From Hydractinia symbiolongicarpus (lineage: Eukaryota; Cnidaria; Hydrozoa; Anthoathecata; Hydractiniidae), in NCBI RefSeq assembly GCF_029227915.1, contig NC_079879.1, positions 10,726,001 through 10,790,000 of the forward strand: 64,000 bases of DNA, written 5' to 3'. The translations under genes and the position numbers were made by a program. Below the pieces are notes generated by a model. That model had not been told where the DNA came from, did no database searches, and was given only the letters and a program-made list of their open reading frames with translations. Below, one piece after another: positions 1 to 64,000 of the stretch; position 1 is the first letter of the stretch, and every line of letters begins with the position of its first letter.

Positions 1-239
1 TGCACAAATGTTTTTTTCTTTCTTTAAAACGACAAACTAAATGAAGAGAAAATCAGTAAAACACAATTTCTCTGTAAATGATGCTTACATCTGAAAACCC
101 CCGCCACCCTGTCCACTCTTTGTCTTAACATTTGCTGCCCCCTTCCCCCTAAGGTTAAAGAGCAACCTTTTTCGCCAGAGAAAGCCTTTCTTTGACGGAA
201 AAAAGTGATGGTGTCCGTTGTGTAGCTGTTTCACTATGT
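1..239. other. unannotated AT-rich sequence
   Basis: I see no coding signal, RNA gene or clear repeat before the GTGTCCG repeat cluster begins. Confidence 0.4.
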
Positions 240-815
240 AGCGTTATTTCCTTTCAGTAAAAGTATTGGTGTATGACCAAAGTGTCCGCTAATTAAAAGT
301 GTCCGCCTTTTGGAAAGTTTTACATTTTAACACGCAAATTAGAAAATAAAACTGTTTTTTTGTATCACAAAAGAAAAATAACAAATCATAATATAATATT
401 AACATAAATAACAAACTTTCAATCTTTACAGATCTTTAAAGTCTTTCAAACAAATTTTAATAAATGATGGATAAATGATGATGTAGAGGCTTTTGTGGTC
501 AATAAAGAAAATTGACGAGATTAAAAGCAACCTGGACACAAAAGTTGAGAAAAGTTTGAAATCAATGTATTAGAAGAACTATTCATTTTTGTCTTTTTTT
601 CTTTGCTCGCCTTTAATTTTTTTGGACTGCCCGCTAATTAGAGAGAAAAAAAAAGCCATATTTGCTCTTTGTTGCAAAAAACATAGTCCGCTAATTAAGT
701 GTCCGCTTTTTAAAAAGTTTTTTTATGAGACTTTCACCAGAAAATGGCCGGTGCATGCCAAAAGTGTCCGTTAATCAGAGGTATCCGCCATTTACAGTGT
801 CCGTTAATTAGAGAG
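240..815. repeat. dispersed repeat cluster built on GTGTCCGYTAATTA
   Basis: The motif GTGTCCG(C/T)TAATTA or close variants recurs near 280, 300, 628, 686, 700, 765 and 800, often followed by a run of T or by GAGAGAA. The look is of a non-autonomous transposable element with internal sub-repeats, abutting a second repeat family at 817. Short ORFs here are not convincing genes. Confidence 0.5.
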
Positions 816-816
816 A

Positions 817-955
817 ACTAGTCGTTAGCCCGTGGAAAATCCACCGCATTGCGTGCTTCTCGCTATTGCGCAGCTAAGCTACCATTCTGCGTGACAGGAC
901 GGACGGACGGACGGACGGATACACGTATACGGGCATTATAATATAGATACTGCAT
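817..955 (+). repeat. dispersed repeat, TCGTTAGCCCGTGG family, best copy
   Basis: The unit begins with TAGTCGTTAGCCCGTGG, runs through a GACG/GACGGACGG tract at 898-920 and ends in CGGGCATTATAATATA. Related pieces occur near 30180-30310, 39090-39170, 42000-42050 and 51637-51670, so it is a family member. It could be a SINE or a small DNA element; no coding capacity is visible. Confidence 0.55.
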
Positions 956-2876
956 TTCATTTTCACAATAAATTCGTCGGAGGCCATTTTGAACATACGC
1001 CTTGTGCGTAGATAGATATTCCTGCTCCTGCACATCTATAGAATCCTATAACTTTGAATTGTTTAATATTATCAGTAGCTACGACACTATGCGATAACAG
1101 TGGAGAGATCAAGCAAAAAGCTGTTAAAAAGAAAGAAAAAATATAATATCCGCCATCCTTACCCCTATTAACATTTTAGAAGCTAGTAGTAGAATTCTTT
1201 AAGTTGACACAATGCTTGATTCTAATTTTTCTGCGCTGTCCAAAAATTATTTTACTCTTAATTTTTCTCATCAACTTTGTATAGATAAAACGCACATGAG
1301 ATGCCAACGAATGTTTACGTTTTGGTAAACATTTGCTTACAGTAGCAACAACAAGATTTGGTGTCAACTCAAAAAGCGCGCAATGGATTAAGAGTAAGGG
1401 AACTGAGTTATCGAGGAAAAGCGATGCGTTACTCTAAAAATGTACAGTACATGTAAAAAACAGAGAATTCTTTTTGAGAGATATCCACTACCCTATTTAG
1501 GAAATGAGTTGACAATGTGTAGTCTGTTGCATGTCATATTTACATACTGCTGGCATATATTTCGTCACTTCAAAGGGGCTACAAAACAAGCTGTTGTTTT
1601 TTAACTTTAGTGACTTACACGAAAGTCCAGCTTGTTGCGGAGAAAAACTCTAAAAGCAATGAAGACTAGAAAACGCCTTAAATCATCTTACAAAACATAT
1701 TGGATCCCAAATATAACTGAAAACGCCAGAAAAGTATTGTGAAATACTTATTTTTAATTGAGCTTTCTGGTAAAAGAAGTTGCGGATTTTTTTTATGTAG
1801 CTAGCTGGCTATTTTCTTCTAAATTCTTCACAGAAACATATCAAACTATATCATACAAAGCCAGTTTATGAAACAACACTGACTTTAAAACCTTTTAGAG
1901 GGATTAATTACCTTTTTAAGGCTATTTAGTTTAACATTTTTAAAAATACAGTTTCTCGTATTGCCTTGTTTCCCCATCAAAACAAACTTTTGATTTAACC
2001 GTTATGTATTATAATTCTGCAGACCACAGCTTATCAAAAAATGCTTAAAGATAATGTATCTAGTTTCATAAAATACCATTAAAAAATCCTAAAAAAGTAA
2101 TTATTCATTAGCAGCTAGCCTAATGTTGTAAAACAATGGGTATAATTTCTTGAATCTGACCTTCTAAGTGTGGTTAACACACAATGTTGTTTGGAATTTG
2201 CGAGTATGGAGAGTAACATTAACGTCGGAGATCTTACTCGAGCCCTTTTTAACCCCTTTAAGTTAAGTTTCATTATTATATACCTTTGAGAAAAACTATC
2301 GAATCATTCATGATATTTCATCCTTATGACTCTAATTTATTTTTGTTTCTCTTTAATTTGAAAATCATTTTCATTTTGACTTCAATTTTTGAAATCGTTC
2401 AGTCATCAATTGGATGTATAATAAAATAGATAGTGCATGCATAGATTTTGTTTGAACACCAGTTAAGATATCCAGTCTTGGTCAGACAATATTTCACAGC
2501 TTGAGTAAATAAATCATAATTTTTAAGGAATGGGCATGCACTATCTGCTTACTAATAAAGTGAAAACAACAAATATCTCTTTTAAGCATGCAAACAGTGG
2601 TTCAGTAGCTTACGAAACATAAATTTTAGTAGATTTTATTGAAGCTATTCCAAACAAAATGCCACGTGATGGATGTAAAGTTTAATTTAGGCAGGATAGC
2701 TTCTTCAGTTCCTGATTACTGTTTTCAATAAGGGCCCTGCGAAGGGCCTAGTGAATTTAAGGCTACAAAAGGTTGGCAAGCACATCTTTTATTGAACTAG
2801 ACAAGTACCTAAGATACCTATTCTCTCACTAAACGTTAAGCAGAGAAGGTCAGTTTGCACTATTAAGTCTCGGCAT
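956..2876. other. intergenic, nothing recognised
   Basis: AT-rich sequence. The only reading frames are short and unsupported by splice context or a recognisable domain. Confidence 0.4.
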
Positions 2877-2946
2877 GACTAGTCCGGGTATAGAACCCAA
2901 ACCCTTCCGCACTAAAGGCGAACTCTCTACCACAACACCACCAGTA
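2877..2946 (-). tRNA. tRNA-like relic (tRNA pseudogene or SINE head)
   Basis: Read on the minus strand, this 70-nt stretch gives an acceptor stem TACTGGT/ACTAGTC (6 of 7 pairs counting a wobble), a D-arm-like GGTAGAGAG, an anticodon arm TTCGC-CTTTAGT-GCGGA, and a T-arm TTGGG-TTCTATA-CCCGG. The anticodon position reads TTA, which would decode the UAA stop. The D-arm is short and there is no 3' CCA. I read it as a decayed tRNA or the head of a tRNA-derived SINE, not a working tRNA. Confidence 0.4.
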
Positions 2947-5900
2947 AGCGCTGTCGTATGTTTGACAATGTGCAAAGAACCTTTCTATATTTTTGTGAAC
3001 TAATATGTAATTTTTATAATATTTTTTAATGCTTTTAAATATTGGATTTACCAATTGATTTTTTAATATATCCTTACCAATATAACCTATGTTCTGCTTG
3101 AGCTTAACTTGTTTAAATATAAGCCTGATGTCTGGCCTGACATATGTCGGTTATTAAAAAAGCCAGACCTGTCGTAAACTCGTTCTCATAGAAGGTAGTC
3201 CGTCCGACAAGAAGAAGCTCGTTCTGAATCAACTTGTTTTCAGATACTACAAATGTTCGCTCAGGTTTCCTTCTTAATTAATGAGAGGAAGACTCGATCA
3301 ATTTGACACTGAATTATCTGTCAATAGTTGAGAATCATAGCTTCCTTTCTAAAATAAACTTCTAAGAGAAAGTGTTGCTTTGACAAATCAATTCAACGTG
3401 TCCATATCACAAAAAAAAATATTATCTATTTTTTCTTTTTTATTTCGTCATTTTCTTTCACAGTATGATTTGACGTCCAATATACACCAAACATAATATG
3501 AATATATAAAATGCAAAATATAATCAGGAAACATTGTTGAGCCGTGTGACATTCTTTTTTAACTTCGAGATATTTGTTAAAACGTTAAAACTTAGCTAGG
3601 TATAAAATCAGTTTAAAAAGTAAGGATGTTTAAGGTGGCAGTAACCTTTTTCGTATTTATGCATAATGCCTGTTTGCCATCACAACATAACTCAAGAACG
3701 GATATCCAATGCCTTTAATATCGCCATTCTTGGTAGCGTATAATTGAACAAGAAAGAAATCGTTTTTCAATGTGTAAGAAATCTATTTTCCTATGTTATT
3801 TGATATAAGTAAAATATTGCAAGTTTCACCAGACGCATATGGGTATACTTCTAACCCTGTCCTTGCGTCAAGAGCCACAACAATATGACCTATTAATCTT
3901 TTTATGTGAATCTCATACTAATCATGTTCTATTTCTAGTTTCTGGTGTCCTTTACCTTATCAAGTGCCGGAAGCAAATTTGACGTCGTGTAAGCTACTCT
4001 TGGAATATTTTTTCACTACCTGAGACCAAAGAGGTTTACTGAGACCTTGCAAAAATAATTTTCAACATTTTAGCAAACTTACTAAGGTGCAAGACACATG
4101 CGATATCAAATTAATATCAATTTTGTGCATAGGTAGAAAAGAGGGAACTTACCCTGGATTCAAACATATAGTGGAAACATGAAAAATAATTTACGAAGTT
4201 TATTAATTTTTTTTAAACTTTCGTAGCTAACGATAACAAGAAAAAAATAAAATGCTTTATATAAGTGCAGAAAATTTTTTGCGGACAAAAACGTTTGTCC
4301 AAATTCAGTATGTGTTTTATTAGTCAATAATCTAGACTTGTTACTTCAGATCACGCCGACTAATGCAAAGTCTCGGATAAAAGCTGCCTATGCATTTAAT
4401 AAAAAAAAGTAACACGTAATAAATTTAATCAAAAAGGATTCTATTTTTAAAAAGCCTTTTGTTACCCAAAAGCAAACCGATGTAGTTGTTTTGACGTATG
4501 GCCAAATACTGAATGTTAGGAATTCGTTTGCCGTCTGGTGTTTCTGCCAATCAAAACCGCGAATGAAACCGCAAGTTTTGTGAATAAATAATTCAATCAA
4601 ATCGAACAACAAAAATAGATCAGTCTAGTCGCTTAAAAGGCAATACATATAATATCAGCTTAAGTATCTGAATATTTTTAACGTGAACAAGGACGGGTGA
4701 ATGAGAAAATAGAATTATGAAAGAAAGTGGTATTGAGAAAATATGGTGGTGGTTGTTTAGGAAAGCTCTACAATTCTGAAGTTCTACCATCAATATTGTA
4801 GTGGTATTACAATTTTTTTTAAGAATATCATTTTTTTTTGTTGATTCTTAGGGTCCACCTTTTTTTGGTTTTTAGCCTAAACATTTTTTTGAAATTATTC
4901 TGAAGCGGCACGAAGAGCTGAAGCGTATTAAGCCAAAAACGGAGATAGCACACATAAAATGCACATTTTTTAAACAGCGGAAACCAGATGAGTAAAAAAA
5001 TAACTTTGTTGATGTCTGATTATTATTCACAGTTTTGTCTACTTTTATTACTGTAGAGCTTCAAGTAAGAGAATTCAAATTTCAAATAACAATTTTTACT
5101 TCCTTCCCCCGTTACAGAAAAGCGAGGAGAGTGGAATTTTTAAAATCACGTAATATTGCTTCCTTCTTAAGTTGTCCTTGCTTGAGTGTGAGTTGCGATT
5201 TGCGAATATTTTAGAATACGAAATAAATAACAACAACAAGAATTTTTTCTAGGTTATTAAGGTCAACAGTGTTAAGAAGTATTACTGTCATCAAGCCATC
5301 ATCGTTATGTTTTTATAACTTTATGGTGAAGTATCTAATCCATTACCAGCTCAATCACTTGTATAACCTATTAGATTCTTCATTATATTTTCCTCTGATT
5401 ATATAATTTCTGCGTCATTATTTTATTCTCCTTTTATAATGCTCACTGCCTGTCTAACCCTAACGGGCAAAACCCCGTCGATCCTTTTTACATTGCTCGA
5501 TAAGAACATTTAAAATATGCCCACAGGAGGAGTACGAATGGAAACGTTTATTGGTTAAAAACAAACAAGAATATTTTCTTGCACAATATAGAGATATGAA
5601 GTGACCATATGTTACGTCATTATTGATCCGTGGTCATGAGAAGCATTGTAACTGGCTATGTAAGAATTGTTTTTAGAACACTTAAAGCTGGAAATTAGTG
5701 AAAAGGACAAGACCCGCTTAGCCTTCCCAGAAATGTCCTTATAAGGAAGAAATAAGGACATTTTAGAAATAGGCATCAAAATAAAACCATCATATTCAAC
5801 ACCTCTATTTTTCACATGTAGTTAATGAAAACCACAATAAAGTTCCTGTCGAGAATATCTACATCCTAAAGTTATCATAAGAAACGGTTTTAATACTTAA

Positions 5901-8900
5901 TATAAAATCAACATTTAATAAGACAAAATTTTGTTTGATGACTTTCTAACGTTGTATTTGATCGCCAAATATAAGCATGTTGTTACCGCGAAGTTCTAGC
6001 TGTACGAAATTCTTTTCAGTAGATTAACTTTGTTATCAATAAAAGAAAAAAAACGTGGGAGGAACGTTGACTTTTAAAGTCAATCATACCTTGTGAAATT
6101 GCGACTAACATCCTCATTGTTATACAAACCTAAGACTCTTAGAGGGATTAGCGTATTATTCAAAGACCAAGTGTTGACATAGCAACTGTTGGTAAGGTGG
6201 TGAGGGATTAGAATAAAAAATACTTTAATCCTTTCTTATTTGCGTGATATTTATATAAAACAAACTTTTTGTTCTATTTCAGTCAGTCTTGTAAAACCGT
6301 CTAAACTGTAATTATCAGAAAGAAGAATTGAAAAGTCTACAGCAGCAGGAAGCGCTTATGAAGATGGAACAGTTGCAAAGACATAAGAAGTGCAGCAAGA
6401 AGGAAGTATCCATTCTTGTGTATTTTTTTACATGTTTTTCGATTTTAAAAATTGTCCATTATTGTTATTATGTTGATCATAGCCCTCTTGCTTTTAATTT
6501 TAGCGATTTAATGTCGAATTTCTTTTGAAGCAATTTAGAATATTTGGCGGCCCAAATTTATTTCGCCTAGGTCTGATACTTTTAGGCCGAAAAAGATTGT
6601 ACTTTTAGGAAATCTCCTGTCCGATATAGGATCGTCAATTTTAAGTTCAATATCTAAATACTTACACAACTCTATTTGCTGAAGTCTACGTAATTTCGCC
6701 TTGATTTGTTTTTTATCTTATATCCTTCTTTTCTCAAGTACTATCTATTTATAGCTTAGTAATATTAATCTCATATCGTTGTCCAATATTAAAAAAAAAC
6801 AAATAATATTAAAGAAGGTTTACCATATTGACGCATTTAAATAATTCGCACGTTAGAGCAGAAATTACTGAGATGTAAAAACAACATCTCAAATCAAAGC
6901 GACGGAATAATTGACGTGTGATACCTGCTATGGCAAAATGGTCACTTTTATTTTTAAATCTAATCATTTTAAACAGAATTTACTCATTAATGTGGGCGTA
7001 AAACGTAAGAGAAACAATTTTTATACTGATAAGATGACATGTGTAACTCTGTGTTACATAAGGTTTAGACCCTTTAAAAGGACGATACACTAGCGAAACG
7101 ACTTCACTTAGTAAGAAATTTTAAAAACAAAAGGGTAAAAAAAGAGTTACGGGATCAGCAATAGATAGTCTATGTAAGTTTTAGCATGATTAAAAGTGCG
7201 TTTTTACTTCGATTGGACTAGATGGTATATCTACTTTGCGGGATTAAAACCGGGAAACTAAATAGGTTGGTAAGAAATTTTAATCGGTAAATATATTAGT
7301 CACTTGCATCAAATTTAATGACAATTTTTAACAACATCTTTTAGTTTATGAAATAAAAAAATACATGCAAAGAAATTTTACATTTATTATAACAATTTTA
7401 ATTTTTTAAGACAACCAGGACTGGACTAAGAAAAAGGGAACACGAAAGCATAGAAAATTAATCAGTTAAAGTCGGTAAAAGTGGTTAGTCGGTGAAAAAG
7501 TTTGGTCAATCGAGAATATTAGTTATTGGAAGATACTTTTTACCAACTTTATTGCTGAGCCTACAAAAGACAAAAAACCTCATCAATGTCGAGCCTTATT
7601 TAAAATTTTGTGCTGCTTGTAAAACGAAAGTTTTCACACAATACAACAATACAACGATACAACAATGCAACAGGATTTACTTTGTTTAGTTCCAGGATAA
7701 CTTGACGCCGGCTCACCTCATCAACTTATAGCAACAGTAAAAGCCGTCCAAGTACCTTTCACATTGCCAAGAAGCTTTAAATCAAGTGTTAAAATTAACA
7801 ATGCAAATCACTGTTCTTTATGTGTTAAGAATGTTTCACGACGATGTTTAAACACGTGATGCGCCTTAGTGTTATTACAACATTTTAACACTGACTCTAT
7901 TTAATATTTACCTCTTATAACTTTCACTTTCTTATGCTATCTCACAAAAGTTCATCCCAAAATGGAGACAAAGTGTTACATTGATTCACTATGACAACTT
8001 ACGCCACGCCTAAGCAACAACATTGGAATCCATTGTCTGACAAAAAACTGGTAAAGCTGGAAGATTATGAAGCTGTGCCAAAGTAAAATTATAGCCCAGG
8101 TAACTTGAACCAAAAATTTTTTTGTCTAGATAAAAATGCATAACTTATATTACCAGAATACTGAATGGACCACAAATCTTCTTAAAAACTTTCAACATGA
8201 GTATTTTGTCTGTTTTTCAAAAAGGTAATTTAAATTACTGTGACATTTTCCTATAGTTTAAATACCTCCAAGCAAATTACATTAATTGATGTTAACAAGT
8301 GGGCAAGAATGCACAAAATAGACATTATGTCGGCGAAAATCTGAGGCGCAGTGCCGATGAAAAACAAAAAGTTCTGGAAACGGGGGTGATGGCGGCCGAA
8401 AATCTGAGGACCAGCGAACCAGTGACTATTCTACGTGCTAACAATTGGCGCTTTTTTTATTATTCTTACGTCATCTGCGTCAGCAAAGACAACATTGTTA
8501 AAACAAATACAATCAATCAACGTAAACTTAAGCAAACAGGTGAAGTCGTTTCACGGAGGTTTTTTACATAAAATTATCATTGCGGGAAGAAAACATCACA
8601 AGAAGGATTTAATTTCTGTAACACTTTGTAACATTTTCTCATCTTTAAATGAAAAAAGGTAATAATGTTTATCAACAGTTAATTTATAGTTGACTCTGAT
8701 TTATGAGCTTGTTTTCCTATGTATAAAGATTTTGAAATGTATGAGAATGTAATATTTTCTTTAATTAGTGTCATTTTAGAACAGTTTTTTGGAAAATTGA
8801 TTGGAAGCGCAGCTTAATGAAAATTAAAATGGACCGAAAGAAAGTTAGGAAAAAAGAAAGATTTATTATAATATTTGATTTCGAAGCCTTTCTGATTTGG

Positions 8901-9770
8901 TAACCCGCGTTTGTCATTAATAATGGCTTTTGTGTTTTCAATATTAAATTTTAGTAGATTTTATAGAGCTTACATATTTTTAGATTTTCCCATATAAGAT
9001 TTAAAGACCAGACAGAAGTATTGTTCAATTTCTATTATACTTTTCTGTCACAAGAACAAAAATGAAATATGTCTTCGACGGAAGGAAAAATATTAATGCA
9101 AAGGAGGAGAAGGAAAATAGAATGTATTGAACTGTTAAAATTTATATATGTGACACTGTAATGGTTACATCACTTTTAACATTCTATATTCATGTTACAG
9201 ATACATTGCCAATTTCTAGAATGATCAGAATTACATGTGCAGAAAGTGATAAAATGAACCAGTCATTAAAACAGTGACGAATGGTACCACTGGTGACTAC
9301 GAACGGAACCACGATCACTGAGTATAGCTGCATGTAATTTCAATACGTACATAAAACAACAAGACACCATGGAAAAAGTTGGATACTTTATACTAACAAA
9401 TGATATCTTCAATGATCACACATTAGGATATCTATTCTTATTACAGTGCAAATAACGAGCGAAGTAAAAGCAATGATTTGTACTAAAGTATTAAGAAGTC
9501 ACTAAAGGAAATTACGTTGACAAATATTCCTTAGTCGTGCATATGTTTTGTAAAGTGTTTTTTTTTTCGCATGTAATTTTTCTATGGCTTTATGTCGAGG
9601 CAGATACACAAATTTATTTAGTAAGTCATTTTTAACGCAATTATCCATCTATTTTAGACTCATTAGAAAAAAATTAAGTAAAATTGTAACAGTAGAGAAT
9701 GCTGCTCTGCTCATTTAACTGGTAGATTGTTTTAATATTTGTGGGAAAGAAGGACCAAAACCAAGGAGAA
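2947..9770. other. intergenic, no gene recognised
   Basis: About 6.8 kb of AT-rich sequence upstream of the giant VWA gene. The short ORFs have no recognisable domain. Part may be promoter or non-coding 5' exon of that gene, but I cannot place a transcription start. Confidence 0.4.
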
Positions 9771-9858
9771 ATGACTGTGGCAAACAGATTAGCCGTTTGG
9801 TGGTTTTTTCTTGTCGTTCTCTTTGTTGTTGATGTGGAACTTCAGCAGAGTAATAACG
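9771..9858 (+). CDS. exon 1: signal peptide
   Basis: The exon starts at ATG 9771, ten codons inside a longer frame that has no upstream ATG. It encodes a basic N-region followed by the hydrophobic core AVWWFFLVVLFVV, then a polar stretch ending near QQSNN. The donor is AACG|GTAGGA in phase 1, matching the next exon. This is a classical secretion signal, with cleavage probably near residues 23-26. Upstream non-coding exons are possible. Confidence 0.7.
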
Positions 9859-12800
9859 GTAGGAATACTTTGCTTGTATTCTGTTTCATAATTAATCACT
9901 GGACCTGCAGCAACTTTAAAATCGCTGCTAGGATTCTTCGTTTTTCTGTGGTAACCGCAATCCCGAAAACGAGGGTAATGGTGGGTAACCAATTTGACCC
10001 AGGGGAGGGAATAACTTTTAAAAAAAAAATTCTAAGTTTGATATTCTTAGCTTCCATGCATCCCAGAGCCTTAGATTTTGGCAATTATTTGAAACAACTG
10101 TTCTAAATCGTTAGATAAAGTCTTTTTGATGGTTAAAAAAATCTTTAACAAGCAATTATTAAAATCCTCCTTCTTCAACATTCAAAAAAAATTGACATGT
10201 GGTTAACCCGATTTCCCAATTTTTTCAAACATAACCCGAAAATTGAAAAAAATAGAATTCTTTGGCGACTAAATGTAATTTAATGCAAAATATGTAAAAA
10301 CCGGAAGATATGTTAAATAACATTGGCTTTTAACAACTTTAAAATTCTTTCTAGAACTAAGTATTTAGATTTTAAACATACAGAGGTATTTTGTTTATTT
10401 CAAACATCCGATGATTTCACAGAAAGAATGATGATATAAGCAACATTTTAATACAACCATTTTATTCTTTTATGACTATAATATGTTTAATTTCATTCGG
10501 AAAACCCAAACGAAAGCTATGGAGAAAGAGCGAAATCCGTCAGACGCAACCAACGAGTTGAAAACTTAAGCACGAGTCTTTAAAGATCTCTTGTCCAGCA
10601 ATTTTTTAAGTTGTAAATTAATTCAAAAGCATCTCCATGAGACAAGCAGGTTTTAAAAACGGGTATACTGGCCCCCGGCACCACAACTCTGACCCAAGGC
10701 TCTTCTACGGCTAGTAATAAAAACTTCCCTGAGGGGAGTGAGTCCGTTAAGTCCGTGGAAATATCGAAACCGAAAGCGTTGTAGCGGACATGTATATTCT
10801 TTTATAGCCAGGAGACCCAGATAATTTTTCATACAATCGGGAAATCAGCATAATTACGGTATGAGAGAAACTAACTTTTGATTACCTCGAAGAAAGTTTA
10901 GTTAACTAGGCTTTCTTTTTCTAGGATTTCTTTTACTACTAGTTATTAGCAATACTCAATAATAAACCCCTCAAACAATAAAATAGATGCAAAACCTCTG
11001 TAATCATTTTTTGTTTATTGCTCAAGTTGTTGAAGAAGAACTGTTTAGTTAAGCATATATAAAATTGGAAATTGTCTATACTTAATGATTAAACATTATT
11101 TTAGAATTTGCAAAGCCACATTTAGTTTTCCCACAAGCAGAGCAAGTTAGACTTTGAACTTCAGTTCTCGGCAGCGAAGGCTACATAAGGTGTTAAAATA
11201 AAGTTCAACTTGCACCACTTGAAGAAAAATTAAATAGTACTGCACTAATCCCAGAAAGGTGTATTAATATTGACCTAGGCTACCACATCTGACTGTGAAG
11301 ATAAGATTTCTTAAAAGAGACAGGGTTCGAATTAGAAAGGTAAAGCCGGTTCGCAAAAGATTTGGCACTCTGTAACGAAATAAACCACCATCTAGATGTG
11401 GCCTGGGAATACCTTAGATCAATTACCATTTTTTTATCGCCGTTCTTTTTTAAGTTTTTAAAACATAAAATATAAAAAAGCTTTCTTCAGGGTTCGATAC
11501 CCTGGAAGAGGTGAACAAAAAATTATTTTGTGGCTGCCACAAAATAAATTTTAATGAGACCAACAAATTATAGAATTGTTAATTCATAAATCTACTACGA
11601 TAACTCTTATAATAACAAACAAGTAACTATATATTACAACTATACATCTAGCAACATTTTTGCAGAATTTTCATGGCTGCATAAGGTGAAAATAAGGAGG
11701 ATTTGGATGTAATTAGCAGGAAATATCAAAAATTTATATGTATTTAAAAAAAAAACAATTTATTTTCAAAATACAAAATGCACGAAGCTTTTCGTAACAG
11801 TGTTAAATTATCAAGTCAAGTTAAATCAAAAATTTAATCTTTGACTCATGATAATCATATTGTACATAAATATTTTAAGTACTATCAAAGTAGCAGTAAT
11901 TTTTATCCTTTGTTTAAACTTCTTTGAAATATGTTATGACCAACAACAAAAATGTTTTTCGTGTTTTGATTTTCTTCAAAAAGCTTCAACATGACTAGTA
12001 CTATACTTCATTGTTGCATACTCTGACAAGTGAAAAATACTTTTAGACACAAGTAAATCAGTTAGATATGAAAGAAATATTAGTAAGTCAATATATAATC
12101 CCTAACTATTTTACCCTACCATGTCTTTTTTTATCTACAAGAATGTGTGCGTATGTACAAAAAACTTTTGTAAACTTTTGTAAAGATCAGCAAATTATAT
12201 ATATATATATATATTTTACCATATAACGTCTTCAATATCAATATTGTAGCGTTGGAATATATATATTTTACCATATAACGTCTTGGATCTGATCTAAAAT
12301 AATATCAATAAAAAATTAAAGTCTTCAATAAAGAAAGTTTAACTAAGCAAACTGTTTAATCAAAGAGAGAACACAGCTAAACACGTGGCACTGCATACAG
12401 TGAGTTAAGAAATCATCAAAAATGTCTGCCTCGTTAAAAAATATATATTTTCTGTTATTTACATTAAAAACAAGAATTAAAAAAATTGAAAAAAATCTAC
12501 ATTTCAGTTAAAAAAAATAATATTACCCTCTTTTGAATGAAGTTTACAACAAACTGATTGACAAAAAAGAAAATAAACACGCTTTATTTCATTTGTTTTT
12601 GTTTCATTTTGTTTTTTCATTGTACATTTAAAAATTGGTTTTTCTATGGGACATATAATGTGGCCATATGCATTGGTGTGATTATAAGAACTAATGTTCT
12701 TCTGGATTCTGAAAGAATCTGAGTGCACAAAATCTCCGAAAGAAAAGATTCAATTCTATCTGTATATTTTTTATCTTTTTTAAGGTATATATAAGATCAA

Positions 12801-15800
12801 ATCCCAAGTATTATTTTCAATGTATGTTCAATTTTTCAATGGTTCAATGTAACCGGTGAGATTATACAAAACAAAGATTTTGGATCATTATAGATATGTT
12901 GGGTATGGAAAAGGGGTGTTAAAAAGTATTACTTGCAGGATAGGTTTACAGTTTGGAGTTTTAGAGAGTTACTTCCTTTGTTGACTAGCTTAGTATTGTT
13001 GATTAAGGTGCAAGATAGGTTGTATAAGACTTGCATTAGAAGTGCTATATGTACGGTAGTGAGCCATGGGCGGTAAAGCAGAAAAATCTTGACCATTTAG
13101 AGAAGAAGTGATACAAAAATGGTTCGGTGTGTTATTCATGTACTGTAAAACCCATTAATTTTTTGACATATAGTGTAAAGTCTTAGCTTGCACTGTGGTT
13201 TAATGTATTGCACCTGACGTGTACATACATATCACCAGTATACCTTTACAGAATATTGAAAATACATTATATTATTTGTCTATTTTGTTTCAGGACAAGA
13301 TGATACAAAACACAACACCACCTCTGATGTCGTTTTTATTATTGACTCTTCCACAAACGTGGCTCAAAACTATGATATCATCAAACAGTTCATAATAAAT
13401 ATTATATCCAGGTTTACTTTGTCAAAACAACAAACAAGACTTGGATTAATATCAGCAGGGCAGTCTGCTAACACAGTTTTTACATTGTCAGATGAATATA
13501 ATGTTCCGAAATACACTGCTAAAATTAGGAATATGCCTCTTAAAGTCGATTCACACGCAGAACTGGAACCGGCGTTGAAAAAAGCTTATGAAATGATGTC
13601 TGATTCTCAAGCTGGTGCCCGATCTGGCGTGCCAAAAGTATTAATCATTTTGACGGCATCATTTAACAATGAAACTGGCAAAGAAATGGATTACGTCAGG
13701 AAGTTACAACAGTTAGGTAGTTTCATTTTTCTAAATTACATTCATAAAAAGCATGAGTCGGAAAGTTTGCCTAAACTTTGTGAGAGAAACTTTGTGAACC
13801 AAACAAATTGATAGGGTAAATTTTTACAATCGAATTTTTAAATTTTTTTTAAAATTTGAGATGTTGTTGTCACTATGAAACGTTCCCATTTGGTGGGAAC
13901 TAATTTTTTTAAAAGAAATGTTATAATTTAGGTAGTGTGTAATAATTCTGTGAAAAGTTAATGCTGTTTTGATTACACGTCAAGACTATATATTAACAAA
14001 CTAATTTATCCCCTTTTGTCACAAATCCCAAAGTATCAGCAACTTTTTGGCATGTTATGTATATTAGGAGTTAGATATTTTTGAAAACGAAATGTAATTC
14101 CTCAAAATGTTAATGCCTGGGTATGAAGGGATATATTACCATTTGATAATCAACATTATGATGTTTTCTTTGAGGAAGATCAACTCAAAACATGATTCCA
14201 AAAAAATTTGCTTAGAAGATTGCCAGTTGTATAAAATACTATTTAACGTCAACATCTTATTGCCGATGGTCAGTATTAGAGGCAAGATTTCTGGTCTTTT
14301 TTGGGGTATTGCTGTGTCATAATTTGTATGATATATTTCCTAAATAAAGAAGTTATATATATGTTGGTGAGTCTTTCCTCGTGTTTTGTTCAACTGAGAT
14401 AATCAATTTTTTATAGGCACGTCTTTAATATCAATTGGCACTGGATCTTCAATAAACCCAATTTTGCTTTTCCAATTGCCAAGAAACCCAAGTAACTCAA
14501 TATTAATTGAAGATTTTAACAAATTGACGGATAGAGAACAGTCGGAAAATGTTGTGAAAAGGATTTTAAAAGCATCAGGTAATGCAAATTTATCTCTTTA
14601 ATAAAAGAAATCCGCTTGTGGAAAAACAATAATCATATAAAGTTTGTGTAGTCCTTATGTTATTGTGTGAATTGAAAAGCTATCCCACTAATGAAACAGC
14701 TTGGAAAGTTGAAAAGAAATCTTTTTTTTTAGGAAAATCTTGATTGAATCTTAAGATTTTTTACTTACACGTTTTGCTAGTTGTGCCGACAAAACATTAA
14801 GATGAGGTTTTATATAGAAGGCATCGTGCTTTGCATATAGCTAAAATTTATGATATCTCAAGAATTAATAAGGATTTTCCAAAAAAAAAAAGATTCCTAG
14901 AATTAGTTGTGAAGTGGAAATTAATCTTTCACATCTTTATTATGTTATATGACCACAGTTTCATTTTTGGCAACAATTTGGTTTAAATTTTTTTCCCTTT
15001 ATCGTAAGGGTGCAAGTTTTCGCAGAGAGAAAATTTTGCGGATTTCACGGATTTGGCCTTATTCGGCAAAATTATTAACCCACAAAAATTATTTAAAAAC
15101 TTCATCCGCGAAATTAAATACCCGCGAAATTTTTATTGTTATTTTTTTAAATGTTTCTCTAGGATTTTTGTGTAGAAATTTAAATGGGGAGATAAAGAAG
15201 ACGATTTTGATTTCTGCAGAAATGCTTTTGCATGTTTTGATGATAAAGTGAAACAAAATATAACTTAAAAAAACCTAATTTACCCGCTTTCTTTCTTTTC
15301 TTTTTTCTTTTCAATTTATTTAAAGTCGATTATTCACATATTTACAATAGTTTCCAAAAAAAAAGTAATTAAGAAAACTAATCTAAATCGACTAAATTTT
15401 TTTTATGTTTACAATTAAATAAAATCATTTTTTTTATATATATAAACAATAATAACAGCAAAGTTCTATAAAGGGACCTTACATTCATCACAGTTACATT
15501 TAGATCCGTCCCACATTTTAATCATGCTTTTAAAAACTTTAAGGTTGTCACATCGTTTCAAATGTGATGAAATTAAATACCCGCGAAATTAAATACCCGC
15601 GGAAATTGTCGAGAATCTCGATCCGCGAAATTGAATACCCGCGAATTATATTATTTTGCCTATCCGCAAAATTAAATACCTGCGAAATTTGTACCTTTAA
15701 GGTATTATGATTTTGAGCTATTTTTTAAGAAGGTGTGCAATTGCAATTAAATAATGACATTTTTTTCTTTCAAACTGAAAAATTATATTGGAAATAAAAA

Positions 15801-18800
15801 GCAGTTTAATCTTTGTTTCGTGGCAGTCAGGTGCAACCTGGATGTTAAAAAAATTTTCATGGCCGATAAATACCCGCTATATATATGTTGTTCCTCGGTA
15901 TTATGTCTTTAAGAAAAGATAGATTCACATATTTTTCACCCATCTAATTTTTCTGAAAATTGTATTATTATTTTCAAATGTTTTAGAGTTTAGATGTTTT
16001 AGTGAAGTTGATGTTGGCTTTATACTTGATTCATCGGGTAGTCTTCGCAATTCGTATGACAAAGAGAAAGAACTTTTAAAGAGGATAGCTGGAACTTTTG
16101 TTATTGGTCAAAATCAAGCAAGAATGTCTGTTGTAACATTTAGCTACCATGCATCCCTTTCTATTAAATTTTCTGATTATGATGGTGAGACTGACTTCTT
16201 TCAAGCAGTAGACAACATACCCTTAATGGGATATACAACAAGAATTGATAAGGCATTAGAAATGGCAAAGGATAGCATGTTTAATGAAAAAAATGGAGCT
16301 CGTGTAGGTGTACCAAAGATATTAATTCTTTTAACTGATGGTTCCCAGTCCCCTTCATCCGATGCAACAGATCCAGCTGTCCTTGCTAAAAAAATCCGAA
16401 ATACTGGAATAAACCTCTTAGCTATTGGAATTGGAAAAGGTATTAACCAAACTGAATTGGAACACATTGTTGGATCTTCGCAGAGTACCTTTCAAGCTGC
16501 CTCTTTTGATGAAATAACCACGTCGAATTTTATAACCAAGGTGGCAAGTGGAAGTTGCCGGAAAGGTAAGAGAAAGTTAACATAAAATTGCCGTAAATAA
16601 AATTGATTTGACTTTCACATTTGTCGAAACTCGCCCTTACTGGATCTACTTTAGCAACCAAAGCCTAGGAGCCTAGTAGAATGCGTAACTACAACTCTAA
16701 TGCCACTTAGAAATATTAGGATTGTTATAGCTTTTCCCTTTACACATGTATACTCTTAGCAATTTCTACGTTTGTATACTTTCTTTCCAAAAAAAATCAA
16801 CAAAATTTATCCACTGCTTATATTCTCATAGAATAACATTACAAACACATTTCCATTAACAGGTTGTCTGAAACGGGCAGTTCTCCAAGGCGAGTACACT
16901 TACTACGGCCTGTTCCGCTCAGGCTAAAAACATTACACGGATCTGTGTTCTCCACAATTTATGTGCAACAGCAGCCAGACAAGTTCTATTACTCCTTTCA
17001 TATATTCCTTCAAATGTTAAGTGAGACAACGACAATCCTTGTCCAAAAAATATTCGCTTCGGTGATTTTAAACGCAGCCTGTGGACACGTCGATTTTGCT
17101 CATTTTTCTTCTTTCCATTTTAGCTAAGGAACCACCTAAACCGAGCTGTGAAGCTGTCGTGGACGTCGGTTTCATACTCGACTCTTCTGGTAGCCTTAGA
17201 AACGAGTATGGGAAGGAGAAGAACTTCTTAAAGAGTATGGCGACCACGTTTGGAATAAGCGAAAACGGATCCAGGGCTGGCGTGGTGACATTCAGTTACT
17301 ACACCGAGCATAGCATCAAGCTGAGCGATTACACAGATTTAGCCCGGTTCAATGAAGCCGTTGATCGCATCCCGTTAATGGGCAGAACAACAAGGATCGA
17401 CAAGGCCCTTCGTGTCGCACAAAAGGACCTGTTCAGCATAAGCAATGGTGGCAGGCCAGGCGTTCCCAAAATCCTGATCCTCTTGACAGATGGTTCACAG
17501 ACTCCAGACGCTGACGCTGAAGAGCCGGGAGATATCGCTGACGAACTCAGGAAACAGGGAATTACCATCCTTGTAGTCGGCATTGGCAGTGGAGTTAACT
17601 CCACGGAGTTGGCGCACATTGCCGGAAAAACAGACAACGTGTTTAGCGCTGCCTCCTTCGATCAACTGGTAGGCAATGAGTTCGTGGACAAAATCAAAGA
17701 GGGAGGCTGTGCAGCAGGTGAGTTTTTTAATCGGACTACGTGCAAGCGCAGCCAAACGCACTCTGTTCTCTCGGAAGGTCTTTCTCACTGTCGACTTTGG
17801 ACGTAGCGTGTAGACACGTCGAGTTTGCTGACTGTGCTTCTTTCCATTTTAGCTAAGGAACCACCTAAACCGAGCTGTGAAGCTGTCGTGGACGTCGGTT
17901 TCATACTCGACTCTTCTGGTAGCCTTAGAAACGAGTATGGGAAGGAGAAGAACTTCTTAAAGAGTATGGCGACCACGTTTGGAATAAGCGAAAACGGATC
18001 CAGGGCTGGCGTGGTGACATTCAGTTACTACACCGAGCATAGCATCAAGCTGAGCGATTACACAGATTTAGCCCGGTTCAATGAAGCCGTTGATCGCATC
18101 CCGTTAATGGGCAGAACAACAAGGATCGACAAGGCCCTTCGTGTCGCACAAAAGGACCTGTTCAGCATAAGCAATGGTGGCAGGCCAGGCGTTCCCAAAA
18201 TCCTGATCCTCTTGACAGATGGTTCACAGACTCCAGACGCTGACGCTGAAGAGCCGGGAGATATCGCTGACGAACTCAGGAAACAGGGAATTACCATCCT
18301 TGTAGTCGGCATTGGCAGTGGAGTTAACTCCACGGAGTTGGCGCACATTGCCGGAAAAACAGACAACGTGTTTAGCGCTGCCTCCTTCGATCAACTGGTA
18401 GGCAATGAGTTCGTGGACAAAATCAAAGAGGGAGGCTGTGCAGCAGGTGAGTTTTTTAATCGGACTACGTGCAAGCGCAGCCAAACGCACTCTGTTCTCT
18501 CGGAAGGTCTTTCTCACTGTCGACTTTGGACGTAGCGTGTAGACACGTCGAGTTTGCTGACTGTGCTTCTTTCCATTTTAGCTAAGGAACCACCTAAACC
18601 GAGCTGTGAAGCTGTCGTGGACGTCGGTTTCATACTCGACTCTTCTGGTAGCCTTAGAAACGAGTATGGGAAGGAGAAGAACTTCTTAAAGAGTATGGCG
18701 ACCACGTTTGGAATAAGCGAAAACGGATCCAGGGCTGGCGTGGTGACATTCAGTTACTACACCGAGCATAGCATCAAGCTGAGCGATTACACAGATTTAG

Positions 18801-21800
18801 CCCGGTTCAATGAAGCCGTTGATCGCATCCCGTTAATGGGCAGAACAACAAGGATCGACAAGGCCCTTCGTGTCGCACAAAAGGACCTGTTCAGCATAAG
18901 CAATGGTGGCAGGCCAGGCGTTCCCAAAATCCTGATCCTCTTGACAGATGGTTCACAGACTCCAGACGCTGACGCTGAAGAGCCGGGAGATATCGCTGAC
19001 GAACTCAGGAAACAGGGAATTACCATCCTTGTAGTCGGCATTGGCAGTGGAGTTAACTCCACGGAGTTGGCGCACATTGCCGGAAAAACAGACAACGTGT
19101 TTAGCGCTGCCTCCTTCGATCAACTGGTAGGCAATGAGTTCGTGGACAAAATCAAAGAGGGAGGCTGTGCAGCAGGTGAGTTTTTTAATCGGACTACGTG
19201 CAAGCGCAGCCAAACGCACTCTGTTCTCTCGGAAGGTCTTTCTCACTGTCGACTTTGGACGTAGCGTGTAGACACGTCGAGTTTGCTGACTGTGCTTCTT
19301 TCCATTTTAGCTAAGGAACCACCTAAACCGAGCTGTGAAGCTGTCGTGGACGTCGGTTTCATACTCGACTCTTCTGGTAGCCTTAGAAACGAGTATGGGA
19401 AGGAGAAGAACTTCTTAAAGAGTATGGCGACCACGTTTGGAATAAGCGAAAACGGATCCAGGGCTGGCGTGGTGACATCCAGTTACTACACCGAGCATAG
19501 CATCAAGCTGAGCGATTACACAGATTTAGCCCGGTTCAATGAAGCCGTTGATCGCATCCCGTTAATGGGCAGAACAACAAGGATCGACAAGGCCCTTCGT
19601 GTCGCACAAAAGGACCTGTTCAGCATAAGCAATGGTGGCAGGCCAGGCGTTCCCAAAATCCTGATCCTCTTGACAGATGGTTCACAGACTCCAGACGCTG
19701 ACGCTGAAGAGCCGGGAGATATCGCTGACGAACTCAGGAAACAGGGAATTACCATCCTTGTAGTCGGCATTGGCAGTGGAGTTAACTCCACGGAGTTGGC
19801 GCACATTGCCGGAAAAACAGACAACGTGTTTAGCGCTGCCTCCTTCGATCAACTGGTAGGCAATGAGTTCGTGGACAAAATCAAAGAGGGAGGCTGTGCA
19901 GCAGGTGAGTTTTTTAATCGGACTACGTGCAAGCGCAGCCAAACGCACTCTGTTCTCTCGGAAGGTCTTTCTCACTGTCGACTTTGGACGTAGCGTGTAG
20001 ACACGTCGAGTTTGCTGACTGTGCTTCTTTCCATTTTAGCTAAGGAACCACCTAAACCGAGCTGTGAAGCTGTCGTGGACGTCGGTTTCATACTCGACTC
20101 TTCTGGTAGCCTTAGAAACGAGTATGGGAAGGAGAAGAACTTCTTAAAGAGTATGGCGACCACGTTTGGAATAAGCGAAAACGGATCCAGGGCTGGCGTG
20201 GTGACATTCAGTTACTACACCGAGCATAGCATCAAGCTGAGCGATTACACAGATTTAGCCCGGTTCAATGAAGCCGTTGATCGCATCCCGTTAATGGGCA
20301 GAACAACAAGGATCGACAAGGCCCTTCGTGTCGCACAAAAGGACCTGTTCAGCATAAGCAATGGTGGCAGGCCAGGCGTTCCCAAAATCCTGATCCTCTT
20401 GACAGATGGTTCACAGACTCCAGACGCTGACGCTGAAGAGCCGGGAGATATCGCTGACGAACTCAGGAAACAGGGAATTACCATCCTTGTAGTCGGCATT
20501 GGCAGTGGAGTTAACTCCACGGAGTTGGCGCACATTGCCGGAAAAACAGACAACGTGTTTAGCGCTGCCTCCTTCGATCAACTGGTAGGCAATGAGTTCG
20601 TGGACAAAATCAAAGAGGGAGGCTGTGCAGCAGGTGAGTTTTTTAATCGGACTACGTGCAAGCGCAGCCAAACGCACTCTGTTCTCTCGGAAGGTCTTTC
20701 TCACTGTCGACTTTGGACGTAGCGTGTAGACACGTCGAGTTTGCTGACTGTGCTTCTTTCCATTTTAGCTAAGGAACCACCTAAACCGAGCTGTGAAGCT
20801 GTCGTGGACGTCGGTTTCATACTCGACTCTTCTGGTAGCCTTAGAAACGAGTATGGGAAGGAGAAGAACTTCTTAAAGAGTATGGCGACCACGTTTGGAA
20901 TAAGCGAAAACGGATCCAGGGCTGGCGTGGTGACATACAGTTACTACACCGAGCATAGCATCAAGCTGAGCGATTACACAGATTTAGCCCGGTTCAATGA
21001 AGCCGTTGATCGCATCCCGTTAATGGGCAGAACAACAAGGATCGACAAGGCCCTTCGTGTCGCACAAAAGGACCTGTTCAGCATAAGCAATGGTGGCAGG
21101 CCAGGCGTTCCCAAAATCCTGATCCTCTTGACAGATGGTTCACAGACTCCAGACGCTGACGCTGAAGAGCCGGGAGATATCGCTGACGAACTCAGGAAAC
21201 AGGGAATTACCATCCTTGTAGTCGGCATTGGCAGTGGAGTTAACTCCACGGAGTTGGCGCACATTGCCGGAAAAACAGACAACGTGTTTAGCGCTGCCTC
21301 CTTCGATCAACTGGTAGGCAATGAGTTCGTAAACAAAATCAAAGAGGGAGGCTGTGCAGCAGGTGAGTTTTTTAATCGGACTACGTGCAAGCGCAGCCAA
21401 ACGCACTCTGTTCTCTCGGAAGGTCTTTCTCACTGTCGACTTTGGACGTAGCGTGTAGACACGTCGAGTTTGCTGACTGTGCTTCTTTCCATTTTAGCTA
21501 AGGAACCACCTAAACCGAGCTGTGAAGCTGTCGTGGACGTCGGTTTCATACTCGACTCTTCTGGTAGCCTTAGAAACGAGTATGGGAAGGAGAAGAACTT
21601 CTTAAAGAGTATGGCGACCACGTTTGGAATAAGCGAAAACGGATCCAGGGCTGGCGTGGTGACATTCAGTTACTACACCGAGCATAGCATCAAGCTGAGC
21701 GATTACACAGATTTAGCCCGGTTCAATGAAGCCGTTGATCGCATCCCGTTAATGGGCAGAACAACAAGGATCGACAAGGCCCTTCGTGTCGCACAAAAGG

Positions 21801-24800
21801 ACCTGTTCAGCATAAGCAATGGTGGCAGGCCAGGCGTTCCCAAAATCCTGATCCTCTTGACAGATGGTTCACAGACTCCAGACGCTGACGCTGAAGAGCC
21901 GGGAGATATCGCTGACGAACTCAGGAAACAGGGAATTACCATCCTTGTAGTCGGCATTGGCAGTGGAGTTAACTCCACGGAGTTGGCGCACATTGCCGGA
22001 AAAACAGACAACGTGTTTAGCGCTGCCTCCTTCGATCAACTGGTAGGCAATGAGTTCGTGGACAAAATCAAAGAGGGAGGCTGTGCAGCAGGTGAGTTTT
22101 TTAATCGGACTACGTGCAAGCGCAGCCAAACGCACTCTGTTCTCTCGGAAGGTCTTTCTCACTGTCGACTTTGGACGTAGCGTGTAGACACGTCGAGTTT
22201 GCTGACTGTGCTTCTTTCCATTTTAGCTAAGGAACCACCTAAACCGAGCTGTGAAGCTGTCGTGGACGTCGGTTTCATACTCGACTCTTCTGGTAGCCTT
22301 AGAAACGAGTATGGGAAGGAGAAGAACTTCTTAAAGAGTATGGCGACCACGTTTGGAATAAGCGAAAACGGATCCAGGGCTGGCGTGGTGACATTCAGTT
22401 ACTACACCGAGCATAGCATCAAGCTGAGCGATTACACAGATTTAGCCCGGTTCAATGAAGCCGTTGATCGCATCCCGTTAATGGGCAGAACAACAAGGAT
22501 CGACAAGGCCCTTCGTGTCGCACAAAAGGACCTGTTCAGCATAAGCAATGGTGGCAGGCCAGGAGTTCCCAAAATCCTGATCCTCTTGACAGATGGTTCA
22601 CAGACTCCAGACGCTGACGCTGAAGAGCCGGGAGATATCGCTGACGAACTCAGGAAACAGGGAATTACCATCCTTGTAGTCGGCATTGGCAGTGGAGTTA
22701 ACTCCACGGAGTTGGCGCACATTGCCGGAAAAACAGACAACGTGTTTAGCGCTGCCTCCTTCGATCAACTGGTAGGCAATGAGTTCGTGGACAAAATCAA
22801 AGAGGGAGGCTGTGCAGCAGGTGAGTTTTTTAATCGGACTACGTGCAAGCGCAGCCAAACGCACTCTGTTCTCTCGGAAGGTCTTTCTCACTGTCGACTT
22901 TGGACGTAGCGTGTAGACACGTCGAGTTTGCTGACTGTGCTTCTTTCCATTTTAGCTAAGGAACCACCTAAACCGAGCTGTGAAGCTGTCGTGGACGTCG
23001 GTTTCATACTCGACTCTTCTGGTAGCCTTAGAAACGAGTATGGGAAGGAGAAGAACTTCTTAAAGAGTATGGCGACCACGTTTGGAATAAGCGAAAACGG
23101 ATCCAGGGCTGGCGTGGTGACATTCAGTTACTACACCGAGCATAGCATCAAGCTGAGCGATTACACAGATTTAGCCCGGTTCAATGAAGCCGTTGATCGC
23201 ATCCCGTTAATGGGCAGAACAACAAGGATCGACAAGGCCCTTCGTGTCGCACAAAAGGACCTGTTCAGCATAAGCAATGGTGGCAGGCCAGGCGTTCCCA
23301 AAATCCTGATCCTCTTGACAGATGGTTCACAGACTCCAGACGCTGACGCTGAAGAGCCGGGAGATATCGCTGACGAACTCAGGAAACAGGGAATTACCAT
23401 CCTTGTAGTCGGCATTGGCAGTGGAGTTAACTCCACGGAGTTGGCGCACATTGCCGGAAAAACAGACAACGTGTTTAGCGCTGCCTCCTTCGATCAACTG
23501 GTAGGCAATGAGTTCGTGGACAAAATCAAAGAGGGAGGCTGTGCAGCAGGTGAGTTTTTTAATCGGACTACGTGCAAGCGCAGCCAAACGCACTCTGTTC
23601 TCTCGGAAGGTCTTTCTCACTGTCGACTTTGGACGTAGCGTGTAGACACGTCGAGTTTGCTGACTGTGCTTCTTTCCATTTTAGCTAAGGAACCACCTAA
23701 ACCGAGCTGTGAAGCTGTCGTGGACGTCGGTTTCATACTCGACTCTTCTGGTAGCCTTAGAAACGAGTATGGGAAGGAGAAGAACTTCTTAAAGAGTATG
23801 GCGACCACGTTTGGAATAAGCGAAAACGGATCCAGGGCTGGCGTGGTGACATTCAGTTACTACACCGAGCATAGCATCAAGCTGAGCGATTACACAGATT
23901 TAGCCCGGTTCAATGAAGCCGTTGATCGCATCCCGTTAATGGGCAGAACAACAAGGATCGACAAGGCCCTTCGTGTCGCACAAAAGGACCTGTTCAGCAT
24001 AAGCAATGGTGGCAGGCCAGGCGTTCCCAAAATCCTGATCCTCTTGACAGATGGTTCACAGACTCCAGACGCTGACGCTGAAGAGCCGGGAGATATCGCT
24101 GACGAACTCAGGAAACAGGGAATTACCATCCTTGTAGTTGGCATTGGCAGTGGAGTTAACTCCACGGAGTTGGCGCACATTGCCGGAAAAACAGACAACG
24201 TGTTTAGCGCTGCCTCCTTCGATCAACTGGTAGGCAATGAGTTTGTGGACAAAATCAAAGAGGGAGGCTGTGCAGCAGGTGAGTTTTTTAATCGGACTAC
24301 GTGCAAGCGCAGCTAAACGCACTCTGTTCTCTCGGAAGGTCTTTCTCACTGTCGACTTTGGACGTAGCGTGTAGACACGTCGAGTTTGCTGACTGTGCTT
24401 CTTTCCATTTTAGCTAAGGAACCACCTAAACCGAGCTGTGAAGCTGTCGTGGACGTCGGTTTCATACTCGACTCTTCTGGTAGCCTTAGAAACGAGTATG
24501 GGAAGGAGAAGAACTTCTTAAAGAGTATGGCGACCACGTTTGGAATAAGCGAAAACGGATCCAGGGCTGGCGTGGTGACATTCAGTTACTACACCGAGCA
24601 TAGCATCAAGCTGAGCGATTACACAGATTTAGCCCGGTTCAATGAAGCCGTTGATCGCATCCCGTTAATGGGCAGAACAACAAGGATCGACAAGGCCCTT
24701 CGTGTCGCACAAAAGGACCTGTTCAGCATAAGCAATGGTGGCAGGCCAGGCGTTCCCAAAATCCTGATCCTCTTGACAGATGGTTCACAGACTCCAGACG

Positions 24801-27800
24801 CTGACGCTGAAGAGCCGGGAGATATCGCTGACGAACTCAGGAAACAGGGAATTACCATCCTTGTAGTTGGCATTGGCAGTGGAGTTAACTCCACGGAGTT
24901 GGCGCACATTGCCGGAAAAACAGACAACGTGTTTAGCGCTGCCTCCTTCGATCAACTGGTAGGCAATGAGTTCGTGGACAAAATCAAAGAGGGAGGCTGT
25001 GCAGCAGGTGAGTTTTTTAATCGGACTACGTGCAAGCGCAGCTAAACGCACTCTGTTCTCTCGGAAGGTCTTTCTCACTGTCGACTTTGGACGTAGCGTG
25101 TAGACACGTCGAGTTTGCTGACTGTGCTTCTTTCCATTTTAGCTAAGGAACCACCTAAACCGAGCTGTGAAGCTGTCGTGGACGTCGGTTTCATACTCGA
25201 CTCTTCTGGTAGCCTTAGAAACGAGTATGGGAAGGAGAAGAACTTCTTAAAGAGTATGGCGACCACGTTTGGAATAAGCGAAAACGGATCCAGGGCTGGC
25301 GTGGTGACATTCAGTTACTACACCGAGCATAGCATCAAGCTGAGCGATTACACAGATTTAGCCCGGTTCAATGAAGCCGTTGATCGCATCCCGTTAATGG
25401 GCAGAACAACAAGGATCGACAAGGCCCTTCGTGTCGCACAAAAGGACCTGTTCAGCATAAGCAATGGTGGCAGGCCAGGCGTTCCCAAAATCCTGATCCT
25501 CTTGACAGATGGTTCACAGACTCCAGACGCTGACGCTGAAGAGCCGGGAGATATCGCTGACGAACTCAGGAAACAGGGAATTACCATCCTTGTAGTCGGC
25601 ATTGGCAGTGGAGTTAACTCCACGGAGTTGGCGCACATTGCCGGAAAAACAGACAACGTGTTTAGCGCTGCCTCCTTCGATCAACTGGTAGGCAATGAGT
25701 TCGTGGACAAAATCAAAGAGGGAGGCTGTGCAGCAGGTGAGTTTTTTAATCGGACTACGTGCAAGCGCAGCCAAACGCACTCTGTTCTCTCGGAAGGTCT
25801 TTCTCACTGTCGACTTTGGACGTAGCGTGTAGACACGTCGAGTTTGCTGACTGTGCTTCTTTCCATTTTAGCTAAGGAACCACCTAAACCGAGCTGTGAA
25901 GCTGTCGTGGACGTCGGTTTCATACTCGACTCTTCTGGTAGCCTTAGAAACGAGTATGGGAAGGAGAAGAACTTCTTAAAGAGTATGGCGACCACGTTTG
26001 GAATAAGCGAAAACGGATCCAGGGCTGGCGTGGTGACATTCAGTTACTACACCGAGCATAGCATCAAGCTGAGCGATTACACAGATTTAGCCCGGTTCAA
26101 TGAAGCCGTTGATCGCATCCCGTTAATGGGCAGAACAACAAGGATCGACAAGGCCCTTCGTGTCGCACAAAAGGACCTGTTCAGCATAAGCAATGGTGGC
26201 AGGCCAGGCGTTCCCAAAATCCTGATCCTCTTGACAGATGGTTCACAGACTCCAGACGCTGACGCTGAAGAGCCGGGAGATATCGCTGACGAACTCAGGA
26301 AACAGGGAATTACCATCCTTGTAGTCGGCATTGGCAGTGGAGTTAACTCCACGGAGTTGGCGCACATTGCCGGAAAAACAGACAACGTGTTTAGCGCTGC
26401 CTCCTTCGATCAACTGGTAGGCAATGAGTTCGTGGACAAAATCAAAGAGGGAGGCTGTGCAGCAGGTGAGTTTTTTAATCGGACTACGTGCAAGCGCAGC
26501 TAAACGCACTCTGTTCTCTCGGAAGGTCTTTCTCACTGTCGACTTTGGACGTAGCGTGTAGACACGTCGAGTTTGCTGACTGTGCTTCTTTCCATTTTAG
26601 CTAAGGAACCACCTAAACCGAGCTGTGAAGCTGTCGTGGACGTCAGTTTCATACTCGACTCTTCTGGTAGCCTTAGAAACGAGTATGGGAAGGAGAAGAA
26701 CTTCTTAAAGAGTATGGCGACCACGTTTGGAATAAGCGAAAACGGATCCAGGGCTGGCGTGGTGACATTCAGTTACTACACCGAGCATAGCATCAAGCTG
26801 AGCGATTACACAGATTTAGCCCGGTTCAATGAAGCCGTTGATCGCATCCCGTTAATGGGCAGAACAACAAGAATCGACAAGGCCCTTCGTGTCGCACAAA
26901 AGGACCTGTTCAGCATAAGCAATGGTGGCAGGCCAGGCGTTCCCAAAATCCTGATCCTCTTGACAGATGGTTCACAGACTCCAGACGCTGACGCTGAAGA
27001 GCCGGGAGATATCGCTGACGAACTCAGGAAACAGGGAATTACCATCCTTGTAGTCGGCATTGGCAGTGGAGTTAACTCCACGGAGTTGGCGCACATTGCC
27101 GGAAAAACAGACAACGTGTTTAGCGCTGCCTCCTTCGATCAACTGGTAGGCAATGAGTTCGTGGACAAAATCAAAGAGGGAGGCTGTGCAGCAGGTGAGT
27201 TTTTTAATCGGACTACGTGCAAGCGCAGCCAAACGCACTCTGTTCTCTCGGAAGGTCTTTCTCACTGGCGACTTTGGACGTAGCGTGTAGACACGTCGAG
27301 TTTGCTGACTGTGCTTCTTTCCATTTTAGCTAAGGAACCACCTAAACCGAGCTGTGAAGCTGTCGTGGACGTCGGTTTCATACTCGACTCTTCTGGTAGC
27401 CTTAGAAACGAGTATGGGAAGGAGAAGAACTTCTTAAAGAGTATGGCGACCACGTTTGGAATAAGCGAAAACGGATCCAGGGCTGGCGTGGTGACATTCA
27501 GTTACTACACCGAGCATAGCATCAAGCTGAGCGATTACACAGATTTAGCCCGGTTCAATGAAGCCGTTGATCGCATCCCGTTAATGGGCAGAACAACAAG
27601 GATCGACAAGGCCCTTCGTGTCGCACAAAAGGACCTGTTCAGCATAAGCAATGGTGGCAGGCCAGGCGTTCCCAAAATCCTGATCCTCTTGACAGATGGT
27701 TCACAGACTCCAGACGCTGACGCTGAAGAGCCGGGAGATATCGCTGACGAACTCAGGAAACAGGGAATTACCATCCTTGTAGTCGGCATTGGCAGTGGAG

Positions 27801-30800
27801 TTAACTCCACGGAGTTGGCGCACATTGCCGGAAAAACAGACAACGTGTTTAGCGCTGCCTCCTTCGATCAACTGGTAGGCAATGAGTTCGTGGACAAAAT
27901 CAAAGAGGGAGGCTGTGCAGCAGGTGAGTTTTTTAATCGGACTACGTGCAAGCGCAGCCAAACGCACTCTGTTCTCTCGGAAGGTCTTTCTCACTGTCGA
28001 CTTTGGACGTAGCGTGTAGACACGTCGAGTTTGCTGACTGTGCTTCTTTCCATTTTAGCTAAGGAACCACCTAAACCGAGCTGTGAAGCTGTCGTGGACG
28101 TCGGTTTCATACTCGACTCTTCTGGTAGCCTTAGAAACGAGTATGGGAAGGAGAAGAACTTCTTAAAGAGTATGGCGACCACGTTTGGAATAAGCGAAAA
28201 CGGATCCAGGGCTGGCGTGGTGACATTCAGTTACTACACCGAGCATAGCATCAAGCTGAGCGATTACACAGATTTAGCCCGGTTCAATGAAGCCGTTGAT
28301 CGCATCCCGTTAATGGGCAGAACAACAAGGATCGACAAGGCCCTTCGTGTCGCACAAAAGGACCTGTTCAGCATAAGCAATGGTGGCAGGCCAGGCGTTC
28401 CCAAAATCCTGATCCTCTTGACAGATGGTTCACAGACTCCAGACGCTGACGCTGAAGAGCCGGGAGATATCGCTGACGAACTCAGGAAACAGGGAATTAC
28501 CATCCTTGTAGTCGGCATTGGCAGTGGAGTTAACTCCACGGAGTTGGCGCACATTGCCGGAAAAACAGACAACGTGTTTAGCGCTGCCTCCTTCGATCAA
28601 CTGGTAGGCAATGAGTTCGTGGACAAAATCAAAGAGGGAGGCTGTGCAGCAGGTGAGTTTTTTAATCGGACTACGTGCAAGCGCAGCCAAACGCACTCTG
28701 TTCTCTCGGAAGGTCTTTCTCACTGTCGACTTTGGACGTAGCGTGTAGACACGTCGAGTTTGCTGACTGTGCTTCTTTCCATTTTAGCTAAGGAACCACC
28801 TAAACCGAGCTGTGAAGCTGTCGTGGACGTCGGTTTCATACTCGACTCTTCTGGTAGCCTTAGAAACGAGTATGGGAAGGAGAAGAACTTCTTAAAGAGT
28901 ATGGCGACCACGTTTGGAATAAGCGAAAACGGATCCAGGGCTGGCGTGGTGACATTCAGTTACTACACCGAGCATAGCATCAAGCTGAGCGATTACACAG
29001 ATTTAGCCCGGTTCAATGAAGCCGTTGATCGCATCCCGTTAATGGGCAGAACAACAAGGATCGACAAGGCCCTTCGTGTCGCACAAAAGGACCTGTTCAG
29101 CATAAGCAATGGTGGCAGGCCAGGCGTTCCCAAAATCCTGATCCTCTTGACAGATGGTTCACAGACTCCAGACGCTGACGCTGAAGAGCCGGGAGATATC
29201 GCTGACGAACTCAGGAAACAGGGAATTACCATCCTTGTAGTCGGCATTGGCAGTGGAGTTAACTCCACGGAGTTGGCGCACATTGCCGGAAAAACAGACA
29301 ACGTGTTTAGCGCTGCCTCCTTCGATCAACTGGTAGGCAATGAGTTCGTGGACAAAATCAAAGAGGGAGGCTGTGCAGCAGGTGAGTTTTTTAATCGGAC
29401 TACGTGCAAGCGCAGCCAAACGCACTCTGTTCTCTCGGAAGGTCTTTCTCACTGTCGACTTTGGACGTAGCGTGTAGACACGTCGAGTTTGCTGACTGTG
29501 CTTCTTTCTATTTTAGCTAAGGAACCACCTAAACCGAGCTGTGAAGCTGTCGTGGACGTCGGTTTCATACTCGACTCTTCTGGTAGCCTTAGAAACGAGT
29601 ATGGGAAGGAGAAGAACTTCTTAAAGAGTATGGCGACCACGTTTGGAATAAGCGAAAACGGATCCAGGGCTGGCGTGGTGACATTCAGTTACTACACCGA
29701 GCATAGCATCAAGCTGAGCGATTACACAGATTTAGCCCGGTTCAATGAAGCCGTTGATCGCATCCCGTTAATGGGCAGAACAACAAGGATCGACAAGGCC
29801 CTTCGTGTCGCACAAAAGGACCTGTTCAGCATAAGCAATGGTGGCAGGCCAGGCGTTCCCAAAATCCTGATCCTCTTGACAGATGGTTCACAGACTCCAG
29901 ACGCTGACGCTGAAGAGCCGGGAGATATCGCTGACGAACTCAGGAAACAGGGAATTACCATCCTTGTAGTCGGCATTGGCAGTGGAGTTAACTCCACGGA
30001 GTTGGCGCACATTGCCGGAAAAACAGACAACGTGTTTAGCGCTGCCTCCTTCGATCAACTGGTAGGCAATGAGTTCGTGGACAAAATCAAAGAGGGAGGC
30101 TGTGCAGCAGGTGAGTTTTTTAATCGGACTACGTGCAAGAGGAAACAGAGAATAATTTAATTCTGTTTTATCTGTTTATGTTACTACTAGTCCCGTAGTA
30201 TTGTGTCTCACGACTGCGGTCACGATTTTGCGTGAGAGACAGACGTAAACGGGTATTATAATATAACAAGTCGTTTTCTCGTGGAAAATTCACGTGTTCG
30301 CCCATCATTTTAATTTACCTGTGGCAACAAAGTGGATAAAAATGTATTGCATTTGATATTCGAGTTTCCGTGGCACGTGTTTCTAAGTCAGGGGGTGGGG
30401 GTCTGCGCAGAGACAGACAAAAAACGGCTATTATTAAAGATATGTTTTTAATTTATTTAAAATTTGATATTTTAGCTTCTATTGTACCAACCACTGCAAT
30501 ACCTCTTTCTTTACGTAAGTATGCTACTGTTGTATTTTTGCACATATTTTGCAAAGTTGATTGTTTTGGTTTCAAAGGTTCGTATTGCAAAACACTTTTG
30601 TGTACCACTATCCAGCATATGTGTGCGAAAGACATTTCTATTACCAGTCACTAGAAGGTGATGATATTTTCACAGTCAGTGATTCGATACTAAAAATGAT
30701 TCTTATCCCTAGGTTCCTTTGCAAAAGGTAGAACAAATTACCTAATTTCGTAAATATTTCTTTTCGTTAAGTCCCTTAACTCCAACTGAAAGTTACGGTT

Positions 30801-33800
30801 AAACGCTCTAAATAGACGAGTTTCATAAGAATAATCTCGTTTTCAAAATATTATATTGCTCTAAAAACTTCATTTTTGTCATGATAATTTAATTTTCTAT
30901 GTGAATATCCTTATTTGAAGAGCAAAGAACCATTATGAAATTTTGGATGACGTCATAATTATTATATTTTATGAAAATCGGGAAAGGTCTATTACTATTT
31001 TTTGTATTTTATATATTATTGACATGTTTTATGCTTTTTTTTTAGCTCGATGCGACCTTTCAAACTTGGATGCAGTGTTTGCAGTGGATATGTCTATAAG
31101 TTCATTAAGCCATCATAATGATGAGAAGAGATTGCTGAAGGTTTTGACAGAATCTATCGCATCGTCTAGTCGATCCAATAATATAGCACTTGTTTCTTAC
31201 GGGGGTATTGCTCAAGTTTCAATTCAATTCCAAAATACATTCAACGCGACATTTTTCTCTGAAACAGTTGATAAAATTACTCCAATTGATAATGGTAGAA
31301 GATTAGACAATGCTATCATCAAAGCGTACGAGGATCTATTCAAACCGCGTTATTCTGGAACCCTGACTTATTTGAAGAAGAATAGTCTAAACAATATAGA
31401 TTCGTCTGTTTCCAACAACTTATTCAACTCATTAGGGCAGCCTTCAACATTTTCAAACAGTCAAATACCATTCGCAGGAAAAGATAAATTTAATCATGTG
31501 AAAAATAAATTATTTGTTGTGCTCATTGCTGGAAAACATCTCCAGAATGGTGGTGATGTATTACCAAGGGATGCTGCTCGATTACTGCACGATCTTGGCA
31601 TTCAAATTGTTGTTGTTGCATTTGATGAAACAAGCAAAGATGTAAGGGAGATAGTCTATAATAAAGGGGACGTTCACGAGTTTTATAAAAGCAACAACAT
31701 CAGTGATGTGTGGTTCGACATATGTCATAAATTTACAAAAAGTAAGAAGCATTTTATGGAATACTTTTTACGTTAATGGAAGTAATTATCGCGAATTTTG
31801 CGTGATTTTGTCAATTTCGCGTGAGTTAATTCCTCTGACAATTATTTAAAAAATCGCTATTCAAAATTTTTTTTTCTGTTTTTAATATAAACTCAAGTAA
31901 TATTTAATGTCTCTTGCAGGAAAGCCGTCCAAAAACGGTGTAGCTAAAAAAGGCTATATTTCTCGCAAAAATATCCTGGGAGAAATTTTTTGCGCAAAAA
32001 TTTGTTTTGGCAAAATTGATGCGGTGTGTTTATTAGACACATTTGCAGCGAAAACCCGAGCTGCATGTTTCTGTTTTTTATCTTTTTAGAAAAAGTGAGT
32101 TACACTTGCGAGGGACCTGTTGATGTCGCCTTCTTGCTGGATTCATCTGCGAGCATGTTTTATGATTATCAACTTCAATCTGAGTTTGTAGGCAAACTAG
32201 CAAAAAAGTTCAACATCTCGCCGGCAGGTGCTCACGCAACAATTTTGATCTACAGTCACACAGCTCAAATGAAAGGTACATTAAAAGATGGTGCCAATAT
32301 GACAGGACTTACTAAGGCGCTCCGAAATCTTCCCTTTTTAGGCGGGGACACCAGATTTGACCGCGGACTCTATTTATCACGTTTAGCCTTGTTTGACCCT
32401 AAATTTGGTGGTAGATCAAAAGTACCTAAGGTACTGTTTGTGGTAACAGATGGGCAACAGAGCAGTTTTGTTAGTGGCAGTTCTCCAGTTGATTTAGCAG
32501 AGGAGTTGCATGAGTTAGGTGTTCACGTCATTGTGTTAGCTGTCGGTGGAGCAGTAAATAAAAAAGAGGTACAAACTATGGCCTCGAGTGATGACAGTGT
32601 ATTTTTTGTCAAGAATTTTATCGAGCTTTCATCCGAAGAGACTATAAAGAAATTATGGAATCATTCCTGCTCAAATTTACGTAAGTTTAACCCTATTCGG
32701 TCCGGCGTTTTTCGAACATACTATGATCGGAATACTATGATATACTATGACCTATAATATATGATCTATATATGACCTATAATACTATAATACTATGACC
32801 AAACCCCCCCCCCCTCAATAACTTTTTAGGGTTGTTCAAATTGAATAAAACTTGGCACGCTTATAGTACATCACAAAAGGAACAAAATAGCAGCAATAAA
32901 TTTTTGCTTGCGTCAGCACATTTTCTGTGACGTCATCAGAAGCTTCAAATTTGTTAAAAATGCCACTATCTGCTTAAAATTTAATTGCTTTTGTTCCAGA
33001 GCGAATTTTTCCATTCTGTTTGAAGTTTCTGAAAGCTAAATAAAAGTTATTTCACATATTTTCCGATTTTTACGTGGAACGCATAAAAAATTGCCAAAAA
33101 TTGTCCAAAAATCCTGTTTTTTCAGATTTTCGGGTAAAATCCGACAAAGTCGGGAAATCGGGTTAATCACGTGTCCAAATTATGCAAAATGATTCTTCTT
33201 AATAAAGCAAGTTGTGTTGCAAGTTTCAAGTTCTAAGGATAATCCTAACAGAAGTTATTCAATTTTCCCCATTATAACGATTTCATAGAGATTTTTAGGG
33301 GTAGTTTCGAGTAATGGCCAATATCAAAGCCTCTGAACGGTTTTGGACCTAGACATTTGGCATGCATGTGTCTAATAGATAAATATTGAAACTCAGTAAG
33401 TTTCATAGCTATATAACATAGCAATAAGGAGTTATTAAAAAAAAACCGTCAGGGGTGGGGCGGAATCCTCCTTTATGTTTGTCTTTCATCTTCTAATTTT
33501 CCTTTACCCTCCTTTCTCTTTTACCTTTGCTTTTTCTCTTTCCACATCTTCTGCATGTTTTGGTTTGTTTCCTAGGAGCTAGTGAGCCGTTCACAAAAGG
33601 TTCTGGGGATATTGGAATAACGTTACCTGGAATAGATGGTAAGACATTTTAACTAATCACATTTCACCCGAGCTGACCTTTTTATCTGGTGTTTAATTAT
33701 GTGACGAAAAGCGTAATTTGAAAACTCTAGCAGAGTGCAATGTTTAAGCAGGTTGTGGTTTTATATTTTTAGATAATGTTATACCTGACAGCCTAAAAGT

Positions 33801-36765
33801 GAAAATGGTAAGCCGTCTGTTCTTCTCTCGTGATTTAGTTATATTATCTGAATTATTTTTTAATCATTTTTCATTAAAGCGAAATAAATAGACTGAAACT
33901 CGTGTGAAAAGGGCGTGGCCAGTTAAGTAAATTGCTATAAAGAGGTACTGACAGTTTCAAGAATAGTATCAGACTTATGCGGATGCCAATCGAATACAAG
34001 TGCAAAAGTGGTATTTAAGTGCGCGATTTTCGCGATTCTGAAATAACATACCCGCGAAATTTTATTCCTTTAAAGGTAGAGGTTTTTAAAAACGCTTTTT
34101 ATTATAGCATATTTCGCTTTATTTTACGTGATATTATGCGAAACAAAATTTCTAACATAAAATTTGTTAGTTAAAAAAATTGAATGTTTGAAATTGATAT
34201 TGATTATTTGTGATTATTGTTCACAAAAGCCTCTGTTTGATGAATGCGAGTAAACACTGCCTGTATATACTCTAATATTTTTTTTAGATGTTTATGGAAA
34301 AAGAATTCTTCTAGACAACCGTCTTCTTAAGAATATCAGGAGCTTCTTTCGTCATTTTACGTCTTTTTTTTTAGATGTGTCCTATTGAAAAAGATATGCA
34401 ACTTATAACAAGCTTAATGAATTCAGGAATGAAGTCTGACTGGATTGCGAATTTTGTTGCCAAAACTGGAAGTCTCTCGGTATGAGATACCCTTTCGATA
34501 ATGTTTTTCCTTTGTCCAAGAACGTCTAAATTGAAGCTGAAACTGGATACGTTTTTTTTTCACTTTTTTAGCCTCGAATTAATTTGCTCTTAAAAAAGTT
34601 AGAGAGTATTTTTTCTTTAAAGTAGATGATCTCATTATAAACAGGTACATAAGTGTGTGTAAAAAGGAAAAATTTTACGTGTTTTTGTTCTTAGAAATTT
34701 CTGAAGGAATCCAGATAGAGTACGTTCTTCATATAAGTACGTTTAAAAGCTCAGTCTCCACGCTCTAATAAACTAGATCCTTTTGAAAGTACACATCACA
34801 ATCAGAATATTTTTTATTTCAAAATATTTTAAACATATGTTTATATATATTTATGCCTACCTACACATAATTATACATATATATAAAAACACTGTGTTTT
34901 TATTTTAGGAGTTGTTACGATATTACCGTACCTTAAATACAATAATGGGCAGATTGGGGCCAGCTTTTTCAAGGCTTGGTGAAAACACTGTTATTGAAAG
35001 TAGTTATACAACCACATGTAAATCTGGCCAAGTAAATGATCTTCTGTCTAGAATGTTTAGTGACAAAGGTATGGTGATTGTGTTCAGTGGTAAAATTTAA
35101 GAAGGTTACTAACGTTTGAGGAGTGGATCATAATATCTTGTGTTGATATTTTAGAAGAGGACGATTTATTTGCCACCAGTCGAAAGAACGGAGCTGGATA
35201 TTTTGTCGACCTGTTATGGGCGACTGGATTAGCCAATGATATCTTAACATCCACTGGCAGGCTTACTTTAATCGTACCGACGGATTCCTCATTTAAACAG
35301 CTTCCAAAGTCGATGAAAATGCAAATGAAAGACACCTGCTTTTTACGAAAATTGCTCCTGTTTCACATATCGAAAGAAATAACTACATTGAGGAAATTGA
35401 AAAGCAGTCAACTGCTTTTGTCAGTGGATAAAAATAAACCTATCTTATACAATTCAATTGGCAAGGTTAGTTTATCGATGATTGTAGTTTACCACACCCC
35501 AAAGTTGGTGTTCTGCTAGGCAGATTACTTTGCATCGGAAAAATGGATTAATAATCTTATTTAAGTTTGATCGAAACTATTTTTAATAGTATAATAGCTA
35601 TGAATTCCATTTTTAACGGGAGATATGCCACCCATTAGCCAAAGTGCAATTTGTTCTCGGCTTTCTCGGTAGTAAAGAGATTTTCAGGAGTAAACGAAAC
35701 AAGGAGCTGATAAAAAGTTTGGTCCAGTTTAAATATTTCGAAAAGTCGATTTTATAGGCACGTCATAAAAACCGTTTCATCCTTAACCTACCTAACCGAA
35801 AATAAACATTTGTGGGGATTATAAATGTATATATTCTTATTGATTGTTTTCGCAAACAAATCTAAAATTAATTAATGGGAGAGGATTCTCATTTTTTGGT
35901 GTCATCAAACACCGAAATTGTGGTTTTAAATTTTTGATGCAAAAGTTTTTTGACCGATATGGCATATGCAAGCTCCTGAAGGAACACAGTAAAAGTTCCG
36001 AAGAGGGAGAGTTCGTTATATACAGACGGGAGTTCTTATAAAGGGGGAACAGAGCTTTATTTTGTAATTGATAATTAAACAATCAAGAGTTCCCTAAAGT
36101 TCAAGACTTACGTAACAAGTTAGTGCTATCTGTCTTACCTAAATAAAATTTTTCAAGAGGTTTTAAAAATATAATCCACCATATAGTCTTTATTTATAAT
36201 AAACACCCCCGGAAAGTTGAATCGTCTTCTATAGTGTGGTTATAAAATTAGTGTTGCCCAATGATGCGTTTTTCCTTTTTAGATTCAATCACTCGGTGGG
36301 TCAATTATACTATCCGGCGACATCATCAGTAAAAATGGTATTATACACGTTGTCGATAAATTGATGATTCCACCTGAACGCTATATTGCAACAGTTATCT
36401 CATCTAGTCCCAATTTTTTAATCGCGAAGAGGGGATTAGAAGAGACTCTATTAAAAAAGGAGCTTCTATCTATCAGCCCATATACGATATTTTTGCCGTA
36501 TGATAATACAACCACAAGCGAACGAAACTTACACGATGTTGTGACGCTGCGAAGGATTCTTCGTCGACACGTAGTGAAAGGTGTGGTCTTTACCAATATG
36601 GTACCCGTTGGAGAGTCATTACTGTTAAAGTCATTATCAGGCGACGACATCACTTTGCGTAATAATAACGGCGTCGTTACGTTAAACGAGAAGATAAAGG
36701 TGACTCAAAATGACGTCCGAGCAATTGACGGCGTCATCCATGTTGTTGACGGAGTTTTGAATTAA
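9771..36765 (+). CDS. giant secreted multi-VWA / fasciclin-domain protein, 30 coding exons
   Basis: I reconstruct a 4,795-residue secreted protein. Coding exons: 9771-9858, 13294-13716, 14417-14578, 15987-16565, eighteen 594-nt exons starting at 17124 and every 729 bp to 29517-30110, then 31046-31741, 32090-32680, 33576-33638, 33773-33807, 34375-34479, 34909-35068, 35155-35465 and 36283-36765. All introns are GT-AG, phases match at every junction and the total is divisible by three. The ATG at 9771 opens a hydrophobic signal peptide. Domains in order are VWA1 (30-224), VWA2 (225-417), VWA3-20 (418-3981), VWA21 (3982-4213), VWA22 (4214-4410), a linker (4411-4531) and two FAS1 domains (about 4540-4795). 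No membrane segment or GPI-like tail follows. VWA and FAS1 domains usually mediate adhesion in extracellular matrix, so a matrix or mesoglea protein is inferred. Exon boundaries come from splice motifs and frame only; the 5' end is least certain. Confidence 0.82.
9859..13293 (+). other. intron 1, 3.4 kb
   Basis: Long AT-rich intron of the giant gene. It carries a truncated copy of the 9-bp-TSD inverted-repeat element (10805-10912), a tRNA B-box-like GGGTTCGATACCC near 11491, a TA microsatellite near 12197-12215, and a local duplication of the segment ending TTTACCATATAACGTCTT (about 12213 and 12266). No coding exon is visible. Confidence 0.6.
10805..10912 (+). mobile_element. internally deleted copy of the TAGCCAGGAGACCC element
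   Basis: It starts with TAGCCAGGAGACCCAG and ends with TTAGTTAACTAGGCT, the two ends of the 422-bp element at 48338. About 310 bp of interior is missing. The flanks are T-rich, so the target duplication is not clear. Confidence 0.6.
13294..13716 (+). CDS. exon 2: first part of VWA domain 1, degenerate metal site
   Basis: Phase 1-1 exon after the acceptor TTTTGTTTCAG. The VWA strand SDVVFIIDSS starts about 12 residues in, and the GVPKVLIIL strand lies near the end. The metal-ion-dependent adhesion site (MIDAS) is eroded: DxSxS reads DSSTN, the threonine position is in a SHAELEPAL context and the LTDG aspartate is replaced in LTASF. Metal-dependent ligand binding is therefore unlikely. This is the only VWA of the gene split across two exons. 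Confidence 0.75.
13717..14416 (+). other. intron 2
   Basis: A 700-bp AT-rich intron within VWA1, donor TTAG|GTAGTT and acceptor TTTTATAG. I see no repeat or gene in it. Confidence 0.6.
14417..14578 (+). CDS. exon 3: C-terminal part of VWA domain 1
   Basis: A 54-codon phase 1-1 exon that opens with the GTSLISIGTG strand, equivalent to ITILVVGIG in the array modules, and finishes the C-terminal helix of VWA1. The donor is TCAG|GTAATG. Confidence 0.7.
14579..15986 (+). other. intron 3
   Basis: A 1.4-kb intron. About half is taken up by an inverted-repeat element (15006-15706). The rest is AT-rich with nothing recognised. Confidence 0.6.
15006..15706 (+). mobile_element. MITE-like element with CGCGAAATTAAATACC sub-repeats
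   Basis: The left end AAGGGTGCAAGTTTTCGCAG is matched in inverse orientation at the right end (CTGCGAAATTTGTACCTTTA), so the element has imperfect terminal inverted repeats. Inside, the block CCGCGAAATTAAATACC occurs at least five times near 15100-15130 and 15565-15685. A shorter relative lies near 34010-34080 in intron 26. It is non-coding and probably non-autonomous. Confidence 0.6.
15987..16565 (+). CDS. exon 4: VWA domain 2, AT-rich sister of the array module
   Basis: A 193-codon phase 1-1 exon encoding a complete VWA with an intact MIDAS: DSSGS, the TTRIDKAL threonine and LTDGS. Cysteines lie near both ends, as in matrilin-like modules. It aligns along its full length with the array module (for example FILDSSGSLRN and GVPKILILLTDGSQ are shared), so it is the closest single-copy relative. 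Its codons are AT-rich: 9 of the first 50 whole codons end in G or C, against 28 of 50 in the array exon. Confidence 0.82.
16566..17123 (+). other. intron 4, with possible alternative terminal exon
   Basis: A 558-bp intron between VWA2 and the array. Its last 43 bp are a diverged relative (6 differences by my count) of the array intron 3' end. A GC-richer segment at 16863-16927, described separately, might serve as an alternative last exon. Confidence 0.55.
16863..16927 (+). CDS. possible alternative terminal exon
   Basis: After an acceptor ending TTAACAG, the phase-1 frame continues from exon 4 as a 20-codon tail starting GCLKRAVLQG and then meets TAA at 16925-16927. Its codons are GC-rich, like the array and unlike the intron. 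Used, it would end the protein after VWA2 as a secreted form of about 440 residues. It may equally be a fossil of an exon or chance. Confidence 0.2.
17124..30110 (+). repeat. tandem array of 18 near-identical VWA exons (729-bp unit)
   Basis: Exons start at 17124 + 729 x (n-1), for n = 1 to 18. Each is 594 nt, phase 1-1, between CATTTTAG and GCAGCAG|GTGAG, and the 17 internal introns are each 135 bp. The 198-residue module has a complete MIDAS (DSSGS, the TTRIDKAL threonine, LTDGS), flanking cysteines (PSCEA and GGCAAG) and two N-glycosylation sequons (NGS, NST). I found about 15 base departures in all: 19479, 20937, 21331-21332, 22564, 24139, 24244, 24314, 24868, 25043, 26501, 26645, 26872, 27268 and 29509. 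Four change the protein: F to S in copy 4, F to Y and D to N in copy 6, G to S in copy 14. The intron is 48% GC (65 of 135 counted). Recent unequal exchange or gene conversion is inferred; true copy number depends on assembly quality. Confidence 0.93.
30111..31045 (+). other. intron after the array
   Basis: The first 29 bp still match the array intron (to about 30139), then the sequence is unrelated. A dispersed repeat of the TCGTTAGCCCGTGG family occupies 30180-30310, and a GCAGAGACAGAC fragment lies near 30405. No exon is seen in the remainder. Confidence 0.6.
30180..30310 (+). repeat. TCGTTAGCCCGTGG-family repeat copy
   Basis: It contains GAGACAGACGTAAACGGG and TATTATAATATA, followed by a diverged TCGTTTTCTCGTGGAAAATTCAC. 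The order suggests the tail of one unit joined to the head of another. Confidence 0.5.
31046..31741 (+). CDS. exon 23: VWA domain 21, insert-bearing and metal-site defective
   Basis: A 232-codon phase 1-1 exon after a T-rich acceptor. The first MIDAS motif is kept as DMSIS, but the threonine position reads NGRRLDNAI and the LTDG loop reads LIAGKH, so two of three metal-site elements are lost. About 35 residues rich in Asn and Ser (around SLNNIDSSVSNNLFNS) are inserted before the KLFVVLIAG strand, which explains the extra length. A structural or spacer role is likelier than metal-dependent binding. Confidence 0.75.
31742..32089 (+). other. intron 23
   Basis: A 348-bp intron with short CGCGAATTTTGCG and CGCAAAAAT inverted motifs, which may be remnants of the CGCGAAATT repeat family. 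No other content is recognised. Confidence 0.5.
32090..32680 (+). CDS. exon 24: VWA domain 22, intact metal site
   Basis: A 197-codon phase 1-1 exon. The VWA begins at VDVAFLLDSSASM with a complete MIDAS (DSSAS, the GDTRFDRGL threonine and VTDGQ) and flanking cysteines (TCEG and HSCSN). It is the last VWA before the linker, and its sequence is clearly diverged from the array modules. The donor is TTTAC|GTAAGT. Confidence 0.82.
32681..33575 (+). other. intron 24
   Basis: Holds a low-complexity ACTATGA/CTATAATA tract with a run of C (about 32718-32815), then one copy of a dispersed repeat of about 650 bp (32816-33470). Confidence 0.6.
32816..33470 (+). repeat. dispersed repeat of about 650 bp, copy A
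   Basis: It aligns collinearly with 40830-41400. Shared blocks include AAACTTGGCAC, TTTTCTGTGACGTCA, AATCCTAAC and CATTTGGCATGCA followed by GTGTCTAATAGATAAATAT. No coding capacity; probably a non-autonomous transposon. Confidence 0.65.
33576..34479 (+). CDS. exons 25-27: linker between VWA and FAS1 regions
   Basis: Three short exons, 33576-33638 (phase 1-1), 33773-33807 (ending phase 0) and 34375-34479 (phase 0-0), encode a hydrophilic spacer and then a predicted helix beginning MCPIEKDMQLITSLM. I recognise no domain. The tiny 35-nt exon is the weakest call; it is supported by phase closure and by good splice sites (TTTTTAG and ATG|GTAAGC). The 567-bp intron between the last two (33808-34374) holds a fragment of the CGCGAAATT repeat family near 34010-34080. 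Confidence 0.6.
34480..34908 (+). other. intron 27
   Basis: A 429-bp AT-rich intron with a TATATA-rich 3' half. Nothing else is recognised. Confidence 0.55.
34909..35068 (+). CDS. exon 28: helical linker before FAS1
   Basis: A phase 0-1 exon encoding ELLRYYRTLNTIMGRLG and a following Ser/Thr-rich stretch. It keeps frame between exons 27 and 29. I recognise no domain; it may form the N-terminal helices that pack on the first FAS1 domain. Confidence 0.65.
35155..36765 (+). CDS. exons 29-30: two C-terminal fasciclin (FAS1) domains
   Basis: Exons 35155-35465 and 36283-36765, joined in phase 0. The first FAS1 shows the H1 motif as LTLIVPTDSSF and the H2 motif as NGIIHVVDKLMIPP, matching the family pattern T.FAPTD..F and NG.IHVID..L.P. 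The second runs from ISPYTIFLPYD through a LRRILRRHVVKG segment and closes with DGVIHVVDGVLN just before TAA at 36763. FAS1 domains are adhesion modules known from TGFBI/periostin and fasciclin I. There is no hydrophobic tail after the last domain. A candidate AATAAA lies at 36936. Confidence 0.8.
35466..36282 (+). other. intron 29
   Basis: An 817-bp AT-rich intron splitting the first FAS1 domain. The overlapping short ORFs on both strands near 35840-36080 have no recognisable homology. Confidence 0.55.
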
Positions 36766-36935
36766 GCAACTATTTTTTGTTTGTTTTACATATGCGATGT
36801 TTCTTTTGGTAGTTCGAATTTACCCAGCCGAAACATACTTAAAGACTTAAAACTTGATGTTTTTTTTTGTATTTTTGTATCATTTAACTTATTTTGCCAA
36901 TCTTTTATTGTTTTATATATATATATTAAATATAT

Positions 36936-36941
36936 AATAAA
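36936..36941 (+). terminator. candidate polyadenylation signal AATAAA of the giant gene
   Basis: AATAAA lies 171 bp past the stop codon in a very AT-rich 3' flank. Other near matches exist around 37100, so the cleavage site is uncertain. Confidence 0.4.
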
Positions 36942-39089
36942 AATATATTTATATATAAAATACAAGAATTTGAAATATTTTTTACAGCAGGTATTAAAAG
37001 AAATTTAATTAATTTTCTTAATTGAGTTCTTTTGTTTTTAACGTTCTCTGTGCTTTAGGAGTGAAAATTAAGAAAAATGCCGTACTAAAATTTTTTGCGA
37101 AATAAAAATAAATTTCACTGAGTGAAAGCCAAAAATAAGTAGTGAAACATTGTTATGTAAGCATATTAGGAAGATATCAACTGGAAAATTTAGTTAATAT
37201 GTTGATATGTTATGTGATTTTTCCATAAAAATTTTAAAGGAATGTAGAGCAAGAAAATAGTTGCATATCACTTAACGAGAGTGAAACATAGGTTGCCAAG
37301 ACTATACAGCTATGTGAATATGTTTAAACATAAGAAACGCAAAATCATCCCCGTGCCGTAGGAAGGGGAAGGATGGGTGCTCAGATTTTGTGTCTCCGCG
37401 AAGGCAAACCATAGTTTTAATCCGAGGAAAAGATTTTAGAATTTCGGACATATGTATAGTATGTTCAGGAGGGAAAGAAAACAATATTCTCATTATTTAT
37501 TTTTTTTTTTACATTAATTTTTAAAAATTATTAGTGCCGCTAACCCTTCTTTGCCCCTTTCTTTCCCCTAGAGGCAAACAGAATACGGTTATTATTTTCG
37601 AGATAGCTGGGAAACCCGGCGTCGAACCACCGGGTTAAGCCACTGTAAAGGTGTTACCCAGCGTTGAGCACTCTGTGGAGCGCCTAATAACAGCTGTAAA
37701 CTGTGCCACACGATCAGGTGGAGCGCTTTAGTACAGGTACGCAGTGTATGTCGTAAATCAAATGAAGCGCATACACCATTACAGTGTTTCAACTGTGCGC
37801 ATACACCATTATAGTGTTGCGAATGTAACATATTTTAAAAAATATAACTTTCCCGCAACGATAGCTGAAAGAAAAACAGAGTTTACAAACAGTTGTTACT
37901 CCATCGTAGCAAAAACAATCGGTCAATATTATTTTATTTTGCGGAATAAGAGTTTGTGAAAGTTAAAAAATTTAATTGTGACACTGGCTGACCGCTTAGT
38001 ACAGTTAAACAATGTCGCACAGGCATGTAGGGATAACACCCTTTTGAAAAAAACTTTCTCGCAGAATTTGTTTAAATAAAAACACAAAAAGCAGCCCATT
38101 GTTAACACAGGGCTGAACAGTCAGTCCAGGCGTAATACGCTTTTCAAAAAAAAATATAACAGCTTCGGTGTAAATAGAAACACAGAAAACAGTCTGTTGG
38201 AGGACCTGGCATTGAAATGCGCAGTAAGCCCCAACCAACCGTGTTACACAGCATTGAAAGAGTCAAAAACAGTGCCACACATTCAGGTAAAGTGATTTAG
38301 TACAGCTATATATAGTATGTAGTATATTAAGTGTAGTGCACACAACTTTATGGTGTTTCTGGTATTTTTCTATATTTCTATATTTTTCAAAAAATAAGTT
38401 AGTTAACAAAAATACTCAGCAATTTTATTTGGCAGCAAAACTTTTCATTACAGTATTAAAAGTGGTAGCTGCCTAACTGCATTTGTATAGCATAAGAATT
38501 GGATTGCAACCAACTGCATTTGGGTATTTTACTTTTATATCCAGAGGTAGCTAAAAGGAGCTAGCTAGGTAGACCCAACTTCAACATAAAAATAAATAAA
38601 TATAGCAAACAGAATAAAAACTTTAAAAGAATTGGAATAAATAAAGATAGCTAGCTGCCTTAAAACAGGATGCTTTCTCAAAGTCTACGTTTATAGCTAG
38701 CTAGTAAAAAACTTAAAATTGGTTTGTTTAAGATTTATACTTGGCTAGAAAACGTGATAAAATATTCACCTTTACAAGTGAAAACATACAAAAGCTAAAT
38801 AATCCTCCAGGATAGAAAGCACTTAGAAGAAAAAAGGATTGAAAGCAGATCTACCAAACTTCACACCAACACTTCCAAACCAAAATGGTCTTCGTATAGG
38901 TAGCATGTTCCCTCCGTCGGTATGTTGAGGCCGCGAAGCCCTTGGATTGGTCATAAGTGAAAAACCTGCCCTGTGATTTGTCTATTGCGCGTGAGCGGTC
39001 CAAGGCCGGTAAAAAGAACGGGGTCTGCTGGGATGTAAAATAAAGCTGCTGGGCCGCGGGTATTTTCTGCGGTTCTTGCTACTTAGGAC

Positions 39090-39170
39090 GCCATGTTCCG
39101 TGCAGAGACAGACAGACGACGTCTATTTTTATAGAGACTAATCGTTAGCCCGTGGGACAATCCACGGGAA
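39090..39170 (+). repeat. TCGTTAGCCCGTGG-family repeat fragment
   Basis: It contains GCAGAGACAGACAGACGACG and then AATCGTTAGCCCGTGGGACAATCCACGG, linking it to the copies at 817 and 30180. Confidence 0.5.
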
Positions 39171-39549
39171 TTCGCCGCTGCAATTATATCGCGAATCTGT
39201 AATAAAATAAACTGTAGCAGCCACAGTCCCTGAGAAAATACACTCATAGGCACATTCCTCTTTTTTGGGCCATAGTGTTTGGAAAGTAGTGTTACGCCGC
39301 TCTCTCGCAAAATGCATATAACAATAATTAATTTAACAATAATTCTCACATTCTACGGTTTGTTTGAGATTAAGAAAGCTGGCTTCACTTCTAAATAGCG
39401 TTTAAAAAACTAAATTTGACAATTTCTTACACTTTTTGCTTAAACATAATAAGAACAATTTCAGCAAAAAATAAGCACCCCAAGTTTCACACAAAAATTA
39501 TTAAAAAAAAGTTGTAACTGGTTAAAAATGAAATAAAATTTACGAAATA

Positions 39550-39679
39550 AAATTGGTTCAAAAAGCGCGGTCAGTATTCTGACCGCAGAAAAATCGTTTG
39601 AGACCCAGCGTAATTTTTCCCACCTCAGCTATTACGATTTCCTGATGGTAAAAAAAAGTTATGCTGGGTCTCCTGACTA
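39550..39679 (-). mobile_element. partial copy of the TAGCCAGGAGACCC element
   Basis: It contains GCGCGGTCAG, CGTTTGAGACCCAGCGTAAT and TTATGCTGGGTCTCCTGACTA, collinear with the reverse complement of the 48338-48759 element. Only this end is recognisable here. Confidence 0.6.
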
Positions 39680-40179
39680 TTTAGACACCTATCAGAAGAA
39701 TTTTTACTAATTTAATTAAAAGTTAATTTTTACTACCAGAGTCTTAATAAACATTGTTAATAAAGAGTTAGATCCACATTAAATTATGCCAATTTCCGTT
39801 CAGCATTTAAAGAAACGAGTGAATATGTAAATGGATATAGTGTCTGACAGTCCCCATGGAAATATAACAATATTCAATTCAAAGGAACAGGAAAAACAAA
39901 TTATAACTCAGTGCAGCTCTATTTAAACTTTATTCTATTCTAGTCTGTGCCACGATCTGGAACAGTCATACAGTAAACATATATGACCAAAATTGGAGGT
40001 GGGGAGGGAGGATTGTTGACTTCGTATTCGATTGCCAAACAAAAAAATTATGATATCACACTATTATGTTATCACACTCAAAGCAATGCCACACTTCAGT
40101 TCATCGTAAGATATCGTTGGAAACTTTCCACTTTCGCTTAGAAACATAATACTTTGGAATTTGCAAATAAATAGTACGA

Positions 40180-40206
40180 TGACGTCATAAAGAGTAATAA
40201 ATATAC
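40180..40206 (+). promoter_or_regulatory. candidate core promoter: CRE palindrome plus TATA-like box
   Basis: A perfect TGACGTCA (40180-40187) is followed 10 bp later by TAAATATAC (40198-40206). The ATG of the IGFBP-like gene lies about 90 bp downstream. TGACGTCA is the CREB/ATF consensus. Function is inferred from position only. Confidence 0.35.
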
Positions 40207-40295
40207 TGCTGACATCTAGGAATTACTAATTACATTTTCAAAGGAAACTCAAGTGGTGTGTTTACATTTGCATAGCAGTCAAGCAGTCTACCATA

Positions 40296-43200
40296 ATGAA
40301 GTACGTATTATTTGGTGCTTTCTTGCTGGTGAATCTGGGTACGTTAGAAAGTATTACTTGTGGTTTCGGAAAGGAATTTTGTAAACTTCAAACTTGTGTG
40401 AAAGATCTGAAATGTAAAGGTAAATATTTTTTCTAGACTGACACACATATACTTTTTAAATAATTCAACTGTGGACGAAATGTTTAATTCTGGACCTATT
40501 CAGGAATTATAAAGAACCAATCATTAGATATTAGGAGATTTAGCTAGTATAAAAACTATTTTTAAAGTTTGTAGCTCCTTGTGGATCGGTTGTTAAAAGG
40601 CAACAAACTTAAACTTCAGTAACACGAATATGAATAAGAAGATTTTTTATGCTTTTGATAAAGCATTGTCTTCATAACGTGCAATGATTAACATTACACT
40701 TTTTTCTGAAAAGAATACCGAAATTCTGATTAATTTGATCATAAGAACTATTGTTTTTAACCTGAAGTCTTCACTACATAACATAGTCTAACCCTATATT
40801 TTAATCGTATTATGACAGGGGTGGATGGAGGGGGGAGCTGATTTCGTCCCCTCTATAACTATCGATAAGCTTTTAAAATTGGATCAAACTTGGCACACTT
40901 ATACTACGGCATGAAAGGATCAAAGTAGTAGCAATATATTTTTGCTTACTTTTTCTGTGACGTCAAAGAAAGCCTAAAATATGTCCAAAATACCACTGTC
41001 TGAAATTCACTAATCGAAATTCAATTGCTTTAGCTTTAAAATAATTTTAACATTCTATTTAGAATTTCTGACAACCACATAAAATTTATTTATTATTCGA
41101 TTATTCCATAATTCAGATAAAAAATCTGCCTAAAATTGCCCGATAATCCGATTTCCCCCGATGTTTGGGTAAAATTCAAAAAATTTTGGAAATCGGATTA
41201 ATCACGTCTCCAAAGTTTACGTTTCAAGTTATAAGGATAATCCTAACGAAAATTAATATATCCCCTCCCCCTTATAGTCTTGCAGGTATGAATAGCTAAA
41301 AGCTAAGGTTTTGAGAGATATGGGACCTAAACATTTGGCATGCAGGTGTCTAATAGATAAATATAAAAGTTCAATAACCATCATAATTATGCAGCATTGT
41401 TGAAACCAAATTCCAGGCAAATTGGCATAGAATGTTTGCTAAAATAAAATGTACTTGGATCATGCTAAGTAAAAATCTTAAGAAATAAAGGCTGGCTAGG
41501 ATAGCACCTCCTATCAAACTGAATATACTTTAGGTAATTAAGTTTTAAATCTTGTCCAAATTACGTGGTGAATATTCCTTTATAAAGCGAAAAATATATG
41601 AAAAGTAAAACTTTATAAATAAAAAATGGGCAACCTAAAGTTTCAAAATGGTTATTGCTACAGCAGACCATCGTTCGCAAATATTTTAATATCAATGTTT
41701 TACATCCGGGTGATTCATATTGGAAATAGCGCACTTAAATAGTGCAGTTTTTTGGTTTAAAACCTCCGTTTTCATGTTGAATCAGCAAGAGAATTATAGG
41801 ACCTATTGCTACTCCAGTAAGACGTTGCAAATAGCCAAAAAACATGAATCGATATAAGACTAGTTATGCAACTCATCGTTGTAGCTAACCCTGGTGTGAC
41901 AACTAGCTACAACCTTGTTACACTGTGATACGCATTCCGCCATGTTTAACAGGAAGTGGTCTTGGCAGTCATATTGCAGACAAAACAGAGCTATTAATAC
42001 TTGTCGTTAACCCATAGAAAATTCCATTGACTAGTTATTATTATAGAGATGCATCTTGCGGTCACACAAGCAGATACGTGTATCACTATGGTTTCATTTT
42101 AAAACACTCATTGTTTTGATGAAAATATGCAACGTTTGAGTTTTAAAAATAACTTTGAAACTTAATATCTTCGAAATTTGAGAAAGCGAACGTAAATTCC
42201 CATGACTTGGCATAGCAGTGGATGTCAAATGTCAATTGCTATTCAAATTTTCACATAGTTTGTCTGCATTGAAAAAAAAAGTGATTTAGCCGGAATGACG
42301 CATAGAAGCAGATAGCAACCTCGTCTCCATCTTCTTTAAGGCTGTCACAAGTTTCATTTTATTTTGGATTATAAATTTCCCATATTCAAGGATTTAATGG
42401 CTGACTTTAGTTTGGAAATCTTCCTTTTTTCTTTTTCTTTGATTAAAATTCACAGAAAATTAAATCATGCTTAAAAATAAGTTTACAAACAGTAAGAAAT
42501 GATAATCTAACCGAAACTGGAAACTGTCGTTATTATAGAATATTGCAGTAGATATCAATTGGGGCCTGCAAATCCCAATATTTAGGGGCTTAAGAAGCCC
42601 TTACATTTCTTTAAAGAAAAATTGGAAAAAACTTGGATTCCTTTTTTTCTCATTTAGGAGGATAGTGTCATTCTTATATTATGTTGTAGGTTTTGAAATC
42701 ATTCTTTAAATTTATTCTTCTGAAATAAAATCTTTTTTTTTTCAGGAAATGTTGGAAGAACTTTTTGCGACTGTTGTGATGTTTGTTTAAAACAAGAAAA
42801 TGAGACATGTGGCGTAATAGAAGGAAAGTGTGATTATAAGGCGCCAATTTGTGCAAAACTACCAGGTACACACAAGAAATGCGTTACCATGAAAACAGGT
42901 AGGTCTAAATCAAACTCGTCACCAGGAATTGTGTTTTTGTCTCGTCGATATGGCTCCAAATATGGCTCCAATTAACATACAAAAATATAAATATCCCGTT
43001 AAATTGGTTGTGTGTTTTCCTTTCTAGTTCTTAAACATCGCATTCGATTATACATGAGAGAGATTCGAACAAGTTGTAAAAAATCAAAATCATACAAAGG
43101 TTACAATGTGGAAAAAATTTTCAAATGCTTTTTAAACTCGGTTGGATCACAATATTACTGCTTAAAGAAGCCAACATATAATCCAGATGAAAAAAGGTAT

Positions 43201-43361
43201 TGTTTGACACACGCCATTTTTGAGTTGTCATGCTGATTTTAATTTACATTGAACTTTTGCTATTTTATTTCGTTTATAGCTGCTGTGTCCATCCGAATAA
43301 GTGCAACCCGGATCCCGATATTTATGAGAATATAGATGTGTATGTCCCACGTGACCTATGA
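40296..43361 (+). CDS. secreted cysteine-rich protein with IGFBP-like motif (four exons)
   Basis: Exons 40296-40419, 42746-42898, 43028-43196 and 43280-43361 (intron phases 1, 1, 2) give 175 residues. Residues 1-19 or so form a signal peptide (MKYVLFGAFLLVNLG). Exon 2 carries FCDCCDVCLKQENETCG (residues 48-64), matching the CxCC..C......CG signature of IGFBP N-terminal domains, followed by further cysteines. Exon 3 is basic with CKKSKSYKGYN and three cysteines, and exon 4 ends with SCCVHPNKCNPDPDIY. A paralogue with the same exon plan lies on the minus strand at 54571-56344. Single IGFBP-like domains occur in invertebrate growth-factor-binding, matrix and immune proteins; the role here is unknown. 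The first intron (2.3 kb) holds a dispersed repeat. A poly(A) signal candidate is at 43477. Confidence 0.75.
40420..42745 (+). other. intron 1 of the + strand IGFBP-like gene
   Basis: A 2.3-kb intron containing copy B of the 650-bp dispersed repeat (about 40815-41400) and a diverged TCGTTAACCCATAG fragment of the TCGTTAGCCCGTGG family near 42000-42050. No extra exon is seen. Confidence 0.6.
40815..41400 (+). repeat. dispersed repeat of about 650 bp, copy B
   Basis: Collinear with 32816-33470 through shared blocks (CAAACTTGGCACACTTATA, TTTTCTGTGACGTCA, CCACTGTCTG, CATTTGGCATGCA). The copies differ by many substitutions and indels, so they are old. Confidence 0.65.
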
Positions 43362-43476
43362 GCTGAAAAAGACATCTTGTAGTATGCACTGCTTTATGAA
43401 GAATGAACATTATTGGTGGTAGCCCTTTCTGTTACGAATATACACTTTTAGGATGTAGTATATATATTTTGTTGTA

Positions 43477-43482
43477 ATTAAA
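43477..43482 (+). terminator. candidate polyadenylation signal ATTAAA
   Basis: ATTAAA lies 116 bp after the stop codon of the + strand IGFBP-like gene. It is the commonest variant of AATAAA. Confidence 0.4.
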
Positions 43483-43525
43483 ACTGTAACCTCGTTGAAC
43501 AGAAATTATAATTTACAGTTGTATG

Positions 43526-43927
43526 TAGCCTAGTTAACTAAGCTTTCTTAGAGGATATCTAATTCAGTTTCTCTTAAACGAAAGCTTAGACGTAAACAAA
43601 TGTCAGAGCAAACCCCTAAAATCTAAATCCACCTCACCCCAAATTACAATCAATCATTGAACACAAAGACGGCGTGGTCACATGTTACCCTCTTAAACAA
43701 TACAAAAATTAATTATATTTGTTTAGGTGAGTGAAGCTATTTTTGCTTAAAACAAAACATTTCCCGATATTGACCGCGTGAGCAAAAAACAATAAAATTA
43801 ACAAATCATAAAGCGCGGTCAGATGTCCGACTGCAGAAAATTCGTTTGAGGAACCAGCGTTATTTCTTCCACCTTAACTATTCTGATTTTCTGGTGATAA
43901 GAAAAATTATGCTGACTTCCTTGGCTG
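43526..43927 (-). mobile_element. inverted-repeat element with 9-bp target duplication (copy 2)
   Basis: Begins TAGCCTAGTTAACTAAGC and ends in TTCCTTGGCTG, the reverse-orientation equivalent of the element at 48338. It is flanked by AGTTGTATG (43517-43525) and AATTGTATG (43928-43936), eight of nine identical. No coding capacity. Confidence 0.7.
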
Positions 43928-44159
43928 AATTGTATGCAAAAATGTCAAACTTGGTAATTTACACTCCATATTAGCCTGGATATTAGACACGGACATTTTA
44001 GCTTTTTGCTGTTCACAGCGATGTATAAGTTCACAGATATCGACACCACTTAAACTCTAGGCTTTATCTTACGAAATAATATCCTACAATCCAAGTTGTG
44101 AGCAGAAACACGTCCTCAAAATAGCTAAATTAGCAATTTACTAGGGTATCTGATGAAGA

Positions 44160-46500
44160 TTTGGACCCAGAGGAATTTGCTGTGGTTCTGTTGGGGCAAG
44201 CTATGAATAAAATTTCGTACAGAAGAAGGCTGACCTATCTGGCAGGTCCAGCTGGCGATACTAAAACAGCGAAATGTCGGCATAAGGACCACCAGGACTC
44301 AATTGAGAAGGAGAAAACATAAATGTTTGGAGAAGAGTTACAAAAACAGTTGAAAGTTGTATCGAAAGCACAGAAATCGGCTGAAAAGATTTTGACAAAA
44401 CCCAATTCGAACAAGAAATTTAAGTAGCCTGTTCTGGGTCCCCTTTTATTAGTGGCTCCAGTACTAGCAGTCCAGTACGAGGCTCAGGAGGGGCTTCACC
44501 ACCATATCGTGGAGGACTTTTCACAGGAAAAAGAGGGAACAATTTTTTTCACTTATTAAAGTTGACTCATGGTCCAGAAGATCTGACTTTGTTCATCCAA
44601 GTCTAAAACAACTTTCTTTAGCTCTATTACTAATAAAAAGAAAAAAAGTAGGAAAAATTCAAAATTTCCTGAGCAACTGAAATTTGCTCACCTCAGACCT
44701 CTTAATTTTGAAAATAGTATAGGGGTGGAGACTTCCCCTCAAAGGCAGATCTCACCAAGTGAGGGAGCTAAATCAGACCTTTATGTCAATGAGGGAGCAG
44801 GAAATAATCAACGAAGAGACTCAGTCTATGTTCAGTACCAGGATAGTTTCTAATAACAATTTTGGTTTAACCCAAAAATGAAAACAAAACAAATGACCGC
44901 CTATAATAAATTTGAAGAAGTCAAACAAAAAAATGTCATGCCACGAAATATCTGAGATTTCTGTTGAAACAAAAATTGTGCCAGGTACTGGTCCTTGCTT
45001 TTGGCCTAGGGCAAGGTCCTCGAATTTCTACATAATAACATCCCAATAACAGACGTCTAATGATCTTAATAGTTGCAACTCTAGACGATATACCATTGAT
45101 TGGTAAAACAAGGGAGGAAACCCTGAGGCCAGAGACTCTGATAATTTTTCTGTTGACAATTGTAGGTTTTGCAATAAATTGGGGAAAATCTCCTTTTTGG
45201 AACGTACACAAACAGTGGAGTTTCCAGGAATGATGGTCAACAGGAGGGAGATAACAACTGTTCTTCTAAGGAGAAAACAAGAAAAGCTGGAGTCTCTGTG
45301 CAAGAATATTTATTAGAAAGTTGTCTAACTTCGAAGGATTTAGCAAGTTTCATAGGAAAATTGTATGTAACTCAGCCAGCGATAGCATCAGCTCCTCTAC
45401 AACTAAGGTTATTGCTACAGGACTGTATAAGGAGCCAGAGAGCAAAGAAGAATTACCACTGAATAAAACCATTGTCTCAGGAAGGAAGGCTGGACCAAGG
45501 TGGTGGGTAAGCAACATAAAACTGCGAAAGGGAAAACCAAACCCGGACATAATTATGTATTCGAACGCGACGTCCCAAATAGGGTGGAGAGCAGCTTTAG
45601 AGAACGTAGTGTCAACAGGAGACACCTGGACACTTCCGGTAAAAGCACAATACGACACCAACAAACTGGAACTCCTGGCAGCAGAGTTAGACATCAAAAC
45701 ATTCACAAAGAATTAAAAATATCTCATTTACACAATATCCCAGCCCTAGCATATTTAGTAAACATGGGTGAGACCAAAAGCCTTACCATGATCAAAATTT
45801 TATAAAGGTTTTTGGATTATCTAAACCGCCGTGGGATCACGATTCTGCAGCCTTAGTTCCATAAGGATGAACATTATAGTCGATTGGATATTCCTGCAAA
45901 AGCCGAAATCCAGCAAATAGAAGCTGGCAAAGCCATTGATTTTGAAAATTGTAAGCTTATGGGGGACACCAATATAAAATTGGCACGATACATATCTCTT
46001 AATCCAGATCCGAACTGCCTAGCAACAAATGCGCTTTTTCAGAGATGGGATTAGGACTCTTTCCCCCATTTTACAATACCAATCAGTGAACAAAGCAATC
46101 CTGATTGCTCATTTTGGACCAGGCAAGCATTATTTCCACTTTTAATGCAATTGCTATTTGAGATCCAATGTTACTACCAAAACCTGTTTTAAAGCTACTA
46201 GTCCACTCTCATCCACTTATTCTATCAGTAAACCTCAAACTTGCGGCATTTGGTATCTCAGGGAGGCCCTGCAAGCATAGAGTATATCAACAAAAACTTC
46301 AGAAATCTTGCTAGCTTCAAAACGGACAATAACCAGATCCTATAGACTTCATTTCTTCAGGCGAAATGCTATGTCCAGTCAACACAATAAAGCTTATTTA
46401 GACAGGACAGCAGAATGGAGGAAAGAAAACTCAGAAGCACAAATGAGTTCTGAGTTTTGTTAAACTTCACAAAGGTATTACAACAGCTACCCTAGGAAGG
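44160..46500 (+). mobile_element. decayed DIRS-like retroelement (gag-like, RT, RNase H pieces)
   Basis: Degenerate translation in shifting frames resembles DIRS-type polyproteins. A reverse-transcriptase core shows LDDI at 45081-45092, followed by a GFAINWGKS-like segment. An RNase H region at about 45490-45800 shows RWWVSNI, YSNATSQIGWRAA, TGDTW and LELLAAELDI. A segment near 46210-46290 resembles the start of the tyrosine-recombinase region (LKLAAFGISG). Upstream, 44160-44560 looks gag-like. Frames are broken repeatedly by stops and shifts, so nothing is functional. Assignment to DIRS rather than another RT/RNase H class rests on the RNase H wording and is fairly secure. The element's termini were not found. 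Confidence 0.65.
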
Positions 46501-46559
46501 TGGTAAAAGAGGTACTTCAAGCAACAAGTTTTGACACATCGGTTTTTAGGGGCATTGTG

Positions 46560-48328
46560 AAGGATCGGCGGCTTTATCTAACGCTTTATATATGCATATT
46601 TATATAGATATTCTAAATTGCGGAAACTGGAGCAAGGTATCAACTTGGCCACAGTTTTACAATAGATCGTTTCCCTCTCATAATGTACAAAAATATTTTT
46701 CTCGTATAAGTACGCTTTGAATAGCAAGAGACGGTGCGAAACTTAGACCTTAGGGTGGGTGCACCATAAGATATCGTAAGATTTAACGCCATAAAATTTA
46801 AGACTTTTATAAGTGCGACGCTCAGCGCCGTATTGCCGCTAGGTGAGCGTCACAAGTATGTGATTTTATTCTTTGAGCACTAAAAATTAAATTCGTCAGT
46901 TGGTAAGCATAAAATCATAAAATTATGTTCAGAAGTTACTGCTGTTTGTGGACAGCATTTTTGATGAAAAGATAATATTTTGAAATATGGAGGAAAAAGT
47001 TACACGGTGAATACTTCGCAGCCATCATGCTGTAAACACGCTACTTTTCCACACACGTAGGCTAGACAGACAGTGTTTAAAATGTCCTAGTCGCCTTCTC
47101 TAGCACATCCGCACTACGAAATAATCCACGACAGGTCCCTCAAGTGCCCCAAAGTGTGTGGAAAATTCTTATGCTAATGTCAGCAACAGCTAGCTGATTT
47201 GAAAATGAGTTTTGACTCATTCAAAGAACTCGAAATTAAATCCTAAGTTTATCTCAGTTGTAGTTAGAAAACAATAATATTTTTTTTGTATTATTTTTTT
47301 AGCCTGAGTAAAAAAATTAAATTTGGTTTGGTTAGTCTAATGTCAAATATTTGTAATTCCAAAGCATAAAACTCAGGATCCCACCAGAACACTTACCAAG
47401 ACAAAAATATGACAACAATATAAATTGTGAAGCCGTCTAAGATATCTAGCCAGCAAGAATTTTAGAAATATATTCTTTCAATAAAAATAGCTTTACCTCA
47501 ATGTCAAACATGTAGCCAAGCTAATTTTCGCCGAAACATTTTTTAAAAGTATCTCTTTTAATCATATGACAAAACAAATAAAACCAATATAATCCTGGAC
47601 AACTTTAACTCTTCAAAAATTCTTATCAACTTATCACGACTTCCTTTTTAGAAAAAACTGGGTTATCAAGAGAAATCTTTATTACAAATGGTTATTACAA
47701 ACCAGATCCTGGGTTCTAAAATAGTTAAGTGAACAGGTCTGTACCAGGTTCGTGTTCGTATCACCGTCCTGATCTCAGAAAAGATACAACATACCATGGG
47801 GACGAGGTTGGATGAAATAATTGACGTCATCTCCTGTGTGGATAACCAACAATTACCAGGGATCAAAATGGGACCAATTTCCTGAAGGTGTGTCAGTCCA
47901 CCCGGTTTGGAACTAAAAAAATCCACTTAAGCAGCACAACAACAAAAAAGAACCGTCACTTAAATTTTGATAATGTCCGCAAGGGTCTGGTAACACCCTC
48001 GTTCCCAGGGTTTTTTGTCTTTTTGATAAGAGAGAAGACGACGAAAAATACTCTGGTAGCCTTAAGCGATTTTTGGCCAATATATGGCCAGATTATGCGA
48101 ACACGTCATACGTTAATTTATGGGACAATGGCGGAGCTGAAGTGGGAAGTTTATGTTCCAGCAACAGAAAACATACTAACATATTGTATTGTCTCACGAC
48201 TAAAATATACAAGAAAAATTATCTTGGTAACTGCAATAACGTCTTTCAACTTTAAGATAAGATGTGTTGTCTTATTAGCAGGTTATATAATACTTTAATA
48301 TAGTTTAGCTAACTTTCCTGAATAAAGA
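46560..48328. other. no gene recognised; hairpin motif inside
   Basis: Contains GACGCTCA (46817-46824) and TGAGCGTC (46844-46851) as a perfect 8-bp inverted repeat. A GC-richer patch at 47670-47930 and a CTCGTTCCCAGGG motif at 48000 look like repeat debris. The short ORFs here have no domain. Confidence 0.4.
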
Positions 48329-48337
48329 TGTTCTTTA

Positions 48338-48759
48338 TAGCCAGGAGACCCAGCGTAATTTTTCTTACCACCGGGAAATCGGAGTAGTTAAAGTGGGAAA
48401 AATTACGCCGGGTCTCAAACGATTGTTCTGCGGCCAAAATCTGGCCACGCTTTTTGATTGACTAATTCTATTGTTCTCTGCTCACGTGATTATTATCAGG
48501 GAAAGCCATTTTCATCCCGAATATTCCAGCGAGTGGTTTCACTCACCCTAATAAACATTAGTGTTCTACAAAGTTTTTACCAAAGTAAGATTTGTCCAAG
48601 TTTGGTAAACAACTCACAGATAAATTAAAATGTCCTCTGAAGCGATTAGTCACATTGTTCGATTTAAACTCGGGCTGAGTAATTCGTTCGCGTCTAAGCT
48701 TTAGTTTGAGAGAAACTCATTTTATCAACTCGAAGAAGAAAGCTTAGTTAACTAGGCTA
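48338..48759 (+). mobile_element. inverted-repeat element with perfect 9-bp target duplication (copy 1, most complete)
   Basis: A 422-bp element from TAGCCAGGAGACCC to AGTTAACTAGGCTA, flanked on both sides by TGTTCTTTA (48329-48337 and 48760-48768). Its terminal inverted repeats are very short (TAGCC). A sub-terminal palindrome pairs GAGACCCAGCGTAATTTTTC with GGGAAAAATTACGCCGGGTC. It has no ORF of note. Nine-bp duplications are typical of MULE-class DNA transposons, so a MULE-driven MITE is a reasonable guess. Other copies: 43526-43927, 39550-39679 and 10805-10912. Confidence 0.8.
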
Positions 48760-49350
48760 TGTTCTTTACTGAACTATGATGACTCAGATAGTTCATTGTT
48801 AAATTTTAAATCCCCAGTTTATGGAGAAAGTTTTTATTTTTGTGGCATTATGAATCCTATGAGAAAAAGTAGTGAAGAGAAGGTCAGACTAATCTCTGGA
48901 TATATGTAAACAGCTTTAGATATAACAATATAGCTTGCCGTACACATTCTGTTATGTGGCTAGCTATAGGGATGTAGCTAGGGATGTTTTGGAGAATTAT
49001 TTTTTGCAAGAACTATTTTTTGGACTAATTTTGAATTTTTACGAGAACTAATTGGTTGCAAAGTTAGTAGATTCTTCTCTTGTTTAAAATACCCCCTTAA
49101 TCCGAATACAGGTATGAGTATAAGTACTAAATGAAAAGAAACAAAAAAAATTCTGAGCAAGCAATTTTTACGTCACATGACAGAAAATGTTCTTTTCTAT
49201 TCAGAGAATTGTATTGTAGAGAATTGTAAAGAATTGTTTAGCCAATACACCAATCAACCCCATCCGGTTACCATTATGAAACCGCGTCGGAGGAAAAGAC
49301 TAGTAACTAGTATTGAAGGGACAAGAAAAAGTAAACACGCTCATTTACAG

Positions 49351-50387
49351 TGGAGTTTGATATGATAAGCAAGATGAAAGTTAAAGAATTAAAAAATTAT
49401 TTAAGAATGCGGGGTTTAAAGGTGTCTAGAAGGAAAGGTGAGTTGGTGGAAAGGGTATTTCTTGCTGCTAGTGAGAACAATGTAAAAGTGGTACAAACTG
49501 CAGCGCAGGTAGAGAAGCAGTTAAACGAAGAGTGTGCTAGCAAATTATTAGTTGAAGATGGTGTTATACCTGACCCAATGGGCATTACTTCTGGATGGTT
49601 AGCGGAGGAAGACGGTGTATCGTTTTGGCCAATGATTATATATAGAAATATTTTTAATTATTTAACCTTCAATCCTATTACACTGGGGAGTGACGACCTA
49701 AGCGATTACAAAACATTCAAAGCATATAGCTATATTAAAAATGGTTGGCTAGGACCAATACTGTACCATCCGATTGACTTTTTAAAAGGAGATTGTAGGC
49801 CTTCAGAATGATAAAATGATCCAACCCATAAAATATGGGCATGCGTTCTGAAAGGAGACAGTAATCGGATTATGTCAGCACACTGTACCTGCATGGCAGG
49901 AATTTCTGATACATGCAACCATGTTGCTGTGAATGGCTACCTAACAGAAAAAAAGTCAAACCACAAAAAATGATAGATTTAGTTTTAAACAGAGACGAAA
50001 TGAAAGAATCTAAAAAGCAAAAAAGACTGCTCGTAGCAACTCTGAAAAGAAATTATAATCCTCTTGCTACATGTAATAAAGCCTTTAGAACTTCAAAAAA
50101 TTGTTAATGCGCTGAAAGACACTAGGTAGCATATTTTTTACATCTGTTCCAACAGCTAAGATTTTACGAGAGAGAATGTTAAAACTGTTCCAAAACAAAG
50201 AAATGTATATTATGTTAATAAAATGATTTCATCTAGTGATAACAAGGTCACGTTTCTAAGTAAACTAGATAGCCAAATGACACCAGAAGCCAGAAAAAAA
50301 ATAGAAGAGTTAACTTGTGGGCAATCAGAAAACCAGGCATGGTATTTATTTCGAAAGGACATTGTGACTGCATCAAAAGCACATGAG
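49351..50387 (+). pseudogene. relic of a SAP / SWIM / YqaJ-exonuclease transposon gene
   Basis: From an acceptor-like TTTACAG at 49350, a frame (first ATG 49362) encodes a SAP-like DNA-binding motif, KMKVKELKNYLRMRGLKVS, continuing to about residue 150 and ending at adjacent stops TGA TAA (49809-49814). The same frame then resumes with a SWIM zinc finger (CTC at 49884-49892 and CNH at 49913-49921) and ends at about 49971. A separate segment at 50223-50387 matches the start of the YqaJ-like nuclease (LTCGQSENQAWYLFRKD) before a donor-like GAG|GTATGA. This order is known from animal transposon-borne genes of the ISL2EU type. The in-frame stops and missing catalytic part make it a fragment. Confidence 0.6.
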
Positions 50388-52009
50388 GTATGAACTAAAA
50401 TGAAAAATTTTAAAAAAGGGAATCTTAATGTTAACCCCTGGTCCCTTATTCAGAAAGTGCCTGGGTCTGTTTTTATCAACCCAAATATACCTTCACTGAA
50501 ATTTTTAAAAAAAAACCGTTAAATAAAGCGAACTTTTAGAAAAAAAGGAAAGATTTTAATCAATCTATTGCTTCCATCTGGGTCCGTGGAAAAGTTAACT
50601 ACTTTAATTGCCTGTGATCTGATTGGTTCCTCTAATTATCTCTTCAAATACTAAATAGCCAAAGATGATTACGATCATTGCCCGTCCGATGACAGCTATA
50701 GTTGTAGGTGACGAAACGTAGCTTAGAGTAAACTCGCTTGTTCGTGACATGACAATATTTATATTATTCAATTAATTAATCCTGTTAATTTCCTGTTCCT
50801 TATAAAAAAGTGTAGCCTTCTTCGGCTTCTAGTGTTGATTAGGAAATGAAATGTGGACGGAAGTCATTTGCAGCACACTTCAAGCGAGCTATTTGTGAAA
50901 CTCTATAAATAAACTCGTGTGAAACTAGATGGCTGCATAGTATGTTGTGTAAACTTATTTTTCTTTGATCTTAAGCAAATAATTATGAGAGTAATTATCA
51001 AATAGCCGACCCCGAGATTTTTTCATCAACACGGAGTTGCAATCGTCAGACATTTGTCGATGGTGCTCTCACCTGTCTCTCACCATCTGTCTTCGGTTGG
51101 TAATTAATATTGAGCGAATTTTTAAATTCATCCAGCACCACCCTGGCTTGAGTGGTGTTTTTTGAGAACTTTTTTTGCTTATGTTTGCGAAGCCCATTTT
51201 CTGATTTCAAAAATATGGGCGTATATAAAATTTTAATCATTTCTCTTGCCTATAGGTGAAATTTCGAGTTGATAAACTTGATAAACGGAGTACGTAGCCT
51301 CAGTCACTTCATGTGAACACAGCTGAAACAACGAGGCAAAGGTCCTGAAAGAAGGAGATAAATCCTCATTTATTACCCGTTGTGTGCCTCTACACGCAAA
51401 AGAAATCTTGTTTAAGCTTAAGAAAGGTTTTACCTAGAAAAATCAAAAGCGATATGTCTTACCAACTGTGCTTTGACCGCTCGTATGTACTGAACCAATC
51501 ACAAGGCCCATTGTTCCCTAAATAACGAATCCAAGTCCTTCGTGGCCTAGACGTGCTGACGAAGCATCCTAAAATAATTTTAAAAACGATTTTAGTTTGG
51601 AAGTCGTAACTTTTTCTTTTCTAAATATTTATATAACAAATAGTCGTTAGCCCGTGGAAAATTTATTGATGGTTTAGCAAGCTAAGTCTTTCCAGCGTTA
51701 AACCTAGTCAGGTAGCTACACCCTTAAGTGTATTATAAACTTAAGCAAAAGGTTTTCAAAATCAATTTTTTGAAACCTTTACGATAACTTATTCTATAAT
51801 TTTTTTATTATAAGCACCACCCTAAGCGCTCAACTTAGCATTCAACGCCAAGTCACCAGCTATACTCTATAATAACAACCGTCTTCTTTCTGCTCACAAT
51901 GATTGCGCGCAGTCCCAGACGGATGTGTGCTACTTCGTCAGTGGCGTGACTTAGGTGAGCAGCAGAATATTTTCCGTTGGATTTTTAATTGCTGTAATTT
52001 TTTTTCGGT
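50388..52009. other. no gene recognised
   Basis: AT-rich sequence with a TCGTTAGCCCGTGG-family fragment at 51637-51670. The minus-strand ORF at 51046-51240 contains a VVLDEFKNSLNINY stretch and could be an exon relic of a transposase, but I cannot name it. Confidence 0.35.
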
Positions 52010-52345
52010 CGGGGAAGAAAGGGGCGTTTATTAAAGAAGGGCGTTAAAAAGAGAGGGGCGTTAATTTACCAAAAAAAGTTTTTGCAATGCTAAGTCAATA
52101 AAATGCTATTCGATTAGCATCTTAAACGTCCGAATCATTTGGCTCAAAAAATTAATAACAACAAACTTCATTTTTAATAAAAGTTATTTTTTTCTAATAA
52201 ACGCCCCTCTTTCATCACACTAGGGAGAAGGGGGCACTTAATAAGAAAGAAAGGCATTTTTATAATACTTTTATTTTTAGAGGAGGATTTAAATAGAGAG
52301 GGGCGTTTAAAAGAGAGGGGGCGTTTATTGGAGACAATATGCGGA
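52010..52345. repeat. GGGGCGTTTATT repeat element, copy 1
   Basis: Multiple GGGGCGTTTA/TAAACGCCCC motifs in both orientations (about 52021, 52055, 52198, 52300 and 52319). It shares this composition with the better-bounded element at 53736. Ends are not clear. Confidence 0.5.
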
Positions 52346-53735
52346 CTATTATAGTGAATTACTTTCATGACACAGCCAACTAATACCGGGGCAATGTAAA
52401 GAACTTAAGTAGCCCTGGAAACCTATCATGATCGTGTTTTTATACGGCATATTTTATGATTTGATTTTTTTAGAAAATTAATTTCAATTTCAATGTGAGT
52501 GAGTTCTTAAAAAAAACTAATCAGCCTTTTTTAATGAACCAAAATTAGCTCTGTCTCCTTAAAATAATCCAATTAAACTTGTTTTTTTGTTTGTTTTTGT
52601 TGGTGAAAAAAACTCGTAAAGATCGATATCTGTACTACACCCATCAACAGTGAAACATTAAAAACTTTGGTATTAACTGACCAAAGTCGAACGTCATTTG
52701 CTGTACATTAAAAAAGCTTAGAGTTTAAATTCAGTAGCGAACACATAGTTCGTTTTCGTTTTTGCTTTTTTGTGATAAAATCTCTTATTGAATCCTAAAA
52801 TTTGAAGAGCATAAACCTGCAGGAATAAAACTTCAAATATTTTGGATCGGTCACAACCATGGGGTCCCTATCTCTAAATGAGAACCTGTAGCTACGCCTC
52901 TGGGTAGAAATCAGCAGGAATTAAAAAGATTATGTCCAGCTTTTTTAAAAAAGTTTGAAGTAAGCTGTGCTATTCATGAATGCAAACAGATGTGTTTTAT
53001 GGAGACAAGGATAAATTTCACTAATTACATATTAGATCGATCAATATTTGTCTAATTAAGAAGTCTAAGTTGAAAGAGTACACTAATTACCTTTGAGTTA
53101 GTATGTTGCAATATGTGGTTCATAGATAAATGACAATGACATTTGATTTAAAATTGACCCAAAACTCTGAAATACATTGGGAAGGGTGTTGAACCTACCC
53201 GGAGACTTTCATTGTTAAAATGTTTGGTTAATATAAATATTATTAATATAAAGGATAGGATATTTGCGCCAAATTTTTTCTAATTTTTGTACTGTGTAAC
53301 TTTAACAGCGAAAAATGCCGCTATAAGAAAGGTTTAAGAACAACTCTAAGCTTAAAGAAAAAAAGATTCTCATTAATGCATGTAAAGCAAATTATAATCC
53401 ACTAAAAAATACCCTCTGAGGTAGAAGTTGGTCCAATTTAGGGTGCCAGTAAGGCGTTTTTAGGATTATCCACATCCAAGCTTTGTTTACCTAACATTGT
53501 TAATTCTCATAAACAAAACTTCTAGCGCAAATATAGCCTGCGTATGTAATAAATAAAGAGTGTGACTGCGCAACAAAGTTTCATAGCAACAACCGCTCTT
53601 AGAAATAACAGAGAAGTTGTGTACATCTTGAGTAATTATCAAGACTAACCATCTGCTATTATAGATTGACGTAGACTGACATTTGATCTGTCGAGAGTGA
53701 ATTTCAATTAAAACAGTGTTTTGCAGTCCTTTAAT

Positions 53736-54054
53736 TACCGTAAGCCTTCGAATAAACGCCCGGGGCGTTTATTAAATTTTTTAACATTTTTTGGGGGCGT
53801 CTATTCGAGGGGGCGTTTAAAAGAGGGGGCGTTTAAAAATTGTCTTTTAATTAAAAGAGCAAAACAATAACAGTTATTAATTTTTATATACTTTTACTAT
53901 TTCCTCGAATAAATGCCCCTTATGAGGGAGGGGTGTCTATTCGAGGGGGCGTCTTTTCGAGAGGGCGTTTATTTAAAAAAAGACTGAAAAGGGGGGCGTC
54001 TATTTGATGGGGGGCGTTTAATAGAAGGGGGAGTTCATTCGAAGCATTACGGTA
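53736..54054. mobile_element. 319-bp terminal-inverted-repeat element rich in GGGGCGTTTA
   Basis: Left end TACCGTAAGCCTTCGAATAA is matched by the inverse right end TACCGTAATGCTTCGAATGA (reading in from 54054). The interior has at least eight G(G)GGGCGT(T/C)TA repeats. It is flanked by TA on the outside. Non-coding and MITE-like. Confidence 0.65.
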
Positions 54055-54226
54055 TACAATATAATACAAAAGCAGGGACTGTAGAAAAGGGAGTTGTCAA
54101 CCGTCTACTTATTTTGACACGGCACCTGGTAAAAAAGACGATTTTAGATGTTAAGTATATTTAACTTCTATAACTACCATAAAATCTAAAACTATTTTAA
54201 TGTACAAACTAATAAAGTATTTACAA

Positions 54227-54232
54227 TTTATT
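54227..54232 (-). terminator. possible polyadenylation signal AATAAA, minus strand
   Basis: AATAAA on the minus strand, about 340 bp past the stop of the minus-strand IGFBP-like gene. Distance makes this a weak call. Confidence 0.25.
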
Positions 54233-54570
54233 TCGTCTTCTTTAACATCTTACAACACTGTCGATACTGCTTCTGTGTTTATACTGCACTGTGGATTGCA
54301 TACAATAACTTAACTACTTAAATTGTTGCATTAAGATGTCGTTGATATGATATCCTCCGTAGCTTGATATTACGGATTTGTCGAATCTATATTTTTCACA
54401 ATAAATAGGTTTTTCTATTTTTGTATTAATAAATGTTAACTTCTTAAAATGAAGCTGCGAATAGTTTTGAAAAGTCTCTGATTTCTTTAAGTACATCTGT
54501 TAAAGAATGATTCTCTTGAAGGTGAAACCCTTGAATCATGGTTTCTTTGTCAGGTACTGACAAATGTGTT

Positions 54571-56344
54571 TTACCTTCTCATAAGCTTCTTTGGTCTTTT
54601 GTAAATAAATTCACTTATTTTGTGGACTCTTACATAGATCTCTGGATTTGGATTGCAGCCATTTACGTGCATACAACACCTATAAAAAATGATTTTTTAA
54701 TATATAAACTAATATAGATTTACTATAATTTTTTATATTTTTATTTAATTATGGAACTGATAGTGGATCAGTGATAGGCGATTAAAATATAGAGGATAAC
54801 TTCAAGTTATTCTTTCAAATCCATGCACATATGGAATGCACATGGTGACTGCAAAAAGCTCCACTAAGGAGAACTTTTTTTACCAATACATTTACTGTAC
54901 TTCAATAAATCAGGGAAGTGAAACCTGTTTTTAATCGGGCCTCAAAAGCATGTTCGCTTGTACCTATATTATTACTTACTCTTCCTCTATATTGAAGGTT
55001 AGGTGCTTCTCCTTCCTGCAAAAGTACTCGGGTCCTTTTGATTTTAAGTAACATTGGAACAGATGCTTGTCATTATACGTGCTATAATTTTTGGATTTTT
55101 TACATCGAGTCAGTGATCTTCTCACCACTTCTTTAACATCATGGATTAAAGCTAAAATAATAAGTTGTTAAGTTAAAACAGGCCAGTAACAACCGGGGAA
55201 AAGCAAAGGGGACACCCCCCTTCCCCTCCCATTTCAATAATTATGTCATTTTATTTATCCGCATTAACGATCACAAGTAACAAAACCAAAACGGAAGGTC
55301 TGAAAGAGACAAGGTTATGACAATAAAATGGGTTGGAATTATGTTTCCTAAAACACGTGCAATATCTTTTACATCCATAGAGAAAATGTCAAAAAAATCA
55401 ATTTTGTGACTCACCTTTTTGGACAGTAATACATCGAGGTTTTGACCAGCCTTTTATTTTCGCACATATGGGTGCACCATGGTCGCAGTAATTATGTATA
55501 ACTGGATTATTATACAAATATCCTGAGCAATGCGAATGTTTCTTAAGCAAACAAACTTCACAGCATTGACAAGGATCTTTCTGAACGTTTCCTACAAAAT
55601 AAAATATTCAACTATGTTATTTCTGTTAAGCTTTTATAAGCTATGAGTTGTCCCCATCATCCCGACGACATTAGTCGTGTTAAATCTCAAAGACTAGACC
55701 AGTAACTTTTTTAAAAAAAAATAAACAGTCTGTGTGTTCTTGAGAGATGAAAAATGTATTTCACAAACGTCATTAATTAACGTAATTAGTAAACAACTCA
55801 TTGAGGAGACAAACAAATTTAATTGAAAAGGATATTGGCATATAGTAATCAATTACACTATATTATATGAAAACAAAACATATTGCAAATAATTTATTAA
55901 CTCTTCATAACAAAAGGTATTCGCCATTAATAGAATCACACACACAGAAATTTCAGGGTTGTCTCCTCAAATTCAATTCTTACATTAAAAAGATTGCAAG
56001 GTCTGATGAAACTTATTGCGAGGGATTAAATATTCATTTTTATTCTTGATTCCCATCCTTTGAGCCTACGCAATTTGTTTTACGACTATTCTCGACAAAT
56101 TCCATTCTCAAGCAAGCCTTATGAAACCTTTTCGAAAAACATCAACAACCGTCTAATAACAAGGAAGCTGTTTAGGAAATTACATTATTGACCAAATGGA
56201 ATTCTTACCTTCACATTTTAAGTCTTTCTTGCATACTGCACTCTCGCATGCCGATTTACCAGTTTTTTTATTGGTACATGTTAACTGATATGAACTGTGA
56301 ACAGCAAAAACCATGACAAAGATAACTGTAATGTACATCTTCAT
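54571..56344 (-). CDS. paralogous secreted cysteine-rich protein with IGFBP-like motif (four exons)
   Basis: Exons on the minus strand: 56344-56209, 55591-55415, 55151-54980 and 54679-54571, total 594 nt, 197 residues. Intron phases 1, 1, 2 are the same as in the + strand paralogue at 40296. The signal peptide is MKMYITVIFVMVFAVHSSYQ. Exon 1 shares the C..AVCKKDLKCEG ending (CVKDLKCKG in the paralogue). Exon 2 has CQCCEVCLLKK (residues 53-63), equivalent to CDCCDVCLKQ, and APICAKIKG, equivalent to APICAKLPG. Exon 3 shares RCKKSKNY, and exon 4 shares CCMHVNGCNPNPEIY. An upstream in-frame ATG at 56410 lies above the TATA box and is not the likely start. The C-terminus is longer and basic. Confidence 0.78.
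54680..54979 (-). other. intron 3 of the minus-strand IGFBP-like gene
   Basis: A 300-bp AT-rich intron, nothing else seen. Confidence 0.6.
55592..56208 (-). other. intron 1 of the minus-strand IGFBP-like gene
   Basis: A 617-bp AT-rich intron. It is much shorter than the 2.3-kb equivalent in the paralogue, which has gained a dispersed repeat. A + strand ORF at 55867-56049 inside it has no domain. Confidence 0.6.
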
Positions 56345-56391
56345 TGTATTAATCTTGATTAAATGTGATTGACTAACAACAACTGCAACCT

Positions 56392-56398
56392 CTTTATA
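56392..56398 (-). promoter_or_regulatory. TATA box of the minus-strand IGFBP-like gene
   Basis: TATAAAG on the minus strand ends 47 bp before the ATG at 56344, leaving room for a normal start site and a 5' leader of about 20 nt. Confidence 0.5.
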
Positions 56399-56611
56399 TT
56401 TTTCTCTCACTGGTCATTAATCAATGACAAAATTCAATCAACAATTTGTCTGTTCCTAAAATTGACCTAACCACGTCGTTTGTAATGTGTTTAGAAATAA
56501 AAGATGTGTGTTTGCTTTATTTTTTCTTATTTATACTTTTACTTGTAATTACCTTAACAGGTTAATTGCAGCGCAGATTATGTAATTAACAAGCGCTTTG
56601 TTCTTAAATAG

Positions 56612-56774
56612 ATGGGCTGAGAAAAAAGATAAAAACACGCGTTGTGAAGTTGGCATGACAACAGTATGCGAGAGGATACAAACGTGTGCAGATTGCATTT
56701 TGATTTTGCAAGCAGGGTGTGGACGGATGTATATTTCGTCCCCAAGACTCCTTGCAGGAAAACTCCTAACGATC
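56612..56774 (+). pseudogene. possible exon relic of a PSI-like cysteine-rich domain
   Basis: After an acceptor-like CTTAAATAG, a frame encodes a cysteine pattern including TRCEVGMTTVC and QTCADCILILQAGCG, which recalls the PSI domain at the N-terminus of integrin beta chains. The usual following cysteine (CGWC) is missing, as CGRM is seen instead. No neighbouring integrin exons were found. It could be chance. Confidence 0.2.
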
Positions 56775-59700
56775 CATGGTAATGAGTTTAAGTGGTGCTT
56801 CCTACTAAGTAAAGTTTAAAACAAAGTACTTCATTTACTTTGCCCTGAGCGTTCATTTTAAACTTTGAGATGGAACGCTCATTTGAAGGAGGAACTCTTT
56901 CGAGGAAAACCCATATAAAAAAACTATATATTTTCAATCGAAAAGAGAAACTCTCACTCAAGAATGGGTGACGCACTATAGACAACAGTGAAATTTGCAT
57001 GACACGTAAAGCACGGAATGCCATTGGTGAGTAAAAAATATATATGAGCTCAACTATTTCTTTTTTGAACAAAATTACCTTGTTGTGACACTGCAACTCG
57101 TTAACAGCTTTAATTCCTGACTTGTGTTCGCGTTTGGCCAGACAACAGCGACTGGTCTTCTGTATTATTTTTCATAATAGCTTTCCTAATTGCATTTTTT
57201 TGGGCAAGACTGGTGCATTTGATATGAGTTATATGGGAAGTTATTATGTAAGATCCGAGAAAGTGATTAAGATAAGCGAATTTTGAAATGTGTTCCAGAT
57301 GGTTGGGGAGCGTTAAACAAACAAAATTAAACATCAATCAACAAAATCGCCATTTCTTATAGCAAATAACACTCATGATACACCGCGCAGTAGAAATGTC
57401 CAGCGAATGTTGAAACCCAAGACAGATTAATGACTATCTAGTGTACAGACCACGGGCTGACTAATTTTTGCGAGACGGTATTTTAAATGCAAAGCACAAA
57501 GCCCTTAAAGTGGATATGAACCCAAAAATTTCTTCTAGAAACTGAAATCCATCAATTGATGGAGATCTCACCATTTCGAACTAACTCAGTTCTGGTGTAA
57601 TGGAGGAGCTATTTGGTAACAGGAATAAGACAAAGTTCTGGTTACATTTTCCGAAAAAGGTTTTGTATCACGTTTTTTCCATAACTGTTTTAGTTATGAC
57701 CTCAGCTAAAGTCGATGCAACTTACCCACTTATATCCTGATGTAAATAAATCTCTTTAAGATCCTTATCTTTTTTAAGTACCAACCTTTTTGTAGGCGTG
57801 GCATATAAAACTAATGTCGTCAATAGGAAACACATTTTTGCAACATTTAAAAACAAGTTTTTCTTTGATCCATTTAATTTTAATATTAGCTATACATGAC
57901 AAAGAAAGCACAGCAATGACATCTTCAACTAACATTTTGCGCAATGCGTTATGTGATAGGGATTTCCACATGTTTTCTTTACATTAAGAATAACTGACCA
58001 ATTATAATGCGCAGTGTTTGTTTTTCGGCCAATTAAATTTCCCGAATTTCAAACCATCTCTGGGGGTTGCGCCTTATGGAAAAAAAACAGATTCGGACCA
58101 AGTTTTTTTTGTGAAGCGTTTCTTTATTACGAAATGTTATTTATTGTGAAACACAAGCCGTAGGACCTCTAATTTTTTCTAGGATTGTAGCTTTTAGCCT
58201 TTAAATACGAATATTGAAGAAAGAGTAGGAAATACCAAATAAAGTCAACAAACTCTTTTTTGCCACGTTGCACGTTAATTGATTTAATTTGTTCTTCCCA
58301 GTTCCTGCTTTTTTTTGAAAATATCACCTATTAAGATGTCTGAAATCTCTATGTTGTTATATGAACTTACCTTAACTTTCTGATCTAAATCAAAACCTTT
58401 AAAGAAAATGAGAAGTCTGTTAGTTATCTGGTAAATATTACAGCACCTAAGCAGCAAATAAAGAACACGCACAAAATTGGCAACACAAATCCAAAATGTT
58501 GACCACAAATTGACATTAATTTAAACTTTAAAATGGCCGCTCTATCTCTCTCCAGCACTCATAATAGCAGTCTAACACCAGCTACATAGTAACTACATAA
58601 CAATTCAAATTTCCGTTAGTGGTGAATTTCTTATTAAGTTCGACGTCGGTACAAAATGTTTTAATCAAAGAGCTCATTGAAAAGTAATTGATGTGGTTGT
58701 GCAAATTTATTGTTTGTGGTGAACCTAGTTAAACATGCAAATAAATATTCTTGGACCTTAGAGGACAACACTAACCTTAACAATAACCTATTGATATCTG
58801 TCTATAAGAATTCTCTAAAAAAGAATTGTACACTATAATTTCTCGTCTGAAGTACATAGGTACAAATTCCTTTTTGACTTAACTCAATTGACAACTAATA
58901 AATATTGCATATAGAATACTAACTAGCATCTCACTGCACCCAAGTATGTTCACACTACGGTAGTATTTAATATAGGCGTTGTTTTTAACTTTAGTGTATT
59001 ACCAAGGAAAATCATATTCTTGCAGTAATTGTCCACACGTTTCAAAGGTTTCCTTAACTAACTGTGGGAGACGTATGTTTTACTGGTTGTTTGGGAAATA
59101 ATATTTTTATTCTATCGATATTTTTTCTTTCTGTTCTTCAGTGCATAATTTTTTATGTGGAAATGAAATGCCTAATTTATTTGTTTTTTTTATTTGTTTG
59201 TTTTAGTGGCAGGAAATAATATCAGCATTGTAAATAGTAAACACAATTGTAGGCTACACAAGAAGAGCTCCTGAGATGTTTCGTTAGCCGTAAAAAACGA
59301 CACAAAAGTAAATATGTGATAAGACCACCAAGAAATTTATGCCATGACAAAAATATTAAGACGAAAATAACACTTAACCTCCTAATTAACTTTTATAGTT
59401 CGCGGTAATGAAATAATTCTTGGATTGATAACTAGCTCTGTTATTTTCCTGTAAAGGTCAAAGGTCACCTCGAGTTTGGTTATTGTGAACGCTTATTTCC
59501 TGTTTAAAGCAAAAAGCAACGAGCTCAATCCAAATACTTTTTATAAAGATAGATAATCAAAAACTAATTTTTCTTTCTATAAACTATTTTCTTTAATCAA
59601 TTTAGATTTCAATGGAATAACTGCACATTTATTGTAAGACAAACAAGTAATAAACAAGGAAACAACAACAAAAGTAAAAACAGTATGTTTCAGGTATTCT

Positions 59701-60274
59701 TTATATTTTGTTAAAAGGGGATTACTAACGTTTATAATACTAAGGGGCCAAGATCGACCAGTTCGTTTACTTAGATGCTTAGTAAAAGCATTGAAAAAGT
59801 TTAAAATGGATTCGAAAGATGTTTCTGGAAAAAACAAAATTAGCAAGCATATATGCAAGTTTATGTTTTACTGACTAATTTTCCTAGATACAAAGTCATT
59901 TAAACCCTAGAATGTTCTATAATTTTAGAAGAATTTTTGGCAGAAAGCCACTTGTTCTGACATCATTCTTTCTCATAAAAAATTTAAACGAAATGCGCTT
60001 GTTGTATTCTTATTCATATATGTTGTCAACTTTTGGAGAATCTGGACGCTTCGTGAAAAGATTTGTGTTTGGTAACTATATCCATAGGTAGGTAATTTAA
60101 TGTGATTTTTGCTGAAACATTGTGAAGCCACCTATAAGGATATGTTGGGAAAAATATTCTTTTGTCTTGAAAAATTCTCTTCTCTCGTAGAAAGTTTTGC
60201 TAAGAAGAGGATATTCTGCAGTCGTCTGAATGCAGTACGGAAACAAAAAGGCAATTGTCAGAAAATGTTTCTAA

Positions 60275-60317
60275 ACGTTTTGTTTTGTTTTGTTTTGTTT
60301 TGTTTTGTTTTGTTTTG

Positions 60318-60376
<59 letters not shown>

Positions 60377-60670
60377 GTTTTGTTTTGTTTTGTTTTGTTT
60401 TGTTTTGTTTTGTTTTGTTTGGTTTGGTTTGGTTTGGTTTGTTGTGTTTTGTTTTGTTTGCTTTACCTTGTTTTATTTTGTTTTGTTTTGTTTTGTTTTG
60501 TTTTGTTTTGTTTTGTTTTGTTTTGTTTTGCTTTGTTTGCTTTACCTTGTTTTGTTTTGTTTTGTTTTGTTTGGTTTTGTTTGGTTTTGTTTGGTTTTGT
60601 TTGGTTTTGTTCGGTTTTGTTTGGTTTTGTTTTGTTTTGTTTTGTTTTGTTTGTTTTGTTTTGTTGTTCT
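60275..60670 (+). repeat. TTTTG pentanucleotide microsatellite, about 390 bp
   Basis: A nearly continuous TTTTG tract with local TTTTTG and TTTGG variants, forming short blocks of higher-order structure near 60420-60480 and 60530-60620. The long Cys/Phe/Val/Leu frames across it are translation of the repeat, not genes. Confidence 0.95.
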
Positions 60671-63600
60671 GGCTGTTGTTGTTTTTTGTTATGTCTTGTC
60701 TTTTATTTTACAACTACATGAAACACTTGTGTCTAGTTCAAGGAAATCATGCTGTTCATATTTTTTTGCCGGTCTTACTTTCAATGAAGATTTTAGAGGA
60801 GTTTTTTTATTCCTTTAGAGGAGTTAAAGTGAGATTAGAACTTTAAAGGAGACATTGGTGAGCTTTTATAGGAGTCATTCAGAAATGATTACCTTTATAT
60901 AACCTTAAAATATCTTTATATAAAGAGAAATCGTTTGATGCCTTAAACTTTTTAACTTTTTTTCTTATACTTACAGAGAAAGATTTTCAATCTTATCAGT
61001 CGAGACATTTCTAAAAATTATTTCTCAATTCTTTTTTTTCTCGTTATTTTTCTAAAAAATAAAGAAAACTATTTCCAGACTGCCTATGTTGGTTTGTTTA
61101 TTATTATTCTTTGTTGTTATTATTTCCTCTAGTTCTCAACCCCATTCATCCCTTTAAGAGTGATAAGGTAGACATCGTATTGCAACAAAACTAATAGCAC
61201 ATTGGACGATAATGGCATTAAAAAAATTTGCAAAATAAAGTCATCACATATTTTCGAGCCCAGAATGTAAACTTTGAATAATAAAAACTGTTTTAACCAT
61301 TTAACATTCATAAAATTAGTTGTCAGTCACATAAAAAATCTAATATGATTTGTGAAATATTCAAAAAAAAACTTTTGTTGGCTAAGTTTTATTTCCGACC
61401 ACCTGTTAACCGATAAGTCACAATAAAAACAGACGTGATAAAAAAAGCTGTTCAGGCCTAAGGGCGTTGCACCCCTTCGGCCTGAACAGCTTTAAAACAG
61501 ATAACTTCGCTGGCACTTATATGAGACATTTAAGAAAGTAAGTAAAAAAGGACATAAATAACATCTTGAAGAGACAGTGAAAGTTATAAACAGGATAATA
61601 TATGCAATGTGCACGTTGTCCTCTCATGACCTATAAAAAAATACTCACTTTAAAAAACTTAAGGCATGCACAGTTTATTAGAAAACTAACTTTTAGGTTA
61701 GGGAAACAGTGAAGACATTTAAATATAAAGGTAACATTTTTGTGGTTGTTTTGTTGAACGACAATGACTTTTCCCTTTTTTATTATTATTACTATTATTT
61801 ACCAAGGTTATCCTCTTCAGTTCCTAGTGTTTTCAATGAAGGTCCAGAGAAGAAAATCCTAGTGCATTCAAAGCTTCCTTTAGAGCTACGTAAGGCGTGC
61901 AAGAACAACTGCCGCTTAAATCGTCTAAGATATCAATTCTATTCTCATGCTGAAACGTTAAGCAGAAAGTATTGATTCAAACTTTTAAAGTCTCTAGCAT
62001 GACTGAAGGCCACCGGTAGTTTCTAGTGTGATTGAAAAAGTTTATTTTGTTTTAAGTAAACCATTTTCAAATTAAGAACTACACCCTATATGTAAAGATT
62101 AAGAAATCCTAGTGTTTTTTGTTGTTGTTATTGTTTGCTGCTCCTCTACTGTTTATTTTGTTTTTGTTGTCATAGTTACTGTTGTTAGTGATTTTTTATT
62201 ATTATTTTTTGTGGTTATAGATGTTGTTATGTTTATATTTATGTTATTATTATTATTATTTCTATCGTAATGTTGTGGTCAACTCCAGGGATGTGCAAAA
62301 ATATGATGCAAAAATGCAAAAAATATTTTATTGCAAGTGCAAAAATTGATGTAGCATTAAATAAGAACAAACACACAATTTTTACAGATATATATTGTCC
62401 CTTCAGCTCCTTCTTGTCTTTTAGACGCCTCTATCTCAATCGTTAGTGCAAAGTAGATATAAACTACTTCTTATGATGTTCAATTTTTAATTTTGCTAAA
62501 TATTGACCTGATATGATGATGTAATTTGAACACGGAATATTATATGTGTGAATCATACGTGGTTAAAACTAACTACAACATTACTCCTCCCCTATTGATA
62601 TTGTCACGAGAAGATATTAATTATTGTCATTTGTGGAAAAGAAATGATATGTCATATCCATTACTAGAAAATAAACAAATTTCTTGAAGGTACTTTTAAA
62701 TGTTAGAAAAATAAAAAATTTGATACCATAGGACGGAATTCATATCAAATTTGTACCTATCCTGCTTATTTGTACTGAATTTAAAGAAATTATATATTCT
62801 TTGCGGAAATTATCTTCACGTTACACGACGTTCGCAGTTCTTTTGATATTCTACAAATTTTAAATTGCCTACTGTGATATTAAATTCAAAAAATTGTATC
62901 TGCTTGTTTGTGGCAAAACATAGACCTGGTAAAGTTGTTTTGTTCTTAAACTCCATGTCTTTCTTCAAAAAAATGCATAAGTGCTTTTAAAATCAGTATT
63001 GTATCTTAAAATTAAAAAAGACTTTTTCTGGATGCAAATATCATAGTGAGTATCGAATGTAGTGTGCAAAGAAACAAAAAATGGGAAAAGAAATTGATCT
63101 AACGTATAACATTTCCATTTCATAACTTCGCAGCCAAGAATTGAACCAAACATTTACCAATTCGTTCGTGGTGTGAATATATTTAGTGTAGTGAACGTGC
63201 CAACACCTTAATGTTTTGTTTAGAAATTTAACTTGGGTACTCAATTAGAGGTGCCTATCAAGAGGTTCTCTGAAGGCTGTTTTTTTAACAACCTTCTTTT
63301 TAATTTAGTTTTTTACGGTTTAAAAAAATTTAGCGTATAAGATTAAAAAGTATTATACCAGAATGCTCACATTGAAATATTTAAACTTGAAATTTAAATT
63401 GCAGAACTCGTTAAACTTTTTTACTCTGAAAATAAATTTCATTTGACTATCGATTACAACATTCTATTCTACAGATTGGCAAGAACTTCGCGGATATTTT
63501 TTATTAACTGCGAGGTTGTTTGACCTAAAACTAATTTTAGCTTTTGATGTTGATGCGCTGACTTAACTTTTACTCACCGTGGAAATTCATCTTCTTGTTA

Positions 63601-64000
63601 TTAACGAGTCACCTTTGTTCTTCTGTCAGATCGCATTGAAAGCCTACGTCATACAAAATTTGTTTGTTTATCAAAAACTTGTTATTGAGTTAGCATGATT
63701 GCATTTAGTATATAATATAATTTCCGGACTATTTGACGAGCAGACACACTCTCCAGTGCGGTTTTAGGTAAATGTCATTTTCAATATGACCTCCCATGCA
63801 AGACTTGTGCATGGTGAAGAAACCTTGATAGGAAGGAATATATCTTTGTGAAATTAAAAATTTTTATTATGAATTGTAGAAAACAAACACCTTTTCAATT
63901 GAACGCAATTACAAATAATTGAGGATTCTAAAATTGCAAGATGGCCCGTTTTTGTTTACTAAAGGTCACTCGTAGAATAGCATTCTGAAAAGTTTTCCTC
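60671..64000. other. intergenic AT-rich sequence with one strong hairpin
   Basis: No gene recognised. Contains the hairpin at 61444-61493 and TTATTA-rich simple tracts near 61780-61800 and 62140-62260. A frame at 61803-61975 (ending HAETLSRKY) is unassigned. Confidence 0.4.
61444..61493. repeat. strong foldback hairpin
   Basis: AAAGCTGTTCAGGCC (61444-61458) is perfectly complementary to GGCCTGAACAGCTTT (61479-61493). Inside, after one mismatch, AAGGG pairs with CCCTT around an 8-base loop. This is a 20-pair stem with one mismatch, GC-rich in an AT-rich setting, so it is unlikely by chance. It may be a tiny foldback element or a transcribed hairpin. Confidence 0.7.

Follow-up and report, generated by a model that had tools for sequence, protein, structure and literature searches.

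A tandem array of 18 near-identical VWA exons within one predicted gene of Hydractinia symbiolongicarpus, probably homogenized, GC-enriched and recently expanded

By analogy, the exon array described here appears to be an extreme case of a known kind, represented by the KIV-2 repeat of LPA and by the protocadherins. The variable exons of the fugu protocadherins are alternative first exons that are not known to be joined to each other in one mRNA. These tandem exons are >99% identical over their converted part, with a sharp boundary and raised GC3, but are homogenized in their 3′ part only (PMC1852091). The LPA unit is 5.6 kb long, contains two exons and is present in 1 to about 40 copies per allele, a proven polymorphism (PMC11462820). 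Its repeats make up as much as 70% of the protein, and the flanking KIV-1 has one exon identical to that of the repeat and 70–100% likeness over the first 200 intronic bases (PMC11201333). In Podospora, the hnwd genes carry a variable number of highly conserved coding repeats that evolve in concert; these are WD40 repeats with diversity selection at some positions and exchange between loci (PMC2873952). Tandem VWA modules are also found in the extracellular matrix proteins collagen VI alpha-3 and mussel PTMP1, where the modules of each protein have diverged from each other.

In the window, by which we mean the whole 64,000-nt stretch of the H. symbiolongicarpus genome that was analyzed, 18 VWA exons and 17 complete 135-nt introns occupy positions 17108..30139 of the forward strand with an exact periodicity of 729 bp. 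The host is a colonial marine animal. The exon of unit 1 (17124..17717, forward strand) is 594 nt long and symmetrical (phase 1-1), and encodes a VWA domain with a complete metal-site motif. The exons of units 2–18 lie on the same strand at the unit 1 coordinates plus 729k, the array exons thus running from 17124+729k to 17717+729k (k = 0..17), with that of unit 18, the last, at 29517..30110. A 33-nt anchor has 18 exact matches, and all 17 intervals from one match to the next are 729 bp. The initial annotation, which had placed 18 exons of 594 nt at 17124..30110 with an exact period and about 15 base departures, is confirmed on these points: we counted 15 single-base departures from the unit consensus, corresponding to 12 distinct changes at 11 positions, and found no indels between units. 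It had also assigned a 135-bp intron to each of the 18 exons, which is correct for the exons but not for the introns, since only 17 are complete. The exon sequence is identical in 12 of the 18 units and the module protein sequence is the same in 15. Chance is out of the question as the source of a letter-level periodicity extending over 13 kb. The array is absent from the output of Tandem Repeats Finder because the longest period allowed in that search was 500. A 30-nt piece of the intron, searched with up to three mismatches in the 481-Mb assembly, has no copies elsewhere, all 17 matches lying in the array, and a blastn search for decayed copies in the rest of the 64-kb window returned at best two 13-nt matches (E 1.6).

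The array forms part of a predicted gene model of 31 exons with one open frame of 4808 aa, in which exon borders were chosen by eye for frame, a choice to which the short exons partly owe their open frame. This model bears out the earlier placement of the array within a single gene. The predicted product is probably secreted and contains a predicted signal peptide, 22 VWA domains and two fasciclin domains, and the exon borders are phase 1 throughout the VWA part. All exons lie on the forward strand. Exon 1 (9771..9858) has a start codon, an open frame, a GT donor and a phase 1 end, and probably encodes a signal peptide, as judged from its hydrophobic N-terminus; the most hydrophobic 19-residue stretch of the protein is at residues 7–25. 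Exons 2 and 3 (13294-13716 and 14417-14578) encode VWA1, which has a degenerate first metal-site motif (DSSTN) and matches Pfam VWA with an E of 4.3e-23 in the first of its two exons. Exon 4 (15987..16565) is AT-rich and encodes VWA2, to which the array module is more closely related than to anything else in the window (55–56% protein identity). Downstream of the array, the VWA21 exon (31046-31741) and the VWA22 exon (32090-32680) have diverged from it, with identities of 24% and 32%, respectively, and the final two exons (35155-35465 and 36283-36765) encode two fasciclin (FAS1) domains and the stop codon. A tblastn search of the window with the array module returned VWA2, VWA22, VWA21 and one further 43-residue match (E 0.97).

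The initial annotation had predicted a matrix-like product with adhesion modules, and domain searches, motifs and fold matches support this. The array module matches Pfam PF00092 (VWA) with 123.9 bits (E 1.1e-35, cut-off 23.8), and an AlphaFold2 model of it (pLDDT 81.7, pTM 0.84) has the alternating strands and helices of a Rossmann-like fold. This model has 423 PDB matches at E <= 0.001, and the 50 listed are all VWA/I domains or proteins containing one. The best fold match among those listed is mussel PTMP1 (4cnb_A, E 1.6e-16, TM 0.86), which also has the highest single-domain score in the sequence alignments listed (81.6 bits). The sequences FILDSSGSL, TTRIDKAL and LLTDGSQ, which together we take to be the MIDAS (DxSxS, Thr, Asp), occur 19 times each in the protein, once in each of the 18 units and once in VWA2, and these 19 modules have an intact predicted metal-site motif.

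The locus resembles LPA KIV-2 in that exon-intron units are repeated in frame within one predicted gene, and the array accounts for 74% of the 4808-aa protein. It differs in having a 729-bp unit with a single VWA exon, and in being represented by one allele. Unlike hnwd, the repeated unit is a 198-codon exon whose protein product is identical in most copies, with no second locus found in the assembly. Unlike collagen VI alpha-3 and PTMP1, the predicted protein carries FAS1 domains, and no run of at least four Gly-X-Y triplets, as expected for a collagen triple helix, was present in the 4808-aa model. We found no description of the array in the titles and abstract openings searched, a coverage from which subscription journals are mostly absent, and the terms von Willebrand, VWA and fasciclin do not occur in the main texts of the Hydractinia cell atlas (PMC11876637) or genome paper (PMC11067881).

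Units differ from one another by 0.23% on average. The initial annotation had described the introns as conserved to the same degree as the exons. This holds for the number of changes, since 3 of 12 are intronic compared with 2.2 expected by length (P = 0.47), but not for the mean pairwise difference, where introns, at 0.40–0.41%, exceed exons, at 0.18%. Its conclusion that protein-level selection does not cause the identity stands nonetheless, because introns are nearly as alike as exons, and recent amplification or homogenization is therefore needed. The differences are star-like, with singletons accounting for 9 of 11 changes when GG>AA is counted once, an excess over the neutral coalescent (P = 0.008). 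A Tajima's D-like value is -1.96 for 12 changes and -1.91 for 11. This pattern suggests that a single unit sequence spread recently, and it argues against pure steady-state turnover. Among the changes found in more than one unit, 632C>T is common to units 10, 11 and 13 and 457C>T to units 10 and 11, in a nested arrangement. Deamination at CpG was considered as a source of the new changes and rejected (3 of 8 G/C-to-A/T transitions at CpG, 24% expected, P = 0.30).

The array also stands out in composition, as a GC island. The GC3 of its exons is 0.563, compared with 0.291 ± 0.047 (maximum 0.365) in 20 other VWA exons of the genome, 0.25–0.37 in the five exons of the gene's four other VWA domains, and 0.25–0.44 in the other exons of the gene model, except one 39-nt exon at 0.08. 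Array introns have a GC content of 0.47–0.49 (0.48 in the first internal intron, 17718..17852, 135 nt, forward strand) versus a weighted 0.31 (maximum 0.367) in the gene's 13 other introns. GC is raised in the array but not in the flanking sequence, at silent as well as intronic sites. None of 3720 overlapping 729-bp segments from 20 genome stretches reached a GC content of 0.503. The positions of these 20 stretches had been set in advance, and six of them contain satellites of 203 or 373 bp and have a GC content of only 0.35–0.38, which shows that in this species raised GC is not a constant companion of repetition. Low methylation was rejected as the cause of the high GC, since CpG observed/expected (0.85–0.90 in array exons, 1.28 in the array intron and 1.04 in the genome sample) does not by itself explain it.

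The direction of change differs between the comparison of a unit with VWA2 and that of the units with each other. At 106 residues identical between the unit and VWA2, G or C occupies the third position only in the unit in 48 cases and only in VWA2 in 9 (P = 1.5e-7), a contrast that is unpolarized by an outgroup and assumes that VWA2 kept the ancestral composition; the GC3 of VWA2 is typical of VWA exons in the genome. Changes among units instead run 9:2 towards AT (Fisher P = 4e-5 against 48:9), and silent changes alone run 5:0 towards AT (P = 3e-4 against the VWA2 contrast). The third-position contrast is weak against VWA1 (P = 0.027) and VWA21 (P = 0.043) and not significant against VWA22 (17:11, P = 0.34). 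In the homologous 60-nt intron tails, differences run 6:2 towards GC over the last 57 nt, with no significant contrast to the changes among units (P = 0.49). By analogy with published cases, opposite AT-ward and GC-ward patterns of this kind would be a mark of GC-biased gene conversion, and homogenized fugu protocadherin exons are reported to have the same signature, with a GC3 of 54–69% versus 38–45% (PMC1852091).

The edges of the array preserve a trace of its origin. In the internal intron, the 5′ end of the downstream intron is fused to the 3′ end of the upstream one. Its 5′ part is identical at 29 of 29 nt to the intron following unit 18 (30111..30475, forward strand), the right edge, which does not align with the internal introns past these first 29 nt. 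Its last 60 nt are 82% identical (49/60) to the intron preceding unit 1 (16566..17123, forward strand), the unhomogenized left edge, and the core score is 39 compared with a maximum of 24 in 300 shuffles. The 18% divergence at this fusion junction suggests an old duplication, older than the present identity of the units.

The reading that we consider probable is that the array is a coding repeat with introns, that its units are kept alike by unequal exchange and by conversion with a GC bias, and that it expanded recently. A single symmetrical phase 1-1 exon related to VWA2 would have been duplicated long ago through an exchange in which the intron downstream of it was joined to the one upstream. 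Gene conversion and unequal exchange may since have kept the units alike, as suggested by two clocks, the divergence at the fusion junction and the much smaller differences among units, with identity reaching silent and intronic sites despite the older first duplication. GC-biased conversion would have raised the GC of exon and intron together, as composition and the direction of change indicate, and one unit sequence would recently have expanded or swept, consistent with the star-like differences, to give the present 18 copies. The initial annotation had offered amplification or homogenization as alternatives; the need for one of them remains, but the either/or gives way to evidence for both an old duplication and a recent spread. 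Identity at the array edge was tried as proof of conversion over unequal crossing-over, on the expectation that crossing-over by itself would let the first exon diverge, and rejected. In simulations with 40 runs per setting, the first exon exactly matched a sampled internal exon in 4 runs at the low rate and 9 at the high rate when crossing-over acted without conversion; when conversion was included the count was 12 at either rate, and these counts are too close to decide.

A single recent burst, in which an already GC-rich exon was amplified once to 18 copies with no history of homogenization or biased conversion, is unlikely, although it would account for the predominance of singletons and for an exact period free of indels. 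It does not fit the fusion junction, whose divergence from the upstream intron implies one or more duplications long predating the present identity, nor a GC enrichment that spans exon and intron and is lacking in the nearest exon, the remainder of the gene model and the 20 other VWA exons.

We regard it as very unlikely that there are fewer true units and that the assembler inflated their count. Homopolymer indels are the usual long-read error, and the differences here are substitutions. Two of them are common to several units and nested, and the search of the assembly with the intron pattern brought up no second (haplotig) copy. At multiples of the period, exact repetition extends over no more than 2,195 bp, a length at which ordinary HiFi reads would be placed uniquely, although the HiFi read N50, at 13.2 kb (PMC10411563), is close to the 13.0-kb length of the array. 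Variant-bearing units are somewhat central, which we rejected as a sign of mis-polishing (P = 0.09). The worry about an assembly artefact is reduced, not removed.

Purifying or codon selection as the force keeping the exons identical and GC-rich is scarcely credible, because the introns are nearly identical and GC-rich too and because the low GC3 of the gene's other exons leaves expression-linked codon choice without explanatory value. The exonic changes comprise four replacement and five silent ones, fewer replacements than expected (4/9, P 0.04–0.09), which is suggestive of selection on individual modules. An origin of the module in a GC-rich foreign source or distant gene is equally improbable, for despite a composition unlike that of the genome sample and DNA-level matches no better than E 1.6 elsewhere in the window, the module is matched best within the window by VWA2, frame and intron phase match those of the neighbours, and with VWA2 as the query (this direction only, 150 of 283 candidates scored) the best genome matches are the array exons at 56%, the next match elsewhere reaching 40%.

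If the array is indeed a homogenized and recently expanded coding repeat, it should be free to grow or shrink without breaking the protein, since 594 is 3 × 198 and the exons are phase 1-1, so that changes in unit number preserve both frame and domain. The product would string together 22 VWA beads, of which 18 would be interchangeable and have the predicted metal-site motif intact, and its domain content suggests multivalent, length-adjustable binding in an extracellular matrix or adhesive. Copy-number polymorphism, which the initial annotation had suggested, is to be expected from the sequence, because the units, at 0.23%, are more alike than two average alleles of one animal, the heterozygosity of the species being reported as 1.33% (PMC11067881). 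Exon skipping could yield further length variants at the RNA level, as the 18 exons are symmetrical with nearly the same splice sites. More tentatively, the module count may be a heritable length dial that differs between colonies and tunes matrix or attachment strength, the same process having built the GC island; conversion and unequal exchange would then have to be fast enough for allele lengths to differ within a population. If this is true, the presence of such an island within one transcript would demonstrate GC-biased conversion at the scale of a single hydrozoan gene.

This one gene holds homogenized and non-homogenized VWA exons alongside homogenized and ordinary introns. Expression, chromatin neighbourhood and protein family are common to them and only the conversion history differs, so the gene provides an internal control for measuring concerted evolution and GC-biased conversion. 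Hydractinia symbiolongicarpus serves as a laboratory model, a named clone has a HiFi assembly (PMC10411563), and the divergence from a sister species is put at about 14 or 19 million years (PMC13119343, PMC11067881), so that copy-number variation and mechanism are directly testable. The locus is also a large gene of matrix type, which may be misrepresented where assemblies are collapsed or built from short reads, and the array within it lends itself to a clean natural test of what keeps DNA repeats similar and moves their composition towards G and C.

The array consists of 18 exons of 594 nt each (17124+729k to 17717+729k), and exact 729-bp periodicity extends from 17108 to 30139. An exact 33-nt anchor occurs 18 times in the window, and its spacing is 729 bp in all 17 intervals. 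There are no indels among the units, and the 15 single-base departures from the unit consensus represent 12 distinct changes because 632C>T is common to units 10, 11 and 13 and 457C>T to units 10 and 11. Nearly every number in the initial annotation, which described 18 copies of a 594-nt exon in an exact 729-bp register with about 15 departures, is thus correct. Twelve of the 18 exons are identical, and 15 encode the same module protein sequence. At unit position 171 (window 19479 and 20937), within a predicted strand of the module, one base has been altered in two ways, so that Phe becomes Ser in unit 4 and Tyr in unit 6. Exact repeats at multiples of the period reach at most 2,195 bp, far below the assembly's HiFi read N50 of 13.2 kb (excerpt of PMC10411563), and the array should therefore be assemblable from such reads.

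In our gene model, which was predicted from the sequence with exon borders chosen by eye, 31 exons with AG/GT borders (9771-36765, + strand) join in a single frame of 4808 residues with one stop, at the end. Phase 1 holds at every border from the end of exon 1 up to and including the acceptor of the exon at 33773, so that each array exon is symmetrical; borders further on vary. Array exons account for 74% of the predicted protein. Pfam assigns a VWA domain to the array unit (E 1.1e-35), to VWA2 (15987-16565), VWA21 (31046-31741) and VWA22 (32090-32680) and to the first exon (13294-13716) of VWA1, and fasciclin domains to the last two exons. The most hydrophobic stretch covers residues 7-25, where a signal peptide would be expected; beyond 25 residues from it, the next such stretch has a mean of 1.39. 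Within the intron that precedes unit 1, positions 16861-16940 hold, as read by eye, an acceptor-like site and then a short open frame closed by a stop, which might serve as a skipped or terminal exon. The intron preceding VWA2 contains, again by eye, a repeated AATTAAATACCCGCG-like motif (15100-15690; tandem portion 15569-15607), possibly a dispersed repeat. Downstream of the gene lie cysteine-rich open stretches at 42724-42972 (+) and 55401-55607 (-), with weak IGFBP matches below the cut-off, several degenerate 16-18 bp repeats of the GGGGGCGTTTAAAAGA type (52015-54031) and a GTTTT array of about 78 copies (60277-60665).

The internal intron of the array is composed of two parts. Its first 29 nt are the same as those that open the intron following unit 18. 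Its last 60 nt can be aligned with the 3' end of the intron preceding unit 1, where 49 of 60 positions agree (82%). With the splice-site end excluded, the core of this alignment scores 39, whereas none of 300 shuffles scored above 24. Such a fusion intron is what would result if crossing-over had joined the intron downstream of an exon to the one upstream of it. A 30-nt piece of it, with up to three mismatches allowed, has 17 matches across the assembly, every one within the array. The 17 full units differ by a mean of only 0.23% and the array introns by 0.40-0.41%, and two units are therefore closer than two average alleles of this species, whose heterozygosity is 1.33% (excerpt of PMC11067881). 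Set against the 82% identity at the fusion junction, these values point to a first duplication much older than the present unit identity. The recent amplification or homogenization originally proposed is upheld, as homogenization and expansion of an old repeat.

Nine of 11 changes are confined to one unit (counting GG>AA in unit 6 as one change), whereas 4000 runs of a neutral coalescent with 17 units average 3.5 such changes and reach nine or more in just 0.8%. A Tajima's D-like statistic comes to -1.96 (12 changes) or -1.91 (11 changes). Such a pattern would seldom arise from steady turnover alone; it fits a single unit sequence having recently expanded or swept through the array. An edge-exon argument favoring conversion over crossing-over did not hold in simulation. 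Four changes are replacement and five silent (P 0.04-0.09), which is only suggestive of purifying selection on single modules.

The array is also an island of high GC. Its exons have a GC of 0.505-0.510 and a GC3 of 0.55-0.56, versus a GC3 of 0.25-0.37 in the gene's other VWA exons and 0.291 ± 0.047 (maximum 0.365) in 20 further VWA exons from nine contigs, hand-picked among the higher-ranking, longer matches in the 150 scored of 283 candidates, with second copies of duplicated clusters omitted. GC is 0.47-0.49 in the array introns versus a mean of 0.31 (maximum 0.367) in the gene's 13 other introns. Among 3720 overlapping 729-bp windows drawn from 20 genome stretches, the top value is 0.486, so that none attains 0.503. 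At 106 residues identical between the unit and VWA2, the third position is G/C in the unit only 48 times and in VWA2 only nine (P = 1.5e-7). This is the strongest of four contrasts, all in the same direction; those with VWA1 (16:5, P = 0.027) and VWA21 (18:7, P = 0.043) are weak and that with VWA22 (17:11, P = 0.34) is not significant.

Among the units themselves, nine of 11 GC-changing differences run from G/C to A/T and two the opposite way, opposed to the 48:9 contrast with VWA2 towards G/C, which is not polarized by an outgroup (Fisher P = 4e-5; silent changes only, 5:0 against 48:9, P = 3e-4). GC-biased gene conversion is expected to leave just this combination of AT-ward mutation and long-term change towards GC, and at equilibrium a modest bias would suffice, about 0.7 (introns) to 1.1 (third positions) in scaled units. 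The intron tail by itself runs 6:2 towards GC, not significantly different from the among-unit changes (P = 0.49). Self-matches of 70-86% occur in six of 20 genome stretches at preset positions, at shifts of 203 bp (L005, L011, L016 and L019) or 373 bp (L017 and L018), so satellite-like repeats are common in this genome; the GC of these six stretches is nevertheless just 0.35-0.38, a point against biased conversion in that repetition here need not raise GC. Homogenized fugu protocadherin exons show a similar GC3 rise (excerpt of PMC1852091), and primate X palindromes have raised GC (excerpt of PMC8981503).

Other VWA clusters occur in the genome. On contig C4, dozens of VWA exons form each of two colinear clusters (near 298-391 kb and near 8,884-8,981 kb, offset about 8.59 Mb), either one very large VWA gene or gene cluster in two copies or a duplication made in assembly; their modules, at 20-30% identity to VWA2, are diverged, unlike those of the array. 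A further colinear pair lies on contig C3 (30.906-30.918 and 33.746-33.758 Mb, offset about 2.84 Mb).

An AlphaFold2 model of the array module from a four-sequence alignment (pLDDT 81.7, pTM 0.84) has its best PDB matches in mussel byssus PTMP1, VWF A3, collagen VI and integrin I domains. Three motif stretches, which we take to be the metal-ion site, are retained in all 18 units. One cysteine lies close to each end of the module and, by analogy with other VWA domains, in which terminal cysteines form a closing disulfide (excerpt of PMC3919171), the two may do the same. The domain content suggests that the product acts in multivalent matrix adhesion.

We therefore regard the array, with good confidence, as an old intron-containing coding tandem repeat, lately homogenized and expanded, that carries the compositional mark of biased conversion; our confidence is very slightly reduced because the closest-relative claim for the array module and VWA2 rests on genome-wide comparison in one direction. 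The phenomenon is of a known kind, comparable to LPA KIV-2, the hnwd genes and the protocadherins, of which the array is an unusually clean case in its degree of identity, short exact period, share of the protein and internal control.
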